A DNA stretch of 64,000 nucleotides. Source: Asterella californica (taxonomy: Eukaryota; Streptophyta; Marchantiopsida; Marchantiales; Aytoniaceae). Under the pieces are notes generated by a model, which was given only the letters and a program-made list of their open reading frames with translations, had not been told where the DNA came from and ran no database searches. The position numbers and the translations under genes were made by a program. Each line of letters opens with the position of its first letter. Positions within the stretch are counted from its first letter, which is position 1. The stretch spans positions 2,666,001 to 2,730,000 of the forward strand of contig JAYKYS010000011.1 in the NCBI GenBank assembly GCA_036924285.1, read 5' to 3'. This document shows, piece by piece, positions 1-64,000 of the stretch.

Positions 1-1567
1 GTGGTATCATTATCACCATGTGAAACTTAGATAATATATAGAATAGCTCTTTGTCCTATGATATTATCTGATTATGATTTAACGATTTGTACTACCATAT
101 GTCTATTAGTCGAGTCTATGTGAGTGAGTCATCGAAGTATTTGATGATTTTTTGTGGGTGGATAATAATACTTGATTATTGAGATCCAGCATGTATTTGT
201 GAGGCCTTGTAACTACCTAATTACGATTAGCTCCGGGTACTATCCTTAACCACTAGGTTGTGGGTTAAGATTCTCTGCTAATTCATGGTAGAAGAAAATA
301 AAATACATGCAATTTCAAAGTTTGATGTAATTTGGAATCGTTCGGTACATCAATGGATGAATTGAGTATGAGGAGCAGCAAACTTTTGCCAAGCCTTGAG
401 TTTGTTTTACCTCAAGCTTCAGTGATTTACGCTCGATTTTAGGGATATTTTATCAAGAGGTTAGAGTGATATACGAATCCTTATTCATTCACCTAATATG
501 GATGTATTTTGCTCGTTTGTTGTTATTGGAAAAGATATAAGTTTTAAACCTGAGTATGACTACAAGTGCTTTGGATAAGCAATAATAATTTATTTGGGGG
601 TTTATCTTCAGAGAACTGAAAATTTTAACGGTTATACAGAAAATAGTTATAGTCTTCATACTTCCATATTATATCTTCATCTTGAAATTGTGTGAAAGAA
701 GGAATCAAATTAAGGCTATTCATTAGGTTTAATTTATGATTCATCTCACAGCAAACTACTTAATATTAACAGAGAAATGATTTAGGGGTTTCTTGGACCC
801 GAACATAATTTTTTCTTCTAACTCAAAGAACATTATAATAAAAAGGAATGTTCTCTTTCATACTTTTATATTCATATTCGAGGTTTAAGTGAAAATTCTA
901 TACCAAATTGGTAACAAAATTGAAAATTATATCTAAATGTGGAATGATAGCTGATCGTGACAATCCATAAAGGGAACATAGACTAAAGAGCTACAAGGAC
1001 TAAAATTGCAGCAACCAACTGAAAGAATAAAATTCTTTAATCAACACATTAATTCATTATCTAACGCTTCTTGACCTTTGGAATTTGAAGAGAAAATATT
1101 ACGCTAGTAGAAAAGGTATTACGAAAGTGTAAAAGCAGGGAAAAGAACGGACTCTTCAGGATAAAAGCTCGGGGTCGTGGAATGCAAATACGAGATTGTA
1201 AATCATTAAGGTTGGTTGTCAGTTAAGTGGACGCCTGTTTGGAAATATACATGTACAGTAGCAGTAAATAGTAATCCTCATATTTACATGGGCAGATACA
1301 CAGGAAAGGTGCGGTGGATGTCCGAGTCGAGGAAGACAGCAGTGGACTGTGGTAGAGCAGATACAGTACGTACGACGAAGCAGCCACAGCCGAATGCCTG
1401 ACACATATCTTTCCCTTGAATAAACCGCCCGATGGACGGCCGTTTCCCAGCGCGGCGTGCGCTTTCCCTGCGAATTACGGACTCCCCACGTAGTCCAAGC
1501 CTGAGCAGGTATAGAAAAGCCCCAGCATACGGAGAACCAGCCATCCAGAAACTCCGTATATTCGAAC

Positions 1568-1570
<3 letters not shown>
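1..1570. other. AT-rich stretch without recognisable gene
   Basis: I see no convincing exon, RNA gene or repeat structure. The few short open frames at 1216-1655 overlap each other on both strands and run into the TC repeat, so they are chance frames. The stretch lies beyond the 3' end of the pectin acetylesterase gene. Confidence 0.5.

Positions 1571-1610
<40 letters not shown>
1571..1610. repeat. (TC)20 dinucleotide microsatellite
   Basis: Uninterrupted run of about 20 TC units. It gives the artificial SLSLSL and REREREK-type translations seen on the two strands. It lies about 320 bp beyond the stop codon of the pectin acetylesterase gene. Confidence 0.97.
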
Positions 1611-1614
<4 letters not shown>

Positions 1615-1926
1615 TCATCAATACTATTCTCCTGACAGAACCTCTGGATCGTCACATCTTCAGTCTTGACACGACAAGCCCCAGCTGGTACTGCCCTAAA
1701 GTTTTTATTGTATTCTTAAAGGGAATTTCTTATTCCCTAGCTTGGTTGTGCTTTTAGTTCTAGTGCGTGAACTCTAGATCGATCTACCGTCTTCGTTTAC
1801 TACGCTGTCCACATTCTGGTAACTTACGTTCCAGTTCATAATTCGGTCCTAATCTGTACGTTAAAGTAGAACTATAATTTGTATAATATGGTATAGTGAC
1901 TAAGTAGTCAGTCAGCTAGCTCGAGC

Positions 1927-4900
1927 TCAGTCGTCGAATGAGATGTCTAAATGATCGGCAAATGCAGTCTCCGCAGAGTTTGTAGATCCTGCACATGTTG
2001 GGTTCAACGGATAAGGTCCGTCCACCAGGAGAGTATCCTCGACAGCTCTCGAGTTGAACCAGTCGCTTATGCTCTCCTGCATTGTCTGATGAGCCATTTT
2101 CACGCGGAAGTGTGGATTCATGTCAGTCCTGATTCGTTTTAGATATATTAAGTGCGTACCTAGGCATACTAATATGATTGTGGATCCCATTAATCTAAAA
2201 CATCCATGCCAGATCGATGCTTGGACTTTGTATGACAGGCATTTAATATATTAATTAAAAGTGATTTGTTTGTGGAGGTGCTAGGATGAATCGAACAAGG
2301 TTTATAATCTTTGTTCACCTTGCCATTGATCGTGTAGGTCGTGTGGCTGCTCCACCGTTTACTATCTACCCCCATGCAATGTGCATAACAGGAAATAACG
2401 AAAAATCCGCGAGCACCGGGGGCCGGATTTCCTAGAGCCTCGACCATGGTGTCCCTGAAGTCTGCAGCACCATGAGAAGAAATTTGATAAGTTGAATTGA
2501 GTTGAAGGATCGAACCCATGGCCATCTGATAGACAGACTTTACTTAAACTCGTTACCAAGTCCAGAGTGTTTATTACAGCGAGCCGAAGGAAATCAATTC
2601 AACTTAAGGAGTAATTATCACCTTGAATCACGTTAATCTGCTTGGAGTTGCAACTGCCGAGGTTTTTAACGCACGCCTGCCATTCTCCTGAAGGATCTGC
2701 TGCCTTCGGAGCGACGAGATTCTGCATCTGTTCACGTAGTACGTACAGAGTGGACGTTTGATGATGAGATATACAATAGTTCTCAACGGAGGCATCAACT
2801 AAAGATTATTAGCTAGCGATCATTAAATTAGGACCATCTGTCCGCATAGAGCTTCCCCATTAATTACCACGACCTGAACACTTAGTTTAGTAGTCCAGTA
2901 AAGTACCTGCCAATAATCGATGCCGGACTGAAGAATGTACAACGGTGTCTGAACATGAGGCACAATGTTTTTCGCAAAGATGCACTCCCATTTCTGTAAA
3001 CTCACAGAAAACACAACGACCATGCAGACAGATCTAGATTAGTAGACATTGCTACAGGTAAAAAGGAACATTCGACATCTTTCCGTAAACTTCAGACAGC
3101 ATCATGGAGAGAGACTGATAATATTAATGAGTCCGACGTGTGATTACCTCATTCGGAGCTCTAGAATTGGTACAGCCCTTCAGGAGACTATCCATCACAT
3201 TCTGCGGTCCATGAAGAGTGAATCAGAGAGACATTGTAAAGTCGCTATCATCTGATGTAACTAATTAGTGCTTCCCAGGTTCTTCAAATATGCTTCTAGG
3301 GAAGCGCAAAAACTTGCCATGCATCGACAGGACTCAGAAGGACTTAGATCGAATCCCCTGTAATTATAAGAGTTGACTATTGCAAGTGCTGCTCATGCAA
3401 ACCAAACTGCCTAGTACGTACATGCGTGAGTGCAGTTCCACGGAACAAGTCGACGGAAGTTTGGCCGCCGGCAATATCTGGCCTGCAATAAGCAACAAAG
3501 GTAGGAAACCATTCAGCCATCGTTATTTGGATGTTGAGGGTTACCAACTGATCATGATTAATCTGTCAACGGGTGGACCTCTAGCTGTAGCTTGTCTTAC
3601 TCTCAAATCATTGATCCCGCCATTTTGATAGAATATAATAATTAAAAAGGTATAATATAAACCCAGTAAATAATCAAAATAACCTTTAGGTCCAACCTGA
3701 TGAAGATCCTGGACTTGTGGACTAAATCGACACTCCCACTCGGTCGGAGTTGACTTTTACCCCTGGAAGTTTTACGGAGAAGACAGGGAGAATCCGACGA
3801 GGACTTGTGTGAACGACTTACACGTTGAGAAAGAATCCAGCATCTGCTAGGCATTTGACTGAAGTGGAAGCCGGAAGTTTCTCCTTGAACGAATCACAGC
3901 GATGGATTGTCGTTAGACCCCCGGCCGAGCAGCCTGTCAGAAGAGCCTGCAGGAAAGGCAAAATGCAACTCTCAACTGATGAGTTCACCTAATAATCGTT
4001 CATGACGGCTTCACCAAAAGCACATACTTTCTGCGTTGTGGTGTTCAGCTGTTGAAGTAGGTCCTGCGTCATCCTCACGTCGTAAAGTGGAAGAATCAGA
4101 TTGCGCTCACACGTATATACATATATTATACATTTCATGACATAGCGCCGGATATACCGAAGGCGGCCGCAGGCAAAGTGTCAGCTTGCCACATGCAAAC
4201 GCATTCTCACTCATGCACCCACTCGAGCTCTAGTCTGTCCAGACCGTTTCCACAAATTATGGGCGCTTCTTATGCAAGTGCCTTCCAGTCCAGACTCCAG
4301 ATGATATTCTATTCCATATGTCCAGATCTCTTAGGAGGTTACGAGCTCATACATAGGACTCCTGGGCTGTGCAGCCGCTGCTACAACTGCGTGCTGGATG
4401 GCAAAGTATAATTCGAATGGTCAGATGCACTTGCACGGGCATAAACGCCAAAAATGGGGGACAGTAATAACGCACTACTTACGACCGAGCGAGTGTCGAC
4501 GTCGCCCCTGAGAGTACTATAGCTACTATACAAGAGAAGAAGTGGTATGATTGTCTCATGTCTGCAGCAGAGTCTACCGCGGAGGCTAAATTAAAGCTGG
4601 CCTGGAACAATCACGCGTAGTACGTACGTGTGTTGGCCGATTCTTCAACGGTGTCGACATGAAGGTCTGCATTTGCTGGTATATATCATTACTGATCTTT
4701 GAAAGCGAAGCGTGTTTCTGACAAACAGGTTCAATTGCAAGGAGTGGTGTGCATTTCTTTCCTTGAACTGGAGTTTTCTCTACATACCTTTTGAGCACCC
4801 GCCATCCCATTGGCTAGCAGGTCTTCAATGAGTGCATCCCAAATTCTTGCCCCTCTGTAGTAGATCGTTAAATCCTGCATGATCGAATTCATGATCATAA

Positions 4901-6712
4901 TTGAATCGCCAACAATCCAGCATAGAACAGGATCGGAGCCGTGTACGTACACACACATGCAACTAGTCCATGCCTAGGCCTGGACGGACGGACTGTCGGT
5001 CGGACTACATGCATGCAGTTTGTGCTGTCTGTAGCAAGAATCGGGAGGTCAGAGTCTTAATTTCAGGCGGATGGAATGAATGAATGAAGGTGTACACACC
5101 TTCGAGATGACCACAGGTTCCGCTCGATTACCCAGAAAAGAAGCTCCATCACAGTACCTTACCCACGCAACATTCCAGTTGTAGAAATCTGCAGAGCTAC
5201 TCCAAGTAGAATGTGTGAGGAAGGATGTATGATCTTGCCTGAAATTAAACATGTACAAGAACCCCGAAACATCTTTTCCAGCATACAAGACGCGCATCTA
5301 AAGTTTAACGCATCACGGCGTAGCTAATTAAGGGCGACCCCACGATATCACAAGACAGTTAAAGTGTTTGCGAGTATCTGTACGCTACCGAGTGATCCAC
5401 GAATTCCTTGCAAACGTTAAACGAGCGTTGGAATATCTGGCCTATGTTGTAAATATGCATCCTCATATATTTTCACACAGTTCGCTCATGGGAGGAAATC
5501 TAGCTAGATCGTCCAGCTACTTCCATTATAAGGTGCTAGGTCCTTCTGAGCACTGCAAGTACTTAGTCTTATTCCTGCAATTGGTCCCTCAATCCGAACG
5601 CTGTTTCGGACAGTTACTGGTAGAACAACTAAAGTTCCGAATCCGTAACATAAACTCCACCCGAGACCTAGCGAGTGCTTCGAAGAGTGCATCAACTTGC
5701 GCCACATACATAGATCTTACGGTTAGTTCACGACTTCTTCAGCTTCAAGATTTTTCCATGTAAAACAATAGAAAATGAACAAGGATCGTCGGCTCGGGAA
5801 AAATTATATCAGATATGGATGATGGTGCCAGAATCCAGGCAGGTCTAGACACTCTCAGACAGATTCACGTTGGTAGTTAACTATATATGTCAATTTCGGC
5901 GGTTCCATGATCAGAGGACTTACCCGGATTCACGCCGGGGTCATTACTAAGGATCCCAGCATTTGGTAGAACTACTCTGTTTCCGGTAATATTTGTTGAT
6001 CCGAGTGACGTTTTAGCCCGCATCGCACAATCTTGATCGCTTTTACACCATGCTCCTCCCTACATGAATAAAACTTGGATCAGCCTCGTATTTCAAACCT
6101 GTCTAACATGAAGAACCAAACTCGGATGCAAAAGAGGCCGGAACATGTTTGTCCGATCGGCTGCAGCTGCAATTGGGCAGGTTGATGGCACTGCTGACGA
6201 CAGTACCTCGACATAGACGATCCAATGTTGTAGCCCGGCCCCGAATCCAGGGGACAGGTAGTAACCCGGTGAAGACCCATCTATGCAGACTGCCAATACA
6301 AGCAGAAGATGCAAGAATCAGGATCACAACAGGATCATAACAGATATCTCGCTTTCTTCTTCTTGAGTGTCACTGCAAGCTTCGTAGTGCTCTTACAACT
6401 CAACGCTAGAGCGTTTCAAACCTAGCAATTGCAACAACCTAGATAGATCTCGAAGCTCATGAGACTCTACAGAGAAGCTAGTGCTGCCTCTTCTCCACAC
6501 GGCACTGACAGACTCGACAGGGAGATCCTAAGGATTCGATCATGATATTATACTGGGACGTACTAGACTAAATCTATACCTGCTCCCCTCTCCTTTGCAC
6601 CACTGATGAGCCTCAATTTATCCTTCTGACCATCAGATACGTTGAGGTGAACGGAGAGAAGAAACAGCAATAAGCACCAAGAGTGCAATATTCTGCCATG
6701 GTCGCGGTTCAT
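1927..6712 (-). CDS. Pectin acetylesterase (CE13/Notum-like family), 12 exons, apparently intact
   Basis: Removes acetyl groups from pectin in the cell wall; the family is secreted. Exons in gene order: 6712-6580, 6289-6207, 6059-5924, 5188-5100, 4874-4788, 3946-3824, 3753-3684, 3482-3418, 2993-2907, 2727-2622, 2461-2319, 2085-1927. Every intron in this model begins GT and ends AG, all phases agree, and the sum is 1281 nt (426 residues plus TGA), a normal family length. Visible: hydrophobic signal peptide at about residues 8-27, [30 protein letters not shown], the nucleophile motif GCSAGG (Ser183), LADAGFF (Asp211) and SCYAHC (His354), which gives the family's Ser-Asp-His triad. Exon 7 is the least conserved and its 5' splice site the least certain. 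I see no frameshift or internal stop. Confidence 0.92.
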
Positions 6713-6791
6713 TATGCAGAACTGGGAGCAATAAATTCCCGGCCTGAAGCCAGTCGAACTCCTATAGAACTGGAAATTCAAACTCTGGACG

Positions 6792-6805
6792 CTTCATATA
6801 TTAAG
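6792..6805 (-). promoter_or_regulatory. Possible TATA box of the pectin acetylesterase gene
   Basis: On the minus strand the segment reads CTTAATATATGAAG, about 80-90 nt before the proposed start codon at 6712, a plausible place for a TATA element with a short leader. Support is only position and composition. Confidence 0.35.
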
Positions 6806-6875
6806 TTTCCTCGACCATGAGCTAGAGAAATCCGCCCCCCGCCGAGTGAGCAGTCAACCTCGGCCTCAGCTCCCG

Positions 6876-6953
6876 ACACAGAGAGCTAATTAGCTCTCTG
6901 TGTTTCGAAGCTTTTGGAACGTGTTTATAAACACGTTCCAAAAGCTTCGAAAC
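6876..6953. repeat. Two abutting perfect palindromes (28 bp and 52 bp)
   Basis: 6876-6903 is a perfect 28-bp palindrome centred on CTAATTAG. 6902-6953 is a perfect 52-bp palindrome with no spacer, centred on TTTATAAA and containing AAGCTT on each arm. They share two bases. They sit 164-241 bp upstream of the pectin acetylesterase start, within its likely promoter. They could extrude as a cruciform or be the remains of a foldback element. No flanking duplication was identified. Confidence 0.95.
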
Positions 6954-8281
6954 CAATTGGTTTGAAACTGTATTCTCAGTACTAGCTAGTAGCTAGAGAC
7001 ACGGGCAAAAGCTTGCAGACAGTATATATGATGCTGACGATCATTCGATCCAATACCTCTCCGTCCACCAGACAGTACTGATTCCTACTGCGATCGATTG
7101 ATTTACAGTCCGTGACTGAACTATTAAATACCAGTTTCAGAGGAGTCATATGAGTCTTTGCATGAGTCCAGTCCCTATCAAAGGTGCCTTAGAGAGGTAG
7201 GAAGCTCGATCTAGCTCTTACGTGAATGCTAAACCACGTCGAACCTTTATTTCACCACCACGTGCAATCAACTTCGGAATGTAGAAACCACCCAGACCCC
7301 TTTACCATAGAATTCGAATGTGGTGTTATCTTTCGACGTCTGGAACTCAAAACGATAAATGTTCAGTCCCCCCGCTAGCGCTAGCGCTTGTCACCATCGC
7401 TAGTCGCTCTCAGTATATGTCCAACTCGAGCACACAAACACGCAACTCCCCACAACTCGCTTTTCAGCGGTCGTCTTCTGTGCTTCCTAATGGTTTACAA
7501 TGTCAGCTGCTTAATTATTTCGTCTTTTGGCAAAGTCAAAAGTGAAAAAAGTACACTGACTGAAACTATGTTCTCTGATCATCGCTCGATCTACTCCTCT
7601 TGTCAGTTACTATCGCTAGCTACTACCCTAACGGTGGTCGTTTACTACAGTACGGAGTGGGTCAAGTTCTCTAAGAACTACGGTAGCTACAAATAATACG
7701 CAGTTAGCGAGGCCCTGAACGTTTTACGGTCATGCGCGCCGGGAGTTTGCTCTTCCTCTTGGCAAGCAGAAAACTTCGTCCTCAGTTCGCAGTAGCAACT
7801 GTCAATCCTCTAAGTCCTCCGAAGTTGAAAATGTCTTCTTCAGTCCCTGAATCGGAGGTCGACGGTTTCGGTTCTCGGCTGTTACGGTTTAGGTTGAATT
7901 GCAGATGGAGGGCGACTGCGCAGACACGGGAACTGTAATGAGAAGTGAATATTAGAAACAGTGCTGTGGAAAGCGATTGAAGGCGAGAGTGACAATCTTT
8001 GAGAAGACAGAAGACAAAAGACAAAGTGTTCGCGTGGAGTCCATGGATGTGAGGTACCATCAAAATGTATTTGAACCTCTTCCAGTGTAGTGAACCAATG
8101 TAGTCGGCAGTGATTCGAGGTTCCAGAGTAGCAATCTTGTCTGAATCGAAGGCGAGAGAGCTTGAGAGATTGAGTAGAGGTGCACCTCTAATCATTTGAA
8201 ATCGCTGCGTCTGCCACAATAGCTTCAATGTGTTCGTTGACAGAACTTGAAGAGCGTATCAGTAACATGCCCTGCATGTGA
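6954..8281. other. No gene identified
   Basis: Upstream region of the pectin acetylesterase gene and spacer before the RPA-like fragment. Open frames at 7318-7696, 7732-7938 and 7782-8228 show no family features, have overlapping frames on the other strand, and lack consistent splice models. An upstream exon of the RPA-like fragment could lie here but I could not establish one. Confidence 0.4.
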
Positions 8282-9021
8282 GTGGTTGCTTCTATTCAAC
8301 AGATAATAAAAAATCTAATGTGGAGTTCTGTATCGTATGTGGCTTGCAATTTTCTAGGGTGTTTCAAGCAAGTGGTAGAATCTGCACAGACCTCGTCAAG
8401 CTCTGCTAGGAAGGTGCTCTATTTCAGTCAATCCGAGTCGGACAGTAGGAAGACTTGGTACGCTTGTGATAAGAGAGGAAATAGAAGACGATATCGGTTC
8501 CATTTAGGATTGATTGATTATAGTGTAAGTGATCGTCCAGAGGCAACATTATCAATAGCTATTGTGTGGAGTACTGGAGAGAAACTATTAAGGATGACTG
8601 CAGAAGAGTTTGGAAAGCTATCCTCGGATGAGCAAGATAGCATTTTCAACACTGTTTGCAAGAAGAAATGGCGTTTCAAAATAAGTTTGAACACGAAGCA
8701 AAATCGGTTTACAGTGTTCTATTGCATGAGATAGAAGAGTCAGACGAGTTCGAATATGCGATAGAAGATCTTGTCACTGACAGTGTAACATTCTATCTTT
8801 CGATAGAAAGCGAAATGTCTATAATGGATAATATTGCGGAGCTTGTTGAGATGGAGCGTTTACACCATCGAGTAGTAGCACTGGTCGAAAAATCAGAAGA
8901 GACTGAACTGAGCTTGGAAGGTATTGCTCAGGATTTGCAAGCTGTAGTTGAGCTCCAACGACAAGAGAAGGAAGAGCTGTTGGAGTTAGTAGAGGCATTA
9001 CGAAAACTGAAGGAGTTGTAG
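8282..9021 (+). pseudogene. RPA70 C-terminal OB-fold-like fragment, split by a frameshift
   Basis: Two overlapping frames read as one protein. The first (8282-8734) holds WYACDKRGNRRRYRFHLGL, then an acidic strand and TAEEFGKLSSDEQDSIFN, resembling the C-terminal ssDNA-binding OB fold of replication protein A large subunit. In the family this fold carries a zinc ribbon; here most of the zinc cysteines are missing. The match passes to the second frame (up to 9021) near 8680-8700 through FEHEAKSVYSVLLHEI, implying a one-base indel. The rest is an acidic, Leu/Glu-rich probable coiled coil ending at a stop at 9019-9021. RPA-like genes also occur in plant Helitrons, but I see no Rep/helicase nearby. 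The first frame has no ATG where expected. The family call is by eye and moderate. Confidence 0.45.
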
Positions 9022-9339
9022 GATGATTCTAAATCAGACCCAGCGTTAACTGTTCATCCTATACTTTGTATACAGTTTCGATTTTATAATAACGTTGAAT
9101 TGAATGAGGATATAGTTCTCAAACCATTCTACGTGCATTGTTATCTTGAGAACTGAATTGCTCTCTGTTGAATTGAATGAAGTCTCCAAACCATTATATG
9201 TGCACTCCTCTCTTTTGTCTTCCTTCCAGATTTGATGTGAGCATAATATCGTGTGCTTTCCAGATTAGATGTGAGCATAATACCGTGTGATTTTAGAGCA
9301 AACTAATAGTCTTCGCCCTCAGTTCATGTCACCTCTCGT

Positions 9340-9740
9340 GAAGATACCTCTTCGGAAACATATCCTAGTGGATGAAACATACATGTTTCATCTCTCGTGA
9401 AGGGTACCCCTTCAGAAATAATCCAAGTGGACGAAACAGGTATGTTTTGTCCACTCGAGAGACGAAACATACATGTTTCGTCTCTCATGAAGGTACCCCT
9501 TCGGAAATAACATGAGTGGGCGAAACATAATAGTTTTGCCCACTTCCGAAGAGGTACCTCTTCGGAAATAACCTAAGTAGGCGAAACATAATTTTTTCGC
9601 CTCTCACGATGATTTCATGAAGAGGTACACTAGGGTCATAATTCCCGTGGACAAAACAGGTATGTTTCGCTCACACGAGCTTGCTTTCGACCACGCGAGG
9701 ACGAAACAAGTATGTTTCGCTCCCTGTGGCATTATCATTT
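9340..9740. repeat. Array of hairpin-forming repeats with a CGAAAC/GTTTCG core
   Basis: Repeated modules of the form stem-CGAAACA-loop-TGTTTCG-stem alternate with short palindromes around GGTACC. Examples: 9426-9455 (AGTGGA stem), 9457-9486 (GAGAGA stem, perfect) and 9515-9544 (AGTGGG stem). The outer stem sequence changes from module to module but each arm matches its own partner. The same family recurs at 12886-13675. Confidence 0.9.
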
Positions 9741-12429
9741 TGACATTACAAAAGGATAGGAGTACCCTTACTCCTCCATTTTGGATACAAACCGCCTCTT
9801 TAATCATTCCAAGGTAAGGCTAAGTAAAACACCTCCGATTTCTAGTGAGAAAATGCTTACAATACACCTCCTTTCACCTTTAATCTTTTAAATCTCGCAT
9901 TTCTCCTTTGTTTTCTTCTGCTTTCGCTCAGGCAACCCTACATGGGACAAACTAGTAAACTAGTGTTGCTTGAGCATGGGGATAAAGTAGTAAACTAGTA
10001 TGTTTCGCTCAGTGGTGAAAGGTACCTTCGATAATTTTCAATGAGAATGAGCATTGCAAGAAATAATCAAAGAGCATTGCAAGAAATAACTGTTTACTAG
10101 TGAAAACTTAGGACTTCCTCATATAATATTTATATTATTATAGAGTGAGTGTCTCATTATATGATAAGTATCATATAATGGATGAACAAGAAAGAGAAAT
10201 ATGTCTTATTGGAGTTTAGGGTAGAGATGCATACAAACTCCATGAGGAACGGATCTCCAGACGATATTGGTTTCCTTCTTGGTAATATTTGTCCAATAGC
10301 TTTTAAGGGTTATAATTGGATCCTGAGCAAAGACTTGTGAATATCTACTCTCGACATAAGCTAATGTCTCCTCCAGACTACATCTCCAACGAAGAAGCCA
10401 AGGCAACAAAGTGGCTTCTAAATACAATTCTCTATCACTATCCATAGTGAAAGGAGAAAAAGGAGGAGGATGGATAGCATTAAAAGGATGGTTGGTACTA
10501 TTTTTGACTGGACTATCATCCACCAACAAAAGTCTCTGGTGCTCAAGTTACGATGATGAAGAATAGCAAAATCTTTCAAATACAAGTGATTCCCGAATGC
10601 AGCTTCGCGAACCGTCTTATATTTGAAACACATGTCTTGAGCAAAAACATGACATACCTACAAAAGTAGGAAATAGTTATTAGAACACTTCTCTTAGACA
10701 AAAAACATAGCATATAATACAAAAAGATGATGAAAATCTGAATTGAAAATAAGTTTTAGAAGAAGTATCATACCTTCCCTCTTGCAACTCCAGGAGGTAA
10801 ATAATTCGTCTCTTCCACGCGTAGTAACGTTCCCGTGTTTAACAACATTCGAGAAGTCCATATGATGACATGAAACTTATCTAGACATATCTCCAGAAAA
10901 GTTTTCACTCCACGTCTCGCCACGTATCATATAGACTGCTTCGATGTAGTTTCTACTACATATCTTCTTTCATGCGCTTGCATCAACTCATGCTCGTTCC
11001 TTCCCACTTGGACCAAAAGACCATTCAAATCAAGGATTAGGGTCTTACGTCGATTTGCAGTAGGGTGAACTAGATGAGGGTAGAACTCTTCTACCTCACG
11101 TATCATGCTCAATTCCTCTTTCACAATCATAACTTGATACTCCATATGCTCTAGTTCAAGACTTTTAGAATTAAGCGCTTCCTCCTTTTTTTGGATGGCA
11201 TTATGAAGTTGATTCATTCTCGCTACGAGAATAACCTCCTCATCTGCAGATATACAATAAATAACCAAGTACAACTCAATTAGAGTAACAAAGTAGAACT
11301 AAACTAGAATAAAATGAAAATAAACATATTTAAAAAGTATTTAACAAGTTGTACCAACAAGTACCAAGATCCCAAACTCGTGAAAAGTTTCAAAGTAGAA
11401 GTAAACTCGAACTAAACCAAACAAAACTGTAAACTTCTTACCAGATGACGGAGGAACATGATACGAAGACTGAGGGTCTTGACCAGGAGGAACATGAAGT
11501 GAAGACTGAGGGTCTTGCCCAGGAGAAGAAGCATGCACAGTGGGATCTGAAAACACCATTTTAGATGGGAGTTTAATCAATCAATAATGAAATATAACCC
11601 TACCAAAACAAAAAACTAACCTTGCCAATACAAAGAACTAAATGAAAAATTTAAAATCTTCTTACTTGATGACGGAGGAATGTGCTGTGAAGACTGAGGG
11701 TCTTGACCATGAGAAGAAGACTCCACTACTTGAACTGAAAGCATCATTTTGAAATGTGAGTTTAATCAGTAAGTATTCAAGCATACTAAACGGAAAGTAA
11801 CTAAAAGAAACCTAAGACAATACTACAACAAGAAATAAATGTCTTACTCGATGATGACTGAAGTCGCCAAGAAGAATCCACTTGTCCTCCCTCAGGAAGT
11901 ATACCGATATAGATCATGAGGTAACTCAAGATCATACCATCCCATGTCTTTGGATGTCTCACTAATCTCTCCTTACTCATATGATTTTTCATAGAAGAGA
12001 TCTCTTTATCCAAGAATCTAAAATGAACTCTGTCCAATCTTTATCTTCTCCACTCTCATCTACTTTAGTCTTCACGTATAGAGCTAAATGGTCATGTACT
12101 TTTCTTGGCCGTCGACGAGCCAGAAAAATGCAATTAATAAGCTGGAATACGGGTCTCCACTCTGGATACTCACACATCCACAATAAATATCTTTTTCTCT
12201 TCTCGTCTTTCTGAGGAAATCAATCATCTATCATGCTCCTCTTGACATTATGAGGACGAGAGACAGTTGTTCCCATAGGTAAAACAAATGACTCACGTAT
12301 AACAGACTCATCCAACACTATCTCATGTCTTTGTACAATAGCACGATGAGTTTCCTCATCATATGATTGGATGAACTCTATAAAAATAGAATCTGCAAAA
12401 TAAACAACCTAATCACATATGTAGAACTA

Positions 12430-12575
12430 CAAATGAATACAAGTAAGGAAAACAACATAAATGATATAGAGCATACAAATGGATACAAGTAAGGGAAACA
12501 ACATAAATGATATATAAAGCAAACAAATGAATACAAGTAATGAGAAAACATAAATGAGATGCATGCGGACATGCA
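12430..12575. repeat. Intronic tandem repeat, about 47-bp period, 3 copies
   Basis: Copies start near 12430, 12476 and 12524, each opening CAAATGRATACAAGTAA and followed by AACATAAATGA. They lie in an intron of the FCP1-like pseudogene. The third copy is degenerate. Confidence 0.85.
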
Positions 12576-12885
12576 TCCAGAGAAAATATAATTAACACAT
12601 ACTTCAAATGAATCCAGAAATGAACTTATTGAAGACTACTTACATCCGGAGGAGGAAAGTCAAAAGATAAAACAACGAGTAATCCTAGTCGATCGAAAGC
12701 TTCTTCTTCTACTCCATGCAAAGAATTCTCCACTTCTTCTTTTTGCACCCAACACCACTTCAAATGGTATCTCTCGTCCTCTTCATGAGTATACTTGAAC
12801 ATTGAAGGTCTCTCCTTCATACTCTCCAATGTCGCATACGCTAGAAAAAGAATATTATAGAAAGTAGTTAAACAAGGGGGGCGAA

Positions 12886-13675
12886 ACACCCTGTTTATTT
12901 AAAGAAACAATCGTGTTTAGTGATAATGTGAGGGCGAAACATACTTGTTTCACCCTCGGGGATTATTACCTAGAGGTACCCCTTGACGAAACTGAGGTGA
13001 GAGGCGAAACATGTAGGTTTCGCCTCTCACGTGTTTCACTTTTTTCCACGGAGATTATTACCCTAAAGAGTACCCCTTGAGAGGAAATAACTCAAGTGGG
13101 CGAAACATAATTGTTTCGCCCACTGAGAACGTATCCTAAGTGGTAACTTTTCACGAGTGGACGAAACATAATTGTTTTGCCCACTTGAGATATTTTCGAA
13201 GGGGTACTCTTCACGAGAGACAAAATAGGTGTTTCGTCTCTCGAGTGGGCGAAACGGATAATGTTTCGCCCACTAAGAAAATACCCAAAGGGGTACCCCT
13301 CACGAGAGACAAAAAAGGTATGTTTTGTCTCTTGAGTGGGTGAAACATTACCTGTTTCGCCTATTGAGAAAATACTCGAAGGGGTACCTCTTCATGAGAG
13401 ACGAAATAGGTAATGTTTCACCCACTGAGAAAATACCCGAAGGGTACCTTTCACGAGAGAAAACATGTATGTTTCACCTCTCGGGTGGGCGAAATATTAC
13501 CTGTTTTGTCCACTGAGAAATTATCTGAAGGGGTACCCCTTCACGAGAGACGAAACATATCTATTTCGCCCACTTGGGATAATTGTGAAGGAATACCCTT
13601 TCACGAGAGACGAAACATTCTTGTTTCGCCTCTCTAGTGGATGAAATGTTCGTATTTCGTCCACTGTGAACCTTG
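12886..13675. repeat. Second hairpin-repeat array, inside intron 1 of the FCP1-like gene
   Basis: About ten or more modules like those at 9340-9740. Perfect examples: 12997-13010 with 13017-13030 (stem GTGAGAGGCGAAAC) and 13095-13107 with 13112-13124 (stem AGTGGGCGAAACA). Between them lie GGGGTACCCC-type palindromes with flanking GAAGG. Chance open frames across the array are not genes. Confidence 0.92.
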
Positions 13676-13732
13676 TACCGAATCGCTGACACGCTAAAAC
13701 AGCATGTACATTAACTCTAACAAGCACTTGAT

Positions 13733-13895
13733 CGAAACACTCTGTTTTGCTAACCTAACAATCATAACACATCGAAACATTTTGTTTCGCTAACCCTAAC
13801 AAGCATAACACATCGAAACAATCTGTTCCGCTAATCCTAACAAGCATAACACATCGAAACATTCTGTTTCACTAACCCTAACAAATTCTAACTTA
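13733..13895. repeat. Tandem repeat of about 41 bp, 4 copies
   Basis: CGAAACA cores occur at 13733, 13773, 13814 and 13855, each followed by NTCTGTTTCGCTAACCCTAA-like sequence and AACACAT. The unit reuses the CGAAAC...GTTTCG hairpin core of the neighbouring array. The CCCTAA inside is a single telomere-like hexamer per unit, not a telomere array. Confidence 0.88.
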
Positions 13896-14195
13896 TCAAC
13901 TCATTCAAATTTAACAACACTTCATTCAGACATGGTTATTAACTTACAGGACTCTCCTCTTCGTACTCTCCTCTCTCCCGGGACTCCACCCCTGCCTCGA
14001 CCTCGTCCTCTCCCATCGCCTCGACCTCGACCTCGATTTCGGCCAACTCTTCTTATTTTCATCACAGCGATTTGAAGTTTAAATCGCTCAGAGTAGATAG
14101 CTCGATTTTAAAACAACTCAACAATCAATAAAACTCACATAGAAAACTCACACACACTCACTCCTTCTAAAATCTACTCTTTCACTCACTCTTCT

Positions 14196-14335
14196 ATGTC
14201 CATATGTGCTCTCCGTCTCCTCTCCTCTCCTCTGCATTCTCTCCTCTGTCTCTCCATGAACTCTCTCCTCTCCTCTGTCTCTCTCCTCTCCTTCTCCTCT
14301 CGCTCTCTCCTCTCGCTCTCTCCTCCTTTAGCCAT
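14196..14335. repeat. CT-rich low-complexity tract upstream of the FCP1-like gene
   Basis: Runs of CTCTCCTCT with little else on the plus strand. On the minus strand it yields an Arg/Glu-rich open frame (14194-14694) that I read as an artefact. It lies just upstream of the pseudogene's first exon and may have been part of its leader or promoter. Confidence 0.8.
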
Positions 14336-14874
14336 TCATCAACGGGGAAGCTATGTCCAAAAACAAGGTAGCAACTCTCAGCCGATGTTCTCATTGCTTT
14401 GGCATATCTTTTGATTCCCGTTGAGCTATTATATTTCTTATATAGAACGAGGATAAAAAATGAACACTGAAGCGTGGGTTTACAACATTTTATGCATGTC
14501 CGAGGGAGCTCCAGTGTGTTCTTGGTCTTGCATGACGCTGCTATTCTTTGATAAGAAATTTTTGTATAAAGTGAACTGGACGCACCAGGAGGTGCAAACT
14601 CCTTTATAGAACATACAAGTAGCCGAATTTGACCAAACAATATACAAGTACTAAAGCTGCACACAATGAGATAGTCTGCTACTGTAATGCTCAACTTAAG
14701 AAGTCAAGTTAACTAAAGCTAGTACAAAAGGTACAGGATGGTATGATCACCGTCACCGTTTAAAAACGAAAGAAGTCATCTGGCTCGTAACCAATGTCAT
14801 ATTCCGCTATCGACTCTGAATCGTCATCTGAATCGTCTTCATACTCAGATATAAGTACTTGGTCTAGTTCTCCG

Positions 14875-17700
14875 TCAATAGACACCCTGAAGTGACGACT
14901 TCTCGATGATTCTCCATGATCGATAGATTCTATATTGTGTACTATTGCACCATTCGATATTCAGAGCGACCAACAACTTCAGGCTCTTGCAACTGATCCG
15001 TGTGTTATAAATTATCCACCATTGGATAATTTGCATTTGAGAGCTACAGTTGTGACTTTGTGAGCAAGTTCGCTTGTTGTGCTCAAGTGTATGACATACT
15101 CTACACCTTTGCTGTTGTCGGGAATCCGGAACAGGCTTTGCAAGCAAGGTCTCACCGAGCCTGAACTAGGTATGTTGGTATGTATGTTTGCTTCAATATC
15201 TGTCTGAGTTGACAGAGTAGATGACATGTGATTCAAGTGCATCTATGACTGAGTTGGAATATGAAGTCCTCGTCGATCCGATATTTCAACTCAGTCATAG
15301 ATGATGTTCTATCACCTGTCCTTACTTGCGTCCTCCTGTAGAGATTTGAACAACTCGATGTCTACCCTTTCTTCTTGCAATTGAAGGAGCAGCACACTCG
15401 AAACATAACATAAGGCCGGTTGTAACTAGAGGCGGAATTGATTTTCCATGTATTCGTTGTATCGTCTTTGTGAACCATACAGAATCCATACGGCGCATAA
15501 GATCTCTAGTGAACTCAGCATCCCACACCATAGAATGCACACAAGGCCAACGCACGTAGCACATACTGCTCTCTCCCACTTGTCTTGTGCACCAGAGCTG
15601 TGTTGTCATCCGAAACGTGACAAAAGAACTGACCACGCATATTTTCATTCTCATCGAACCGGATTTGTGCAAACGGAGTGAGTGCTCCATACATTCAGGC
15701 AGCCATGTTTCGCTTTGAAAATATACCCATCATGTAAGTCCACAAATCACAAACTATCCAAAAAAGAGCAAATTCTCTAATCGTCGTCAGAGCAGCATTC
15801 ATTGACTCTGCAACATTTGACATCACTTTCCCATACCGAAGAAGAGGAAACATACATCAAGTCCAGAGGTGTGGAGGTATCTTCCGAATGTACTGTGCTG
15901 CTAGGAATCAATTACGTCCACTGCTGGCCAAGTTATCCAATAACAGATTGAATCTACAGGAGGTGAGATAACCTTAGCTTCGAAATACAATCCACAACAG
16001 TGAATAAATGAAGTAGTAGAAAATGCATCAGCAAGCAAGCAAATGGATGTGATACTTACTTTCTTTCTTTTTGAGCATACACGCAACTCATAAATACAAT
16101 CTCGACTTGTTTGCCGTAACGTGCCTTCACATTCATCCTGAGATGCTGCGCAATGTCCGTGAAGACACTCCGGAAATATGCATTTCACAGCATTCAGCAG
16201 TCCCTTACAGCGGTCTGAGAGTATGACGATATTCTTCTGGCCTATTCCTGTAATACTTTGTCTAAGTAGAGAACAGAACCAGGACCAAGTCTCCTCGCCT
16301 TCACTAGCCGTCACTGCGAAGCATAGAATAATTGACTGGTTGTTCTCATCAGAGCAACCAGCTCTAAAACTTTGAGCAGGGAATTTCTTGTTCTTTGTGT
16401 GGTATGCATCCAGAGTGATAACCTTCTAAGAGAACTAGAATGCATTTCGGGTTGCAGACAGACACATAAAAATACATTGGAAAATTCTAGAACGTACAAT
16501 ATTCCACAACACATTCCGGATCTACTTACTTCATGTGACAGCATAGAGCAGGAATGGCATGAAATGATCTCGAATGACAGCCTTGAATCCAATCTCGGAC
16601 TCTCTCTCATTCTGAATGCAGCTTGATACGTAGTGCGCTTCTCGAACGTCTGACGAAAATCATTCACCAGCTTTCCACATTGAACATTTGGGTCAATGAT
16701 AACTCGGTTACATATCAGAACTGCGAGATGTTGAGAATTTTGACAAGGATCTCGCCAACTATGCAAATGACCAGGACAAGTGTGATGCAAGTTGCATATA
16801 GTAATCTGAAACTCTCCAGACTTCAAATGACGTTGGCATCAAACCCTCCACTCGCATCTCTGTACACACTCTACGTCAGACTCGGTTCCTTTTTCTTTCA
16901 AACTCCCATCTCTAGATCCAACCTCCTCGGTACCTGACTCTGAAATTGATCTATGAAATGGTCCTGCTGATAAATAACGAATACTTTGACGGCACACACC
17001 TGACTGAGATATTTTCCGTGTCTTCTTCAGTCTTATTCTCAAGTTGAATCTTTGCTCTTCCTCCACTAGCGTCTGGTTCAAATCTGTACCTCCAACTACA
17101 CAGCTTTGAGATGCTTGATGTTGGATGAACTGGGAAAATGTTCTAGGTTCTAGGTTAGGCGTTAGATTCTCCTTATTTGATGCATGATCCACAGTTTTAT
17201 CGCATCGCTTCTTGTTCCGAGGATCTTTCCTGAGGAGAAAACCATATATACACGTTCGAACCCAATAAAATTCTTGGGTTTTCCAGTGCTTGTTAATGCG
17301 TGAGTTGAACACTAATCAACAATCAATGGCAAATTGGAAGTCTTCAATCGATTCAAACAATGCACCCAGCTTGATTCGAACCGCTTGCAATTGCAACTCA
17401 GCGAAGGCCTTTCCCACCAGAGATACATCCCTCTTCTCAACAAAAAGCATCGTCTGTCGTCATCTCTGTCACGGGCTAGGCTCCATGACACTTTCTTGAT
17501 CTCGCATGTCAGCTGGAACGTTGAAATTGTCATCTTTTTCATAAGGAAATCGAATTCTATCAGAATCATCATATTCGTTATTATCGAACCATTCTTGAGC
17601 ATTGTCTCTCATTGCTGGTTCAGAGCTTCAATCCGCTATTCTCACTACAAGGAGCACTGCTTTCGAATATCCCAGCTGAAGTTCAGGAGCTGCTGCTCAC
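14875..17700 (-). pseudogene. Mutator-like (MULE) transposase relic with introns
   Basis: Reading on the minus strand: an N-terminal region at about 17.6-16.9 kb; a zinc-binding segment at 16826-16520 (FQITICNLHHTC and onward) with donor GTAAGTAG near 16527; an exon at about 16426-16065 with VITLDAYHTKNKKFPAQSF (first catalytic Asp), then NNQSIILCFA, ETWSWFCSLL and IVILSDRCKGL (second catalytic Asp) and FPECLHGHC, ending at a GTAAGTATC donor; a later exon at about 15.9 kb with YIRKIPPHLW and RYGKVMSNVAESMNAAL; and a C-terminal zinc knuckle near 15100 (CRVCHTLEHNKRTC). This is the MULE order. An in-frame TGA at 15857-15859 and frame changes show decay. I did not find terminal inverted repeats or a 9-bp target duplication, so it may be an old transposon or a decayed domesticated copy. 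Confidence 0.78.
15240..15303. repeat. 23-bp inverted repeat with 18-bp loop
   Basis: Arms 15240-15262 and 15281-15303 match at 22 of 23 positions; the loop is 15263-15280. It lies between the C-terminal blocks of the MULE relic. It could be a small foldback insertion or a hairpin RNA source; nothing else supports either. Confidence 0.9.
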
Positions 17701-17899
17701 CTCAACGATAGAGAAGATGAAGCTTTTCGGACGTTCTCATTGTCTTTGCGGGCTCGCACATCGGGGTCTCTATTGAGGTTGCTGAGAGAATAAATTTCTT
17801 AAAAGCCATGACTACATCAGCTACATCAGATGCTGCACCACGTCTTGTCAAAGCACTTGCGTCTGCGTAAGACAGATTCATTGATCCTCTTTCAAAATT

Positions 17900-20820
17900 A
17901 TTGCTACACGGTCTCGCATGAAGATTGCACCCGTCAACTCGTTCCTAGTAACTCACAATTACAAACACCTTCAAGTATACTACTTACTGCCATTTTGACC
18001 ACTTGAGACGTAATTACTGACGTACCACAGTCGTTACCTGCCCCCAGCCGGTAGGGGACTGAGAAAGAAATTTTCAAGTTCGGAGGACTTAGGAAGATCG
18101 ACAATTGCTACGGGGACTGAGGAAGAAGATTTCTGTCTTGGCAAGCCCGTCGCGCGTGGCTCCCTTTATGGAGAACAGTACAGTAAAAGCCAGCCCGGCG
18201 GATCGGGCATGGGGCAAAGGCCGAAGCTAGTCCAATCCCACGGACAGGAGAGCCTCTGACCGACGTCGTCGGGGAGTTCCTTCTGTAGTTGACTTGAAGT
18301 CGTTCTGCTGTAGTCCGGGACTCCGGGAATAGCAGCATCGATCCGAACAACCCACTGTTCGGACAGCACCGGCATTCAGTGTATTTTCAACCGGCAAGAT
18401 TTCTTAAAAAACCGACAAGTTTAAATGATAACCGGTTTAAACTTTAAAATTAAAAAAAAACCGGTTTAAACTTTACACCAAAAGCTGTTCTTTTCATGAA
18501 ATCAGAAAGTCAAAATCTTGTATTTGACCGGAAAGATATTTCCTCCTTTTACTGATTACCGTTTATTAGAGGGTTTCACCAGAAAAGCTTTCCGACCTAT
18601 GGTTCAACGACCTAGTCGGCCGGTCACTTTGGAGCTTAGCAGTACAGTATGGTCCGTTTCAAGTCATCGACAGGAACGCAAATCTACGACGCTGGTCGTA
18701 GACTCCATGTCCTGTTGAGTGGGGACAGTGCAAGTCGGAAGACGGTGAGTAGTTGCAATTTTGACTCTTTTTATTTATTTAGTTTGATTACAGTTACGGT
18801 AAAGTGGGTAGTATGGATGCGGGAAAACGTGAAACAGTAAAACAAACATCAACAGTGAGTGAGTGAAGCGCCCCAACACTCCCAAAAGGAAGTGGCTCAA
18901 AGTTCAATTGATGCTCGCGAGCTGCCTGCTTTTACACAGGGAGATAACAAACCTGGTTAGATTCTGGACCAACCAGAAATTTGATTTTACCTTGTGGTCC
19001 CACATGGTTATTACCCAGATAAATAAATATGCATGAAACATTAACGTCGGGGAACTCTTGCCCGCTTGTGGTTATCAGAAAATACAGAAGTGTTAAGTGA
19101 AAACTTATATTAAGTTAACCTAAAATAATAAAAAATATATAAATATTAAATATGAGAAGAGCCAAGAGACGCAAGAAGATCCCAACATAACCCATAAGGG
19201 GAGAAAAAGGGGACGCACTTCTGGAAGTATAACTCGGAGACATTACAAGCAAATAATCAAGTTTTTACAAAGCATTTAATTCATTAGTTACCTCTTTTTA
19301 TCGGAAAGGTTAGATAATAAATTAATCTTTTGCATATTTATCTCCTCCATCAGAAGATAGAAGAGGTGAATAAAATATACATGTTCGATGAATTTCTGAG
19401 AATTTTTGTTTGTTTGCTATACCCGAAAAATACATAAACTGTAAATGAAAACTATATACTAAGTAGATGAAAATAATCAAAATATTTTGTAAACGTTAAC
19501 TGTTCTACCTCTGAGTCTACTGCGAGTCTGTGTTCCCGAAGCAGTCAAACTACAAAGAAGGGCCGAAGGTTCCGAAGAACTTGACAATTTTCGCGCACAA
19601 TATCCGAACACGCTCCCCGCGCACTATGTGCCTATAGGTTATAAATGAATTATAAATCATTTTAGAAGATTCATTGCTTTGAAATAAATAAAAAAATCCT
19701 TTATCCGAAAGGGGCCGTAAGGCTCCCGCTAGACCTAGAAACGAAAGAAGGCACGTGAACTAGTAACTATTTATATATTAATTTCTTGTGAGTATATCTA
19801 ACTGCGTTTTCTGTTATCGATAAATATATAAATATTCTGTAAAAAAGTTCTAGTAAATTTTCTAAGAAATTTAATTTTCAATGGTTATTAAGTATTAAAC
19901 AACCCTGGAGCTACCAAAAAATCCTAACAGAACCCATAAGTTTAACGCTAACTCACTGCTACGAGTATAGTCCAAGAACGGATTCAGCAAACATCATCCT
20001 TTTATTTACACATTAATTCATTACCTAATCCTTCCAGTAAGAAAAGTTAAAGAATCAAAATATTGGATGTGTCGTGTTGTAATTCACAAAGTAAACATGC
20101 ACCAAAATTTGATTCAATATAGCATAGTACACTTTGAAGCAAGACGTAGTATGTATGATTGGTGATTTCAATACATGCTGAATGATCTTCTACTCTAGGT
20201 TTTTTCTCAATATGAAATGATAATCATATATGACTCCATCAATTATAGGAATATATGATATGTGTTACAAATTTAGAAAAAACTAGGAAGAGTTATTTAC
20301 GTTTGTGTTTGTATGGTAAATTTGACTACACGAGTGTAATTTACGATTGTTGCTTCACTTACACTATCAATGTTTCATTTTTCCCTAATAGCCACAATAC
20401 AAACATTCCTAACAACAGTAGTAACAAGAACTACTCTTCTCGTAACAACTTTTGAATTTTGTTTGCTGAGTGCTAGTGAATTTGCAAGTCTTCTCACTTA
20501 ATACTATCTTTAATTGGATTGCATTCTATGCAATGAGAGAATAAGCTCTCTTACAACTTCCGGCCAAAGAGACATGACGTTATGTATCATAGATCACGTG
20601 AACGTTGTCCAAAAATACGCATGGTATCTGGCTCTGGAGATATCGTGTGCCAGAACAAATATGTGAAAGAGACACACAATCATGAGAACAAGCATTTCAG
20701 TTATCAAAACCTCACATTATGTACACTTCCGTCATGAAACACAAACTCAGAAACAAAAGTAAGTCGTCTGTAAACTGCACCCAAGTCCTAAACCAAGCTC
20801 TGAATCCAAACCTAGGAGAA
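17900..20820. other. No gene identified; AT-rich spacer
   Basis: Only short chance open frames. A small direct repeat of AACCGGTTTAAACTTTA occurs twice near 18430-18475. From 19 kb on the composition is strongly AT-rich. Confidence 0.5.
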
Positions 20821-20828
20821 GAACGTTG

Positions 20829-21420
20829 AACTCTACTCTTGATGATCGAGAGTAGAGATGATTACAAAAGTTTGAAAGAAATTTCACTTATATTCTTCAC
20901 TTCTCGGTTAGAAATTTTGCCCCGAAAATCTAATTTACTTTCTTTACTTTCTTTCTTAAACTCTACTCTCCATGATAGAGAACGAAAGAGATTAAGAAAA
21001 TATGAATGAAATTTTCACTTACTTTCTCCAGTCCTCCTCCTGAACTCTACTCTCGATGACCGAGAATGAAAGAGATTAAGAAAATTTGAATGAAATTTTC
21101 ACTTACTTTCTCCACTCCTCCTCTTGAACTCTACTCTCGATGATCGAGAATGAAAGAGATTAAGAAAATATGAATGAATTTTCACTTACTTTCTCCACTC
21201 CTCCTCTTGAACTTTACTCTCGATGATCGAGAATGAAAGAGATTAAGAAAATATGAATGAAATTTTCACTTACTTTCTCCACTCCTCCTCCTGAACTCTA
21301 TTCTCGGTGATCGAGTCTAGAGTGATTAAGAAATTTACTTTGAAACTTTAGTTTATTTTTCTTATCCTTTTTTTGAACTATACTCTCGATGATCAGTAAA
21401 TTTTGAGAAGACAAAGTTAG
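20829..21420. repeat. 84-bp tandem array carrying TCTCGATGATCGAGA
   Basis: Unit starts (TGAACTCTACTCTC-like) at about 20957, 21041, 21125, 21208, 21292 and 21374, a period of 82-84 bp, with a degenerate copy near 20829. Each unit contains the small palindrome TCTCGATGATCGAGA followed by a GATTAAGAAAAT and TTTTCACTTACTTTCTCC block. Confidence 0.92.
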
Positions 21421-21511
21421 TTTCTTTGTCTTTTCAAAATTTGAAATAAAACTAACTCATATTACATTTGGAGTAAAGATGGTAGAGTTATAACATTTTT
21501 GATGATCCACC

Positions 21512-22624
21512 TGTCGCGCCCCTCATTCTCAAGATCGGGAGCAGACGCGAACAACAGAACCCTAGCGGACTTGTGCTAGGTTGTGAACGCTGCGAGTAAG
21601 ACTTAACGGCTTGGCCGGGAAGTTGAGATCAGATGAACCCTAAGTGGTTCTCTGAACCAAGGTTGGAACCTTGGGTTAGGACATAAGGGCCTACCCCAAG
21701 AGGGCCTCAGACGAACGCTGACCTAAGGGGGCGAGTCTGGGAACAGGCTGAAACATGAGTCTCAGACATAGGTCTGAGACGTGGGACCGAGACGTGGGTC
21801 CGAGACGCAGACGAACCACAGGGTTCGACCTTGGGTCTGGACCACAGGTTTCGGAAAAACTGCTAAGTGTTGGAGCTCCAGGGACGTTGTAGGTCGTGGA
21901 CGGAGCTCCACGTAAGATCTCGAGGCGAGTGAGGTATCATTAGAAAGGTCTCGTCGAGAGCTTTCCAGTGATATATAACACTCCTCGATCTGACCTCCGA
22001 GCTGGAAGTTATGGCCGAACCACAATCGGGTTGTGGTATAATTTTCAGGGACCAAAGAGGAGGGCGGGGCCGCCGATCCCCAGAAGTATATATGAGGGGG
22101 GCTCGATGCCTGGGTGGGCCAGGACGAGTCACCCGACCCCAGGGTTCGGCGGGTGGACTCTGGGAGCATGAGGTGATGGCTGGGCCGGTTCCAAGACACG
22201 TTCCGATCCAGACTTGGATGTCTGGACTTAGGAACGATGTAAGGGCTCGGGCAAGACTAGGGAACGAGTCGGCGGGTTAGATCACCATTCGGGAGCCTAG
22301 ACCCAGACGGACATCACGGGCGGTTGGGCCGCTAGGTGTGCTGGAGGCACCGTTTAGGACCCTGGACTTTATGGGAAGTCCGCCCAAGTCATATTGTGAC
22401 TTGCTCATGTTTGGGACCGACCTAGGCGGGTCTAGGTCGGGACTTAGGAACAGCTGAGCTTGATAAATAAGGAGACGGTCCGGCTCCAGTCCGGACCAAA
22501 CAGAACTAAGGTAAGTGCTGCATGGACGCTAACTTGTGATTGTGTTTGCAGGTTAGCGGTGTAAAGTTTACGACCTACTGAGCTAGAGCTTCCGCTGGCG
22601 CAACAAGGCGGTAGGTGCGTGAAA
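21512..22624 (+). mobile_element. Probable solo LTR (or LTR-like element)
   Basis: A GC-rich block begins TGTCGCGCCCC, the same nine bases that open El1's LTR in its own sense, and lies inside the AT-rich 84-bp array. CCACC occurs directly before it (21507-21511) and directly after it (22625-22629), a plausible 5-bp target duplication. Near its 3' part it has GATAAATAAGG, a TATA-like promoter, then GGTAAGTG and TTTGCAGG, a possible leader intron. The 3' end (GTGAAA) is not the usual CA, so the boundary is uncertain. The open frame at 21762-22199 has no family features. Confidence 0.55.
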
Positions 22625-22729
22625 CCACCTTTGAGTAATTCTCTCTTTTTCTTCTTCTTTTTTACATTTTTTCTCTTTTCTCTTCTTTTTATTCTTTTTA
22701 TTTATTCTTTTGTTACTATTCACTCTTTT

Positions 22730-23620
22730 ACAAAAACATTCTAGATGATCAATGGTTAGTTCTTGTTTTTTTACCATTTATTCCGCGCCAGCAAAACTCT
22801 CGATGATCAAGATTTTAGTTTTAGTTTTTTTCCTTTTTAAAATCGTCCTTCTACAACATAATCTTGATGATCTGATCTTTTTACACTACCTACTTATCCC
22901 TTAACTCTAGATGATCGAGAGTTGTACTTTAAGATTCTCTTTTCTCTTCTTTTTTTTCCTGTTTTCTTTTTTATTTTCTTAATGATTCACGCTAAGATTT
23001 CTACAACATAACTCTCTATGATCAAGAATTCTTTTTCTTTCTTCTTTCTTCTTTCCTTTTTTCTTTTCACTCTTCTGTAAGTTAACTCTTGATGATAGAG
23101 AGTTCAACCCATGATAAGTAGAACTTTCTTAACTTACATCAAAGATATTATATTCTTTCTTTTCTTACTTCTTAGAATTATGATTTTCTGCTTTATCTAA
23201 CGGAATCACAGCAGGAAAGAATACAATGTTCAGCTTGACACTAGTCAGACTTTGTGACTGATCGTCAAACTTTTCTAAGTGAGAGGTTTGAGACGTAGAG
23301 GATAAAAAATGAAGGTATTTTCCATGAGAGGTTTTAGCCTAAAGCATCTATCTTTTTCATAAGAAAAGTGCACGACCAAAGTAAAATACATAGAAAAATT
23401 AAATGAGGAGTTCAAAAGTAGCAAGTGTCCTTAGATGTGCTCAAGAAGAATAGAAAAATATGATCAGTAGTACAAATACAAATTAGGAAAGCATGGTCTG
23501 AAATATCCACTTGATTCTACTCGCATGAGGAACAAATGAAAATTACCACAAATACAGTCTATCATGATCTTTCATACTAAGTACTCTCGATAATCGAGAT
23601 TAACTTAGAAGTCCAGTCAT
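22730..23620. repeat. Scattered degenerate copies of the TCTCGATGATCGAGA motif
   Basis: Degenerate copies occur near 22742, 22797, 22862, 22907, 23014, 23085 and 23582, spaced irregularly in pyrimidine-rich DNA. With the left-hand array they look like one old satellite split by the LTR-like insertion. Confidence 0.65.
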
Positions 23621-23624
23621 CAAC

Positions 23625-26297
23625 AATGCATTTTAAATTATTGGATAGAAATTAAAAAATCATAAAGTATACTTTTTCTTCATTGATATTAATAATAATA
23701 TTGACTCTGGACTTTCAAGAGTTCAGAACAAATATTTTCCTCACATGACAATCTATCAACAATCAAATTTTACATTTGCATATTGATTTATTATTGATAC
23801 TTCTTTTTCATCTTTTTTGCAAATCTTTTTTTATATGATCCAATTCTCAATAGACTCTCTATATCGAAAGTCTATCGAGACTGCTTATTTTATGGACCTT
23901 TTCATCGAGAGTTCTACATGCCGCATGTTTTGCTTTCATGTCGAGTTCCACCCTCTGAATTTCAAGTAGAAGCTGATCCACGACACGACAAAGTTGAGAA
24001 TGTTCTCAAATTGAAAGAATTGTAAATATGTCTTGTCATTTAGACCTCATGTGTGAATATTTAAGGTTCTTTGATTAACCTCACCCCTCTTACTCGAACG
24101 ATGATTAATAAAACATACAACGGTTTGTAGTAACAGAGCCGAAGAGCTCAAATTATCTTACAGAGTGCTACGAGCCCTAGAAGAGTTTCTTTACATAGAG
24201 CATAGAGACATCGGGAGTCACAGAGGAGAGTAACATGAGCCGGCAGTATTAGAGAATTTATTGGAGTGAACTTCTAGCGTATTGATATCATAGATCACAT
24301 GTGGATGAGGAGAGTAATGTTCTAAACTCTTTGAATAAAGTTTGGTTTGCCTTCAATCACTATACCTTATGGCTTCAAGATTTTATTTAGAGCTCTAGAG
24401 CTTAAAACTTGTTATGGTATCGTGCTTGGTTCGGAACTCCTACCGATAATGAAAATGTTGTTCAAACTCGTTTCAAATCTTACGATCAGATGTACTTTAT
24501 GTTCCAACAAGAACCTAAAGTCTCTTAAAGACTACTCCGTTATCCAAATCTAGTCTAGCTATCTAGTCGTTATCCAGATATAGTCCAAGCGATAACTTTC
24601 ACTTAAATAGTCCTTGGAGAAAACATACTCTTTGACGATGAAGAATGGAACTAATTGTAATCAAAAGAAGTTTGTGTCTGATTACAAATTAATTAACTAC
24701 ATACAAATGATGTATTTATGATCAAACGTAATAGATGACTCTATGTCATTATTTAGAATCCATACCAAATGAAATCATGATGGATCCATATAGTATAATC
24801 CTCAATCATCTAAAGTCCAAGTATCCCAAAATAAAGATATAGATCCACAGAATAAGATACGCGACTGTGAAAGTTCATTGTGATTTTCACTATGATAAGA
24901 GAAATTTGACTAAATATGTCATAATTTATCTTTTCTTATTATATTGCAATCGCACTGAAATGGTGTCATTTGTTGTTGGTATGAGTACTCAAAACTGGCT
25001 ATAACAATGCTACCACAGTCCCATGTGAGTGTTGTATGACGGCATGATCTTAGTGTTACATGAATCCTCTTGACAAAAGCACTCGTTCCTGTAGTGTCCG
25101 CATAAAGGAGGATGGAGTCTGATAAGGTACTAATTATAACCACTAGAAGTTTATTGATAGATCAAGATCTTAGAATCTGACGGTTTCTTAGATCAATTTA
25201 AACGACAAGTTTCAATATAAATAGTATCTTCCGGCTCATTTCTAGACCTCCCGAAGTTCAGACAGACTTGCCCAAGCCCTACCTACTGCTTGTCTTCTGA
25301 GTAGCATGGCTCTCTTCACATTATAATGTCTCTTGGAGTCTCTTGACAATACGTGCACTTTTTGAACTTCACTTGTGTTTCTTTGTCTTACGGGAGATGC
25401 GCTTGTATTAACATCGTGTTGTGGACTAGAGGTTTCTTTTCATCATTAGTAGATTATTCTTGGCGAGTATGCATAGGGGACATGAGCATGGAGGGAGTTT
25501 GACAAATCGCAAGAGGTACATCACCTCCTCATTTTCCTAATCGTTTCTATTTCCGATGTGCGTCTGAAGAGTTTCAAAGTTTCATATCGCGACATGAGTT
25601 TCTGATCTCAGCAAAGCATCTCACATTGAGCAAAAGGATGTCTACATAGACAGTATACATCATGAAAGGTCCTTCTATATATTTTCTTCCTTACTCGCAT
25701 ATGTTTTTCACATTCGAGGTGTGCATATGACATGCAATCAATCTAAGATCTATAATTTATCTTTACTTGTTGGGGTTAACCTGCTCGTTTTGTGCATCTT
25801 GTATGATCGCAGGAAGTTGTGTGAATCAGCTTTGAAGATTGTCAAGTTTTCACACATACACATGTGAGGTGCACTTGCGAGAGCCTACGTCGTCAATCAA
25901 GCCCTGTCGATGATAGATGGACGTCAATGCAGTCGAGCTCGAAAGCAAGGACTAGATCATAGGTTGCATTGATGAAACTGAATAGCATTGGTGACACATG
26001 GTTGATTAGCGATGTTCAGTTACAAAAGGACGTGATTCTGCAATGTGCTAACATGAAACAATGTTTCAAAATGTTGACGGTGACATGTGAGTTTGATGTC
26101 ATCAAGAGATCAAGTTAGAATAGTATTGTCTTTTGAATCTGCAGATGATCTCGTAATGTGTATTACAGTCACTATGTGCTTCGATGCAAGAGGAGCCAAA
26201 GAAACAACAATGACTATGTACTGTCAAATTGTATGTCTACTGGTTATCACGATCAAATGTTTTTGCCGCTTGTACTAGTAGCCACAATGAAGCACGA
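23625..26297. other. No gene identified
   Basis: AT-rich, with only short chance frames on both strands. It forms the left flank of El1; the last four bases (ACGA, 26294-26297) are one half of the El1 target duplication. Confidence 0.5.
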
Positions 26298-27670
26298 TGT
26301 TGGAGTGTGATCCGTCTACCTAGGAAAGCGCCGGGCTTCTGGCCGTGGTTGTTTACTCAAGAGGTTGGCTTTCAGATCACAACAGGAGCTATAAACACTC
26401 ACACAGGAGCGTAGGATCCTCTGATATGCTCAAAAAGCGAAATTTAGGTCTCACTGGTAGTAATAGGCTTAAGCGGTGAACTTTGACACTCAAAGAGAGG
26501 AAAACTATGAAGGTTTAGACTTCTAAACTTCCCCTACATGTAAATGAGGCACTACTGAACACACACACGAAGTTTCAGCCTGAGATTGAATTCTAGCACC
26601 GAGATGTTGACAGAAAAGTTCTGAATAAGAGAATTATGGCAATTTCTGGTACCTAGACAGCTATTCAGACATAGAACAGAGAATTGGCTCAATGAATTTC
26701 AAATCTTCTCACAGTATTTGAAGTCTACAGGATGCTGAACATCCCTGTGAAGTTGGGACTCCTGAATGTACACAGAACTCCAGATCTCCTCCTCTGAAGT
26801 CGCTGCTCTAGATTAAGAGCTTTTCAGACCCCCTCTGCTTCAGCGGCCGCCCTGAATTACTCAATTACTCAAATGATACAAAACTTTTTGGACAGTCGTA
26901 GCCCTCCTGACAGTGAACGCAACCACGAAGTTTTGAAGTGATTTCCTCAATTCTGCTGCAATTGGCACCGAAAACCCCAAAATCAACAAAAGTGACGCAG
27001 TTTTGGCACAATCCGAACTTCAATTGGGCATAACTCCTTGTTTATTGATCCAAATCGAGCAAAAATTTCACTGACAGTGCTTGGCACGACGAGCTCTCTC
27101 TTCATGTGTTCTCAGATTTCGAAGATACCTCACCAATTGCTCGAACTCTCCTCTAGAGCTCTGTTTCTAAACTTAGAGTTTTACAAAAGACAAAAATGGA
27201 CCAATGGGAGTTCATAGCTCCACTTGACTGTCCTTTTGTGCCTTAAACTACCTGGTAACTTATCTACACTCATAGGCTACCACGTCAAGCCCCCTAGAGT
27301 GCCAGCGTAAAACTTAAACTACCTAAAATGACATATAGCCCTGAAAAATAACTTAAATTAGCTAGAAAGCGTGCATGGGCGACAAGTAAGTACAACCCAT
27401 GAGCTCAAACCCCTATCAGCATGGAAACCCTAAGTTATGTACATTGAACATCATAGACAAGTAAGAAGTCACTTGCACAAGCGCACAAATGCTTGAACAA
27501 GATAACTAACATACTATCAGCCTACTAGGACTCAAAATAGTATTAACACCGTATGCAAAGGTGTCAAACATATATATAAAGGACTAGAAGTAATATGAGC
27601 TAACTTCTAGAACTACCAAACCTAAGCGTCGGAGTAGAAGTCAAGCATGTAGCCGCCAAATGACGCGACA
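26298..27670 (-). repeat. El1 3' LTR
   Basis: 1373 bp, the same length as the partner at 33631-35003. Visible differences include TGTTGG versus TGTCGG at the left end, GGCCGTGG versus GGCTGTGG, TTCATGTG versus TTCCTGTG, and AAATGACG versus AAATGGCG. Confidence 0.96.
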
Positions 27671-27684
27671 TCCACCCCCTCTGA
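27671..27684 (-). other. El1 polypurine tract
   Basis: On the minus strand AGAGGGGGTGGA directly precedes the 3' LTR and would prime plus-strand DNA synthesis. The longer context GAGGATGTGCAGGTT is conserved just upstream in El2. Confidence 0.8.
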
Positions 27685-27718
27685 ACCTGCACATCCTCCG
27701 GTATGTGCCAGATCCAGA

Positions 27719-29647
27719 TCAAGACTCTTCAGCTTCAGCTTCAAATTCATCTTCAACCTCCATTGAGTCTTCAGCTTCATCCTCAGTAAGCTCTGCAATG
27801 TTCTGGTCGTCCCCTCTCCTTCTAAAGAGCTTGATTCTCTTCCCTGCGACTGGTATCTTGAGCACTGCACCATCTAACTCTCTCAAAGAGTATGTGGCAT
27901 TATCATAAACTTCTAACACCACATAAGGTCCGAACCATCTCTTGGAAAACTTTCTGATAGCGCTATGCTGATTATCAAGACTACTATCATAGACTAACAC
28001 CCAATCACCTTCCTTAACTAGTTTGGGTCGTAATCTATGCGTTCTATCAAATCTGCCTTTGTTTCTCTCTCTAGCAGTCTTTAACCTTTCCACAGCTTTG
28101 GCAACATCCTCAGGTCTTCGTTCTAACTGCTGGATCCTTAATGCAAGAAGATCCTCCGTACTTCTACCATCTTCCCATGGCAAAACATTCCAAGTAGGCA
28201 CAACCTCCTCAATCGGCATCACAGGTTTTTGCCCTAATATCAACTCTGCTGGCATGTAACCTGTAACGGTACTATGAGTTGTACGATCTGCCCACAAAGC
28301 AAATGGTAGCAGTCTAGGCCATTCATGGATCTTACCCTTGCAAGCTTTTACCAAAGCTTTGATGATTGACGGATGACCTCGTTCGCTCTTGCCATTCCCT
28401 TCAGGATTGTAAGCTGTGGTTAACGCCAACTTGATTCCCAATCGTTTGAAGAACTCAACTGCTTCGTGTGAATCCAGCTCACCCCTATCTGCAGTGATCT
28501 TTCCCACACACCCATACCTACAAATAACATCTTCAAGTAGAAAGCGACAGACACTAGCAGTGGTCTTCGTCCTCAAGGCACGGCCTTCGACTTGGTTAGA
28601 TAGATCTTCTCTAGCCAAGACTAGATACCTCATTTGTCCAAGTCCAAATGGCATAGTTACCAGATCAACTACCCATTTATAATGAATGGCTAAAGGATAA
28701 GTAGGATGTAATCCATCACGATGGCGTACATTGGAGTACATCTGGCAAGGTATACAAGATGAAACAAACTGTACTACATCCTTATACATACCCTTCCACC
28801 AATACTTTTCCTTCATCTTGGCAAATGTAGCCCAAACTCCTCTATGACTAGCCCATAAACTCTCATGGAACTCCTTGATCAGCTTCTGCTGCAATTCCAA
28901 GTCACATACCACCCGCTGCGGTATACCTCCTTGTAGCTTAGGGCGCTTCCATAGATGTCCTCCATGTAAAAAGTACCCATAAGCTGTTCTACGGATTCTC
29001 TTGAAATCTGCATCAGACCAGCCTTCTTGCCTTTCCAGTGAACTCAAATAGCGCCCAAGATCCAACCACTCGCCATCATACACAGTTTCCTCAAAAAACT
29101 CCAACGGGGCTGCAAAACAGCTTCTATCTCTTCTAGCAAGAGCACTAGAATAGAACTCTGTTCCCACATCCTCCTGATCATCTATCATTTCTTTCTCATC
29201 GTAATACCTAGCCCTTGATAACATATCTGCCACAGGATTGTCCTTCCCTGCAATATGTCTAAACTCTGGGTTCAAGGACTTGATATATGCTATCCACCTC
29301 AACATAGCAATATCTGGAGTTGTACAGCTAGTGATCATTCCCAAGAGAGGTAAACAATATGTCTCCACAACCACAGGTGCTCCTATCAAGTATTCCTTAT
29401 CACTCTTCATCGCAGTAACTACTCCCCATAGCTCTCTCTTGACCTGAGGGTAGTCTCTTTGCCGTGAACTTAATACCTTAGCACCAAAACGCACCACATA
29501 TCTATTTCCATCCTCATCGTCTTGTCCTACAGCCCATCCAATGCCAATAGGACTAGTATCAACAGTAAGGATAACAGATCTGCCCAACTCATATGTTACC
29601 TTCCGTAGAGTTGGTGGTGAAGCCAAAAGATCCTTCACTTTCGTCAC
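27719..29647 (-). CDS. pol: El1 pol, 3' part: RNase H and integrase
   Basis: Continues the frame of the reverse transcriptase after one TAA (29666-29668). The RNase H segment has TVDTS (Asp30) and KREL (Glu72), but the third acidic position reads ETYCLPL where El2 has ETDCLPL, so Asp97 is Tyr (codon 29357-29359). The integrase zinc finger is H261-X6-H268-X29-C298-X2-C301; the catalytic core has Asp328, Asp387 in ITADRGELD and Glu422 in KSERGHP. A GPY/F-type module follows (KRWFGPYVV), then an acidic tail. The 642-residue frame is otherwise open. Integrase motifs look complete; RNase H activity is doubtful. Confidence 0.93.
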   Translation of the reverse strand: MTKVKDLLASPPTLRKVTYELGRSVILTVDTSPIGIGWAVGQDDEDGNRYVVRFGAKVLSSRQRDYPQVKRELWGVVTAMKSDKEYLIGAPVVVETYCLPLLGMITSCTTPDIAMLRWIAYIKSLNPEFRHIAGKDNPVADMLSRARYYDEKEMIDDQEDVGTEFYSSALARRDRSCFAAPLEFFEETVYDGEWLDLGRYLSSLERQEGWSDADFKRIRRTAYGYFLHGGHLWKRPKLQGGIPQRVVCDLELQQKLIKEFHESLWASHRGVWATFAKMKEKYWWKGMYKDVVQFVSSCIPCQMYSNVRHRDGLHPTYPLAIHYKWVVDLVTMPFGLGQMRYLVLAREDLSNQVEGRALRTKTTASVCRFLLEDVICRYGCVGKITADRGELDSHEAVEFFKRLGIKLALTTAYNPEGNGKSERGHPSIIKALVKACKGKIHEWPRLLPFALWADRTTHSTVTGYMPAELILGQKPVMPIEEVVPTWNVLPWEDGRSTEDLLALRIQQLERRPEDVAKAVERLKTARERNKGRFDRTHRLRPKLVKEGDWVLVYDSSLDNQHSAIRKFSKRWFGPYVVLEVYDNATYSLRELDGAVLKIPVAGKRIKLFRRRGDDQNIAELTEDEAEDSMEVEDEFEAEAEES

Positions 29648-29665
29648 AGGCTCGCTTTGCTCCTC

Positions 29666-31224
29666 TTACCACTGAAATCTTTGCCCCTTCCTCAGCAGCT
29701 TGTACAATGGATCTGCTACATGTGCAAAGTGTGGAATCCATATATGATAAAACACACATGCACCCAGAAATCTTCTCACCTCAGTAACCGATCCACACGT
29801 CTCCTTCATCCTTCGGATGGCATCAACCTTGTTTGGACAAGGTTTCCGACCATAAGATCCACACAGATGTCCCACTATTAACACCTCTTGTACTCCAAAT
29901 ACAGACTTGGCTCCTGATAAAGTCAAATGAACCTCCTCCAATCGACTCATTATCTTATCACAGTCAGCTATGTGATCTGCTACAAACTTACGGCACCCCC
30001 TCTGATCTTTTACCTCATTCTTCTCCTCCTCAGCACACCCTTTGATCGGCACATCATCAAGGAATGGCATAGTTTTTTCAAGAATGAAGTCCCTCAAAAC
30101 TTTGTTCATGCCATTCATCATATGTGCTACAGAATTGGTAGCACCTTGCGGTAAAGTGCACATCCTTAGTAACCCCAAAGGTGTCCTCATTGTAGTCAAG
30201 TCTCTACTCTCAGAGGATAATTGAAACTGATCATAACCTGAATATAAGTCCCCCATGGAATAGATAGCACGACCAGCAAAAGCCTCTGCAAACTCGTCTA
30301 CAATAGGTCCTATACCCATATTCCTGATAGTCACCTTGTTAACTGGCTGCATATCTTGAATGAATCTCAAAGCTCCACTCTTCTTTGGAACAGTAAACCA
30401 TCTGCTAGAGTAGGGAGCTATAGATGGTTCCAAGATACCCATTCTAATCCTCTCATTGAGCAAGTCTATCAGCTTTGGTAGATGAGCTCTAGGCACAGGG
30501 ATAGGACGTAGATTCCAAGGCACATGCGGTATAGTAAAGATTACCATAGGTGCAATTACACTTGGATCTACACATCCTACTTCATGTGACTCAAATGCAA
30601 ACGCCTTACCATGCCTAGATAGCATCTCCCTGAAGCTCTTCTTCTCTTGCTCGGTAAGAAATCCATCACCTCCAATCCTCAGCTCCTTCAGTGTTGTTTC
30701 TGTGAACTGGTGCCCAATTCTTCTCGGTCCTCTGAGCGTCGGCTCTCGTGCAGCTTGCTCCATCTTCTTATTGTAATCGAGTGGTAAAGACAAAGCCACT
30801 GGTTTGACTTTCTTTGCCACTGACTTGTACTTGGTCTCCACATACACCTCTTGCCGATCTATAAACTTATCAATTACATCATAAAGCTCCTTGGAGCTCA
30901 CTCTCACCACTCTATCTACATCATCTATAGAACTTTCTACTATAGATTTCAACTCCCCTATAGTATCTACCAAATACCGCTCTTCAAACACTCCAGATAT
31001 GTATTCATCTCCTGCTAACTCACCACTGTTCCACAAAGACTGCTGTACATGCTTCACATGTTGTCTCTCACACCTCTTCAGATTCTCAACCTTCCTATAA
31101 CACACTGATCCACATGATGTCAACCCTAAGAAGCTAGTGGATAAAGCTTCCTGCTCTACTGGATCAGCCGAGAATCCTAGCTCTACTGTACCGTTGAAGT
31201 CTCGCTCTTCAATGGTACTCTGCC
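29666..31224 (-). CDS. pol: El1 pol, 5' part: reverse transcriptase, in the -1 frame relative to gag
   Basis: There is no ATG at its start; the frame is open back to the GGGTTTT heptamer in the gag-protease overlap, so expression by frameshifting is inferred. Counting from the TTG at 31123, RT motifs are RWFTVPKKSGALRF at about 241-254, GDLYSGYDQF (Asp292), LPQGATNS at about 324-331 and FLDD at 354-357 (FLDD for the usual YxDD). The connection domain ends in a TAA at 29666-29668 just after FQW, where El2 reads on. That stop removes RNase H and integrase unless read through or complemented in trans. Confidence 0.92.
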
Positions 31225-31231
31225 AAAACCC
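31169..31231 (-). promoter_or_regulatory. El1 -1 ribosomal frameshift signal: GGGTTTT plus H-type pseudoknot
   Basis: The heptamer (31231-31225, minus strand) sits as G GGT TTT in the gag-protease frame, the canonical X XXY YYZ phase. A 6-nt spacer follows, then stem 1 GTACCATTGAAG (31218-31207) with CTTCAACGGTAC (31199-31188), 11 of 12 pairs. The 7-nt loop contains CGAGA (31204-31200), complementary to TCTCG at 31173-31169 after a 14-nt connector. The gag stop lies within the structure and the -1 frame is open through it. Seen in sequence; function inferred. Confidence 0.85.
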
Positions 31232-33483
31232 CTAGACTCTCTAAACTCCTGAGTAATCTTAGGTAGTGGACGGTCTCTCAAGCTATCACGATTCCTCTCA
31301 TGTTCTGCAGCAACGGTCAAAAACTGAATAGCTCTTCTGCCATCTCTACTACGTATCCTATCATAAGCTGAACCATCATCCATAACTTGTGTCTCCATTC
31401 TAACAGCAGTAATGTAAGGCTGCCCTAGAATGATAGGATAGGTTGACATGTCTTGCACAAAGAAATTCTGAACATCACTGATGTCACCCACAGTTACCTT
31501 GATGTTGAGACAAGCACCATAAAGTTCTCCCCTCTGGTTGTTGGCAGCACGGATAAGCCATCCATGGTCGGTGTCTATGGGCCACCTCCCACGCTTGTAC
31601 AACTCCTTAGACATCAGATTAATCTCTGAGCCGTGATCAATCAACGCCACCACAGGTTCCTCTAGATCTCCCAGCTTCAGCAAGGTCTCTGTGGTTGCTC
31701 TTGCCCAATGGTTATGAGAGTAATGGCTCTTCTGCGATGCTTCCACCTCATCTTCAAACCTCACGTGCTGATCTGATCTTCCCTCTGATACTTGAGAGCA
31801 GTAACCAGCAATCTCATCTTCTTCATCATCCGACAGTTTGGTCCTTAGAGCATTAAGCGTAGCTGCTTCACCCAAAATCTGACGTTTCCTCTTGATGATA
31901 TCTATGATAACCTCATGGAACTCACGCTTTGCAATCCCAAGAATCTCACCCAAGGTAAACTCAACCTTCCCATTCAAGATACGATTCTCTAACACCTGCT
32001 TCAAGTCTGTAGCAATCTCAATGTCAGACTGAAGTTTATATGCAGGCATCTTACCCTTCTCCTTGCTTCTCTCCTTCTCCTTTGGTGTTGTAGGTGGTAG
32101 ATCCTCCATAGTTTCCTCCCGAGTAGGTGTTGTCTCCTGCCTTGCCTCTGGTCTAGCCCTTTCACTCCTTGTAGCAGGTCGTTTGGCTGTAGAAGCCTCA
32201 CCTGCATCCTCCCTCCTGCGTTTTTCTTCTAGTACAGCTTCATGTTGACTTCTTGCAACATAAGCATGCACTGACATAGTATCCACAGGATCATTCCATC
32301 CTGTAGCTTCTCGAATTGAGTTGCCAACCCTTCGTAGCACATCCTTGTCTAGCTCTGTTCTAGCTACGGACCGCACTACATCAGACCACAACTCAGTAGT
32401 CCCTTTCTCTCTCTCCATCTCCACTTTCACTCCACATGTAGCAGCATTCACAAGAGAAACAGCATGTGATGCTGATATCTCATTCACAAGCCTCTTCATA
32501 CCACCCTTGCCAAAGTTGGTTCCCAACATCATCCCAGTCTCTCTCAGATGGATCTTACCATCTTTGAAGAAGATCAGATCCTTCCTCAATGCATCTGAAA
32601 ACTCTCCACAATCTCTCCTTACATGGTCTAGGCTATCACACCATATACAACGATGAACAAAGCCTTCTCTCATCTGAGGTCTCTGCATAGCAGGCTGTAC
32701 ATTCTGCTCCTTCTCTTCTAACCTAGTGAGCTTAAGCTTAAGCTCCTTCATACCCTTAATCAACTCATCAAGCGGTGAGTCTTCCTCTCTAGCAATTACC
32801 AAAGCGGGCTTAGTAGGCAACTGCTTGACAGGAATTATCAGAGGTGCTGCTTCACTTACCACCACCTTGTCCCTTCTTCTCTGTCTCTTGGTCAGCAAAG
32901 AAACAGCCTCTTCGACCTCCTTCCAATCAGTCTTCAATCCTCTCTCCTCACTCTTGTCTTCCAGCAACAGCTCAAGCTTCTCCTGAATAGTCACGTCCGC
33001 TGCTTGTAGGAAAAGCTCGGTCTTCTCCACCTCTAGTGTAAGCTTCTCTGTCCTAGAAAGCTGAGCATACTGACGATCAAACTCACTTAACAGCTCATTT
33101 ACAGACAAACCTTTGTTAGGCTTCACCACCCACTCCAAGAACGTTCTCTTGGTCACCCTCTCTGAATCTTCAGTGTAGTACTCCTCCTTCAAAGCTCGCA
33201 TAAAGCTCTCCCAACTCTGTCCTTGCTGCTGCTTGAGCTCCTTCACACGCACACGAATCTCAGGGACAACAGCAAGTTCAAAGTTCTCCACCATCTCCTT
33301 CTCAGGTACCTTGTTCACCTCCATCTCCCTAGCATAATATCGCACGTACTTGGAAATATCTGTACCCTTGAACTGGTCCATCTGATGCACCACAGATTGC
33401 AACGCCTTGGTTGCTAACACCTCCTTCCTCTCTGTGCTCTGCTGCTGCTGCATAAATATGTGAAAAGCTTGGAACATCTTCAT
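31183..33483 (-). CDS. gag-pro: El1 gag-protease polyprotein
   Basis: First in-frame ATG is at 33483; the frame is open a little further upstream. The N-terminal half is a charged capsid-like region (ISKYVRYYAREMEV, ERVTKRTFLEWVV). The zinc knuckle CIWCDSLDHVRRDC fits CX2CX4HX4C. After a basic/acidic linker comes the aspartic protease with active-site block ALIDHGSEIN and later PIILGQPYITA. Asp-His-Gly replaces the usual Asp-Ser/Thr-Gly, but El2 has the same residue, so it is probably natural in this lineage. No internal stops; this protein could still be made. Confidence 0.93.
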   Translation of the reverse strand: MKMFQAFHIFMQQQQSTERKEVLATKALQSVVHQMDQFKGTDISKYVRYYAREMEVNKVPEKEMVENFELAVVPEIRVRVKELKQQQGQSWESFMRALKEEYYTEDSERVTKRTFLEWVVKPNKGLSVNELLSEFDRQYAQLSRTEKLTLEVEKTELFLQAADVTIQEKLELLLEDKSEERGLKTDWKEVEEAVSLLTKRQRRRDKVVVSEAAPLIIPVKQLPTKPALVIAREEDSPLDELIKGMKELKLKLTRLEEKEQNVQPAMQRPQMREGFVHRCIWCDSLDHVRRDCGEFSDALRKDLIFFKDGKIHLRETGMMLGTNFGKGGMKRLVNEISASHAVSLVNAATCGVKVEMEREKGTTELWSDVVRSVARTELDKDVLRRVGNSIREATGWNDPVDTMSVHAYVARSQHEAVLEEKRRREDAGEASTAKRPATRSERARPEARQETTPTREETMEDLPPTTPKEKERSKEKGKMPAYKLQSDIEIATDLKQVLENRILNGKVEFTLGEILGIAKREFHEVIIDIIKRKRQILGEAATLNALRTKLSDDEEDEIAGYCSQVSEGRSDQHVRFEDEVEASQKSHYSHNHWARATTETLLKLGDLEEPVVALIDHGSEINLMSKELYKRGRWPIDTDHGWLIRAANNQRGELYGACLNIKVTVGDISDVQNFFVQDMSTYPIILGQPYITAVRMETQVMDDGSAYDRIRSRDGRRAIQFLTVAAEHERNRDSLRDRPLPKITQEFRESRGFGRVPLKSETSTVQ

Positions 33484-33603
33484 CGTAGCAGCATCCAACT
33501 GAGCAGGTTGCTGAGCAGCAACAGCACCTCCACTTGATGATCCTTGATGGCCATGATATCTGATCCTGTAACACTCTCAAGAAAACTCCCACCCTAGGTG
33601 TTT

Positions 33604-33630
33604 CACGTCGAGTTCACCAAAAAGAGAGTA
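33604..33630 (-). other. El1 possible primer-binding site region
   Basis: On the minus strand, ten bases after the 5' LTR, TTGGTGAACTCGACGTG begins with TGG as expected for pairing with a tRNA CCA end. I cannot assign the tRNA. Confidence 0.4.
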
Positions 33631-35003
33631 TGTCGGAGTGTGATCCGTCTACCTAGGAAAGCGCCGGGCTTCTGGCTGTGGTTGTTTACTCAAGAGGTTG
33701 GCTTTCAGATCACAACAGGAGCTATAAACACTCACACAGGAGCGTAGGATCCTCTGATATGCTCAAAAAGCGAAATTTAGGTCTCACTGGTAGTAATAGG
33801 CTTAAGCGGTGAACTTTGACACTCAAAGAGAGGAAAACTATGAAGGTTTAGACTTCTAAACTTCCCCTACATGTAAATGAGGCACTACTGAACACACACA
33901 CGAAGTTTCAGCCTGAGATTGAATTCTAGCACCGAGATGTTGACAGAAAAGTTCTGAATAAGAGAATTATGGCAATTTCTGGTACCTAGACAGCTATTCA
34001 GACATAGAACAGAGAATTGGCTCAATGAATTTCAAATCTTCTCACAGTATTTGAAGTCTACAGGATGCTGAACATCCCTGTGAAGTTGGGACTCCTGAAT
34101 GTACACAGAACTCCAGATCTCCTCCTCTGAAGTCGCTGCTCTAGATTAAGAGCTTTTCAGACCCCCTCTGCTTCAGCGGCCGCCCTGAATTACTCAATTA
34201 CTCAAATGATACAAAACTTTTTGGACAGTCGTAGCCCTCCTGACAGTGAACGCAACCACGAAGTTTTGAAGTGATTTCCTCAATTCTGCTGCAATTGGCA
34301 CCGAAAACCCCAAAATCAACAAAAGTGACGCAGTTTTGGCACAATCCGAACTTCAATTGGGCATAACTCCTTGTTTATTGATCCAAATCGAGCAAAAATT
34401 TCACTGACAGTGCTTGGCACGACGAGCTCTCTCTTCCTGTGTTCTCAGATTTCGAAGATACCTCACCAATTGCTCGAACTCTCCTCTAGAGCTCTGTTTC
34501 TAAACTTAGAGTTTTACAAAAGACAAAAATGGACCAATGGGAGTTCATAGCTCCACTTGACTGTCCTTTTGTGCCTTAAACTACCTGGTAACTTATCTAC
34601 ACTCATAGGCTACCACGTCAAGCCCCCTAGAGTGCCAGCGTAAAACTTAAACTACCTAAAATGACATATAGCCCTGAAAAATAACTTAAATTAGCTAGAA
34701 AGCGTGCATGGGCGACAAGTAAGTACAACCCATGAGCTCAAACCCCTATCAGCATGGAAACCCTAAGTTATGTACATTGAACATCATAGACAAGTAAGAA
34801 GTCACTTGCACAAGCGCACAAATGCTTGAACAAGATAACTAACATACTATCAGCCTACTAGGACTCAAAATAGTATTAACACCGTATGCAAAGGTGTCAA
34901 ACATATATATAAAGGACTAGAAGTAATATGAGCTAACTTCTAGAACTACCAAACCTAAGCGTCGGAGTAGAAGTCAAGCATGTAGCCGCCAAATGGCGCG
35001 ACA
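33631..35003 (-). repeat. El1 5' LTR
   Basis: 1373 bp. In the element's own sense it starts TGTCGCGCCATTTGG and ends CTCCGACA. Flanked outside by ACGA (35004-35007). Confidence 0.96.
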
Positions 35004-35873
35004 ACGAGATCCTTGAGCAGATGAGAACTATGTAAGTTATTGAGTAGGTTCTTGAGATAGTCTGATAGGTACATCGATGCTTAGTTTTTATCTTGTTGTA
35101 GTGGAGAGAAGTAGCAAGGCATTGGAGGACCTATGTTGTGTAGATGGAGAGTTATTTCAGAGCTCCGAATGCAAGTCTTTGCAGATGCCTCGTTGTTAAG
35201 AACACTTGCACATTATCTATTATGTTGGAAGTGTAATGTGTTCAAAGAGAAGTGAGATCGAACAATACTTGTTGTTTTCTGTTGTTTTTCTTGTCAACGT
35301 GAGCTTTGTTCTCTAACGAGGAATCGAGCATCCTCGCAAGACTATTGTGAAGAACACATTAGTCGATTCAGAATTTCACAAGTGTCATGATTATTCTTGT
35401 GTATGTCATTGATGTTTGTGTGTATGTCATGATGTTTGTATTTGATGGTAAGTTCGATATCATGTTCGTGGACAGAAGTTTGTGAGTGATGGGTTGCTTT
35501 CATGTAAATTTTGACTGCCTTCTTCTCTTTCTTTGCATGAAATAGTCGACTCTTCTCTCGTCAAGTTATGTCACCGCAGGTGGATGTGAGTATCGTAGAG
35601 TGATTACAAGTTAAAGCTTTCGGTTAATCTATGTTGTTGTCCACCGGCAACTCTGCATTGTTTACGTTGTTGTCGACTTATCATGAATGTTGCATACACT
35701 CATATAATTAGATCCATTGGACATTATAATAATTTTATGAAGCTTGTAATTATTCCATGTAATAGAGTTTGTTTGGTTGGTTATATGTTCACCTGATGAT
35801 AACTCTTTCTTGTAAGTTTTAGTCATAGTATGAAGAGAAACAAATCAAAACCAAGACATTAAACTGAGAGCAA
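35004..35873. other. No gene identified
   Basis: Right flank of El1 and outer flank of relic C1. No exon, repeat array or RNA gene recognised. Confidence 0.5.
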
Positions 35874-36382
35874 TGTCGTGCGCATACACATCACTACACA
35901 ACATACATCGCTGTCAGAGGTACACCACACATACACATAACACATGGACGATGTCATACACATACACAAGTGTACCACAATCATCTGCATTGAGATATTA
36001 CCATCTCCAACACTACAACAAAGATTACTCACAAATGATCAAGCCAAACCCACTCTAAACGCGAAGAGAATCCGGGTTACACTCAACTAGACTATCCACC
36101 ATAGCCTGGAGCTTGAAGGCTCAACTTGAAGAACTAAGGTCTCCAAGCCCTACCTGCGAAGTATACCCCTAGTGGGCTCTCTCCCCCAACTCGCCCTAAC
36201 GGCACTAACGGCCTTACCAGGATGCGCCACTTCGCACTCGGTCAACCTAGCCAAGGTGCCAAACTGACGTGACAGCTGTGGTGCGCATACACATCGCTAC
36301 ACAACATACATCGCTGTCAGAGGTACACCACACATACACATAACACATGGACGATGTCATACACATACACAAGTGTACCACA
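35874..36382 (-). repeat. C1 terminal 509-bp module: 106-bp unit, 297-bp spacer, 106-bp unit
   Basis: The CA-rich 106-bp unit (35874-35979 and 36277-36382) starts TGT and ends ACA on the plus strand. The 297-bp spacer between is 35980-36276. C2 has the same 106-297-106 layout at 59014-59522. On the minus strand TTAGGAGGGCGAT, a polypurine-like tract, directly precedes the module, as expected for a 3' LTR. It is therefore either a 509-bp LTR with duplicated ends or a TRIM-like element beside the integrase gene. Confidence 0.75.
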
Positions 36383-36555
36383 ATCGCCCTCCTAACTGAC
36401 GGTTAGGTCCCTCTAACTCCAGATAGCTCTATATCCCAACTACGTGATATACACCTTCATGGGTGCAAGGATCAGGAGGCCGGGTGCTACATCGCCCCAT
36501 CGTTAGTCGCCTGTCTGCAATCCATACCACGCAAAGATCTAATCGACTATCCCTG

Positions 36556-36999
36556 CTATATACATCGAGGACAAACCCATCGTCCAGTAGGAACGACACT
36601 GAGAGGTGGAGTCAAACATGACATGTGCCAACCTCTCGAACAATCATCACACACCAACATACGGGCTGCTCCACCAGCAGACCCACACAACATACACCTC
36701 AAGCCCGCGCGTACAACTGCTAAGCATGGGTCAACGGTACCATCAATGTTGGGAAGATGACATGACGCGCAATTACGCACATGGTCCTTCCACACAACAC
36801 CATCACAGCCCTCTAACATGAGTACTCCAGAAGGTAACACCTCACGCACTCGTAAAATAGTGAGTCCTGCGGTCACGTCCAACGTCGTCGATGTAGTCTG
36901 CTGTAGAAGATATAATCGCCAGGCTGAAACTTGCGAATCGAGGTCGATAACCTCCTCCGCGGATAGTCGCATATCGCAACGTGTCTCTATGCTGGGCAA
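36556..36999 (-). pseudogene. pol: C1 integrase C-terminal region with PHD finger
   Basis: Downstream of the integrase core: an LRVREVLPSGVLMLEG-type module, then KDHVRNCASCHLPNIDG, then a complete C4HC3 PHD finger at about 36559-36696: CMLC, MLVCDDC, GWHMSC and WVCPRC, ending at a TAG. PHD fingers read histone H3 tails, often methylated Lys4. The position corresponds to that of the chromodomain in chromoviruses, so a role in choosing integration sites is a reasonable inference. The frame differs from the integrase core upstream (37011-37616), so this copy is broken, but the finger's zinc ligands are all present. Confidence 0.85.
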
Positions 37000-37010
37000 T
37001 CGCTAGATTC

Positions 37011-37858
37011 TCAAAAGCCATAGACATAACTCCGAAATGTCTCTGCTCGTTGAGAACATGCTCTCACCCACATATCCGGGTCATCAAGGTCCAGCACCTT
37101 AGCAGAATCACGACGAATGGCCGAAGGTAGATCTGGATCTCGGCCATACAATAGAAAATACGGTGAGAAGGAAGCCAAAGACGCTTGTCGGCTGAAACGG
37201 TAACTCATAGCCAACCATGGTAACTGCACATCCCAGTCTCCCAAGTGACCTTTCTGCAAGCCATACTTGCGCAAACCTCTCTTCACCGTCTGAACTACCC
37301 TCTCCGCCAAACCATCCGCCTCAGGATGATCTCGAGATGTAGTCCGATGATCAATCAGCGCCTGATCACACAAGGCCTGAAACTCACCAAGGAACTTTGT
37401 ACCTTGGTCTGTCAGCACTTCAGCTGGTGCTCCGAAACGACTCATCACTCGATCTAAGAACGCGTACGCCGTCCCTTCACTCGCCTTGTCTGGTAATGCC
37501 ACCAACTCAATCCACTTGGAGAAGTGCTCCACCATCACCAACACATACCGGTGGTGCCGTACGGTCAACGATAAGGGTCCCGCAAAATCCAAACTCCAAC
37601 GGTAACCCAACCTCATAATCCTAAGGGGTGTAACTGTGGAGTAGGAGCATTAAACGATGCTCGTACTCGATCACAAACCACACATCGTGCGACAAACTGT
37701 TGCACATCGATGTGCATACCACGCCACCAATACTGTCCTTGGAGTAAGCTATGTGTACGCTTCACTCCAAAATGTCCCAACTCCTCATGGGCATGTCGTA
37801 CTAACTGTGCCCTCTGGACTGGATGTGGTACTATCCGTACTCTCTCATCATCCCACAC
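37011..37858 (-). pseudogene. pol: C1 integrase (zinc finger and catalytic core), frameshifted
   Basis: The first frame (37858-37613) has the HHCC finger: HAHEELGHFGVKRTH, YWWRGMHIDVQQF and CVVCD. The second (37616-37011) has the catalytic core: YRWSLDFAGP (Asp), EVLTDQGTKFLGEF (Asp), ADGLAERVVQTVKRG (Glu), ending with FSPYFLLYGRDPDLP. Comparison with C2, which reads through at this place, points to a one-base deletion in C1 near 37619. Confidence 0.9.
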
Positions 37859-38207
37859 TCGAAGTACATGTCGTCCTTCTCGTCGAAATCTCTTCGCTCG
37901 TTGAAGGACACGATCTCACTCCTTGGCACTTACTGTGCCTACTACCACACCAGTACGTAGATACTCCATCACGATCACATCATCATGGATATCTCGCTGG
38001 TCTGCGACACCATCTCCACCCTCAGGATCTGGAGACTCATCATCTACTCTCTGACCAGAGAAAGATACGACTTGGTCCTCCATACTAGAGTTCATGGCAA
38101 CACACAAAGAAAAGCAGATGCATGCCACCCTGGCACTATCTCCTCATGAACCTCGTCATGCCACCGAGCCCTAGTCTGATCCTGCTGACTCGTGCACGGG
38201 TTGCGAC

Positions 38208-38911
38208 TCACCCATCGGCATCTAGATTTGCAACTCCAGGTCTATGTACTACCTGGAAGTCATACTCCTGTAAGATCAGAGCCCATTGTGCAAGCTTCCC
38301 TGTAAGCTTGTCTGACTCCATCAACCACTTGAGCGGCTGGTGATCAGTGATGAGAGTAAAGGGGTTCTCAAACAGATAACACCGAAAGTGTGCAACAGTC
38401 CACACTGCCGTCAAACACTCTCTCTCATACGAACTATATCTCACCTCTGCTGAATTGTTGGAGCGACTGGTATACGCCACCACGAACTCCTTTTTCTCAT
38501 CATCATGCTGAGTCATCACTGCTCCAAGTCCCAACATACTCCAATCGGTGTGCAGTTGGAAAGGACGCCCCCTAACGGGTCTCCTCAAGATGAGAGCAGA
38601 TGTCAACCTATCTTTGAGCTCTACAAAAGCTCGCTCCTGCTCATCTCCCCACTGCCACTCCTGGTCCACCTTCATCAGCTTGGTCAACGACTTCGCAATT
38701 GCACTAAATCCCTTCACGTATCGACGATAAAAGTTCACCAAACCAACAAATGCTTGAACTCGACTCACATCTATGGGACGTGGGATACGTGCAATAGCCT
38801 CAACCTTCGTTTGTTGAACACCCAACCCACCTGGATAGATGGTGTGACCCAGATACTCTACCAACTCCTGGAAGAACTTACACTTCCCAAGGTGTAACTT
38901 CAACCCATGAG
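38208..38911 (-). pseudogene. pol: C1 reverse transcriptase thumb and RNase H
   Basis: Begins at the S insertion junction with LKLHLGKCKFF and EYLGHTI (RT thumb), then FVGLVNFYRRYVKGFS. RNase H follows with FQLHTDWSMLGLGAV (Asp), YSSYERECLTAVWTV (Glu) and FTLITDHQPLKWLM (Asp), so all three acidic residues seen are present. The frame ends at NLDADG followed by a stop; C2 continues DADEMSRNP, so a frame change occurred here. The last few codons at the high-coordinate end (38912-38930) are partly S sequence. Confidence 0.9.
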
Positions 38912-38916
38912 CTCTC

Positions 38917-40949
38917 TGTGGTGCCCACAAATTACAGGATACACGAATTTTTGAAAATTTTAAGAATAATGACTTGTTTGTATAACTGAAGAAGCGTTGT
39001 TACTTAAGGTTACGTCTTCCTTAACATGAAGATGATCTTAAGAGCTGTTTGTAATAAGAAGTTGACTTCTTCAGAAGACGACCGTCTTCAGAAGATCGTC
39101 TTCTCAGTTGCGTCTTCAGAAGACGAGAAGACGGCGGAAGATGAGAAGACGGCGGAAGACACCTATCTTCCAGAAGACAGCGACCGCGAAGGATCAACCA
39201 CGAGTTTTCGGGTAAGACAGTAGGTGTACCTACTGGAGCGCACCGAATAGGTAGATAGGTCAGGAAGACACCAAGGACGAGAACCCCTAATCTGCGGGGA
39301 AGATGCGTGAGGAAGCACATTAGGCACCTTCCAACTTCCCGTAGCATAGTGCGCCTGAAGAAGATCGATTGAGAGAGTGAGCTTCGCGAGCTAGCATTGA
39401 GAGAGGAATCAAGTGAGACATCGAGGTAGGAGAGAGTAAGTTGGCAGCTAGGCGAAGGGTGAGATCGAATTGCGGGAGCACAAACAGCAGAGAAAGCGAA
39501 GGCGTTTCTGTGGAGCTTCCGAGAAGCTGACAGTGAAGAGTGGCGAGTAGAAGCAGAGGTGGAATCGAGATGTGGACCGAAATTGACAGCAGGCGCAGTC
39601 GTGTGGAGTCGCATTGGAAGCTAGGACAAGAGCCAGAAGCGCGTGGAGGTCGAAGGCAACTCGGGAAGCCGAAGAAGACTGTAGAGGTTCTTCCCCCTGT
39701 TCTTTTCCCCTCCCACTTCTTCTCGCCTTTTCTTGGTACTCCTCGCGCTTCCTTGATTGTGTGCAGGCAGCCTGATCGATTACCCCGCCCCCATTCTTTC
39801 TATTGAGACATTGGGCGCGGAAGCGCTGCCCAATTTCTGTCGAGACATCTCCTTGCTTCTTCCCGAGCTCAATTCGAGCTTCCCTACTCCTAGCCCTCAA
39901 ATTGAAGATCCCAACTATCAATTTCCCTACCCCCATATCTCTCTATCCCCGAAACTTGGAACAGAAGACGATTCGGAAGATGAGAACATCTTCGGAAGAC
40001 GCTTCTTGAACTTGACTGTCTTCAGAAGACCGTCTTCGGAAGTCGATTGAACACAATTCGTATCAAGAGTGGATTTGCTTTGCTTTTGTGTTTAGAGAGG
40101 CTTGGTACGAATCCTGAGTGGAGTGGTGAGTTGTTGTGTTAATTCGAGAAGTTGGAAGTCGGGAACTAGGCCTGTGCCTCCCGGTCTTCCAAGCTTCTCA
40201 ACTCCCCATCTTCCTAGAGAGACTAGAAGACTGGAAGGCTGGCAAAATGAGCGAGAAGACGTGAGGGTCCATTCGGGTCTCTTCTGTCCGACCCATAGCA
40301 GCCTATTCCTTCTTCTTCCCGAACTTAGAAGAGAGTTGTGAGAAGTCTTGTTGGCAGAATCTGGAGGGAATGGTCGAGGGTCATGTCTTCCCATCATGCA
40401 GCAAACTTCTTCTGAGTGCGTATGAGAGGTGAGAAGTCAGAAGAACAGAGTGCAGTTGTCTTGAGTCTGTTGTGAGGATAGATTGCGTATAGGAAGACGA
40501 AGACAGGTGAGACCAGTGAAGAGAAGTCTGACTTCGAGAAGTCTGACTTCGAGAAGTCTTCCGAGAAAGACATTGAATCGGAAGCTGTCCCAAGTGTCTT
40601 CCCAGAGACCACTGTCACCGTAGGAGCCCGCAACCATCTTCTGAACCTTTCTCATACTCTACTTCTCGCATACCTTGTATCTTCTGATAGGAAGTAGGAT
40701 GTAATGCAAGGGGGTTGTCTTCTTGGTAATCCATGCGAGGCCTTGCTTAGATAGGATTGTTTAGATATAGCTCGGAAGACGAGAGCTATCTAGGAAGTAC
40801 TGTTAGAATCTCGGAAGACGGAGTAGCTGTCTTCTGGAAGACTAGTTTCGTCTTCTGAGAAGTAGAAGCTAGGCTGTGGGCACTCGGGAAGAACTGAGCC
40901 TTCAGCTCATAGTAGGTGCTTGTGATTTAGTGCAACAGATCTTCCAGGT
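38917..40949. other. 5' part of S: no gene, dense GAAGAC/GTCTTC
   Basis: No convincing coding region. Several short overlapping frames on both strands arise from repeated GAAGAC and GTCTTC hexamers. Confidence 0.5.
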
Positions 40950-43262
40950 ATGTCGATGCATCCGCGAGGCTTGGTGTTACCAGCGGCAGAATTGGCCGAG
41001 GCCACTCCTTTCCTCAAGGAGTTGGGTCTCGACTTCTTCCTGTGGGATTAGAACCTCGCAGATCAAGGGCTTCTGGAGGAGGTGTGGGTCGCGTTACCAC
41101 CGCGTAACCGTGTACCTGCGAAGGCAGGAGTAGCTCGGGGAAGACCGTCTTCCTGGACTGCAGACTGGTGACGTAAGGCGTTTCACAGGCTTGAGACCGA
41201 GAACCGAGGATATTGATACGAGAAGAAGATCTTGCCTAGGATTGTGAGTTCATGGCATGTGCCTGGGAGCACCACCTGCCTCTTCATGGAAGACAGGCAG
41301 GGGAGGAACGGTTGGAAGATAGAGTCTTACCGGGAGCCGAAGAAGCGACTTCTGGCGAAGTTGTTTCTGCATCTTTTCCCCAAGGGAAAAGCGCAGAAGA
41401 CAAGGTACTTAGGAGATCAGGACGTGGAGTTCTTGGAATCAGTGTGGGATGACAGAGTGCCAATCTACTGGGACGCGTACATCCACAACTATGTACAGAC
41501 GGAGCTAGCATACTTGGGTACCCCGGCGGGAGGACATCTGATGCCCTTCTTCTGCTACTTGTATGTAGCCATGGGGGATCTTAGGGAAGATCAGCTGGCA
41601 GTGTATGGACCAACGGAGCGACAGGAGGTGAAGGAGGAGACCTCGGAAGACGATGACCGAGAGGCAGCAGCAACGCCCCCTCCCACTCTGATGTCACAGC
41701 TGAGACTCAGCTCTCACCAGAAGACGCTTCTGGTGAGAGAAGACGAGTCTAGTGCGTCGGAAGACGCCACGCTAGTGAGGAAGATGGGTCACAGAAGTGT
41801 ACCAAGGACACCCATCTCCCTCATTCATTCAGGATCGGAGTCGGAGTCGGAGGAAGACTTGCTGAGTACCCGATCGGAGCAGAAGACAGCTTCTGTAACA
41901 CCTGGGAGTCTTCCGAAGACTCCAGAAGACGAAGGATGGATGGGCGCTCCTACTGCGATGCGAGGAAGCGCAAAGAGGAGAGCCGCTCCTGCCACGAGGA
42001 GTCTTCCACCCCGGAAGATGAGAAGAGTAGCTTCTTCTCGTGCGCAGAAGATGAAGGCCGTAGTGGTGGAAGAGACTTCCTTGCCTCTGGAAGACGAAGT
42101 CGACATCATCGAGCGAGTGGTGGAGATGAACTTGTCTTCTGCAGGAAGACGACTGGAGGAGTTCAGTGCCTACTTCCAGAAGGAGATCCAGCCCGCTATG
42201 GAGTTGCTGGAGAGGAGAGCGAGGGCACAGGAGAAGCCCTTACAGCCTAGATTCGGCCTGCGCACCTTGCTGCGACAGGAAGACAGCCAGCAGAAGACGG
42301 AGTCGCTGGAAGCTAGTCTCCGCACCACGGAGAAGCTTGCAGCCAGGTACAAGGCGGAAGCAGCCGCTTCTGCCAAGGAGTCGATGCAACTTCGGAAGAG
42401 CAACCAGGAGTTGCAGGCGCGAGTACAGCAGCGCGATCAGGAAGTTCTCCGAGTGCGGGAGAAGATCACTGCCCTCGCAGAAGAGCAGACCACTTGGAAG
42501 ATGCAGCGAGAAGCTGCAGAAGCGCGAGCTGCAACGGAAAAGACGCAGAGGGAAGCAGCGGAGGCTCGTGCGCAGAAGATGCTAGCTCAGTCGGTAGAAG
42601 CGCTTCGGGAGAAGTTCAACTTCACCGCGGGTAAGAAGTTACTTACCTTAGCTAGGGAATGGGACAGCGGGTCCAAGACGAGGTTGGTGGAATGCAGAGA
42701 TAGCATGTTCAGGTACCTGGATAGACAGATAGAAGGAGTGAAGACACTTTATGGTCTTCCTTCACTTCCGACACCTGCAACCGCATCTTCCCAAGCCCCA
42801 GCACCCTCGACTGGATCCGGAATGGAGAAGGAGGAGTTCGATCTCGCTGTACGCTTGGTGGTGACAGCGTTGGAAGACGAGAAGACTCCAGAAGACGCCC
42901 CGGAAGACATGATGTCTTCTGGAAGACAGGAAGACGAGCCGTCTTCCCAGGTATTCCGCGTGGAAGAAGCGACTTCCCCGGACCCCTATGAGGTCGCCAT
43001 GGTCCCTAGTACTGCATCTGTGCCTCAGAAGACCGAAGACGCACCATTCGACTCGTCTTCCCAGAAGACCATTCCGTCTTCCGAAGTCGAAGCCGAGGAA
43101 GACGCAGCCGCAGAAATAGCAGGGCCAGCGAAGAGCGAGGAGAGGGAAGCTACCTCAGTGGTACCCGAGGTAAGTGCAGGGCTTCCTAGCCCATCAGAAG
43201 TCGAGGTAGTAGCTCCGGTAGGAGCAGATCATGTAGAGATTGCCACCGAGCAATCAGAGTAG
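40950..43262 (+). pseudogene. Long coiled-coil protein gene of insertion S, with three premature stops
   Basis: One frame runs from an ATG at 40950 to TAG after ATEQSE. Stops interrupt it at 41049-41051 (TAG), 41169-41171 (TGA) and 41214-41216 (TGA); downstream 676 codons are open. The N-terminal part (LVLPAAELAEATPFLKELG, then ESVWDDRVPIYWDAYIHNYV) is globular-looking and unfamiliar. The middle (about residues 300-470 of the open part) is Ala/Glu/Gln/Arg-rich probable coiled coil (EAAEARAATEKTQREAAEAR). The C-terminal part is acidic and rich in Glu-Asp from GAAGAC codons. No reverse transcriptase, integrase or transposase motif is visible. It could be a captured host gene or an element-specific structural protein. 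Confidence 0.7.
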
Positions 43263-44884
43263 TTAGCAAACTCAATCGACACTTCCAGATTTAGTAGGAT
43301 CGGACATGCTATCTTAAGGGTGGCAGTTTTCCATGTAAAAATAGTTAGGATCTCATGTGGCAGCATAGGTAGCGTAGGAGTAACACCGTGGAGGACTAAT
43401 TGAGACATGCATGTGAGGTGACAACCTCTTGTCAGCGCCTCTCTCTCTCTCCCTGGTGGTCGCCTCCCCTGACTCTCGAGGCAGATGGTTAAGTAGGATC
43501 GTAGAGTAGGAAATGGAGCTCTGCCAGTTCTGCCAGTTCTGTAGAATTCTGTAGTAACTGAACATACACACCGATTCTACAGGCAGGCAGGCGAGACACA
43601 TTAGAGCAGAGACAGTCTTAGCGCACTACACCCGTTGTTGGAAACATACGAATAGTCTTGGAATATACAGGAGGGGTCTGCATACTCGCACCAGCAGTGG
43701 TTCGAAGATGTAGATAGAGGTAGTGGACAGTCTAGGAACAGGGAACGACATCCTCGTGCAGTCCTGTTAGCTAGGCTGGTGTGTCGAGGAGTAGACGCAG
43801 GAAGTAGAGGGAGTGAGCTTCCCAATGTCATTGTGACTTCTTCTCGGGGAATAGATTGTGGATTTGAGTGCAGCAGCTTTGTCCATGTCTTCTGGATGGT
43901 GGGTTCACTGAATTCGCTCCCAATTGTGCATGAGAAGTGTTCTTCTTGAGTGGCGATGACTGTCAGCAGTTGTGGAAGTGTAGCTTGACTCGTTCAGTAG
44001 AGCACTTGGGACCGACGTACAAACGGTCTTCTGGGTAAGTGATCCCAGAAGACAGAGCAGTCAGAGCAGCGAAGTGAAGAAGAAAGAAGCCTTCTTCCCG
44101 CAACAGAAGACGACATCCTCGAGTAGAAGACGGTGCTACAGTACTCATGTTTGTTGTCTTCCTCCCCAAACTATTACAAGCAGGGATGGCTTGTTAGTCA
44201 GGATCCGGACTAGAAGCCTGTCGGAATCTTAATTGCCTCTTTTCATCTTGTTTTCTCTTGTTTGGATTTCTTCTTCTTCCCATCTTCCCTCATCTTCCCC
44301 ATCTTCTTATCTTCTTCTAGTGAGCTTCCGATACTTCTATTGAGCTTCCGTGAAGGTGAATGTCGTTGTAGTGCTGCAGGAAGACAACTTCCGTAGGCAG
44401 AAGCTTGGGAAGGCTACAGGGGGCATACACCCTGTGATTTATCTAACCCGTTGGGATATGAGTGTGAGAATAAGGTGTAACGACTGTTACTAGTCGACTT
44501 CTGCGAAGCCGGACAGCCTTCTGGAGGTGTGAGAAGACGAGCTGAACCCCCAGAAGACGAGAATCGCTTCGGGAAGACGGTATCGAGAAGACCGGAAGAA
44601 GCAACCTGGAAGCAGGAAGATCGTCTTCCCGAGCTTCTCTGTGAATAGTTGTGTGATATTGTAATTGGTAGTTGTTTGTTTAGTTCCAGAGCACCATTTG
44701 GCGTGTCTGGAAGACGTGTTGGTTTGTGTGGTTTTGTGAGAAGACGGGATTTCTAGACAAAACCCGTGTGTTTGTGTGTTTGAACAGATCTTAGAACTTA
44801 GAGCAGCGTTACTTGTGCAAATCCTCTGTGGGAACGATATCTTGTATACTAAATGGGCAAAAGGAGAAATCCTACGTCACTACA
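43263..44884. other. 3' part of S: no gene
   Basis: Continues rich in GAAGAC/GTCTTC. No coding region recognised. The last 70 bp contain the U5-like CTCTGTGGGAACGATATC and the terminus CACTACA. Confidence 0.5.
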
Positions 44885-44889
44885 CTCTC

Positions 44890-45590
44890 AACCGCTCAAA
44901 CACATCCCGTAAGTGTCTCTCGTGCTCCTCCACTGTAGCACTATAGACTAAGATGTCGTCAATATAACATCTGACAAAATCCAATCCTGCTAGGATTCTG
45001 TCCATCACCCTTTGGAACTCGGCAGGGGCGTTCTTCAACCCAAATGCTAAGAACCGCCACTAATACAAACAATCCTTGCCGTGAGAGTCAATTCCTCAGA
45101 ATGCTGTCTTGGACTTATCTTCTTCTCTCACTAGCAACTGATGATACTCTGCTCGAAGATCCAAAGTACTGAAGACCTTCACATGCCCCACTGCATCAAA
45201 GATCTCCTCAAGTGTCGCGTGGCATACTTATCGGACTTCGTCTGCCGATTGATAGGACGGTAGTCCCCACACATCCGTCTATCCGTGTAGTTGCCATACA
45301 TATCTTTCTTGGCTGGCATAACTGTGGCAGATGCATATTCTCCATGCGACATCTCCACCAACCCAACCTCGAACAAGTCTTGAGTTCGACTCTGGATCAA
45401 GGCTCTCTCCATGTCACTGTATCTGTAAGGACGTCGAAAGATTGGCGTGTCGTTAGCCAAGTCGATCCGTATACCAGGTCCCTTCAAGGTACCCAAATCC
45501 TTCATACTGAAGGTAAAACAATTCCTGTAACTCTTCAGGAATCTTAGGACTCTTCGTCTCTCCTCTCCTATAAGCTTGGATCCACTCGAT
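44890..45590 (-). pseudogene. pol: C1 reverse transcriptase, N-terminal and palm region
   Basis: Opens EERRRVLRFLKSYRNCF, then PGIRIDLANDTPIFRRPYRY, GLVEMSHGEYAS, VMPAKKD and MCGDYRPINRQT. The frame shifts near 45215 and continues with FDAVGHVKVFSTLDLRA (first catalytic Asp) and FLAFGLKNAPAEFQRVM, then YIDD (about 44965). In-frame TGA at 45096-45098 and TAG at 45060-45062. The same TGA is in C2. Then EEHERHLRDVFERL runs to the S junction. Confidence 0.9.
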
Positions 45591-46040
45591 CTCAACACTG
45601 TAATCTTGTCTGAACTCATGATAATCGTCCATCGGTGGTCCCTCCAAGTGCTGGAACAAACCCTTCCACGTCATGAAGGGTGTAAACAGCTGTGGGTTCC
45701 GCATCTGCTGCAGATCACATCAACTGTCGAACTCCTGGATGAAGTCATCCAGCTCAATGGTTCCAACCGTACCGGAGTAACGTCGAGGCCCCTTCGTGGC
45801 CTCATAGATCTCGTCCATGTCCCACAACAACGGTGTGGTGACACTAGACTCATCACCAGAAAACGCGTTGTCTACGTCCGACTCGTCCTCTGGAACCACC
45901 GACGGCAATGGTGTAGATAGTCGGCACCTCACCCCACTCCGTGTATACCCACTGTCCGAGAAGTCCACTAGAACCTCCCTAGAACTCCGTGATGAGAGAA
46001 TCCCGCTAACACACTCCCCAACCGGAATGTCGTAATCTCC
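45591..46040 (-). pseudogene. gag: C1 gag capsid fragment
   Basis: An acidic segment (PEDESDVDNAFSGDESS) leads into a capsid-like region: GTIELDDFIQEFDS, stop, then CDLQQMRNPQLFTPFMTWK and GLFQHLEGPPMDDYHEF. The in-frame TGA is at 45720-45722. The frame then meets RT sequence at about 45585 without zinc knuckle or protease, so the rest of gag, protease and the methyltransferase have been deleted. Confidence 0.72.
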
Positions 46041-46729
46041 GTCACCACCGTAACCACCACTTGCCTAACCTTGCTCCTACTGAGCTCACCTATCCTCTAC
46101 TAAGACGGTCAAGGTAAGGGTAACCTGTACATGCCATCACCACAGGCAACCTCTCACGATCTGTTGGTCGTCACTCCAACCGCACCGTGAGAGAGACAAA
46201 GGTAGTCTGACTGGTCCGCAACTCCAGTCTCACTACCGACAGCACTCTGGAGTGAACTCACTCCGGAAATCAAGCGCCAACACAAGCAAACGCGACGCAC
46301 AAACAGGAAGCAGAATATGGAGGGGTTCCAACCACAAGAAGTCCAAACGATAACCCTCCACACTCAAACATTCACATAAAGAGAAACCCAGCCCCACCCA
46401 GACTGACGTCTCCTCGTCGGTGACCACATGCACAATATATGGTCACCAACTGTCGTAATTGACACTGGAGGTCACTAACTAGATGTCCACACCTCTAGTA
46501 GCTCCAAAAACATCCACGTGGTGGCTCTACTAGCTCACCCAAGACAACTGCCACCAATTGTCTCTATACACGTCTCTACGATATATGCAAGCACTACCAC
46601 AACTATAGCTTACCCCTAATACTATGGGGTCGCCCTACCACTCCTCTAGGGATGTGCAAGAAGGTCTCCTACTACCTTCTACAAGTCCATAAGTACTTGC
46701 ACGCATCCCTGTAGGACACCAAGAGCTAT
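46041..46729. other. No gene identified
   Basis: Probably the 5' part of C1 grading into flanking DNA. I found no copy of the 106-bp terminal unit here. Confidence 0.45.
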
Positions 46730-46815
46730 TGGTCTAGTGGTAAAGTCAAAGCTAAGACTACAAAGTTAGGAGTCCAGGTCCAAGAATAGTGTTGGGATGG
46801 GTGACCAGCTGGTTT
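46730..46815 (+). ncRNA. Pol III-like composite: tRNA A-box-like and 5S-like segments (SINE candidate)
   Basis: TGGTCTAGTGG (46730-46740) fits the tRNA A box. A weak B-box-like AGGTCCAAGAA lies near 46776-46786. GTTGGGATGGGTGACC (46791-46806) matches the internal control region of 5S rRNA closely. No complete tRNA cloverleaf or 5S gene can be built, so this is a fragment or SINE head at most. Confidence 0.4.
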
Positions 46816-46846
46816 TACCCTTCCCACACAACTGAAGCTTGGATAC

Positions 46847-46894
46847 CTCTCTCACGCACGCCAGCAAGCTGGCTTGCTGGCGTGCGTGAGAGAG
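46847..46894. repeat. 23-bp perfect inverted repeat with 2-bp spacer
   Basis: Arms 46847-46869 and 46872-46894 pair at every position; the spacer is TG. It is followed by a GCGAGAGTGC-rich run up to the El2 insertion point 31 bp away. Confidence 0.95.
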
Positions 46895-46925
46895 TGCGAG
46901 AGTGCGAGAGGCGAGAGTGCGGCGG

Positions 46926-49412
46926 TGTCGAGCTGAGAGTCTTTCTTGGGGAGGGCGGACCTCCTGACTGTGATCGATCAGAGAAAAATGACCAGAAAAG
47001 AAAATAGGTTGCTGCTGGCGATGTGATCTCAAAACACTGCTCCTTGTGCTCACCAATTACAAAAACAAGCACTCAAACACACCCTGGGTACACACATAGG
47101 TCTCTCAAGATTCAATTAACTTTATTACAGTGTCGTCTGCACCACCAATTTCTCCAACTGTATAGAAAATCTCTCTCTTCCTCTCCTGCGCACCTGTCTT
47201 CACCCGTCAAGCCAAAAGTCTACCCAGTACGTCTCAATCTGAACCTAATAGAGAAATTCGGACCCCTGAATCTTATTCCTCTCCTTGCCCCAACTGAAAC
47301 TCTCAGAAATCTTATCCAACGTCGATCAAAAGTCCCCTGTAGATTTCCAAGCGATCTCTCAATAGAACTGTCTCCTGAGAGTAATTTCTCCCCAGAACAG
47401 TTTATTTAAACAACGTCTAAGCCTAAAAATCCTGCCTCTCTCTCTTACGATGCTCTCCCAATTCAATCTGTCAGCAATTTGATCTTCCCCCAGCTTCTTA
47501 GCTTCTCCTGCGTATCACGCTTCCGCTCTCTCAGAAAACCTTCCTTTGCAAACTGTCCTCGATCCCAAGTCGCCGCAGGTAAATAACCTAAAAGTTAAGG
47601 CCTCCCTTTAAGCTGCCCCCCTGCTGTCCTTATAAGCGCAGTCACTTCTCAGAAGCAGGGCCTTAGCTAAGTTGCCCCCCTCTTAAACTCTAATTCTCCT
47701 CCTTCCGCAGTAATCTTCCGCTTCAAGCTTCTGTTGTAATCTTCCGCTTCCACTGTAATCTTCCGCTTTAGCTGTAATATTCTGCTTCAAGCTTCCGCGG
47801 TAATCTTCCGCTTCCGCTGTAGTTTTCCGCTTCCGCTGTAATATTCTGCTTCAAGCTTCCGCGATAATCTTCCGCTTCCGCTGTAATATTCTGCTTCAAG
47901 CTTCCGCGATAATCTTCCGCTTCCGCTATAGTTTTCCGCTTCCGCGGTAATCTTCCGCTTCCGCTGTAATATTCCGATTCAAGCTTCCGCGGTAATCTTC
48001 CGCTTCCGCTGTAGTTTTCCGCTTCAAGCTTCCGCGGTAATCTTCCGCTTCCGCTATAGTTTCCGCTTCAAGCTTCCGCGGTAATCTTCCGCTTCCGCTG
48101 TAGTTTTCCGCTTCCGCTGTAATATTCCGCTTCAAGCTTCCGCGGTAATCTTCCGCTTCCGCTGTAGTTTTCCGCTTCAAGCTTCCGCGGTAATCTTCCG
48201 CTTCCGCTATAGTTTTCCGCTTCCGCTGTAATATTCCGATTCAAGCTTCCGCGGTAATCTTCCGCTTCCGCTGTAGTTTTCCGCTTCAAGCTTTCGCGGT
48301 AATCTTCCGCTTCCGCTGTAGTTTTCCGCTTCCGCTGTAATATTCCGCTTCAAGCTTCCGCGGTAATCTTCTGCTTCCGCTGTAGTTTTCCGTTGTAATC
48401 TTCCGCTTCCGCTGTAATCTTCCGCTTCCGCTGTAATCTTCCGCTTCAGTTTTCCGTTGTAATCTTCCGCTTCCACTATAATCTTTCGCTTTAATTTTAA
48501 AGCCTCATCTAAAGCTGTTCCTCTGCTGTCCTTATACGTACATAATAATCAGCAAAAGTTTTCCGTGCCCTCGATGCCATCTTGATGCCACCCTGAATAT
48601 ACTACAAGCCATCCAATGTAGGCCGAAGCCCCAACACTTATGAGGCCGCCCCACAGGGCTTACAGCCCCCCCATATGCGCACCAGGTATCTCCCATAGTA
48701 TATTCAGGATGGCATGCGGAGGCTTAGGCCAGGAAGCCCACGATTAAAGGAGATACCGGTCTCCCGCCCCTAGATATGCAGGACGTAGCTGCATATCCAA
48801 CATAGACTCCCTTCCAGGAGGCCAACATGCCGGAATAGGAACCAGAGGCCAGGGGGGATTGATCCTGAGACCACTTCCCTCCTAGGCAAGCGCCCTATCA
48901 CTGGGATGGCCTTTGGTTCCGTTCAAGAAGGTAAAAACTTTTGTACACATGTTTTCCTGAAGAAATTTTCCTGTAAAGTCTTTACTAGCCTTTCCTACGC
49001 TAACTTCTCTATACAACTCCGTTTTTAATGAACAAGGAGTCAAAACTATAGTATTCATGAGCACCTACACACCCATGCTATCAGATTCTGAGTTCGAGTC
49101 ACGAGCCAGAATCGACTGATTTCCCTCTTTCACATATTTCACAGCCTAAAACTCGTACTAACTATTGCTTAAAACACTTTCTGTCAAAACTAGAAGCATG
49201 AGGCCGCTCTCCTCGTCGAGCTTTGCATTCTGACGTCTTTCGACTCCCTTAGGGGTGATATTCCAACCCAAGCTAGGGGGCAGCTTGTCAAGCATAGCCC
49301 CAGCTTAGCTCCTGCCTAGCTTGTTAAGCTGCAGGGCAGCTTCCTTTACACAATATAGAAAAAAGTCTCTCTGCAATACTTTTCACTGTATAGACCTATG
49401 TACAATACGACA
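46926..49412 (-). repeat. El2 3' LTR (2487 bp)
   Basis: Matches 55711-57698 end to end apart from the tandem repeat region. It includes a long T/C-rich repeat block at 47700-48490. Confidence 0.95.
47700..48490. repeat. Tandem repeat in El2 3' LTR, long allele
   Basis: Variants of TTCCGCGGTAATCTTCCGC and TTCCGCTGTAGTTTTCCGC in higher-order units of about 60-65 bp bounded by TTCAAGC. Translations rich in AEAEDYRGSLKRK on the minus strand are repeat artefacts. Confidence 0.95.
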
Positions 49413-49440
49413 TTCACCCCCTCCAAACCTGCACATCCTC
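49413..49440 (-). other. El2 polypurine tract
   Basis: Minus strand TTTGGAGGGGGTGAA directly precedes the 3' LTR, with GAGGATGTGCAGGTT upstream as in El1. Confidence 0.8.
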
Positions 49441-49457
49441 TGGTATGTGCCAATCCG

Positions 49458-52400
49458 TCACCGATCCTCGTGGTCCTCCGAATCGTCCTCGCTCTCTTCG
49501 ACCGTCTCAGAAAAGTCTTCATTTAGTCCTGTCTGCTCTGAACCTAAGAACTCAGCTAGCTCCACAGTCTCCCCTCTCTTCTTGAATAACTTCACTCGTT
49601 TCCCTGCAACTGGAAGCCTTAAAGACGTGCCATCTAGCTCTTGCAAGGAATAGGTAGCATTCTGATGTACATCTGAGACAAGGTAAGGGCCAAACCACCT
49701 TCTCGAAAACTTTCGAACTGTAGAGTGTTGGTTCTCCAATGTGCTGTCGTATACCAACACCCAGTCCCCAACTTGTATCGGTTTTGGTCGTAGTCGGTGA
49801 GTCTTATCAAACCTCTCCTTGTTCCCAAGTCGAGCCGCCTTCAACCGTCGTTGCGCTTCAGCAAGATCCTCCTCTCTACATTCTAGCTGTCTAATTCGTA
49901 GTGAGAGAAGTTGCACACGATTCATATTGTCTTCCCATGGCAAGGTAGCCCAAGTAGGAAAGTCTTCTTCTGCTGGCATCATCGGTTTCTGTCCTAACAT
50001 TAACTCAACAGGCATATATCATGTAGTAGAACAATGAGTTGTTCTATTTGCCCATAGAGCAAAAGGGAGTAACCTAGGCCACTCTCTATGCTTACCATCA
50101 CACGCCTTCACCAAAGCCTGAACTATCGATGGATGTCCTCGCTCACTCTTGCCAATCCCCTCTGGATTCATCGCAGTAGTAAGCTTGAGCTTCACACCAT
50201 ATCGAGCAAAAAACTCTTTCGCTTCCGTACCACGTAGTTCTCCCCTATCTGCCCGTAGCCTTCCTACAGACCCATATCTACAGATAATATCCTCAAGAAC
50301 AAACTTACATATCCCTTCTGTGGTCTTCGTCCTCAAAGCTCGTCCTTCTACAAAGTTGGAAAGATCCTCACGAGCCAAAACCAAATATCGCATGCCCCAT
50401 AACCCCAGAGGCATTACCACCAAGTCGAGAACCCACTGGAAGTGAATGCAAGGCGGATAAGTTGGCACGAGACCGTCCCTATACCGGATCTTTGAGTAGA
50501 ACTGACAATGCAAGCAAGAACTGACGTAGTTCATCACATCCTGATACAGACCTTTCCACCAATACCTTTCCTTCAGCTTGACGTAGGTAGCCCAAATCCC
50601 TCGATGTCCGGCCCATAAGGTATCATGGAACTCTTTCATTAGTTGCTGCTTAGTCTGCAGATCGTCCACTACTCGTATGAACATCCCATCTCTCCTCTGT
50701 GGCCGTCTCCAAAGATACCCATCATGCAGAAGATAGTTGTAAGCTTGTTTCCTTATCTCTCTGAACTCTACTTTGCTCCACCTCTCTTGCCTCTCCAACA
50801 AGCTCAGATAATACCCTATGTCACGAAGTCTACCTGTGTAAAGCTCTTCTCTAAACATCAACGGCTCCAAGTTCGTACCCCGTCGATTAACCTGACACTG
50901 AGCATCCTTCCTCTCCTCTTCCTCAGCTTCTGAAATCATGACATCCTCGTCTACAAATCGAGCTCTTGATAACATATCTGCGACCATATTCTCCTTTCCT
51001 TTTATATGCTTCAGCTCTGGATTCAAGCTTCTAATATAGGCAATCCAACGTAACATCGCTATGTCTGGCGTGCTACAGTTGGATATCATGCCTAGTAGAG
51101 GTAGACAATCCGTCTCTAAGGCTACATGAGCACCAATCAGAAACTCACGGTCTGTCTTCATCGCTGTCACCGCTCCTCACAATTCACGCTTCACCTGAGG
51201 ATAATCTCGTTGCCTGTCTGTCAAGATCCTAGCTCCGAACCTAGAGGTAAACCGCAATCCATCCGCATCATCTTGACCTATCGCCCAGCCAATTGCCTTT
51301 GGGCTAGTATCTACTGTGACAATGACAGGTCTCCCACATCCGTAGTCTACTCTTCTCAAAACAGGCGGAGACTGTAGAGCCTCCTTCAATCTATTCATAG
51401 CTTCTCGATGGACTGAAGTCCATATAAACCTCTTACCCTTCCTCAATAATGCATACAAAGGCTCAGCAACATGAGCATAATGAGGGATGGATAAACGATA
51501 AAATACACAAGCACCTAGAAAACGTCGAACCTCTGTGATATTCCTACAGTCTGCCATCCTAGCTATGGCTTCAACCTTCTCGGGGTTTGGTCGCCTTCCA
51601 AAAGCACCACACAGATGTCCAACCACTAAAATCTCAGACACACCAAACTTGGACTTAGCTCCTGACAGGGTGAGATGTACCTCCTCCAGACGAGTCAAGA
51701 TATGTTCTACATCCCTGATATGGTCTGCAACAAACCTTCTACATCCATTCGCAAGTACTGCTTCATCCTTGTCTTCAACCGCGCAACCCTTTATAGGAAT
51801 ATCATCTAGAAATGGAATGGTAACATCAGGCACAAACTCCCTTAGTACCTTATGCATCGCATTCTGCATATGAGCCACCGAGTTCGTCGCTCCTTGTGGA
51901 AGAGTACACATCCGCATCAATCCCAGGGGCGTACGCATAGTAGTTAAATCTCTACTCTCCACAGCCAGCTGGAACTGATCATAACCAGAATATAGATCTC
52001 CTATCGAATAAATAGCTCTCCCTGCAAATGCCTCTGCTACCTCTTCAATCACAGGACCCGTCCCAACGTTACGTATGGTTACGTTATTCGCAGGCTGTAA
52101 GTCTTGAATAAAACGCAAAGCTCCTGACTTCTTGGGTACAGTGAACCACCTGCTAGAATATGGCCCCATAGACGGCTCAAGTATCCCCATTTGTACCTTC
52201 TCTTTCAACAACTCGATGAGCTTAGGCAACAAGGCACGAGGAACTGGGATCGGTTTCAAGTCCCAAGGCACATGAGGGATTGTGAATATAACCATAGGCG
52301 CTATAACGTTTGGGTCCACACAACCTATCTCCTCTGCTGAAAAAGAGAATGCTTTACCATGCTTCACTATCATCTGCTCAAACACGGTTTTCTCGTCCTC

Positions 52401-53074
52401 AGTCAAGAAATCACCTCTTCCTATCTGGAGCTCCTTCAATGTCTTCTCAGTAAACTGGTGTCCTACTCGCCTATGATCACGCAAAATAGGCTCAGTCCCC
52501 ACTAGTTGTACTTGCTGCTGGGAGTTAGCAGGTAGTTGAGCTGCTACCGGTCTTACCTTTCTCAGTACAGATTTGTACTTCGCATGGACATCTGCTTCCT
52601 GAGGGAGTGCACACCAACAACTTGCTTCTCTCCCTTCATTATTCTGCATTGGATGAGGAAAGAACTGCACGTATGTAGCAATCTCCTCATATATGCGTCG
52701 AGAGTGGATAGGGATCACCGCCACACTATTTTTCCCTTCCACCAATCCACTCACACTATCTAACCAACCGACAACTGACTGTACAGACATAAACTCTTCA
52801 AACAACCCAGAAACCACTTCGTCTTCAGGTAGAACTCCTACACGCCACAACTCTGATACCTGTTTCACCACCCATCTTTTTGTATTTTTCTCCATATCTT
52901 CAACTCTTGTAAATCGACTCCACCCATCTGCCTCAAACATCAGCAATCCAGACTGCCAACTCTGTACACCACACTTGTCTCCAGACCTCTGTACATGTCT
53001 CGCTTCCAACTCTGACGGGACCTCAACAGTAGGTTCTTCACCCCTGTCTTCCCGCTCTACAGGAGTGGACTGTG
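49458..53074 (-). pseudogene. pol: El2 pol: reverse transcriptase, RNase H, integrase (two stops)
   Basis: One frame, open from the GGGTTTT heptamer, read on the minus strand. RT: RWFTVPKKSGALRF, GDLYSGYDQFQL, LPQGATNS, FLDD. RNase H: TVDTS, KREL, ETDCLPL, all three acidic residues present. Integrase: HDTLWAGHRGIW with CLHC, then RADRGELRG and KSERGHP, and the C-terminal RRWFGPYLV. A TGA at 51177-51179 follows KREL where El1 has Trp; another TGA at 50019-50021 falls where El1 has the Gly of TGYMP. The first removes most of RNase H and integrase. El2 has an extra cysteine-containing insert (SCWCAL) before the RT compared with El1. Confidence 0.93.
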
Positions 53075-53081
53075 AAAACCC
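53016..53081 (-). promoter_or_regulatory. El2 -1 ribosomal frameshift signal: GGGTTTT plus H-type pseudoknot
   Basis: The heptamer (53081-53075) lies as G GGT TTT in the gag frame (lysine codon AAG before). The spacer is 7 nt, then stem 1 CACTCCTGT (53067-53059) with ACAGGGGTG (53047-53039), nine pairs including one G-U. Loop bases CGGGA (53054-53050) pair with TCCCG (53020-53016) after an 18-nt connector. The gag stop (53057-53059) is inside stem 1 and the -1 frame is open. Layout equals El1 but the stem sequences differ. Confidence 0.85.
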
Positions 53082-55648
53082 TTACATCTCTTCGTCTGAG
53101 AATTTCTAAGGGTTTGTCGGTTCCGTTCATGTCTTGAACGAACCGTTAAAAACTGTACTGAGTACTTGTCATCAGGACTCCGAACTCTGGCATAATGAGA
53201 CCCATCGTTCATCACCTTTGTCTCCATTCGAACAGCGGTGATGTATGGTTGGCCCAGTATGACAGGATAGGAGGCAGACGACTGTACAAAGAAATGCTGA
53301 TCAACCTCTACATCTCCAATCTTCACACGCATATTAGGACAAGCTCCGTATAACTCACCCTTCTGATTATTTGCTGCACGGAGTACCCAACCATGATTCC
53401 TTTCGATTGGCCACTGCCCCTTTTCATACACCTCCTTGGAAATGATGTTGATCTCCGACCCGTGATCCACAAGTGCAGGTACTGGCTCAGAAAGTCCCCC
53501 AAGTCGAACCTGCGTCTCTGTTGTCGCTCTTGCCCAGTGCTTCTCCTTGAAATCGCTGTCTGCGCTTGACCTATCCTCTTCAAACTCTTCATCTTCGTTC
53601 TCAATAACAGCTGGACCAGCAACCCATGCCTCATACTTATCATCTCTGAACTGATCAACACCAATAGCATCTACTGCTCCAACCATCTGACTACTTACTT
53701 GTTCAGTCAATACCTGTCTCTTCCTCTTCATGATGTCTATTATCAACTCATGAAACTCTCTCTTTGCGATACCAAGCACTTCACGAAGAGTAAACTCAAC
53801 TCTAGCATCCAAAATGCGTTGCTCTAGAACAGCACGCAAGTCTGTTGTTGTCTCGATGTCTGCCGCTAACTTGTAAGCTGGAGCTTTCCCTTTCTCCTGT
53901 GCTGTAAACCTCTTTCCCCGTACTCTATCCGCAGCAGTAGGCTCCTGTGGCAAATCCTGTACACCTTCCATAGGATCTACTGCAGGTGGTGGTGCTGTAG
54001 AGGTAGAGGGTATATCCTCTGCAGCAGGAGACCTTCCAGTTGGTATAGTTGGTGATGGTTCTGCTGCCCTCCTTCTTGTAACTCTTCGACGATCACTGTC
54101 CTCTGGTATCCCTGCATCTAAATCAGAAGCGTCCCTTCTTCTTTTGTCTTCGATCATGGCATCTTGTTCACCACTCGTCTCTAAAAACGCTCGAATAGAA
54201 ATTGCATCTATTGGGTCCCTCCATCCAGTAGCTCTCCTAATGCTTTCTGCACCTCTCTTCATCATTTCAACTAAAACCTCATTAGCCTGCTCAACCATAG
54301 TTGGATTAGAGCGCACCTCAACCTTCCCAGTATACACATCAGCCTCTGCAGAACCCGCAGTCATCGCTGTAGTATTCACGCCAGTAAGTGCTGGAAGAGA
54401 ACTCCTCATTCCTCCTCTCCCAAAATATGTGTTCAGAGGCTGCCCCGTGGCAGTTAAATACAACCTGTTATTCTGATAGTTGACTACGCCCTCTCGCAAG
54501 GCAACCGCCAAGTCTTGACAGTCTCCTCTGAGATGATCTGGGCTGTCGCACCAAATACATCTCCTTGTAAAGGTTCCTCCTACAGGTCGAGCACCTGGCG
54601 CAACTGGTCGTTGGTCTCTCCTCAAGTCTGCCATCTCAACCCTCAAATCTCTCAGCTGTTGAGTGAGCTCTTCTATCAAGTTATTCTGATTTCGGTTCTC
54701 AGCAGGTCGCTGTTGCTGTCTAGGTCCTCTCTGTGCTGGGATAGGTGCTGCAGGCGCTTGAGCAATCACTTGGGGAACCACTATGGGTGCTTGAGGAATC
54801 ACAATAGGTGCCTGAGGTATTGTAGGAGGAGCTACATGAACTTGAGGAGCTACTCTCTGCTGCTCTGGTAAGGTTTCTAGCTGTAACACCATCCTACCAC
54901 GACGTTGCCTAGCAAGGGTAGATACTGCTTCTTCCACTCTCCTCCAATCAGATGTAACTCCCCCTTCAGTCCCTCGATCAGCCAACATGAAACAAAGCCT
55001 ATCTGCTGTGAACTCATCCAGAGCCCCCAAGAACAACTCCGTCTTCCTAGCATCCAGAGTCAACTTCTCTAGACCAGAAAGCTGAGAGTACCTCTTCTCA
55101 AACTCCCGAATTATCTCATTCAATCCCATGGAACGTCCAGGCTGACGCTCTATCCAGTCCATGAGAGTTCTTCTGGTGACTCTTTCAGAGTCCTCTTCTA
55201 AAAACTCTTCTCTCAATGCACGCTCAAACAAAGTCCACCCACCTAGATGTCTTCTCTGTAAATTTCTCACCTTCTCTCTCAGTTCAGGGACAACAGTCAA
55301 CTCAAAGCTTAGAATTACCTCAACTTCAGGTGCCCTGACCAACTCCATCTCACCCACATACTCCCGCAGGTATCTAGTAACATCTCTTCCATCAAACCGT
55401 CCACACCGACCAACAATTGCTTGTAATGCTCTTGTGGACTTCTGCTCAGCTCCCCCAATTGCAGGCTGCTGCTGAATCAAGGCAGCCAACGCCTGAAGAA
55501 TCTGAGACGTGTCTACAGCAGGCGGTGCTGTTGCTGTTGGAACCACCGTAGGCCCTCCTTGAGAGCCAATTCCATCTTGACCAGGAGTCCCTTGAACATG
55601 AGCACCTTGAGCAGCGGCTACACCCTGTACGGCAGCACTGTGATCCAT
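53057..55648 (-). CDS. gag-pro: El2 gag-protease polyprotein
   Basis: 863 residues from an ATG 62 bp after the 5' LTR (MDHSAAVQGV). A capsid-like region with DVTRYLREYVGEMEL and ERVTRRTLMDWIERQPGR parallels El1. A Pro/Gln/Val-rich linker follows (APPTIPQAPIVIPQ), then zinc knuckle CIWCDSPDHLRGDC (CX2CX4HX4C) and a long charged linker. The protease block is PALVDHGSEINI with PVILGQPYITA later, again Asp-His-Gly. No internal stop. Confidence 0.94.
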   Translation of the reverse strand: MDHSAAVQGVAAAQGAHVQGTPGQDGIGSQGGPTVVPTATAPPAVDTSQILQALAALIQQQPAIGGAEQKSTRALQAIVGRCGRFDGRDVTRYLREYVGEMELVRAPEVEVILSFELTVVPELREKVRNLQRRHLGGWTLFERALREEFLEEDSERVTRRTLMDWIERQPGRSMGLNEIIREFEKRYSQLSGLEKLTLDARKTELFLGALDEFTADRLCFMLADRGTEGGVTSDWRRVEEAVSTLARQRRGRMVLQLETLPEQQRVAPQVHVAPPTIPQAPIVIPQAPIVVPQVIAQAPAAPIPAQRGPRQQQRPAENRNQNNLIEELTQQLRDLRVEMADLRRDQRPVAPGARPVGGTFTRRCIWCDSPDHLRGDCQDLAVALREGVVNYQNNRLYLTATGQPLNTYFGRGGMRSSLPALTGVNTTAMTAGSAEADVYTGKVEVRSNPTMVEQANEVLVEMMKRGAESIRRATGWRDPIDAISIRAFLETSGEQDAMIEDKRRRDASDLDAGIPEDSDRRRVTRRRAAEPSPTIPTGRSPAAEDIPSTSTAPPPAVDPMEGVQDLPQEPTAADRVRGKRFTAQEKGKAPAYKLAADIETTTDLRAVLEQRILDARVEFTLREVLGIAKREFHELIIDIMKRKRQVLTEQVSSQMVGAVDAIGVDQFRDDKYEAWVAGPAVIENEDEEFEEDRSSADSDFKEKHWARATTETQVRLGGLSEPVPALVDHGSEINIISKEVYEKGQWPIERNHGWVLRAANNQKGELYGACPNMRVKIGDVEVDQHFFVQSSASYPVILGQPYITAVRMETKVMNDGSHYARVRSPDDKYSVQFLTVRSRHERNRQTLRNSQTKRCKGFHSPLL

Positions 55649-55689
55649 CTTCTCAATTCAGTCAATTCTCCAAATCAATCACCCCAATA

Positions 55690-55710
55690 TCTCTCAGTAG
55701 AAGCACCAGA
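55690..55710 (-). other. El2 probable primer-binding site
   Basis: Two bases after the 5' LTR the minus strand reads TGGTGCTTCTACTGAG, starting with TGG as expected for pairing with a tRNA CCA end. The tRNA is not assigned. Confidence 0.5.
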
Positions 55711-57698
55711 TGTCGAGTTAAGAGTCTTTCTTGGGGAGGGCGGACCTCCTGACTGTGATCGATCAGAGAAAAATGACCAGAAAAGAAAATAGGTTGCTGC
55801 TGGCGATGTGATCTCAAAACACTGCTCCTTGTGCTCACCAATTACAAAAACAAGCACTCAAACACACCCTGGGTACACACATAGGTCTCTCAAGATTCAA
55901 TTAACTTTATTACAGTGTCGTCTGCACCACCAATTTCTCCAACTGTATAGAAAATCTCTCTCTTCCTCTCCTGCGCACCTGTCTTCACCCGTCAAGCCAA
56001 AAGTCTACCCAGTACGTCTCAATCTGAACCTAATAGAGAAATTCGGACCCCTGAATCTTATTCCTCTCCTTGCCCCAACTGAAACTCTCAGAAATCTTAT
56101 CCAACGTCGATCAAAAGTCCCCTGTAGATTTCCAAGCGATCTCTCAATAGAACTGTCTCCTGAGAGTAATTTCTCCCCAGAACAGTTTATTTAAACAACG
56201 TCTAAGCCTAAAAATCCTGCCTCTCTCTCTTACGATGCTCTCCCAATTCAATCTGTCAGCAATTTGATCTTCCCCCAGCTTCTTAGCTTCTCCTGCGTAT
56301 CCCGCTTCCGCTCTCTCAGAAAACCTTCCTTTGCAAACTGTCCTCGATCCCAAGTCGCCGCAGGTAAATAACCTAAAAGTTAAGGCCTCCCTTTAAGCTG
56401 CCCCCCTGCTGTCCTTATAAGCGCAGTCACTTCTCAGAAGCAGGGCCTTAGCTAAGTTGCCCCCCTCTTAAACTCTAATTCTCCTCCTTCCGCAGTAATC
56501 TTCCGCTTCAAGCTTCTGTTGTAATCTTCCGCTTCCACTGTAATCTTCCGCTTCCACTGTAATCTTCCGCTTCAGCTGTAATATTCTGCTTCAAGCTTCC
56601 GCGGTAATCTTCCGCTTCTGCTGTAGTTTTCCGCTTCCGCTGTAATATTCCGCTTCAAGCTTCCGCGGTAATCTTCTGCTTCCGCTGTAGTTTTCCGTTG
56701 TAATCTTCCGCTTCCGCTGTAATCTTCCGCTTCAGTTTTCCGTTGTAATCTTCCGCTTCCACTATAATCTTTCGCTTTAATTTTAAAGCCTCATCTAAAG
56801 CTGTTCCTCTGCTGTCCTTATGCGTACATAATAATCAGCAAAAGTTTTCCGTGCCCTCGATGCCATCTTGATGCCACCCTGAATATACTACAAGCCATCC
56901 AATGTAGGCCGAAGCCCCAACACTTATGAGGCCGCCCCACAGGGCTTACAGCCCCCCCATATGCGCACCAGGTATCTCCCATAGTATATTCAGGATGGCA
57001 TGCGGAGGCTTAGGCCAGGAAGCCCACGATTAAGGGAGATACCGGTCTCCCGCCCCTAGATATGCAGGACGTAGCTGCATATCCAACATAGACTCCCTTC
57101 CAGGAGGCCAACATGCCGGAATAGGAACCAGAGGCCAGGGGGGATTGACCCTGAGACCACTTCCCTCCTAGGCAGGCGCCCTATCACTGGGATGGCCTTT
57201 GGTTCCGTTCAAGAAGGTAAAAACTTTTGTACACATGTTTTCCTGAAGAAATTTTCCTGTAAAGTCTTTACTAGCCTTTCCTACGCTAACTTCTCTATAC
57301 AACTCCGTTTTTAATGAACAAGGAGTCAAAACTATAGTATTCATGAGCACCTACACACCCATGCTATCAGATTCTGAGTTCGAGTCACGAGCCAGAATCG
57401 ACTGATTTCCCTCTTTCACATATTTCACAGCTTAAAACTCGTACTAACTATTGCTTAAAACACTTTCTGTCAAAACTAGAAGCATGAGGCCGCTCTCCTC
57501 GTCGAGCTTTGCATTCTGACGTCTTTCGACTCCCTTAGGGGTGATATTCCAACCCAAGCTAAGGGGCAGCTTGTCAAGCATAGCCCCAGCTTAGCTCCTG
57601 CCTAGCTTGTTAAGCTGCAGGGCAGCTTCCTTTACACAATATAGAAAAAAGTCTCTCTGCAATACTTTTCACTGTATAGACCTATGTACAATACGACA
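55711..57698 (-). repeat. El2 5' LTR (1988 bp)
   Basis: Partner of 46926-49412. Its tandem repeat block (about 56490-56790) is about 500 bp shorter. Flanked outside by GCGG. Confidence 0.95.
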
Positions 57699-57702
57699 GC
57701 GG

Positions 57703-58571
57703 ACGCGGGCTCGGGCTCGGGCTCAGGCTCAAGCTCAGCTCAGCTCCGCCTCCGCACTCTCGCACTCCGCTCTCACGCCTCCGCACTCACGCACCTCTGC
57801 TCCTCGAAGCCTCTAAACGTACTCCACACCTCGACACTCCCGCTCACTCTCCGCTTTGCTCCGCTTGAAGTAGAGTACAACGGGCACAACACACCAAAAG
57901 AGACTCGGATCCACCTCGAATTGCAGAAGATTGCACCAAAAGAGGCTCCAAAACAGCAAAAACAGCTTGCGGGTGACCAAAATCTGACGTAAAACAGCAA
58001 GAACACCCAAATTCCAACCCGAACACCACCACAACAGATTCGCGAATGCACAAGATACACTTCGCGAATGCACACACACACAACAAAACTCCTAAGCTCG
58101 AGTTTCCACACGAAATTGCACCAAAATCTGACGTAACTAGCCTTTTTGCACTTGCGGGTGTCACGGCAGCGAACTTCGACATGCCATAACTTCTTCAATC
58201 CTTGACCAAACTCCACGAAACTTAGTGCACTAGAATCGTCTCTCCAATGTGCTTCCAAAGAGTCCACTCCGGCCCGACATTGACAAGTACTCCGTCTGCC
58301 ACGCCCAAACACACAATCCGGCTTCAACAAAACACTTCAAGAACATTCCGCAAAATTTCTGCAGCGCTTCCGCATGATAGAAATCTCCACTCGACCCCAA
58401 CAACAGCAAATAGATCTGCGACCAGCAATGTAGCATGCGGCCACACACCTCGATCACAGCTCCAAACAATTAAGCACGAACGACAACGCCCGAAGATACC
58501 AGCGGATGATTTCAGATTTCCGATCAGCGAGCTCTTACTGAACTCCACCTCGAATGCACTCAGTTCTTCGA
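57703..58571. other. No gene; LTR-like fragment suspected
   Basis: Continues the DNA into which El2 inserted. It opens with a GGGCTC/CGCACTC simple-sequence run. CCATAACTTCTTCAATCCTTG and the following segment are of a kind often seen in plant LTRs. The 185-codon minus frame at 57773-58330 is Cys/Trp-rich without motifs, and the other two minus frames overlap it, so I do not call a gene. Confidence 0.4.
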
Positions 58572-58868
58572 GTAATCTGCATTGAGATATTACCATCTCC
58601 AACACTACAACAAAGATTACTCACAAATGATCAAGCCAAACTCGCTCTAAACGCGAAGAGAATCCGAGTTACACTCAACTAGACTATCCACCATAGCCTG
58701 GAGCTTGAAGGCTCAACTCGAAGAACTAAGGCCTCCAAGCCCTACCTGCGAAGTATACTCCTAGTGGGCTCTCCCTCCCAACTCGCCCTAACGGCACTAA
58801 CGGCCTTATCGGGATGCGTCACTTCATACTCGGTCAACCTAGCCAAGGTGCCAAACTGACATGACAGC
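58572..58868 (-). repeat. Isolated copy of the 297-bp spacer of the C-family terminal module
   Basis: Closely similar to 35980-36276 in C1 but without the flanking 106-bp units. Separated from the C2 terminal module by 145 bp of other sequence. Confidence 0.85.
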
Positions 58869-59013
58869 AATAAGAAACAACAGTATTGGTTCTCTTCAAG
58901 ACGATGGACTTCATACATGAGATGTCATATAAACATGTGTGAACCAAGAGAGTAATCTTTTGTTAAGTTTGCTTTCTATTACTTCGAGCACAACAAAGAT
59001 GAACAGACAACAA

Positions 59014-59522
59014 TATCTTGCGCATATACATCGCTACACAACATACATTGCTGTCAAAGTTACACTACACACACACACAACACGTGGACGATGTCATACA
59101 CATACACAAGTGTACCACAATATGATAAACGATATGTATTCGTTCCACCATACCAACGGACATTAAACAATCATTAAAGTCGAGCCAAATCCACTTTGTG
59201 CTCGTAGAGACTCCAGATTGTACTCACAAAGACTATCCACCATAGCTAGGAGCTTGAAGGCTCAACTTGAAGAACTAGGGCCTCTAAGCCCTACCTGCGA
59301 AGTATATCTCTAGTGGGTCATCCCAAGAACTCATCCTAACGGCACTAACGGTCCTACCGGGATTAGCCACTTCGCACTCGACCAACCTAGCCGAGGTGCT
59401 AAACTGACGTGATAGGTGTCGTGCGCATACACATCGCTGCACAACATACATCGCTTTCAAAGATACACCACACACACACACAACACATGGACGATGTCAT
59501 ACACATACACAAGTGTACCACA
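59014..59522 (-). repeat. C2 terminal 509-bp module (106-297-106)
   Basis: 106-bp units at 59014-59119 and 59417-59522, spacer 59120-59416. Lengths are identical to C1 although the spacer has diverged. The minus strand TTAGGGAGACGAT before it is polypurine-like. Confidence 0.78.
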
Positions 59523-59689
59523 ATCGTCTCCCTAATTGGCGGTTAGGTCCCTCTGACTCCAGATAGCTCCATATACCAACTACGTGATATACACCTTCAT
59601 GGGTGCAAGGATCAAGAGGCCGGGTGCTATATCGCCTCATCGTTAGTCACCCGTCTGTAATCCATACCACGCAAAGATCTAATCGGCTA

Positions 59690-60204
59690 TCTCTGCTATA
59701 TACACCGAGGACAAACCCACCGTCCGTAAAAATGACACTGAGAGATGGAGTCAAACATGTCATGTGCCAACCTCTCGAACAACCATCACACACCAACATA
59801 CGGATTGCTCCACCAGTAGACCTACACAACATACACCTCAAGCGTATAACTGCTAAGCTTGGATCAACGGTACCATCGATGTTGGGAAGATGAGATGACG
59901 CGCAATTACGCACATGGTCTTTCCAAACAACACCATCATGGCCCTCTAACATGAGTACTCTAGAAGATAACACCTCACGCACTCGTAAAATAGTGCGCCC
60001 TATGGTCACATCCAACATCGTTGGTGCAGTCTGCTGTAGATAGATATAATTGTCAAGATGAAACCTACGAATCGATGATCGATAACCTCCTCCTCGAATA
60101 GTCACATATCGCAACGTGTCTCTATGATGAGCAATCACTAGGTTCTCAAAAGTCATAGGCATAACTCTCCGAAATGTCTCTACTCGTTTAGAACATACGT
60201 TCAC
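59690..60204 (-). pseudogene. pol: C2 integrase C-terminal region with degenerate PHD finger
   Basis: IAHHRDTLRYVTIRGGGYR and YIYLQQTAPTMLDV lead to ILRVREVLSSRVLMLEG and KDHVRNCASSHLPNIDG. The PHD finger keeps CMLC, MLVCDGC and GWHMTC, but a frame change replaces the final WVCPRC with a frame-shifted tail. It is in the same position as in C1, so the finger belongs to the family and is not a chance neighbour. Confidence 0.85.
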
Positions 60205-60960
60205 TCACATATCCAGATCATCAAGGTTCAACACCTCAGCAGAATCACGACGAATGATCGAAAGTAAATGTGGATCTCGGTCATATAATAGAAAATACGG
60301 TGAGAAAGAAGCCAAAAACGCTTGTCGGCTAAAACGATAACCCATAGTCAACCATGGAAACTGCACATCCCAGTCTCGCAAGTGATCTTTTTGCAAGCCA
60401 TACTTGTGTAATCCTCTCTTCATCGTTTGAACTACCCTCTCCGTCAAACTATCCGCCTCAAGATGATCTCGAGATGTAGTCCGATGATGCTGATCTCACA
60501 AGACCTGAAACTCACCAAGGAACTCTGTACCTTGGTCTGTCAGCACTTCAACTGGTGCGCCAAAACGACTCATCACTCGATCTAAAAATGCATATGCCGT
60601 CCTTTCACTCGCCTTGTTCGGCAATGCCACCAACTCAATCCATTTGGAGAAGTGCTCCACCATCACCAACACATACCGATGGTGACGTATAGTCAACGAT
60701 AAAGATCTCGCAAAATCTAAACTCCAACGGTAACCCAACCCCATAATCGATAAGAGATGTAACTGTGGAGTAGGAGCATTAAACGATGCTCGTACTCAAT
60801 CACAAATCACACATCGTGCGACAAACTACTGCACATCGACGTGCATACCACGCTATCAATACTGTCCTTGGAATAAGCTATGTGTACGCTTCACTCTAAA
60901 ATGTCCCAACTCCTAATGGGCATGTCATACTAACTGTGTCCTTTGGGATGGATGTGACAC
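60205..60960 (-). pseudogene. pol: C2 integrase, broken into several frames
   Basis: Zinc-finger remnants near 60.8-60.9 kb (GHFRVKRTHSL) contain stops. The core has YRWSLDFARSLSL, VEVLTDQGTEFLGEF and LTERVVQTMKRG, carrying the Asp, Asp and Glu of the DDE triad. A gap with frame change lies near 60450-60495. It reads through the place where C1 has its one-base deletion. Confidence 0.88.
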
Positions 60961-61314
60961 TATCCGTACTCTACCATCATCCCATACTCGAAGTACATGT
61001 CATCTTTCTCATGAAAATCTCTTCGCTCGTTGAACAACACGATCTCGCTCCTTGGTACTTATTGTGTCTATCACTATGTCAGTACGTAGATACTTCATTA
61101 CACTCACATCGTCATGGATATCTCGCTGGTCTGATACACCATCTCCATCCTCAAGATCTGGAGACTCATCATCTATTTTCTGATCAGAGAAAGATACGAC
61201 TTGGCACTTCATACTAGAGTACATGACCAACACACAAAGAAAGGCTGATGCATGCCATCCTGGCTCTATCTCCTCATCAACCTCGTCATGCCATCGAGCC
61301 CCAGTCTGATCTTG

Positions 61315-61960
61315 CTAACTCGTGCATGGGTTGCGACTCATCTCATCGGCATCTAGGTTTGCAACTCCATGTCTATGCACTACGTGGAAGTCATACTCCT
61401 GTAAGATTAGAATCCATTGTGCAAGCTTTCTTGTAAGCTTGTCAGACTCCATCAACCACTTGAGTGGTTGATGATCAGTGATGAGAGTAAAAGGGTTCTC
61501 AAACAGACAACATCGGATGTGTGCAACAGCCCACACTGCAGCTAAACACTCCCTCTCGTACGAACTGTACCTCATCTCCGCCGAATTGTTGAAGCAACTG
61601 ACATATGTCACCACAAACTCCTTTTTCTCATCATCATGTTGAGTCAGCACTGCTCCAAGTCCCAACATACTCCAATCAGTGTGCAGTTGGAAAGGACGTC
61701 CCTTAACGAGTCTCCTCAAGATGAGAGCAGATCAACCTATCCTTGAGATCTACAAAAGCTCGCTCATGTTCATCTCCTCACTGCCACTCTTGGTTCACCT
61801 TCATCAGCTTGGTCAATGGCTTCGCAATTGCACTAAACCTTTTCATGTATCGATGATAGAAGTTCACCAAACCAACAAATGCTCGAACTCGACTCACATC
61901 TGTGGGGCATGAGATACGTGCAATAGCCTCAACCTTCGGTCTGTTGAACTTCCAACCCAC
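61315..61960 (-). pseudogene. pol: C2 RT thumb and RNase H
   Basis: FVGLVNFYHRYMKRFSAIA, then after a frame change FQLHTDWSMLGLGAV, YSSYERECLAAVWAV and FTLITDHQPLKWLM, with the three RNase H acidic residues. It ends VANLDADEMSRNP, giving the continuation lost in C1. Confidence 0.88.
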
Positions 61961-62039
61961 CTAGGTAGATGGTATGACCCGGATACTCTACCAACTCTTG
62001 AAAGAACTTACACTTCCCAGGGTGTAACTTCTACCCATG

Positions 62040-62845
62040 AGCTCTCAACCGCTCGAACACATCCCGTAAGTGTCTCTCGTGCTCCTCCACTGTAGCACTA
62101 TAGACTAAAATGTCGTCAATATAACATCTGACAAAATCCAATCCTGCTAGGATTCTGTCCATCACCCTTTGGAACTCAGCAGGGGCGTTCTTCAACCCAA
62201 ATGGTAAGAACCGTCACTGATACAAACAATCCTTGCCGTGAGAGTCAATTCCTCAGAATGCTATCTTGGACTTATCTTCTTCTCCCCTGGCAACTGATGA
62301 TACACTGCTCGAAGATCCAAAGTACTGAAGACCTTCACATGCCCCACTGCATCAAAGATCTCTTTAAGTTTTGACATGACATACTTATCAAACTTCGTCT
62401 GCCAATTGATAAGACGGTAGTCTCCACTATCAGTGTAGTTGTCATACATATCCTTCTTTGCTGGTATAATTGTGACACATGCATACTCTTCATGCGACAT
62501 CTCTATCAACCCAACCTCCAACAAGTCTTGAGTCCTACTTTGGATCAAGGCTTTCTCCATGTCAATGTATCTGTAAGGACGTCGGAAGATTGACATGTCA
62601 TTAGTCAAGTCGATCCGTATACCTGGTCCCTTCAAGGTACCCAAATCCTTCATACTAAAGATAAAACAATTCCTGTAGCTCTTCAGGAATCTTTGGACTC
62701 TTCGTCTCTCCTCTCTTATAAGCTTGGGTCCAATCTTTGGCTCCCAATTATCTTCTGTCACCACGCTAGAGGTAGAAGACGAAGTCGTTGACAGCATGCT
62801 ATCTTGCAGCCTCTGGAGCAGTTTCTTTCTGCGGACCACCAACAA
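62040..62845 (-). pseudogene. pol: C2 reverse transcriptase
   Basis: EERRRVQRFLKSYRNCFIF, PGIRIDLTNDMSIFRRPYRY, KLKEIFDAVGHVKVFSTLD and, after a frame change near 62265, LPFGLKNAPAEFQRVM and YIDD. TGA at 62253-62255 is shared with C1; TGA at 62214-62216 replaces a Trp. It contains the intact target site of insertion S near 62040. Confidence 0.9.
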
Positions 62846-62915
62846 TCTCCACCGTCACTGTGCGAAAAACTCCTGTAGTCCTAGCTGCAAGCTCCACAGT
62901 CTCTCCTATAACATC

Positions 62916-64000
62916 TCATGATGTCCAAAGATGACGAACTCCACACGCCTCGCTCCCAGTCTTTGTCTCCACCGACTCGATACACAAAGAGCTCAAAAGT
63001 GTTTGAGTAGTAACACCCGTCAATCGCATCCGATGCTGCTCAGCCAATCCAAAGCTAACAATCCATGTCAAGCAATTCAAATCCATTGCTTGACCCAACA
63101 CTTGACGACGTGAAGCCTCTGATATGGAAGCTACTGCTGTCGTATCCGTAGCGAAATCCATCGCTCGTTTTCTCTCATCGGCATTGAGCTCCACCAACTG
63201 CCGTAACCAAGCATCCCACACGAGCCCAAGTCCTCCATCTCTGTAAGCATGTGACGCTGGAAAGCTCACCAAGGTGGACAATGCTGTCATGGACCGTCTC
63301 ACTAGGTTCACCACTGTCATGGATGACTTATTGACGACTCTCACTACTTGAGATCGTCGTCTTGCATCCAAGATGCTATCAATCGTGAGGTGCGCTGGTC
63401 GTCTCATTTCATCGTGTGTGCGCTTAAGCACTACTCGCGATAACAAGTTCGTCCACCATAATCATGGACGATGTGCACGAGATCTTACTCTCGCTGCATC
63501 CAACAATACTGCCGGTCCAACCCAAGACCGCACTTGGTGCACACTCGTCATCATCTATGTACGAGCATTACCCAACAAAGGAACGTTCTCCAAGATGTAC
63601 GCTGGAGAATCCACCTGATGCATCTGGAGATGTCAAAAGATCTGTAACATCTCCTAGAACATCTTAGATCGCGGGTCATGTAAACCTTGGTCTCTCCCAT
63701 CGCGTGTGTGGTCTTGACATGGCCACCCGACTATCACCAAGTGAATGGTGTCAACAAACATAAGATCATGCGCTCTCAGCAGCGAAATATCTGACGATAA
63801 TGCTTGCTGATATCTTCTAACGGCTGATATGAGCAACAACTCAGGATATCTCTGCATGAAACGTACCACATGACGCAATGAGATGCATCTCGTAACCTCA
63901 TCTTTCTCCACATACAAGTATCGTTGTACTTGTATGCCTGCTTGCAATACTGCAGCCAAACCTGTGCTGATCACTCCAAACAGCTCCAACACAAATACAC
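62916..64000 (-). pseudogene. C2-encoded cytosine-5 DNA methyltransferase, partial at window end, with stops
   Basis: Transfers methyl groups to cytosine C5. On the minus strand the C5-methyltransferase motifs appear in order: motif I (LELFGVISTGLAA, with Val for the usual Gly), motif IV (LVIVGWPCQ with the catalytic PCQ Cys, then GLHDPRSKMF), motif VI (AYILENVPLLG with ENV), a motif VIII-like segment (ARVRSRAHRP), a motif IX-like segment (DERKRAMDFA) and motif X (RRQVLGQAMDLN). Stops lie at about 63654 (TAG), 63633-63635 (TGA), about 63564 (TAG) and about 63480 (TGA). It lies directly upstream of RT on the same strand. I have no N-terminal domains because the window ends. Confidence 0.85.

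Follow-up and report, generated by a model that had tools for sequence, protein, structure and literature searches.

The closest described systems are the -1 frameshift signals of retroviruses and of animal Ty3/gypsy derivatives such as PEG10, which combine an in-phase heptamer of the X XXY YYZ type, a short spacer and an H-type pseudoknot with a downstream frame in -1. The gag-pol junctions of two retrotransposons of Asterella californica, El1 and El2, share this layout. In avian leukosis virus the protease lies in the gag frame and reverse transcriptase (RT) follows the shift, and El1 and El2 likewise have their protease in the gag frame and RT past the shift. They differ from retroviruses and PEG10 in that the host is a land plant, that the heptamers of these and related families are G GGU UUU and G GAU UUU/UUC, and that five families carry a stop codon directly after the heptamer.

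Plant RNA viruses offer a second comparison. The sections of PMC13098196 cited here describe umbraviruses as having mainly GGAUUUU 0 or 3 nt before a stop codon, with some GGGUUUU; for group 2 umbra-like viruses they give mainly GGGUUUU, 6 or 12 nt before it. The PEMV heptamer G_GAU_UUU is discussed in the cited part of PMC5009743. Umbraviruses and umbra-like viruses share with our elements the heptamers, the plant hosts and downstream structures with loop pairings (PMC13098196, same sections), but they are RNA viruses expressing a polymerase, the likeness is one of design only, and the stop codons of El1 and El2 lie farther from the heptamer (42 and 18 nt).

Split frames are also described for plant LTR elements. 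A 2003 survey, as related in the cited part of PMC5009743, found two types, both with pol in +1, whereas pol is in -1 in the El1/El2 family. For some plant groups the cited part of PMC6317226 reports a pair of ORFs, with Gag or Gag-PROT encoded by the first, and names no recoding signal. The Phygy clade prefers NCGN for insertion (PMC6317226, same part), and the flanking repeats ACGA of El1 and GCGG of El2 fit NCGN, in these two elements only (PMC6317226, PMC6911290, parts cited). A chromodomain that was not found and coding sequence that fills nearly all of the El1 interior are further likenesses to Phygy, beside which we set the elements on the basis of these features. The cited parts of PMC6317226 and PMC6911290 describe no recoding signal for this clade, and our searches of the open-licence literature turned up no plant LTR element with a -1 pseudoknot signal.

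The gag-pol junctions of El2 and El1

The window is the whole 64,000-nt stretch of contig JAYKYS010000011.1 that was analysed, and all coordinates refer to it. The features of El2, in order of transcription, are as follows.

46926-57698, minus strand: whole El2 element, a Ty3/gypsy LTR retrotransposon
55711..57698, minus strand: 5' LTR, about 500 bp shorter than the 3' LTR, with internal tandem repeats
53057..55648, minus strand: gag-protease (gag-PR) frame, 863 aa, with a DUF4100 match and the protease motif DHGSEIN recognised by eye
53075..53081, minus strand: slippery heptamer GGGTTTT, divided by the gag frame as G GGT TTT (codons GGT TTT)
53068..53074, minus strand: spacer, 7 nt
53059..53067, minus strand: stem 1, 5' arm CACTCCTGT
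53057..53059, minus strand: gag-PR stop codon TAG, within the pseudoknot
53050..53054, minus strand: stem 2, 5' arm CGGGA, inside the stem 1 loop
53039..53047, minus strand: stem 1, 3' arm ACAGGGGTG
53016..53020, minus strand: stem 2, 3' arm TCCCG, starting 18 nt past stem 1
49461..53081, minus strand: pol (-1) frame with RT, RNase H and integrase
46926..49412, minus strand: 3' LTR

The candidate signal comprises 66 nt (53081-53016, minus strand) in the order heptamer, spacer, stem 1 with its loop, and stem 2. CACTCCTGT and ACAGGGGTG form nine pairs around a loop of 11 nt; a sequence-only reading of this DNA had already proposed the 7-nt spacer and the 9-pair stem, and both are present, with T.G as one of the nine pairs. 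The pol frame is -1 relative to gag-PR and opens exactly at the heptamer, with a TAA immediately upstream, and the 0-frame stop ends 18 nt past the heptamer. Two in-frame stops interrupt pol in the window's copy of El2 (51177-51179 and 50019-50021). The same order of parts recurs in El1 at 31231-31169.

26298-35003, minus strand: whole El1 element, a Ty3/gypsy LTR retrotransposon
33631..35003, minus strand: 5' LTR
31186..33576, minus strand: gag-PR open frame
31225..31231, minus strand: slippery heptamer GGGTTTT, read G GGT TTT, in the same phase as in El2
31207..31218, minus strand: stem 1, 5' arm GTACCATTGAAG
31200..31204, minus strand: stem 2, 5' arm CGAGA
31188..31199, minus strand: stem 1, 3' arm CTTCAACGGTAC
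31169..31173, minus strand: stem 2, 3' arm TCTCG
27722..31231, minus strand: pol (-1) frame with RT, RNase H and integrase and one in-frame stop (29666-29668)
26298..27670, minus strand: 3' LTR

The El1 spacer is 6 nt long, stem 1 (GTACCATTGAAG with CTTCAACGGTAC) spans 12 positions with a single A.C mismatch, and the 0-frame stop ends 42 nt past the heptamer. One El1 copy, L110, has A-T where the window's El1 has this mismatch. GGGTTTT is present in 32 of 35 El1 copies. The frames are established, as is the phase of the heptamer, which the sequence-only reading had given as the same in both elements.

El1 and El2 are Ty3/gypsy LTR retrotransposons by their LTR pairs, 4-bp duplications and gag-PR-RT-RNase H-integrase order. 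In El1, 1370 of the 1374 positions of block 26297-27670 match the other LTR; in El2 the LTR blocks match at 856 of 864 positions and at 999 of 1006. ACGA stands just outside both ends of El1, and GCGG just outside both ends of El2. Short tandem repeats within the El2 LTRs (47637-48556 and 56441-56829) have unequal copy numbers, which gives the difference of about 500 bp in LTR length. Pfam finds RVT_1, RNase H, H2C2 and rve in that order in both elements, although rve falls short of its curated cut-off. The gag part of both matches DUF4100, a domain on which we found nothing in the open-licence literature. In the integrase ends of El1, El2 and the contigs L003 and L005 no chromodomain is listed at E values up to 1, and a Tf2-1 SH3-like domain matches weakly, short of its cut-off. 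Named protein relatives come from Riccia, Adiantum and Physcomitrium, which by itself would suggest a land plant, probably a bryophyte, as host. Rfam at gathering scores yielded no match in the whole window. The window also holds a second Ty3/gypsy type on the minus strand, in two copies about 90% alike (35874-39620 and 58575-61938), with a PHD finger (Pfam 1.9e-11) in an open frame past the integrase.

We consider it very probable that the 66 nt of El2 form a gag-pol recoding signal, at which programmed -1 ribosomal frameshifting would take place at the heptamer with the help of the downstream H-type pseudoknot. Most ribosomes would end Gag-protease at the 0-frame stop, making Gag-PR the main product. 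A minority, held by the pseudoknot with Gly (GGU) in the P site and Phe (UUU) in the A site, would slip one base back on G GGU UUU (in sister families on G GAU UUU or G GAU UUC) and go on in the -1 frame to give Gag-PR-RT-RNase H-integrase. Slippage in the plant cell, stimulation by the pseudoknot and the Gag:Pol ratio as its purpose are suggested by likeness to established -1 sites.

Pseudoknots in further families

We scored 13 junctions, six from the window's genome (El1-El4, El5a and El5b) and seven from MAGs (F1a, F1b, F2, F3, F4, F5 and M6; six in one MAG and one in a second). El3, El4 and the two subtypes of El5 came from searches of the window's own genome (a 516.7-Mb assembly), in which loose first searches gave 1976, 21327 and 11749 candidate places and only 40, 58 and 150 were scored. 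Alignment of the gag-PR protein in the GTDB collection found six MAG contigs, five in a Trichormus MAG and one in a Synechococcales MAG. These contigs (L001-L005 and L006) are plant retrotransposon sequences binned in cyanobacterial MAGs and thus contamination, in the Trichormus MAG perhaps from the fern Azolla. Scans of viral contigs with gag and with pol confirmed no relative, a scan of phage records gave no match, and three plasmid matches at 24-32% identity were not used.

The heptamer is G GGT TTT in El1, El2 and El5 and G GAT TTT/TTC in El3, El4, F1a, F1b, F3-F5 and M6, and a stop follows it directly in El3, F3, F4, F5 and M6. F2 has a GGTTTTTT run in place of a plain heptamer and does not plainly show the X XXY YYZ pattern. 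At the GGTTTTTT run of F2 (L002:2490-2520) the pol frame is +1/-2, one T off the -1 layout; a T may have been lost, the assembly may be wrong, or the shift may be one of -2. Leaving aside F2, whose frame differs, and El4 and El5, which were found later, pol is in -1 and overlaps gag by 13-79 nt in all nine junctions measured (El1-El3, F1a, F1b, F3-F5 and M6). F1a has a pol stop at residue 59 past the shift site. Two loci judged decayed were kept out of the 13: L017, where 3 of 300 shuffles reach the score and stem 2 includes wobbles, and L018, which has no convincing structure (113 of 300). L054 was left out too, as its downstream part appeared unrelated by eye.

Our scan combined a stem 1 starting 4-9 nt past the heptamer with a stem 2 between its loop and downstream sequence and took the stacking energy as the score; its ranges were chosen after viewing the El1, El2, El3 and MAG junctions by eye. 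An H-type pseudoknot was found 4-8 nt past the heptamer in 13 of 13 junctions; its stem 1 spans 7-13 positions, its stem 2 has 5-9 pairs and its third loop is 11-22 nt long. Among 2000 dinucleotide shuffles each, the observed score was reached by 5 for El1, 3 for El2 and 0 for El3, and by 0 for F1b, F2, F3, F5 and M6, with F4 (20) and F1a (10; weak stem 2) the weaker junctions. El4, El5a and El5b, found after the ranges had been fixed, fit as well (1, 0 and 3 of 2000). The combined test over the 13 junctions (Fisher 2.8e-24) overstates independence because El5a/El5b and F1a/F1b are close relatives. An earlier run of 500 shuffles gave 0 for El2 and 4 for El1. Within the elements, a scan that covered six of the ten junctions then known found other positions scoring at least as high as the junction at 0 of 6062 in El2, 14 of 5720 in El1 (2 places), 6 of 5546 in F3, 0 of 5399 in F5, 0 of 3706 in M6 and 6 of 5440 in F2. 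The plain nested folding energy is not unusual (z -0.25 for El2 and -1.30 for El1), and the nested fold of El2 contains the CGGGA/UCCCG helix and lacks stem 1; what carries the case is therefore the pseudoknot, together with the comparison of families.

Compensatory change and conservation

The sequence-only reading had pointed to CGGGA/TCCCG in El2 against CGAGA/TCTCG in El1, and the A-to-G change on one strand is indeed matched by T-to-C on the other. One covarying pair in two elements is weak evidence alone; with the additional families the evidence is strong. At the pair in question, the third of stem 2, El4 has A-T like El1, and El3 and El5 have G-C like El2. With loops taken from stem 1 alone, the energies of stem 2 with own partners sum to -155.8, where permutations average -115.2 (sd 10.4). 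This sum is reached by 14 of 200,000 permutations; in the set of the first ten junctions the count was 3 of 200,000. Own partners thus beat swapped ones in the larger set, where a lack of covariation at stem 2 had been named as the outcome that would speak against an RNA element. The El1 loop scores -8.9 with its own arm and -3.6 with that of El2, but foreign arms often pair well, as with the El2 loop and the El5 arm (-17.3, against -13.0 with its own) or the El1 loop and the El4 arm (-12.3 against -8.9). Stem-2 arms are purely Watson-Crick in five of the seven MAG junctions; F2 adds a U.G end pair to Watson-Crick pairs, and F1a has a weak stem 2 with wobble. Single copies depart from this pattern: the 3' arm of the El2 copy L077 is TCTCG as in El1, giving G.U with the El2 loop at the third pair, and the El5 copy L119 has lost a pair adjoining the third.

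Stem 1 aligns without gaps over El2-El5, with 95.4% of cells paired (12 distinct strings, 60 copies) and six of nine pairs changed on both sides. The alignment holds 36 rows from 40 El2 loci and 10 from 11 El3 loci, L115 and L120 having been dropped for indels. When the letters of the 3' arm were shuffled, a procedure that ignores the relatedness of copies, 0 of 2000 shuffles reached this pairing, 1 of 2000 the both-side changes and 19 of 2000 the further pair types; slid partners are 37-68% paired. The El5 subtypes have T-A and C-G at pair 7. The El2 copy L085 carries C19T and G37A, on both sides of pair 6, which becomes U-A and scores as an unbroken stem, while pair 6 is U.G in L101 and C.A in L087. 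Since each of the two changes amounts to C-to-T on one of the strands, decay by deamination is possible for a single copy such as L085. Copies with a broken pair are L087, L119 and L062. Together, these comparisons show that the predicted pairing is kept by compensatory change across families.

The frameshift might be real and yet be stimulated by stem 1 as a plain stem-loop, with stem 2 incidental. Simple hairpins are enough in some known cases of frameshifting, and the stacking energy of stem 1 exceeds that of stem 2 in eight of ten junctions (exceptions F4 and F5). We nevertheless regard a plain stem-loop as improbable, given the preference of the loops for their own downstream arms in the permutations, the 5-7 stem-2 pairs of unrelated sequence in six of seven MAG junctions (F1a being weak) and a third stem-2 pair that is A-T or G-C according to family.

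Copies of the same element were compared as well. Among 29 El1, 40 El2 and 11 El3 copies (L044, which has another heptamer, was left out and scored apart at 0 of 300 shuffles), variable columns in the stems number 0 of 34, 3 of 28 and 4 of 42 (pooled 7 of 104), against 15 of 79, 22 of 85 and 8 of 71 outside stems and heptamer (pooled 45 of 235). One-sided Fisher tests give 0.0018 pooled, 0.003 for El1, 0.07 for El2 and 0.52 for El3, so that in the 11 El3 copies by themselves stem changes are not fewer than elsewhere.

The motif F(L/M/I)TV occurs in 54 of 76 homologous proteins, which end in DF (29), DFxx(M/V)P(L/F) (18, one of them DFRRRPL), FxxSLL (4) or otherwise (3). The ends of 51 of the 54 are compatible with such a shift site and may stand for G GAY TTY or similar, in agreement with the loci whose DNA was compared; the matching residues VPL are encoded by the 5' arm of El1 stem 1. 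The 22 homologues without the motif include P0073-P0076, which are distant (24-38% identical) and have a variant of the motif and other ends.

Could the frame break instead have arisen as the copies decayed, with the pairing due to chance or codon usage? The window copies do carry stops in pol (two in El2, one in El1), L017 and L018 are broken, and L115 and L120 have indels. Coding constraint can account for part of the loop, and Glu-Arg codons of the -1 frame for part of the shared loop sequence GAGCG. Yet the frame break and the heptamer type recur in families of the window's genome and in two MAGs, and with the 51 compatible protein ends and the shuffle and permutation controls they leave decay scarcely credible. 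The proposal, made from El1 and El2, that the frameshift site between gag and pol contains a real RNA element is supported by the pseudoknots in all 13 junctions and by covariation across families. Conserved architecture in the two elements is borne out; to call them independent was slightly generous, as El1 and El2 are related (gag-PR 41% identical).

Expression of pol and wider meaning

Structured RNA can act in packaging, and pol might be expressed by splicing or readthrough, the structure then serving either of these or RNA packaging. In four of seven Riccia gene models gag does continue in the direction of pol, and residues are lacking at the junction or close to it; splicing is reported for Ogre elements (PMC6317226, part cited). 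The missing residues vary by model, however, as if the predictor had bridged a frame break, the gag and pol frames overlap by 13-79 nt, and the structure lies 4-8 nt past an in-phase heptamer at every junction scored (in F2 the pol frame differs). These explanations are in our judgement very unlikely. Since pol is in -1, readthrough of the stop could not reach it. Stop-codon readthrough of the Tca2-like kind needs a pol that continues the gag frame and was rejected, as was +1 frameshifting, known from yeast Ty and the plant types of the 2003 survey: pol is in -1 in nine of nine junctions, with F2 a possible lone exception. The Riccia models concerned are P0024, P0048, P0053 and P0055, and the places of their missing residues differ, as if an intron had been predicted across the frameshift.

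A programmed -1 shift at a pseudoknot thus remains our preferred account of the junctions. More tentatively, and with doubt prevailing, an ancient retrotransposon clade of bryophytes and ferns may have kept a pseudoknot -1 signal from before these lineages parted, the first in plant LTR elements, with G GAU UUU and an immediate stop, its commonest form, being the design of several plant umbraviruses. If this were true, plant ribosomes would favour the G GAU UUU-stop layout whatever genome uses it. For annotators, the junctions are a warning that some Riccia gene models seem to bridge gag and pol. In these elements land plants would offer -1 signals of natural origin, plentiful within a single genome, with families divergent enough to test the rules of pseudoknots and to be compared with plant RNA viruses that share their heptamers beside a stop.
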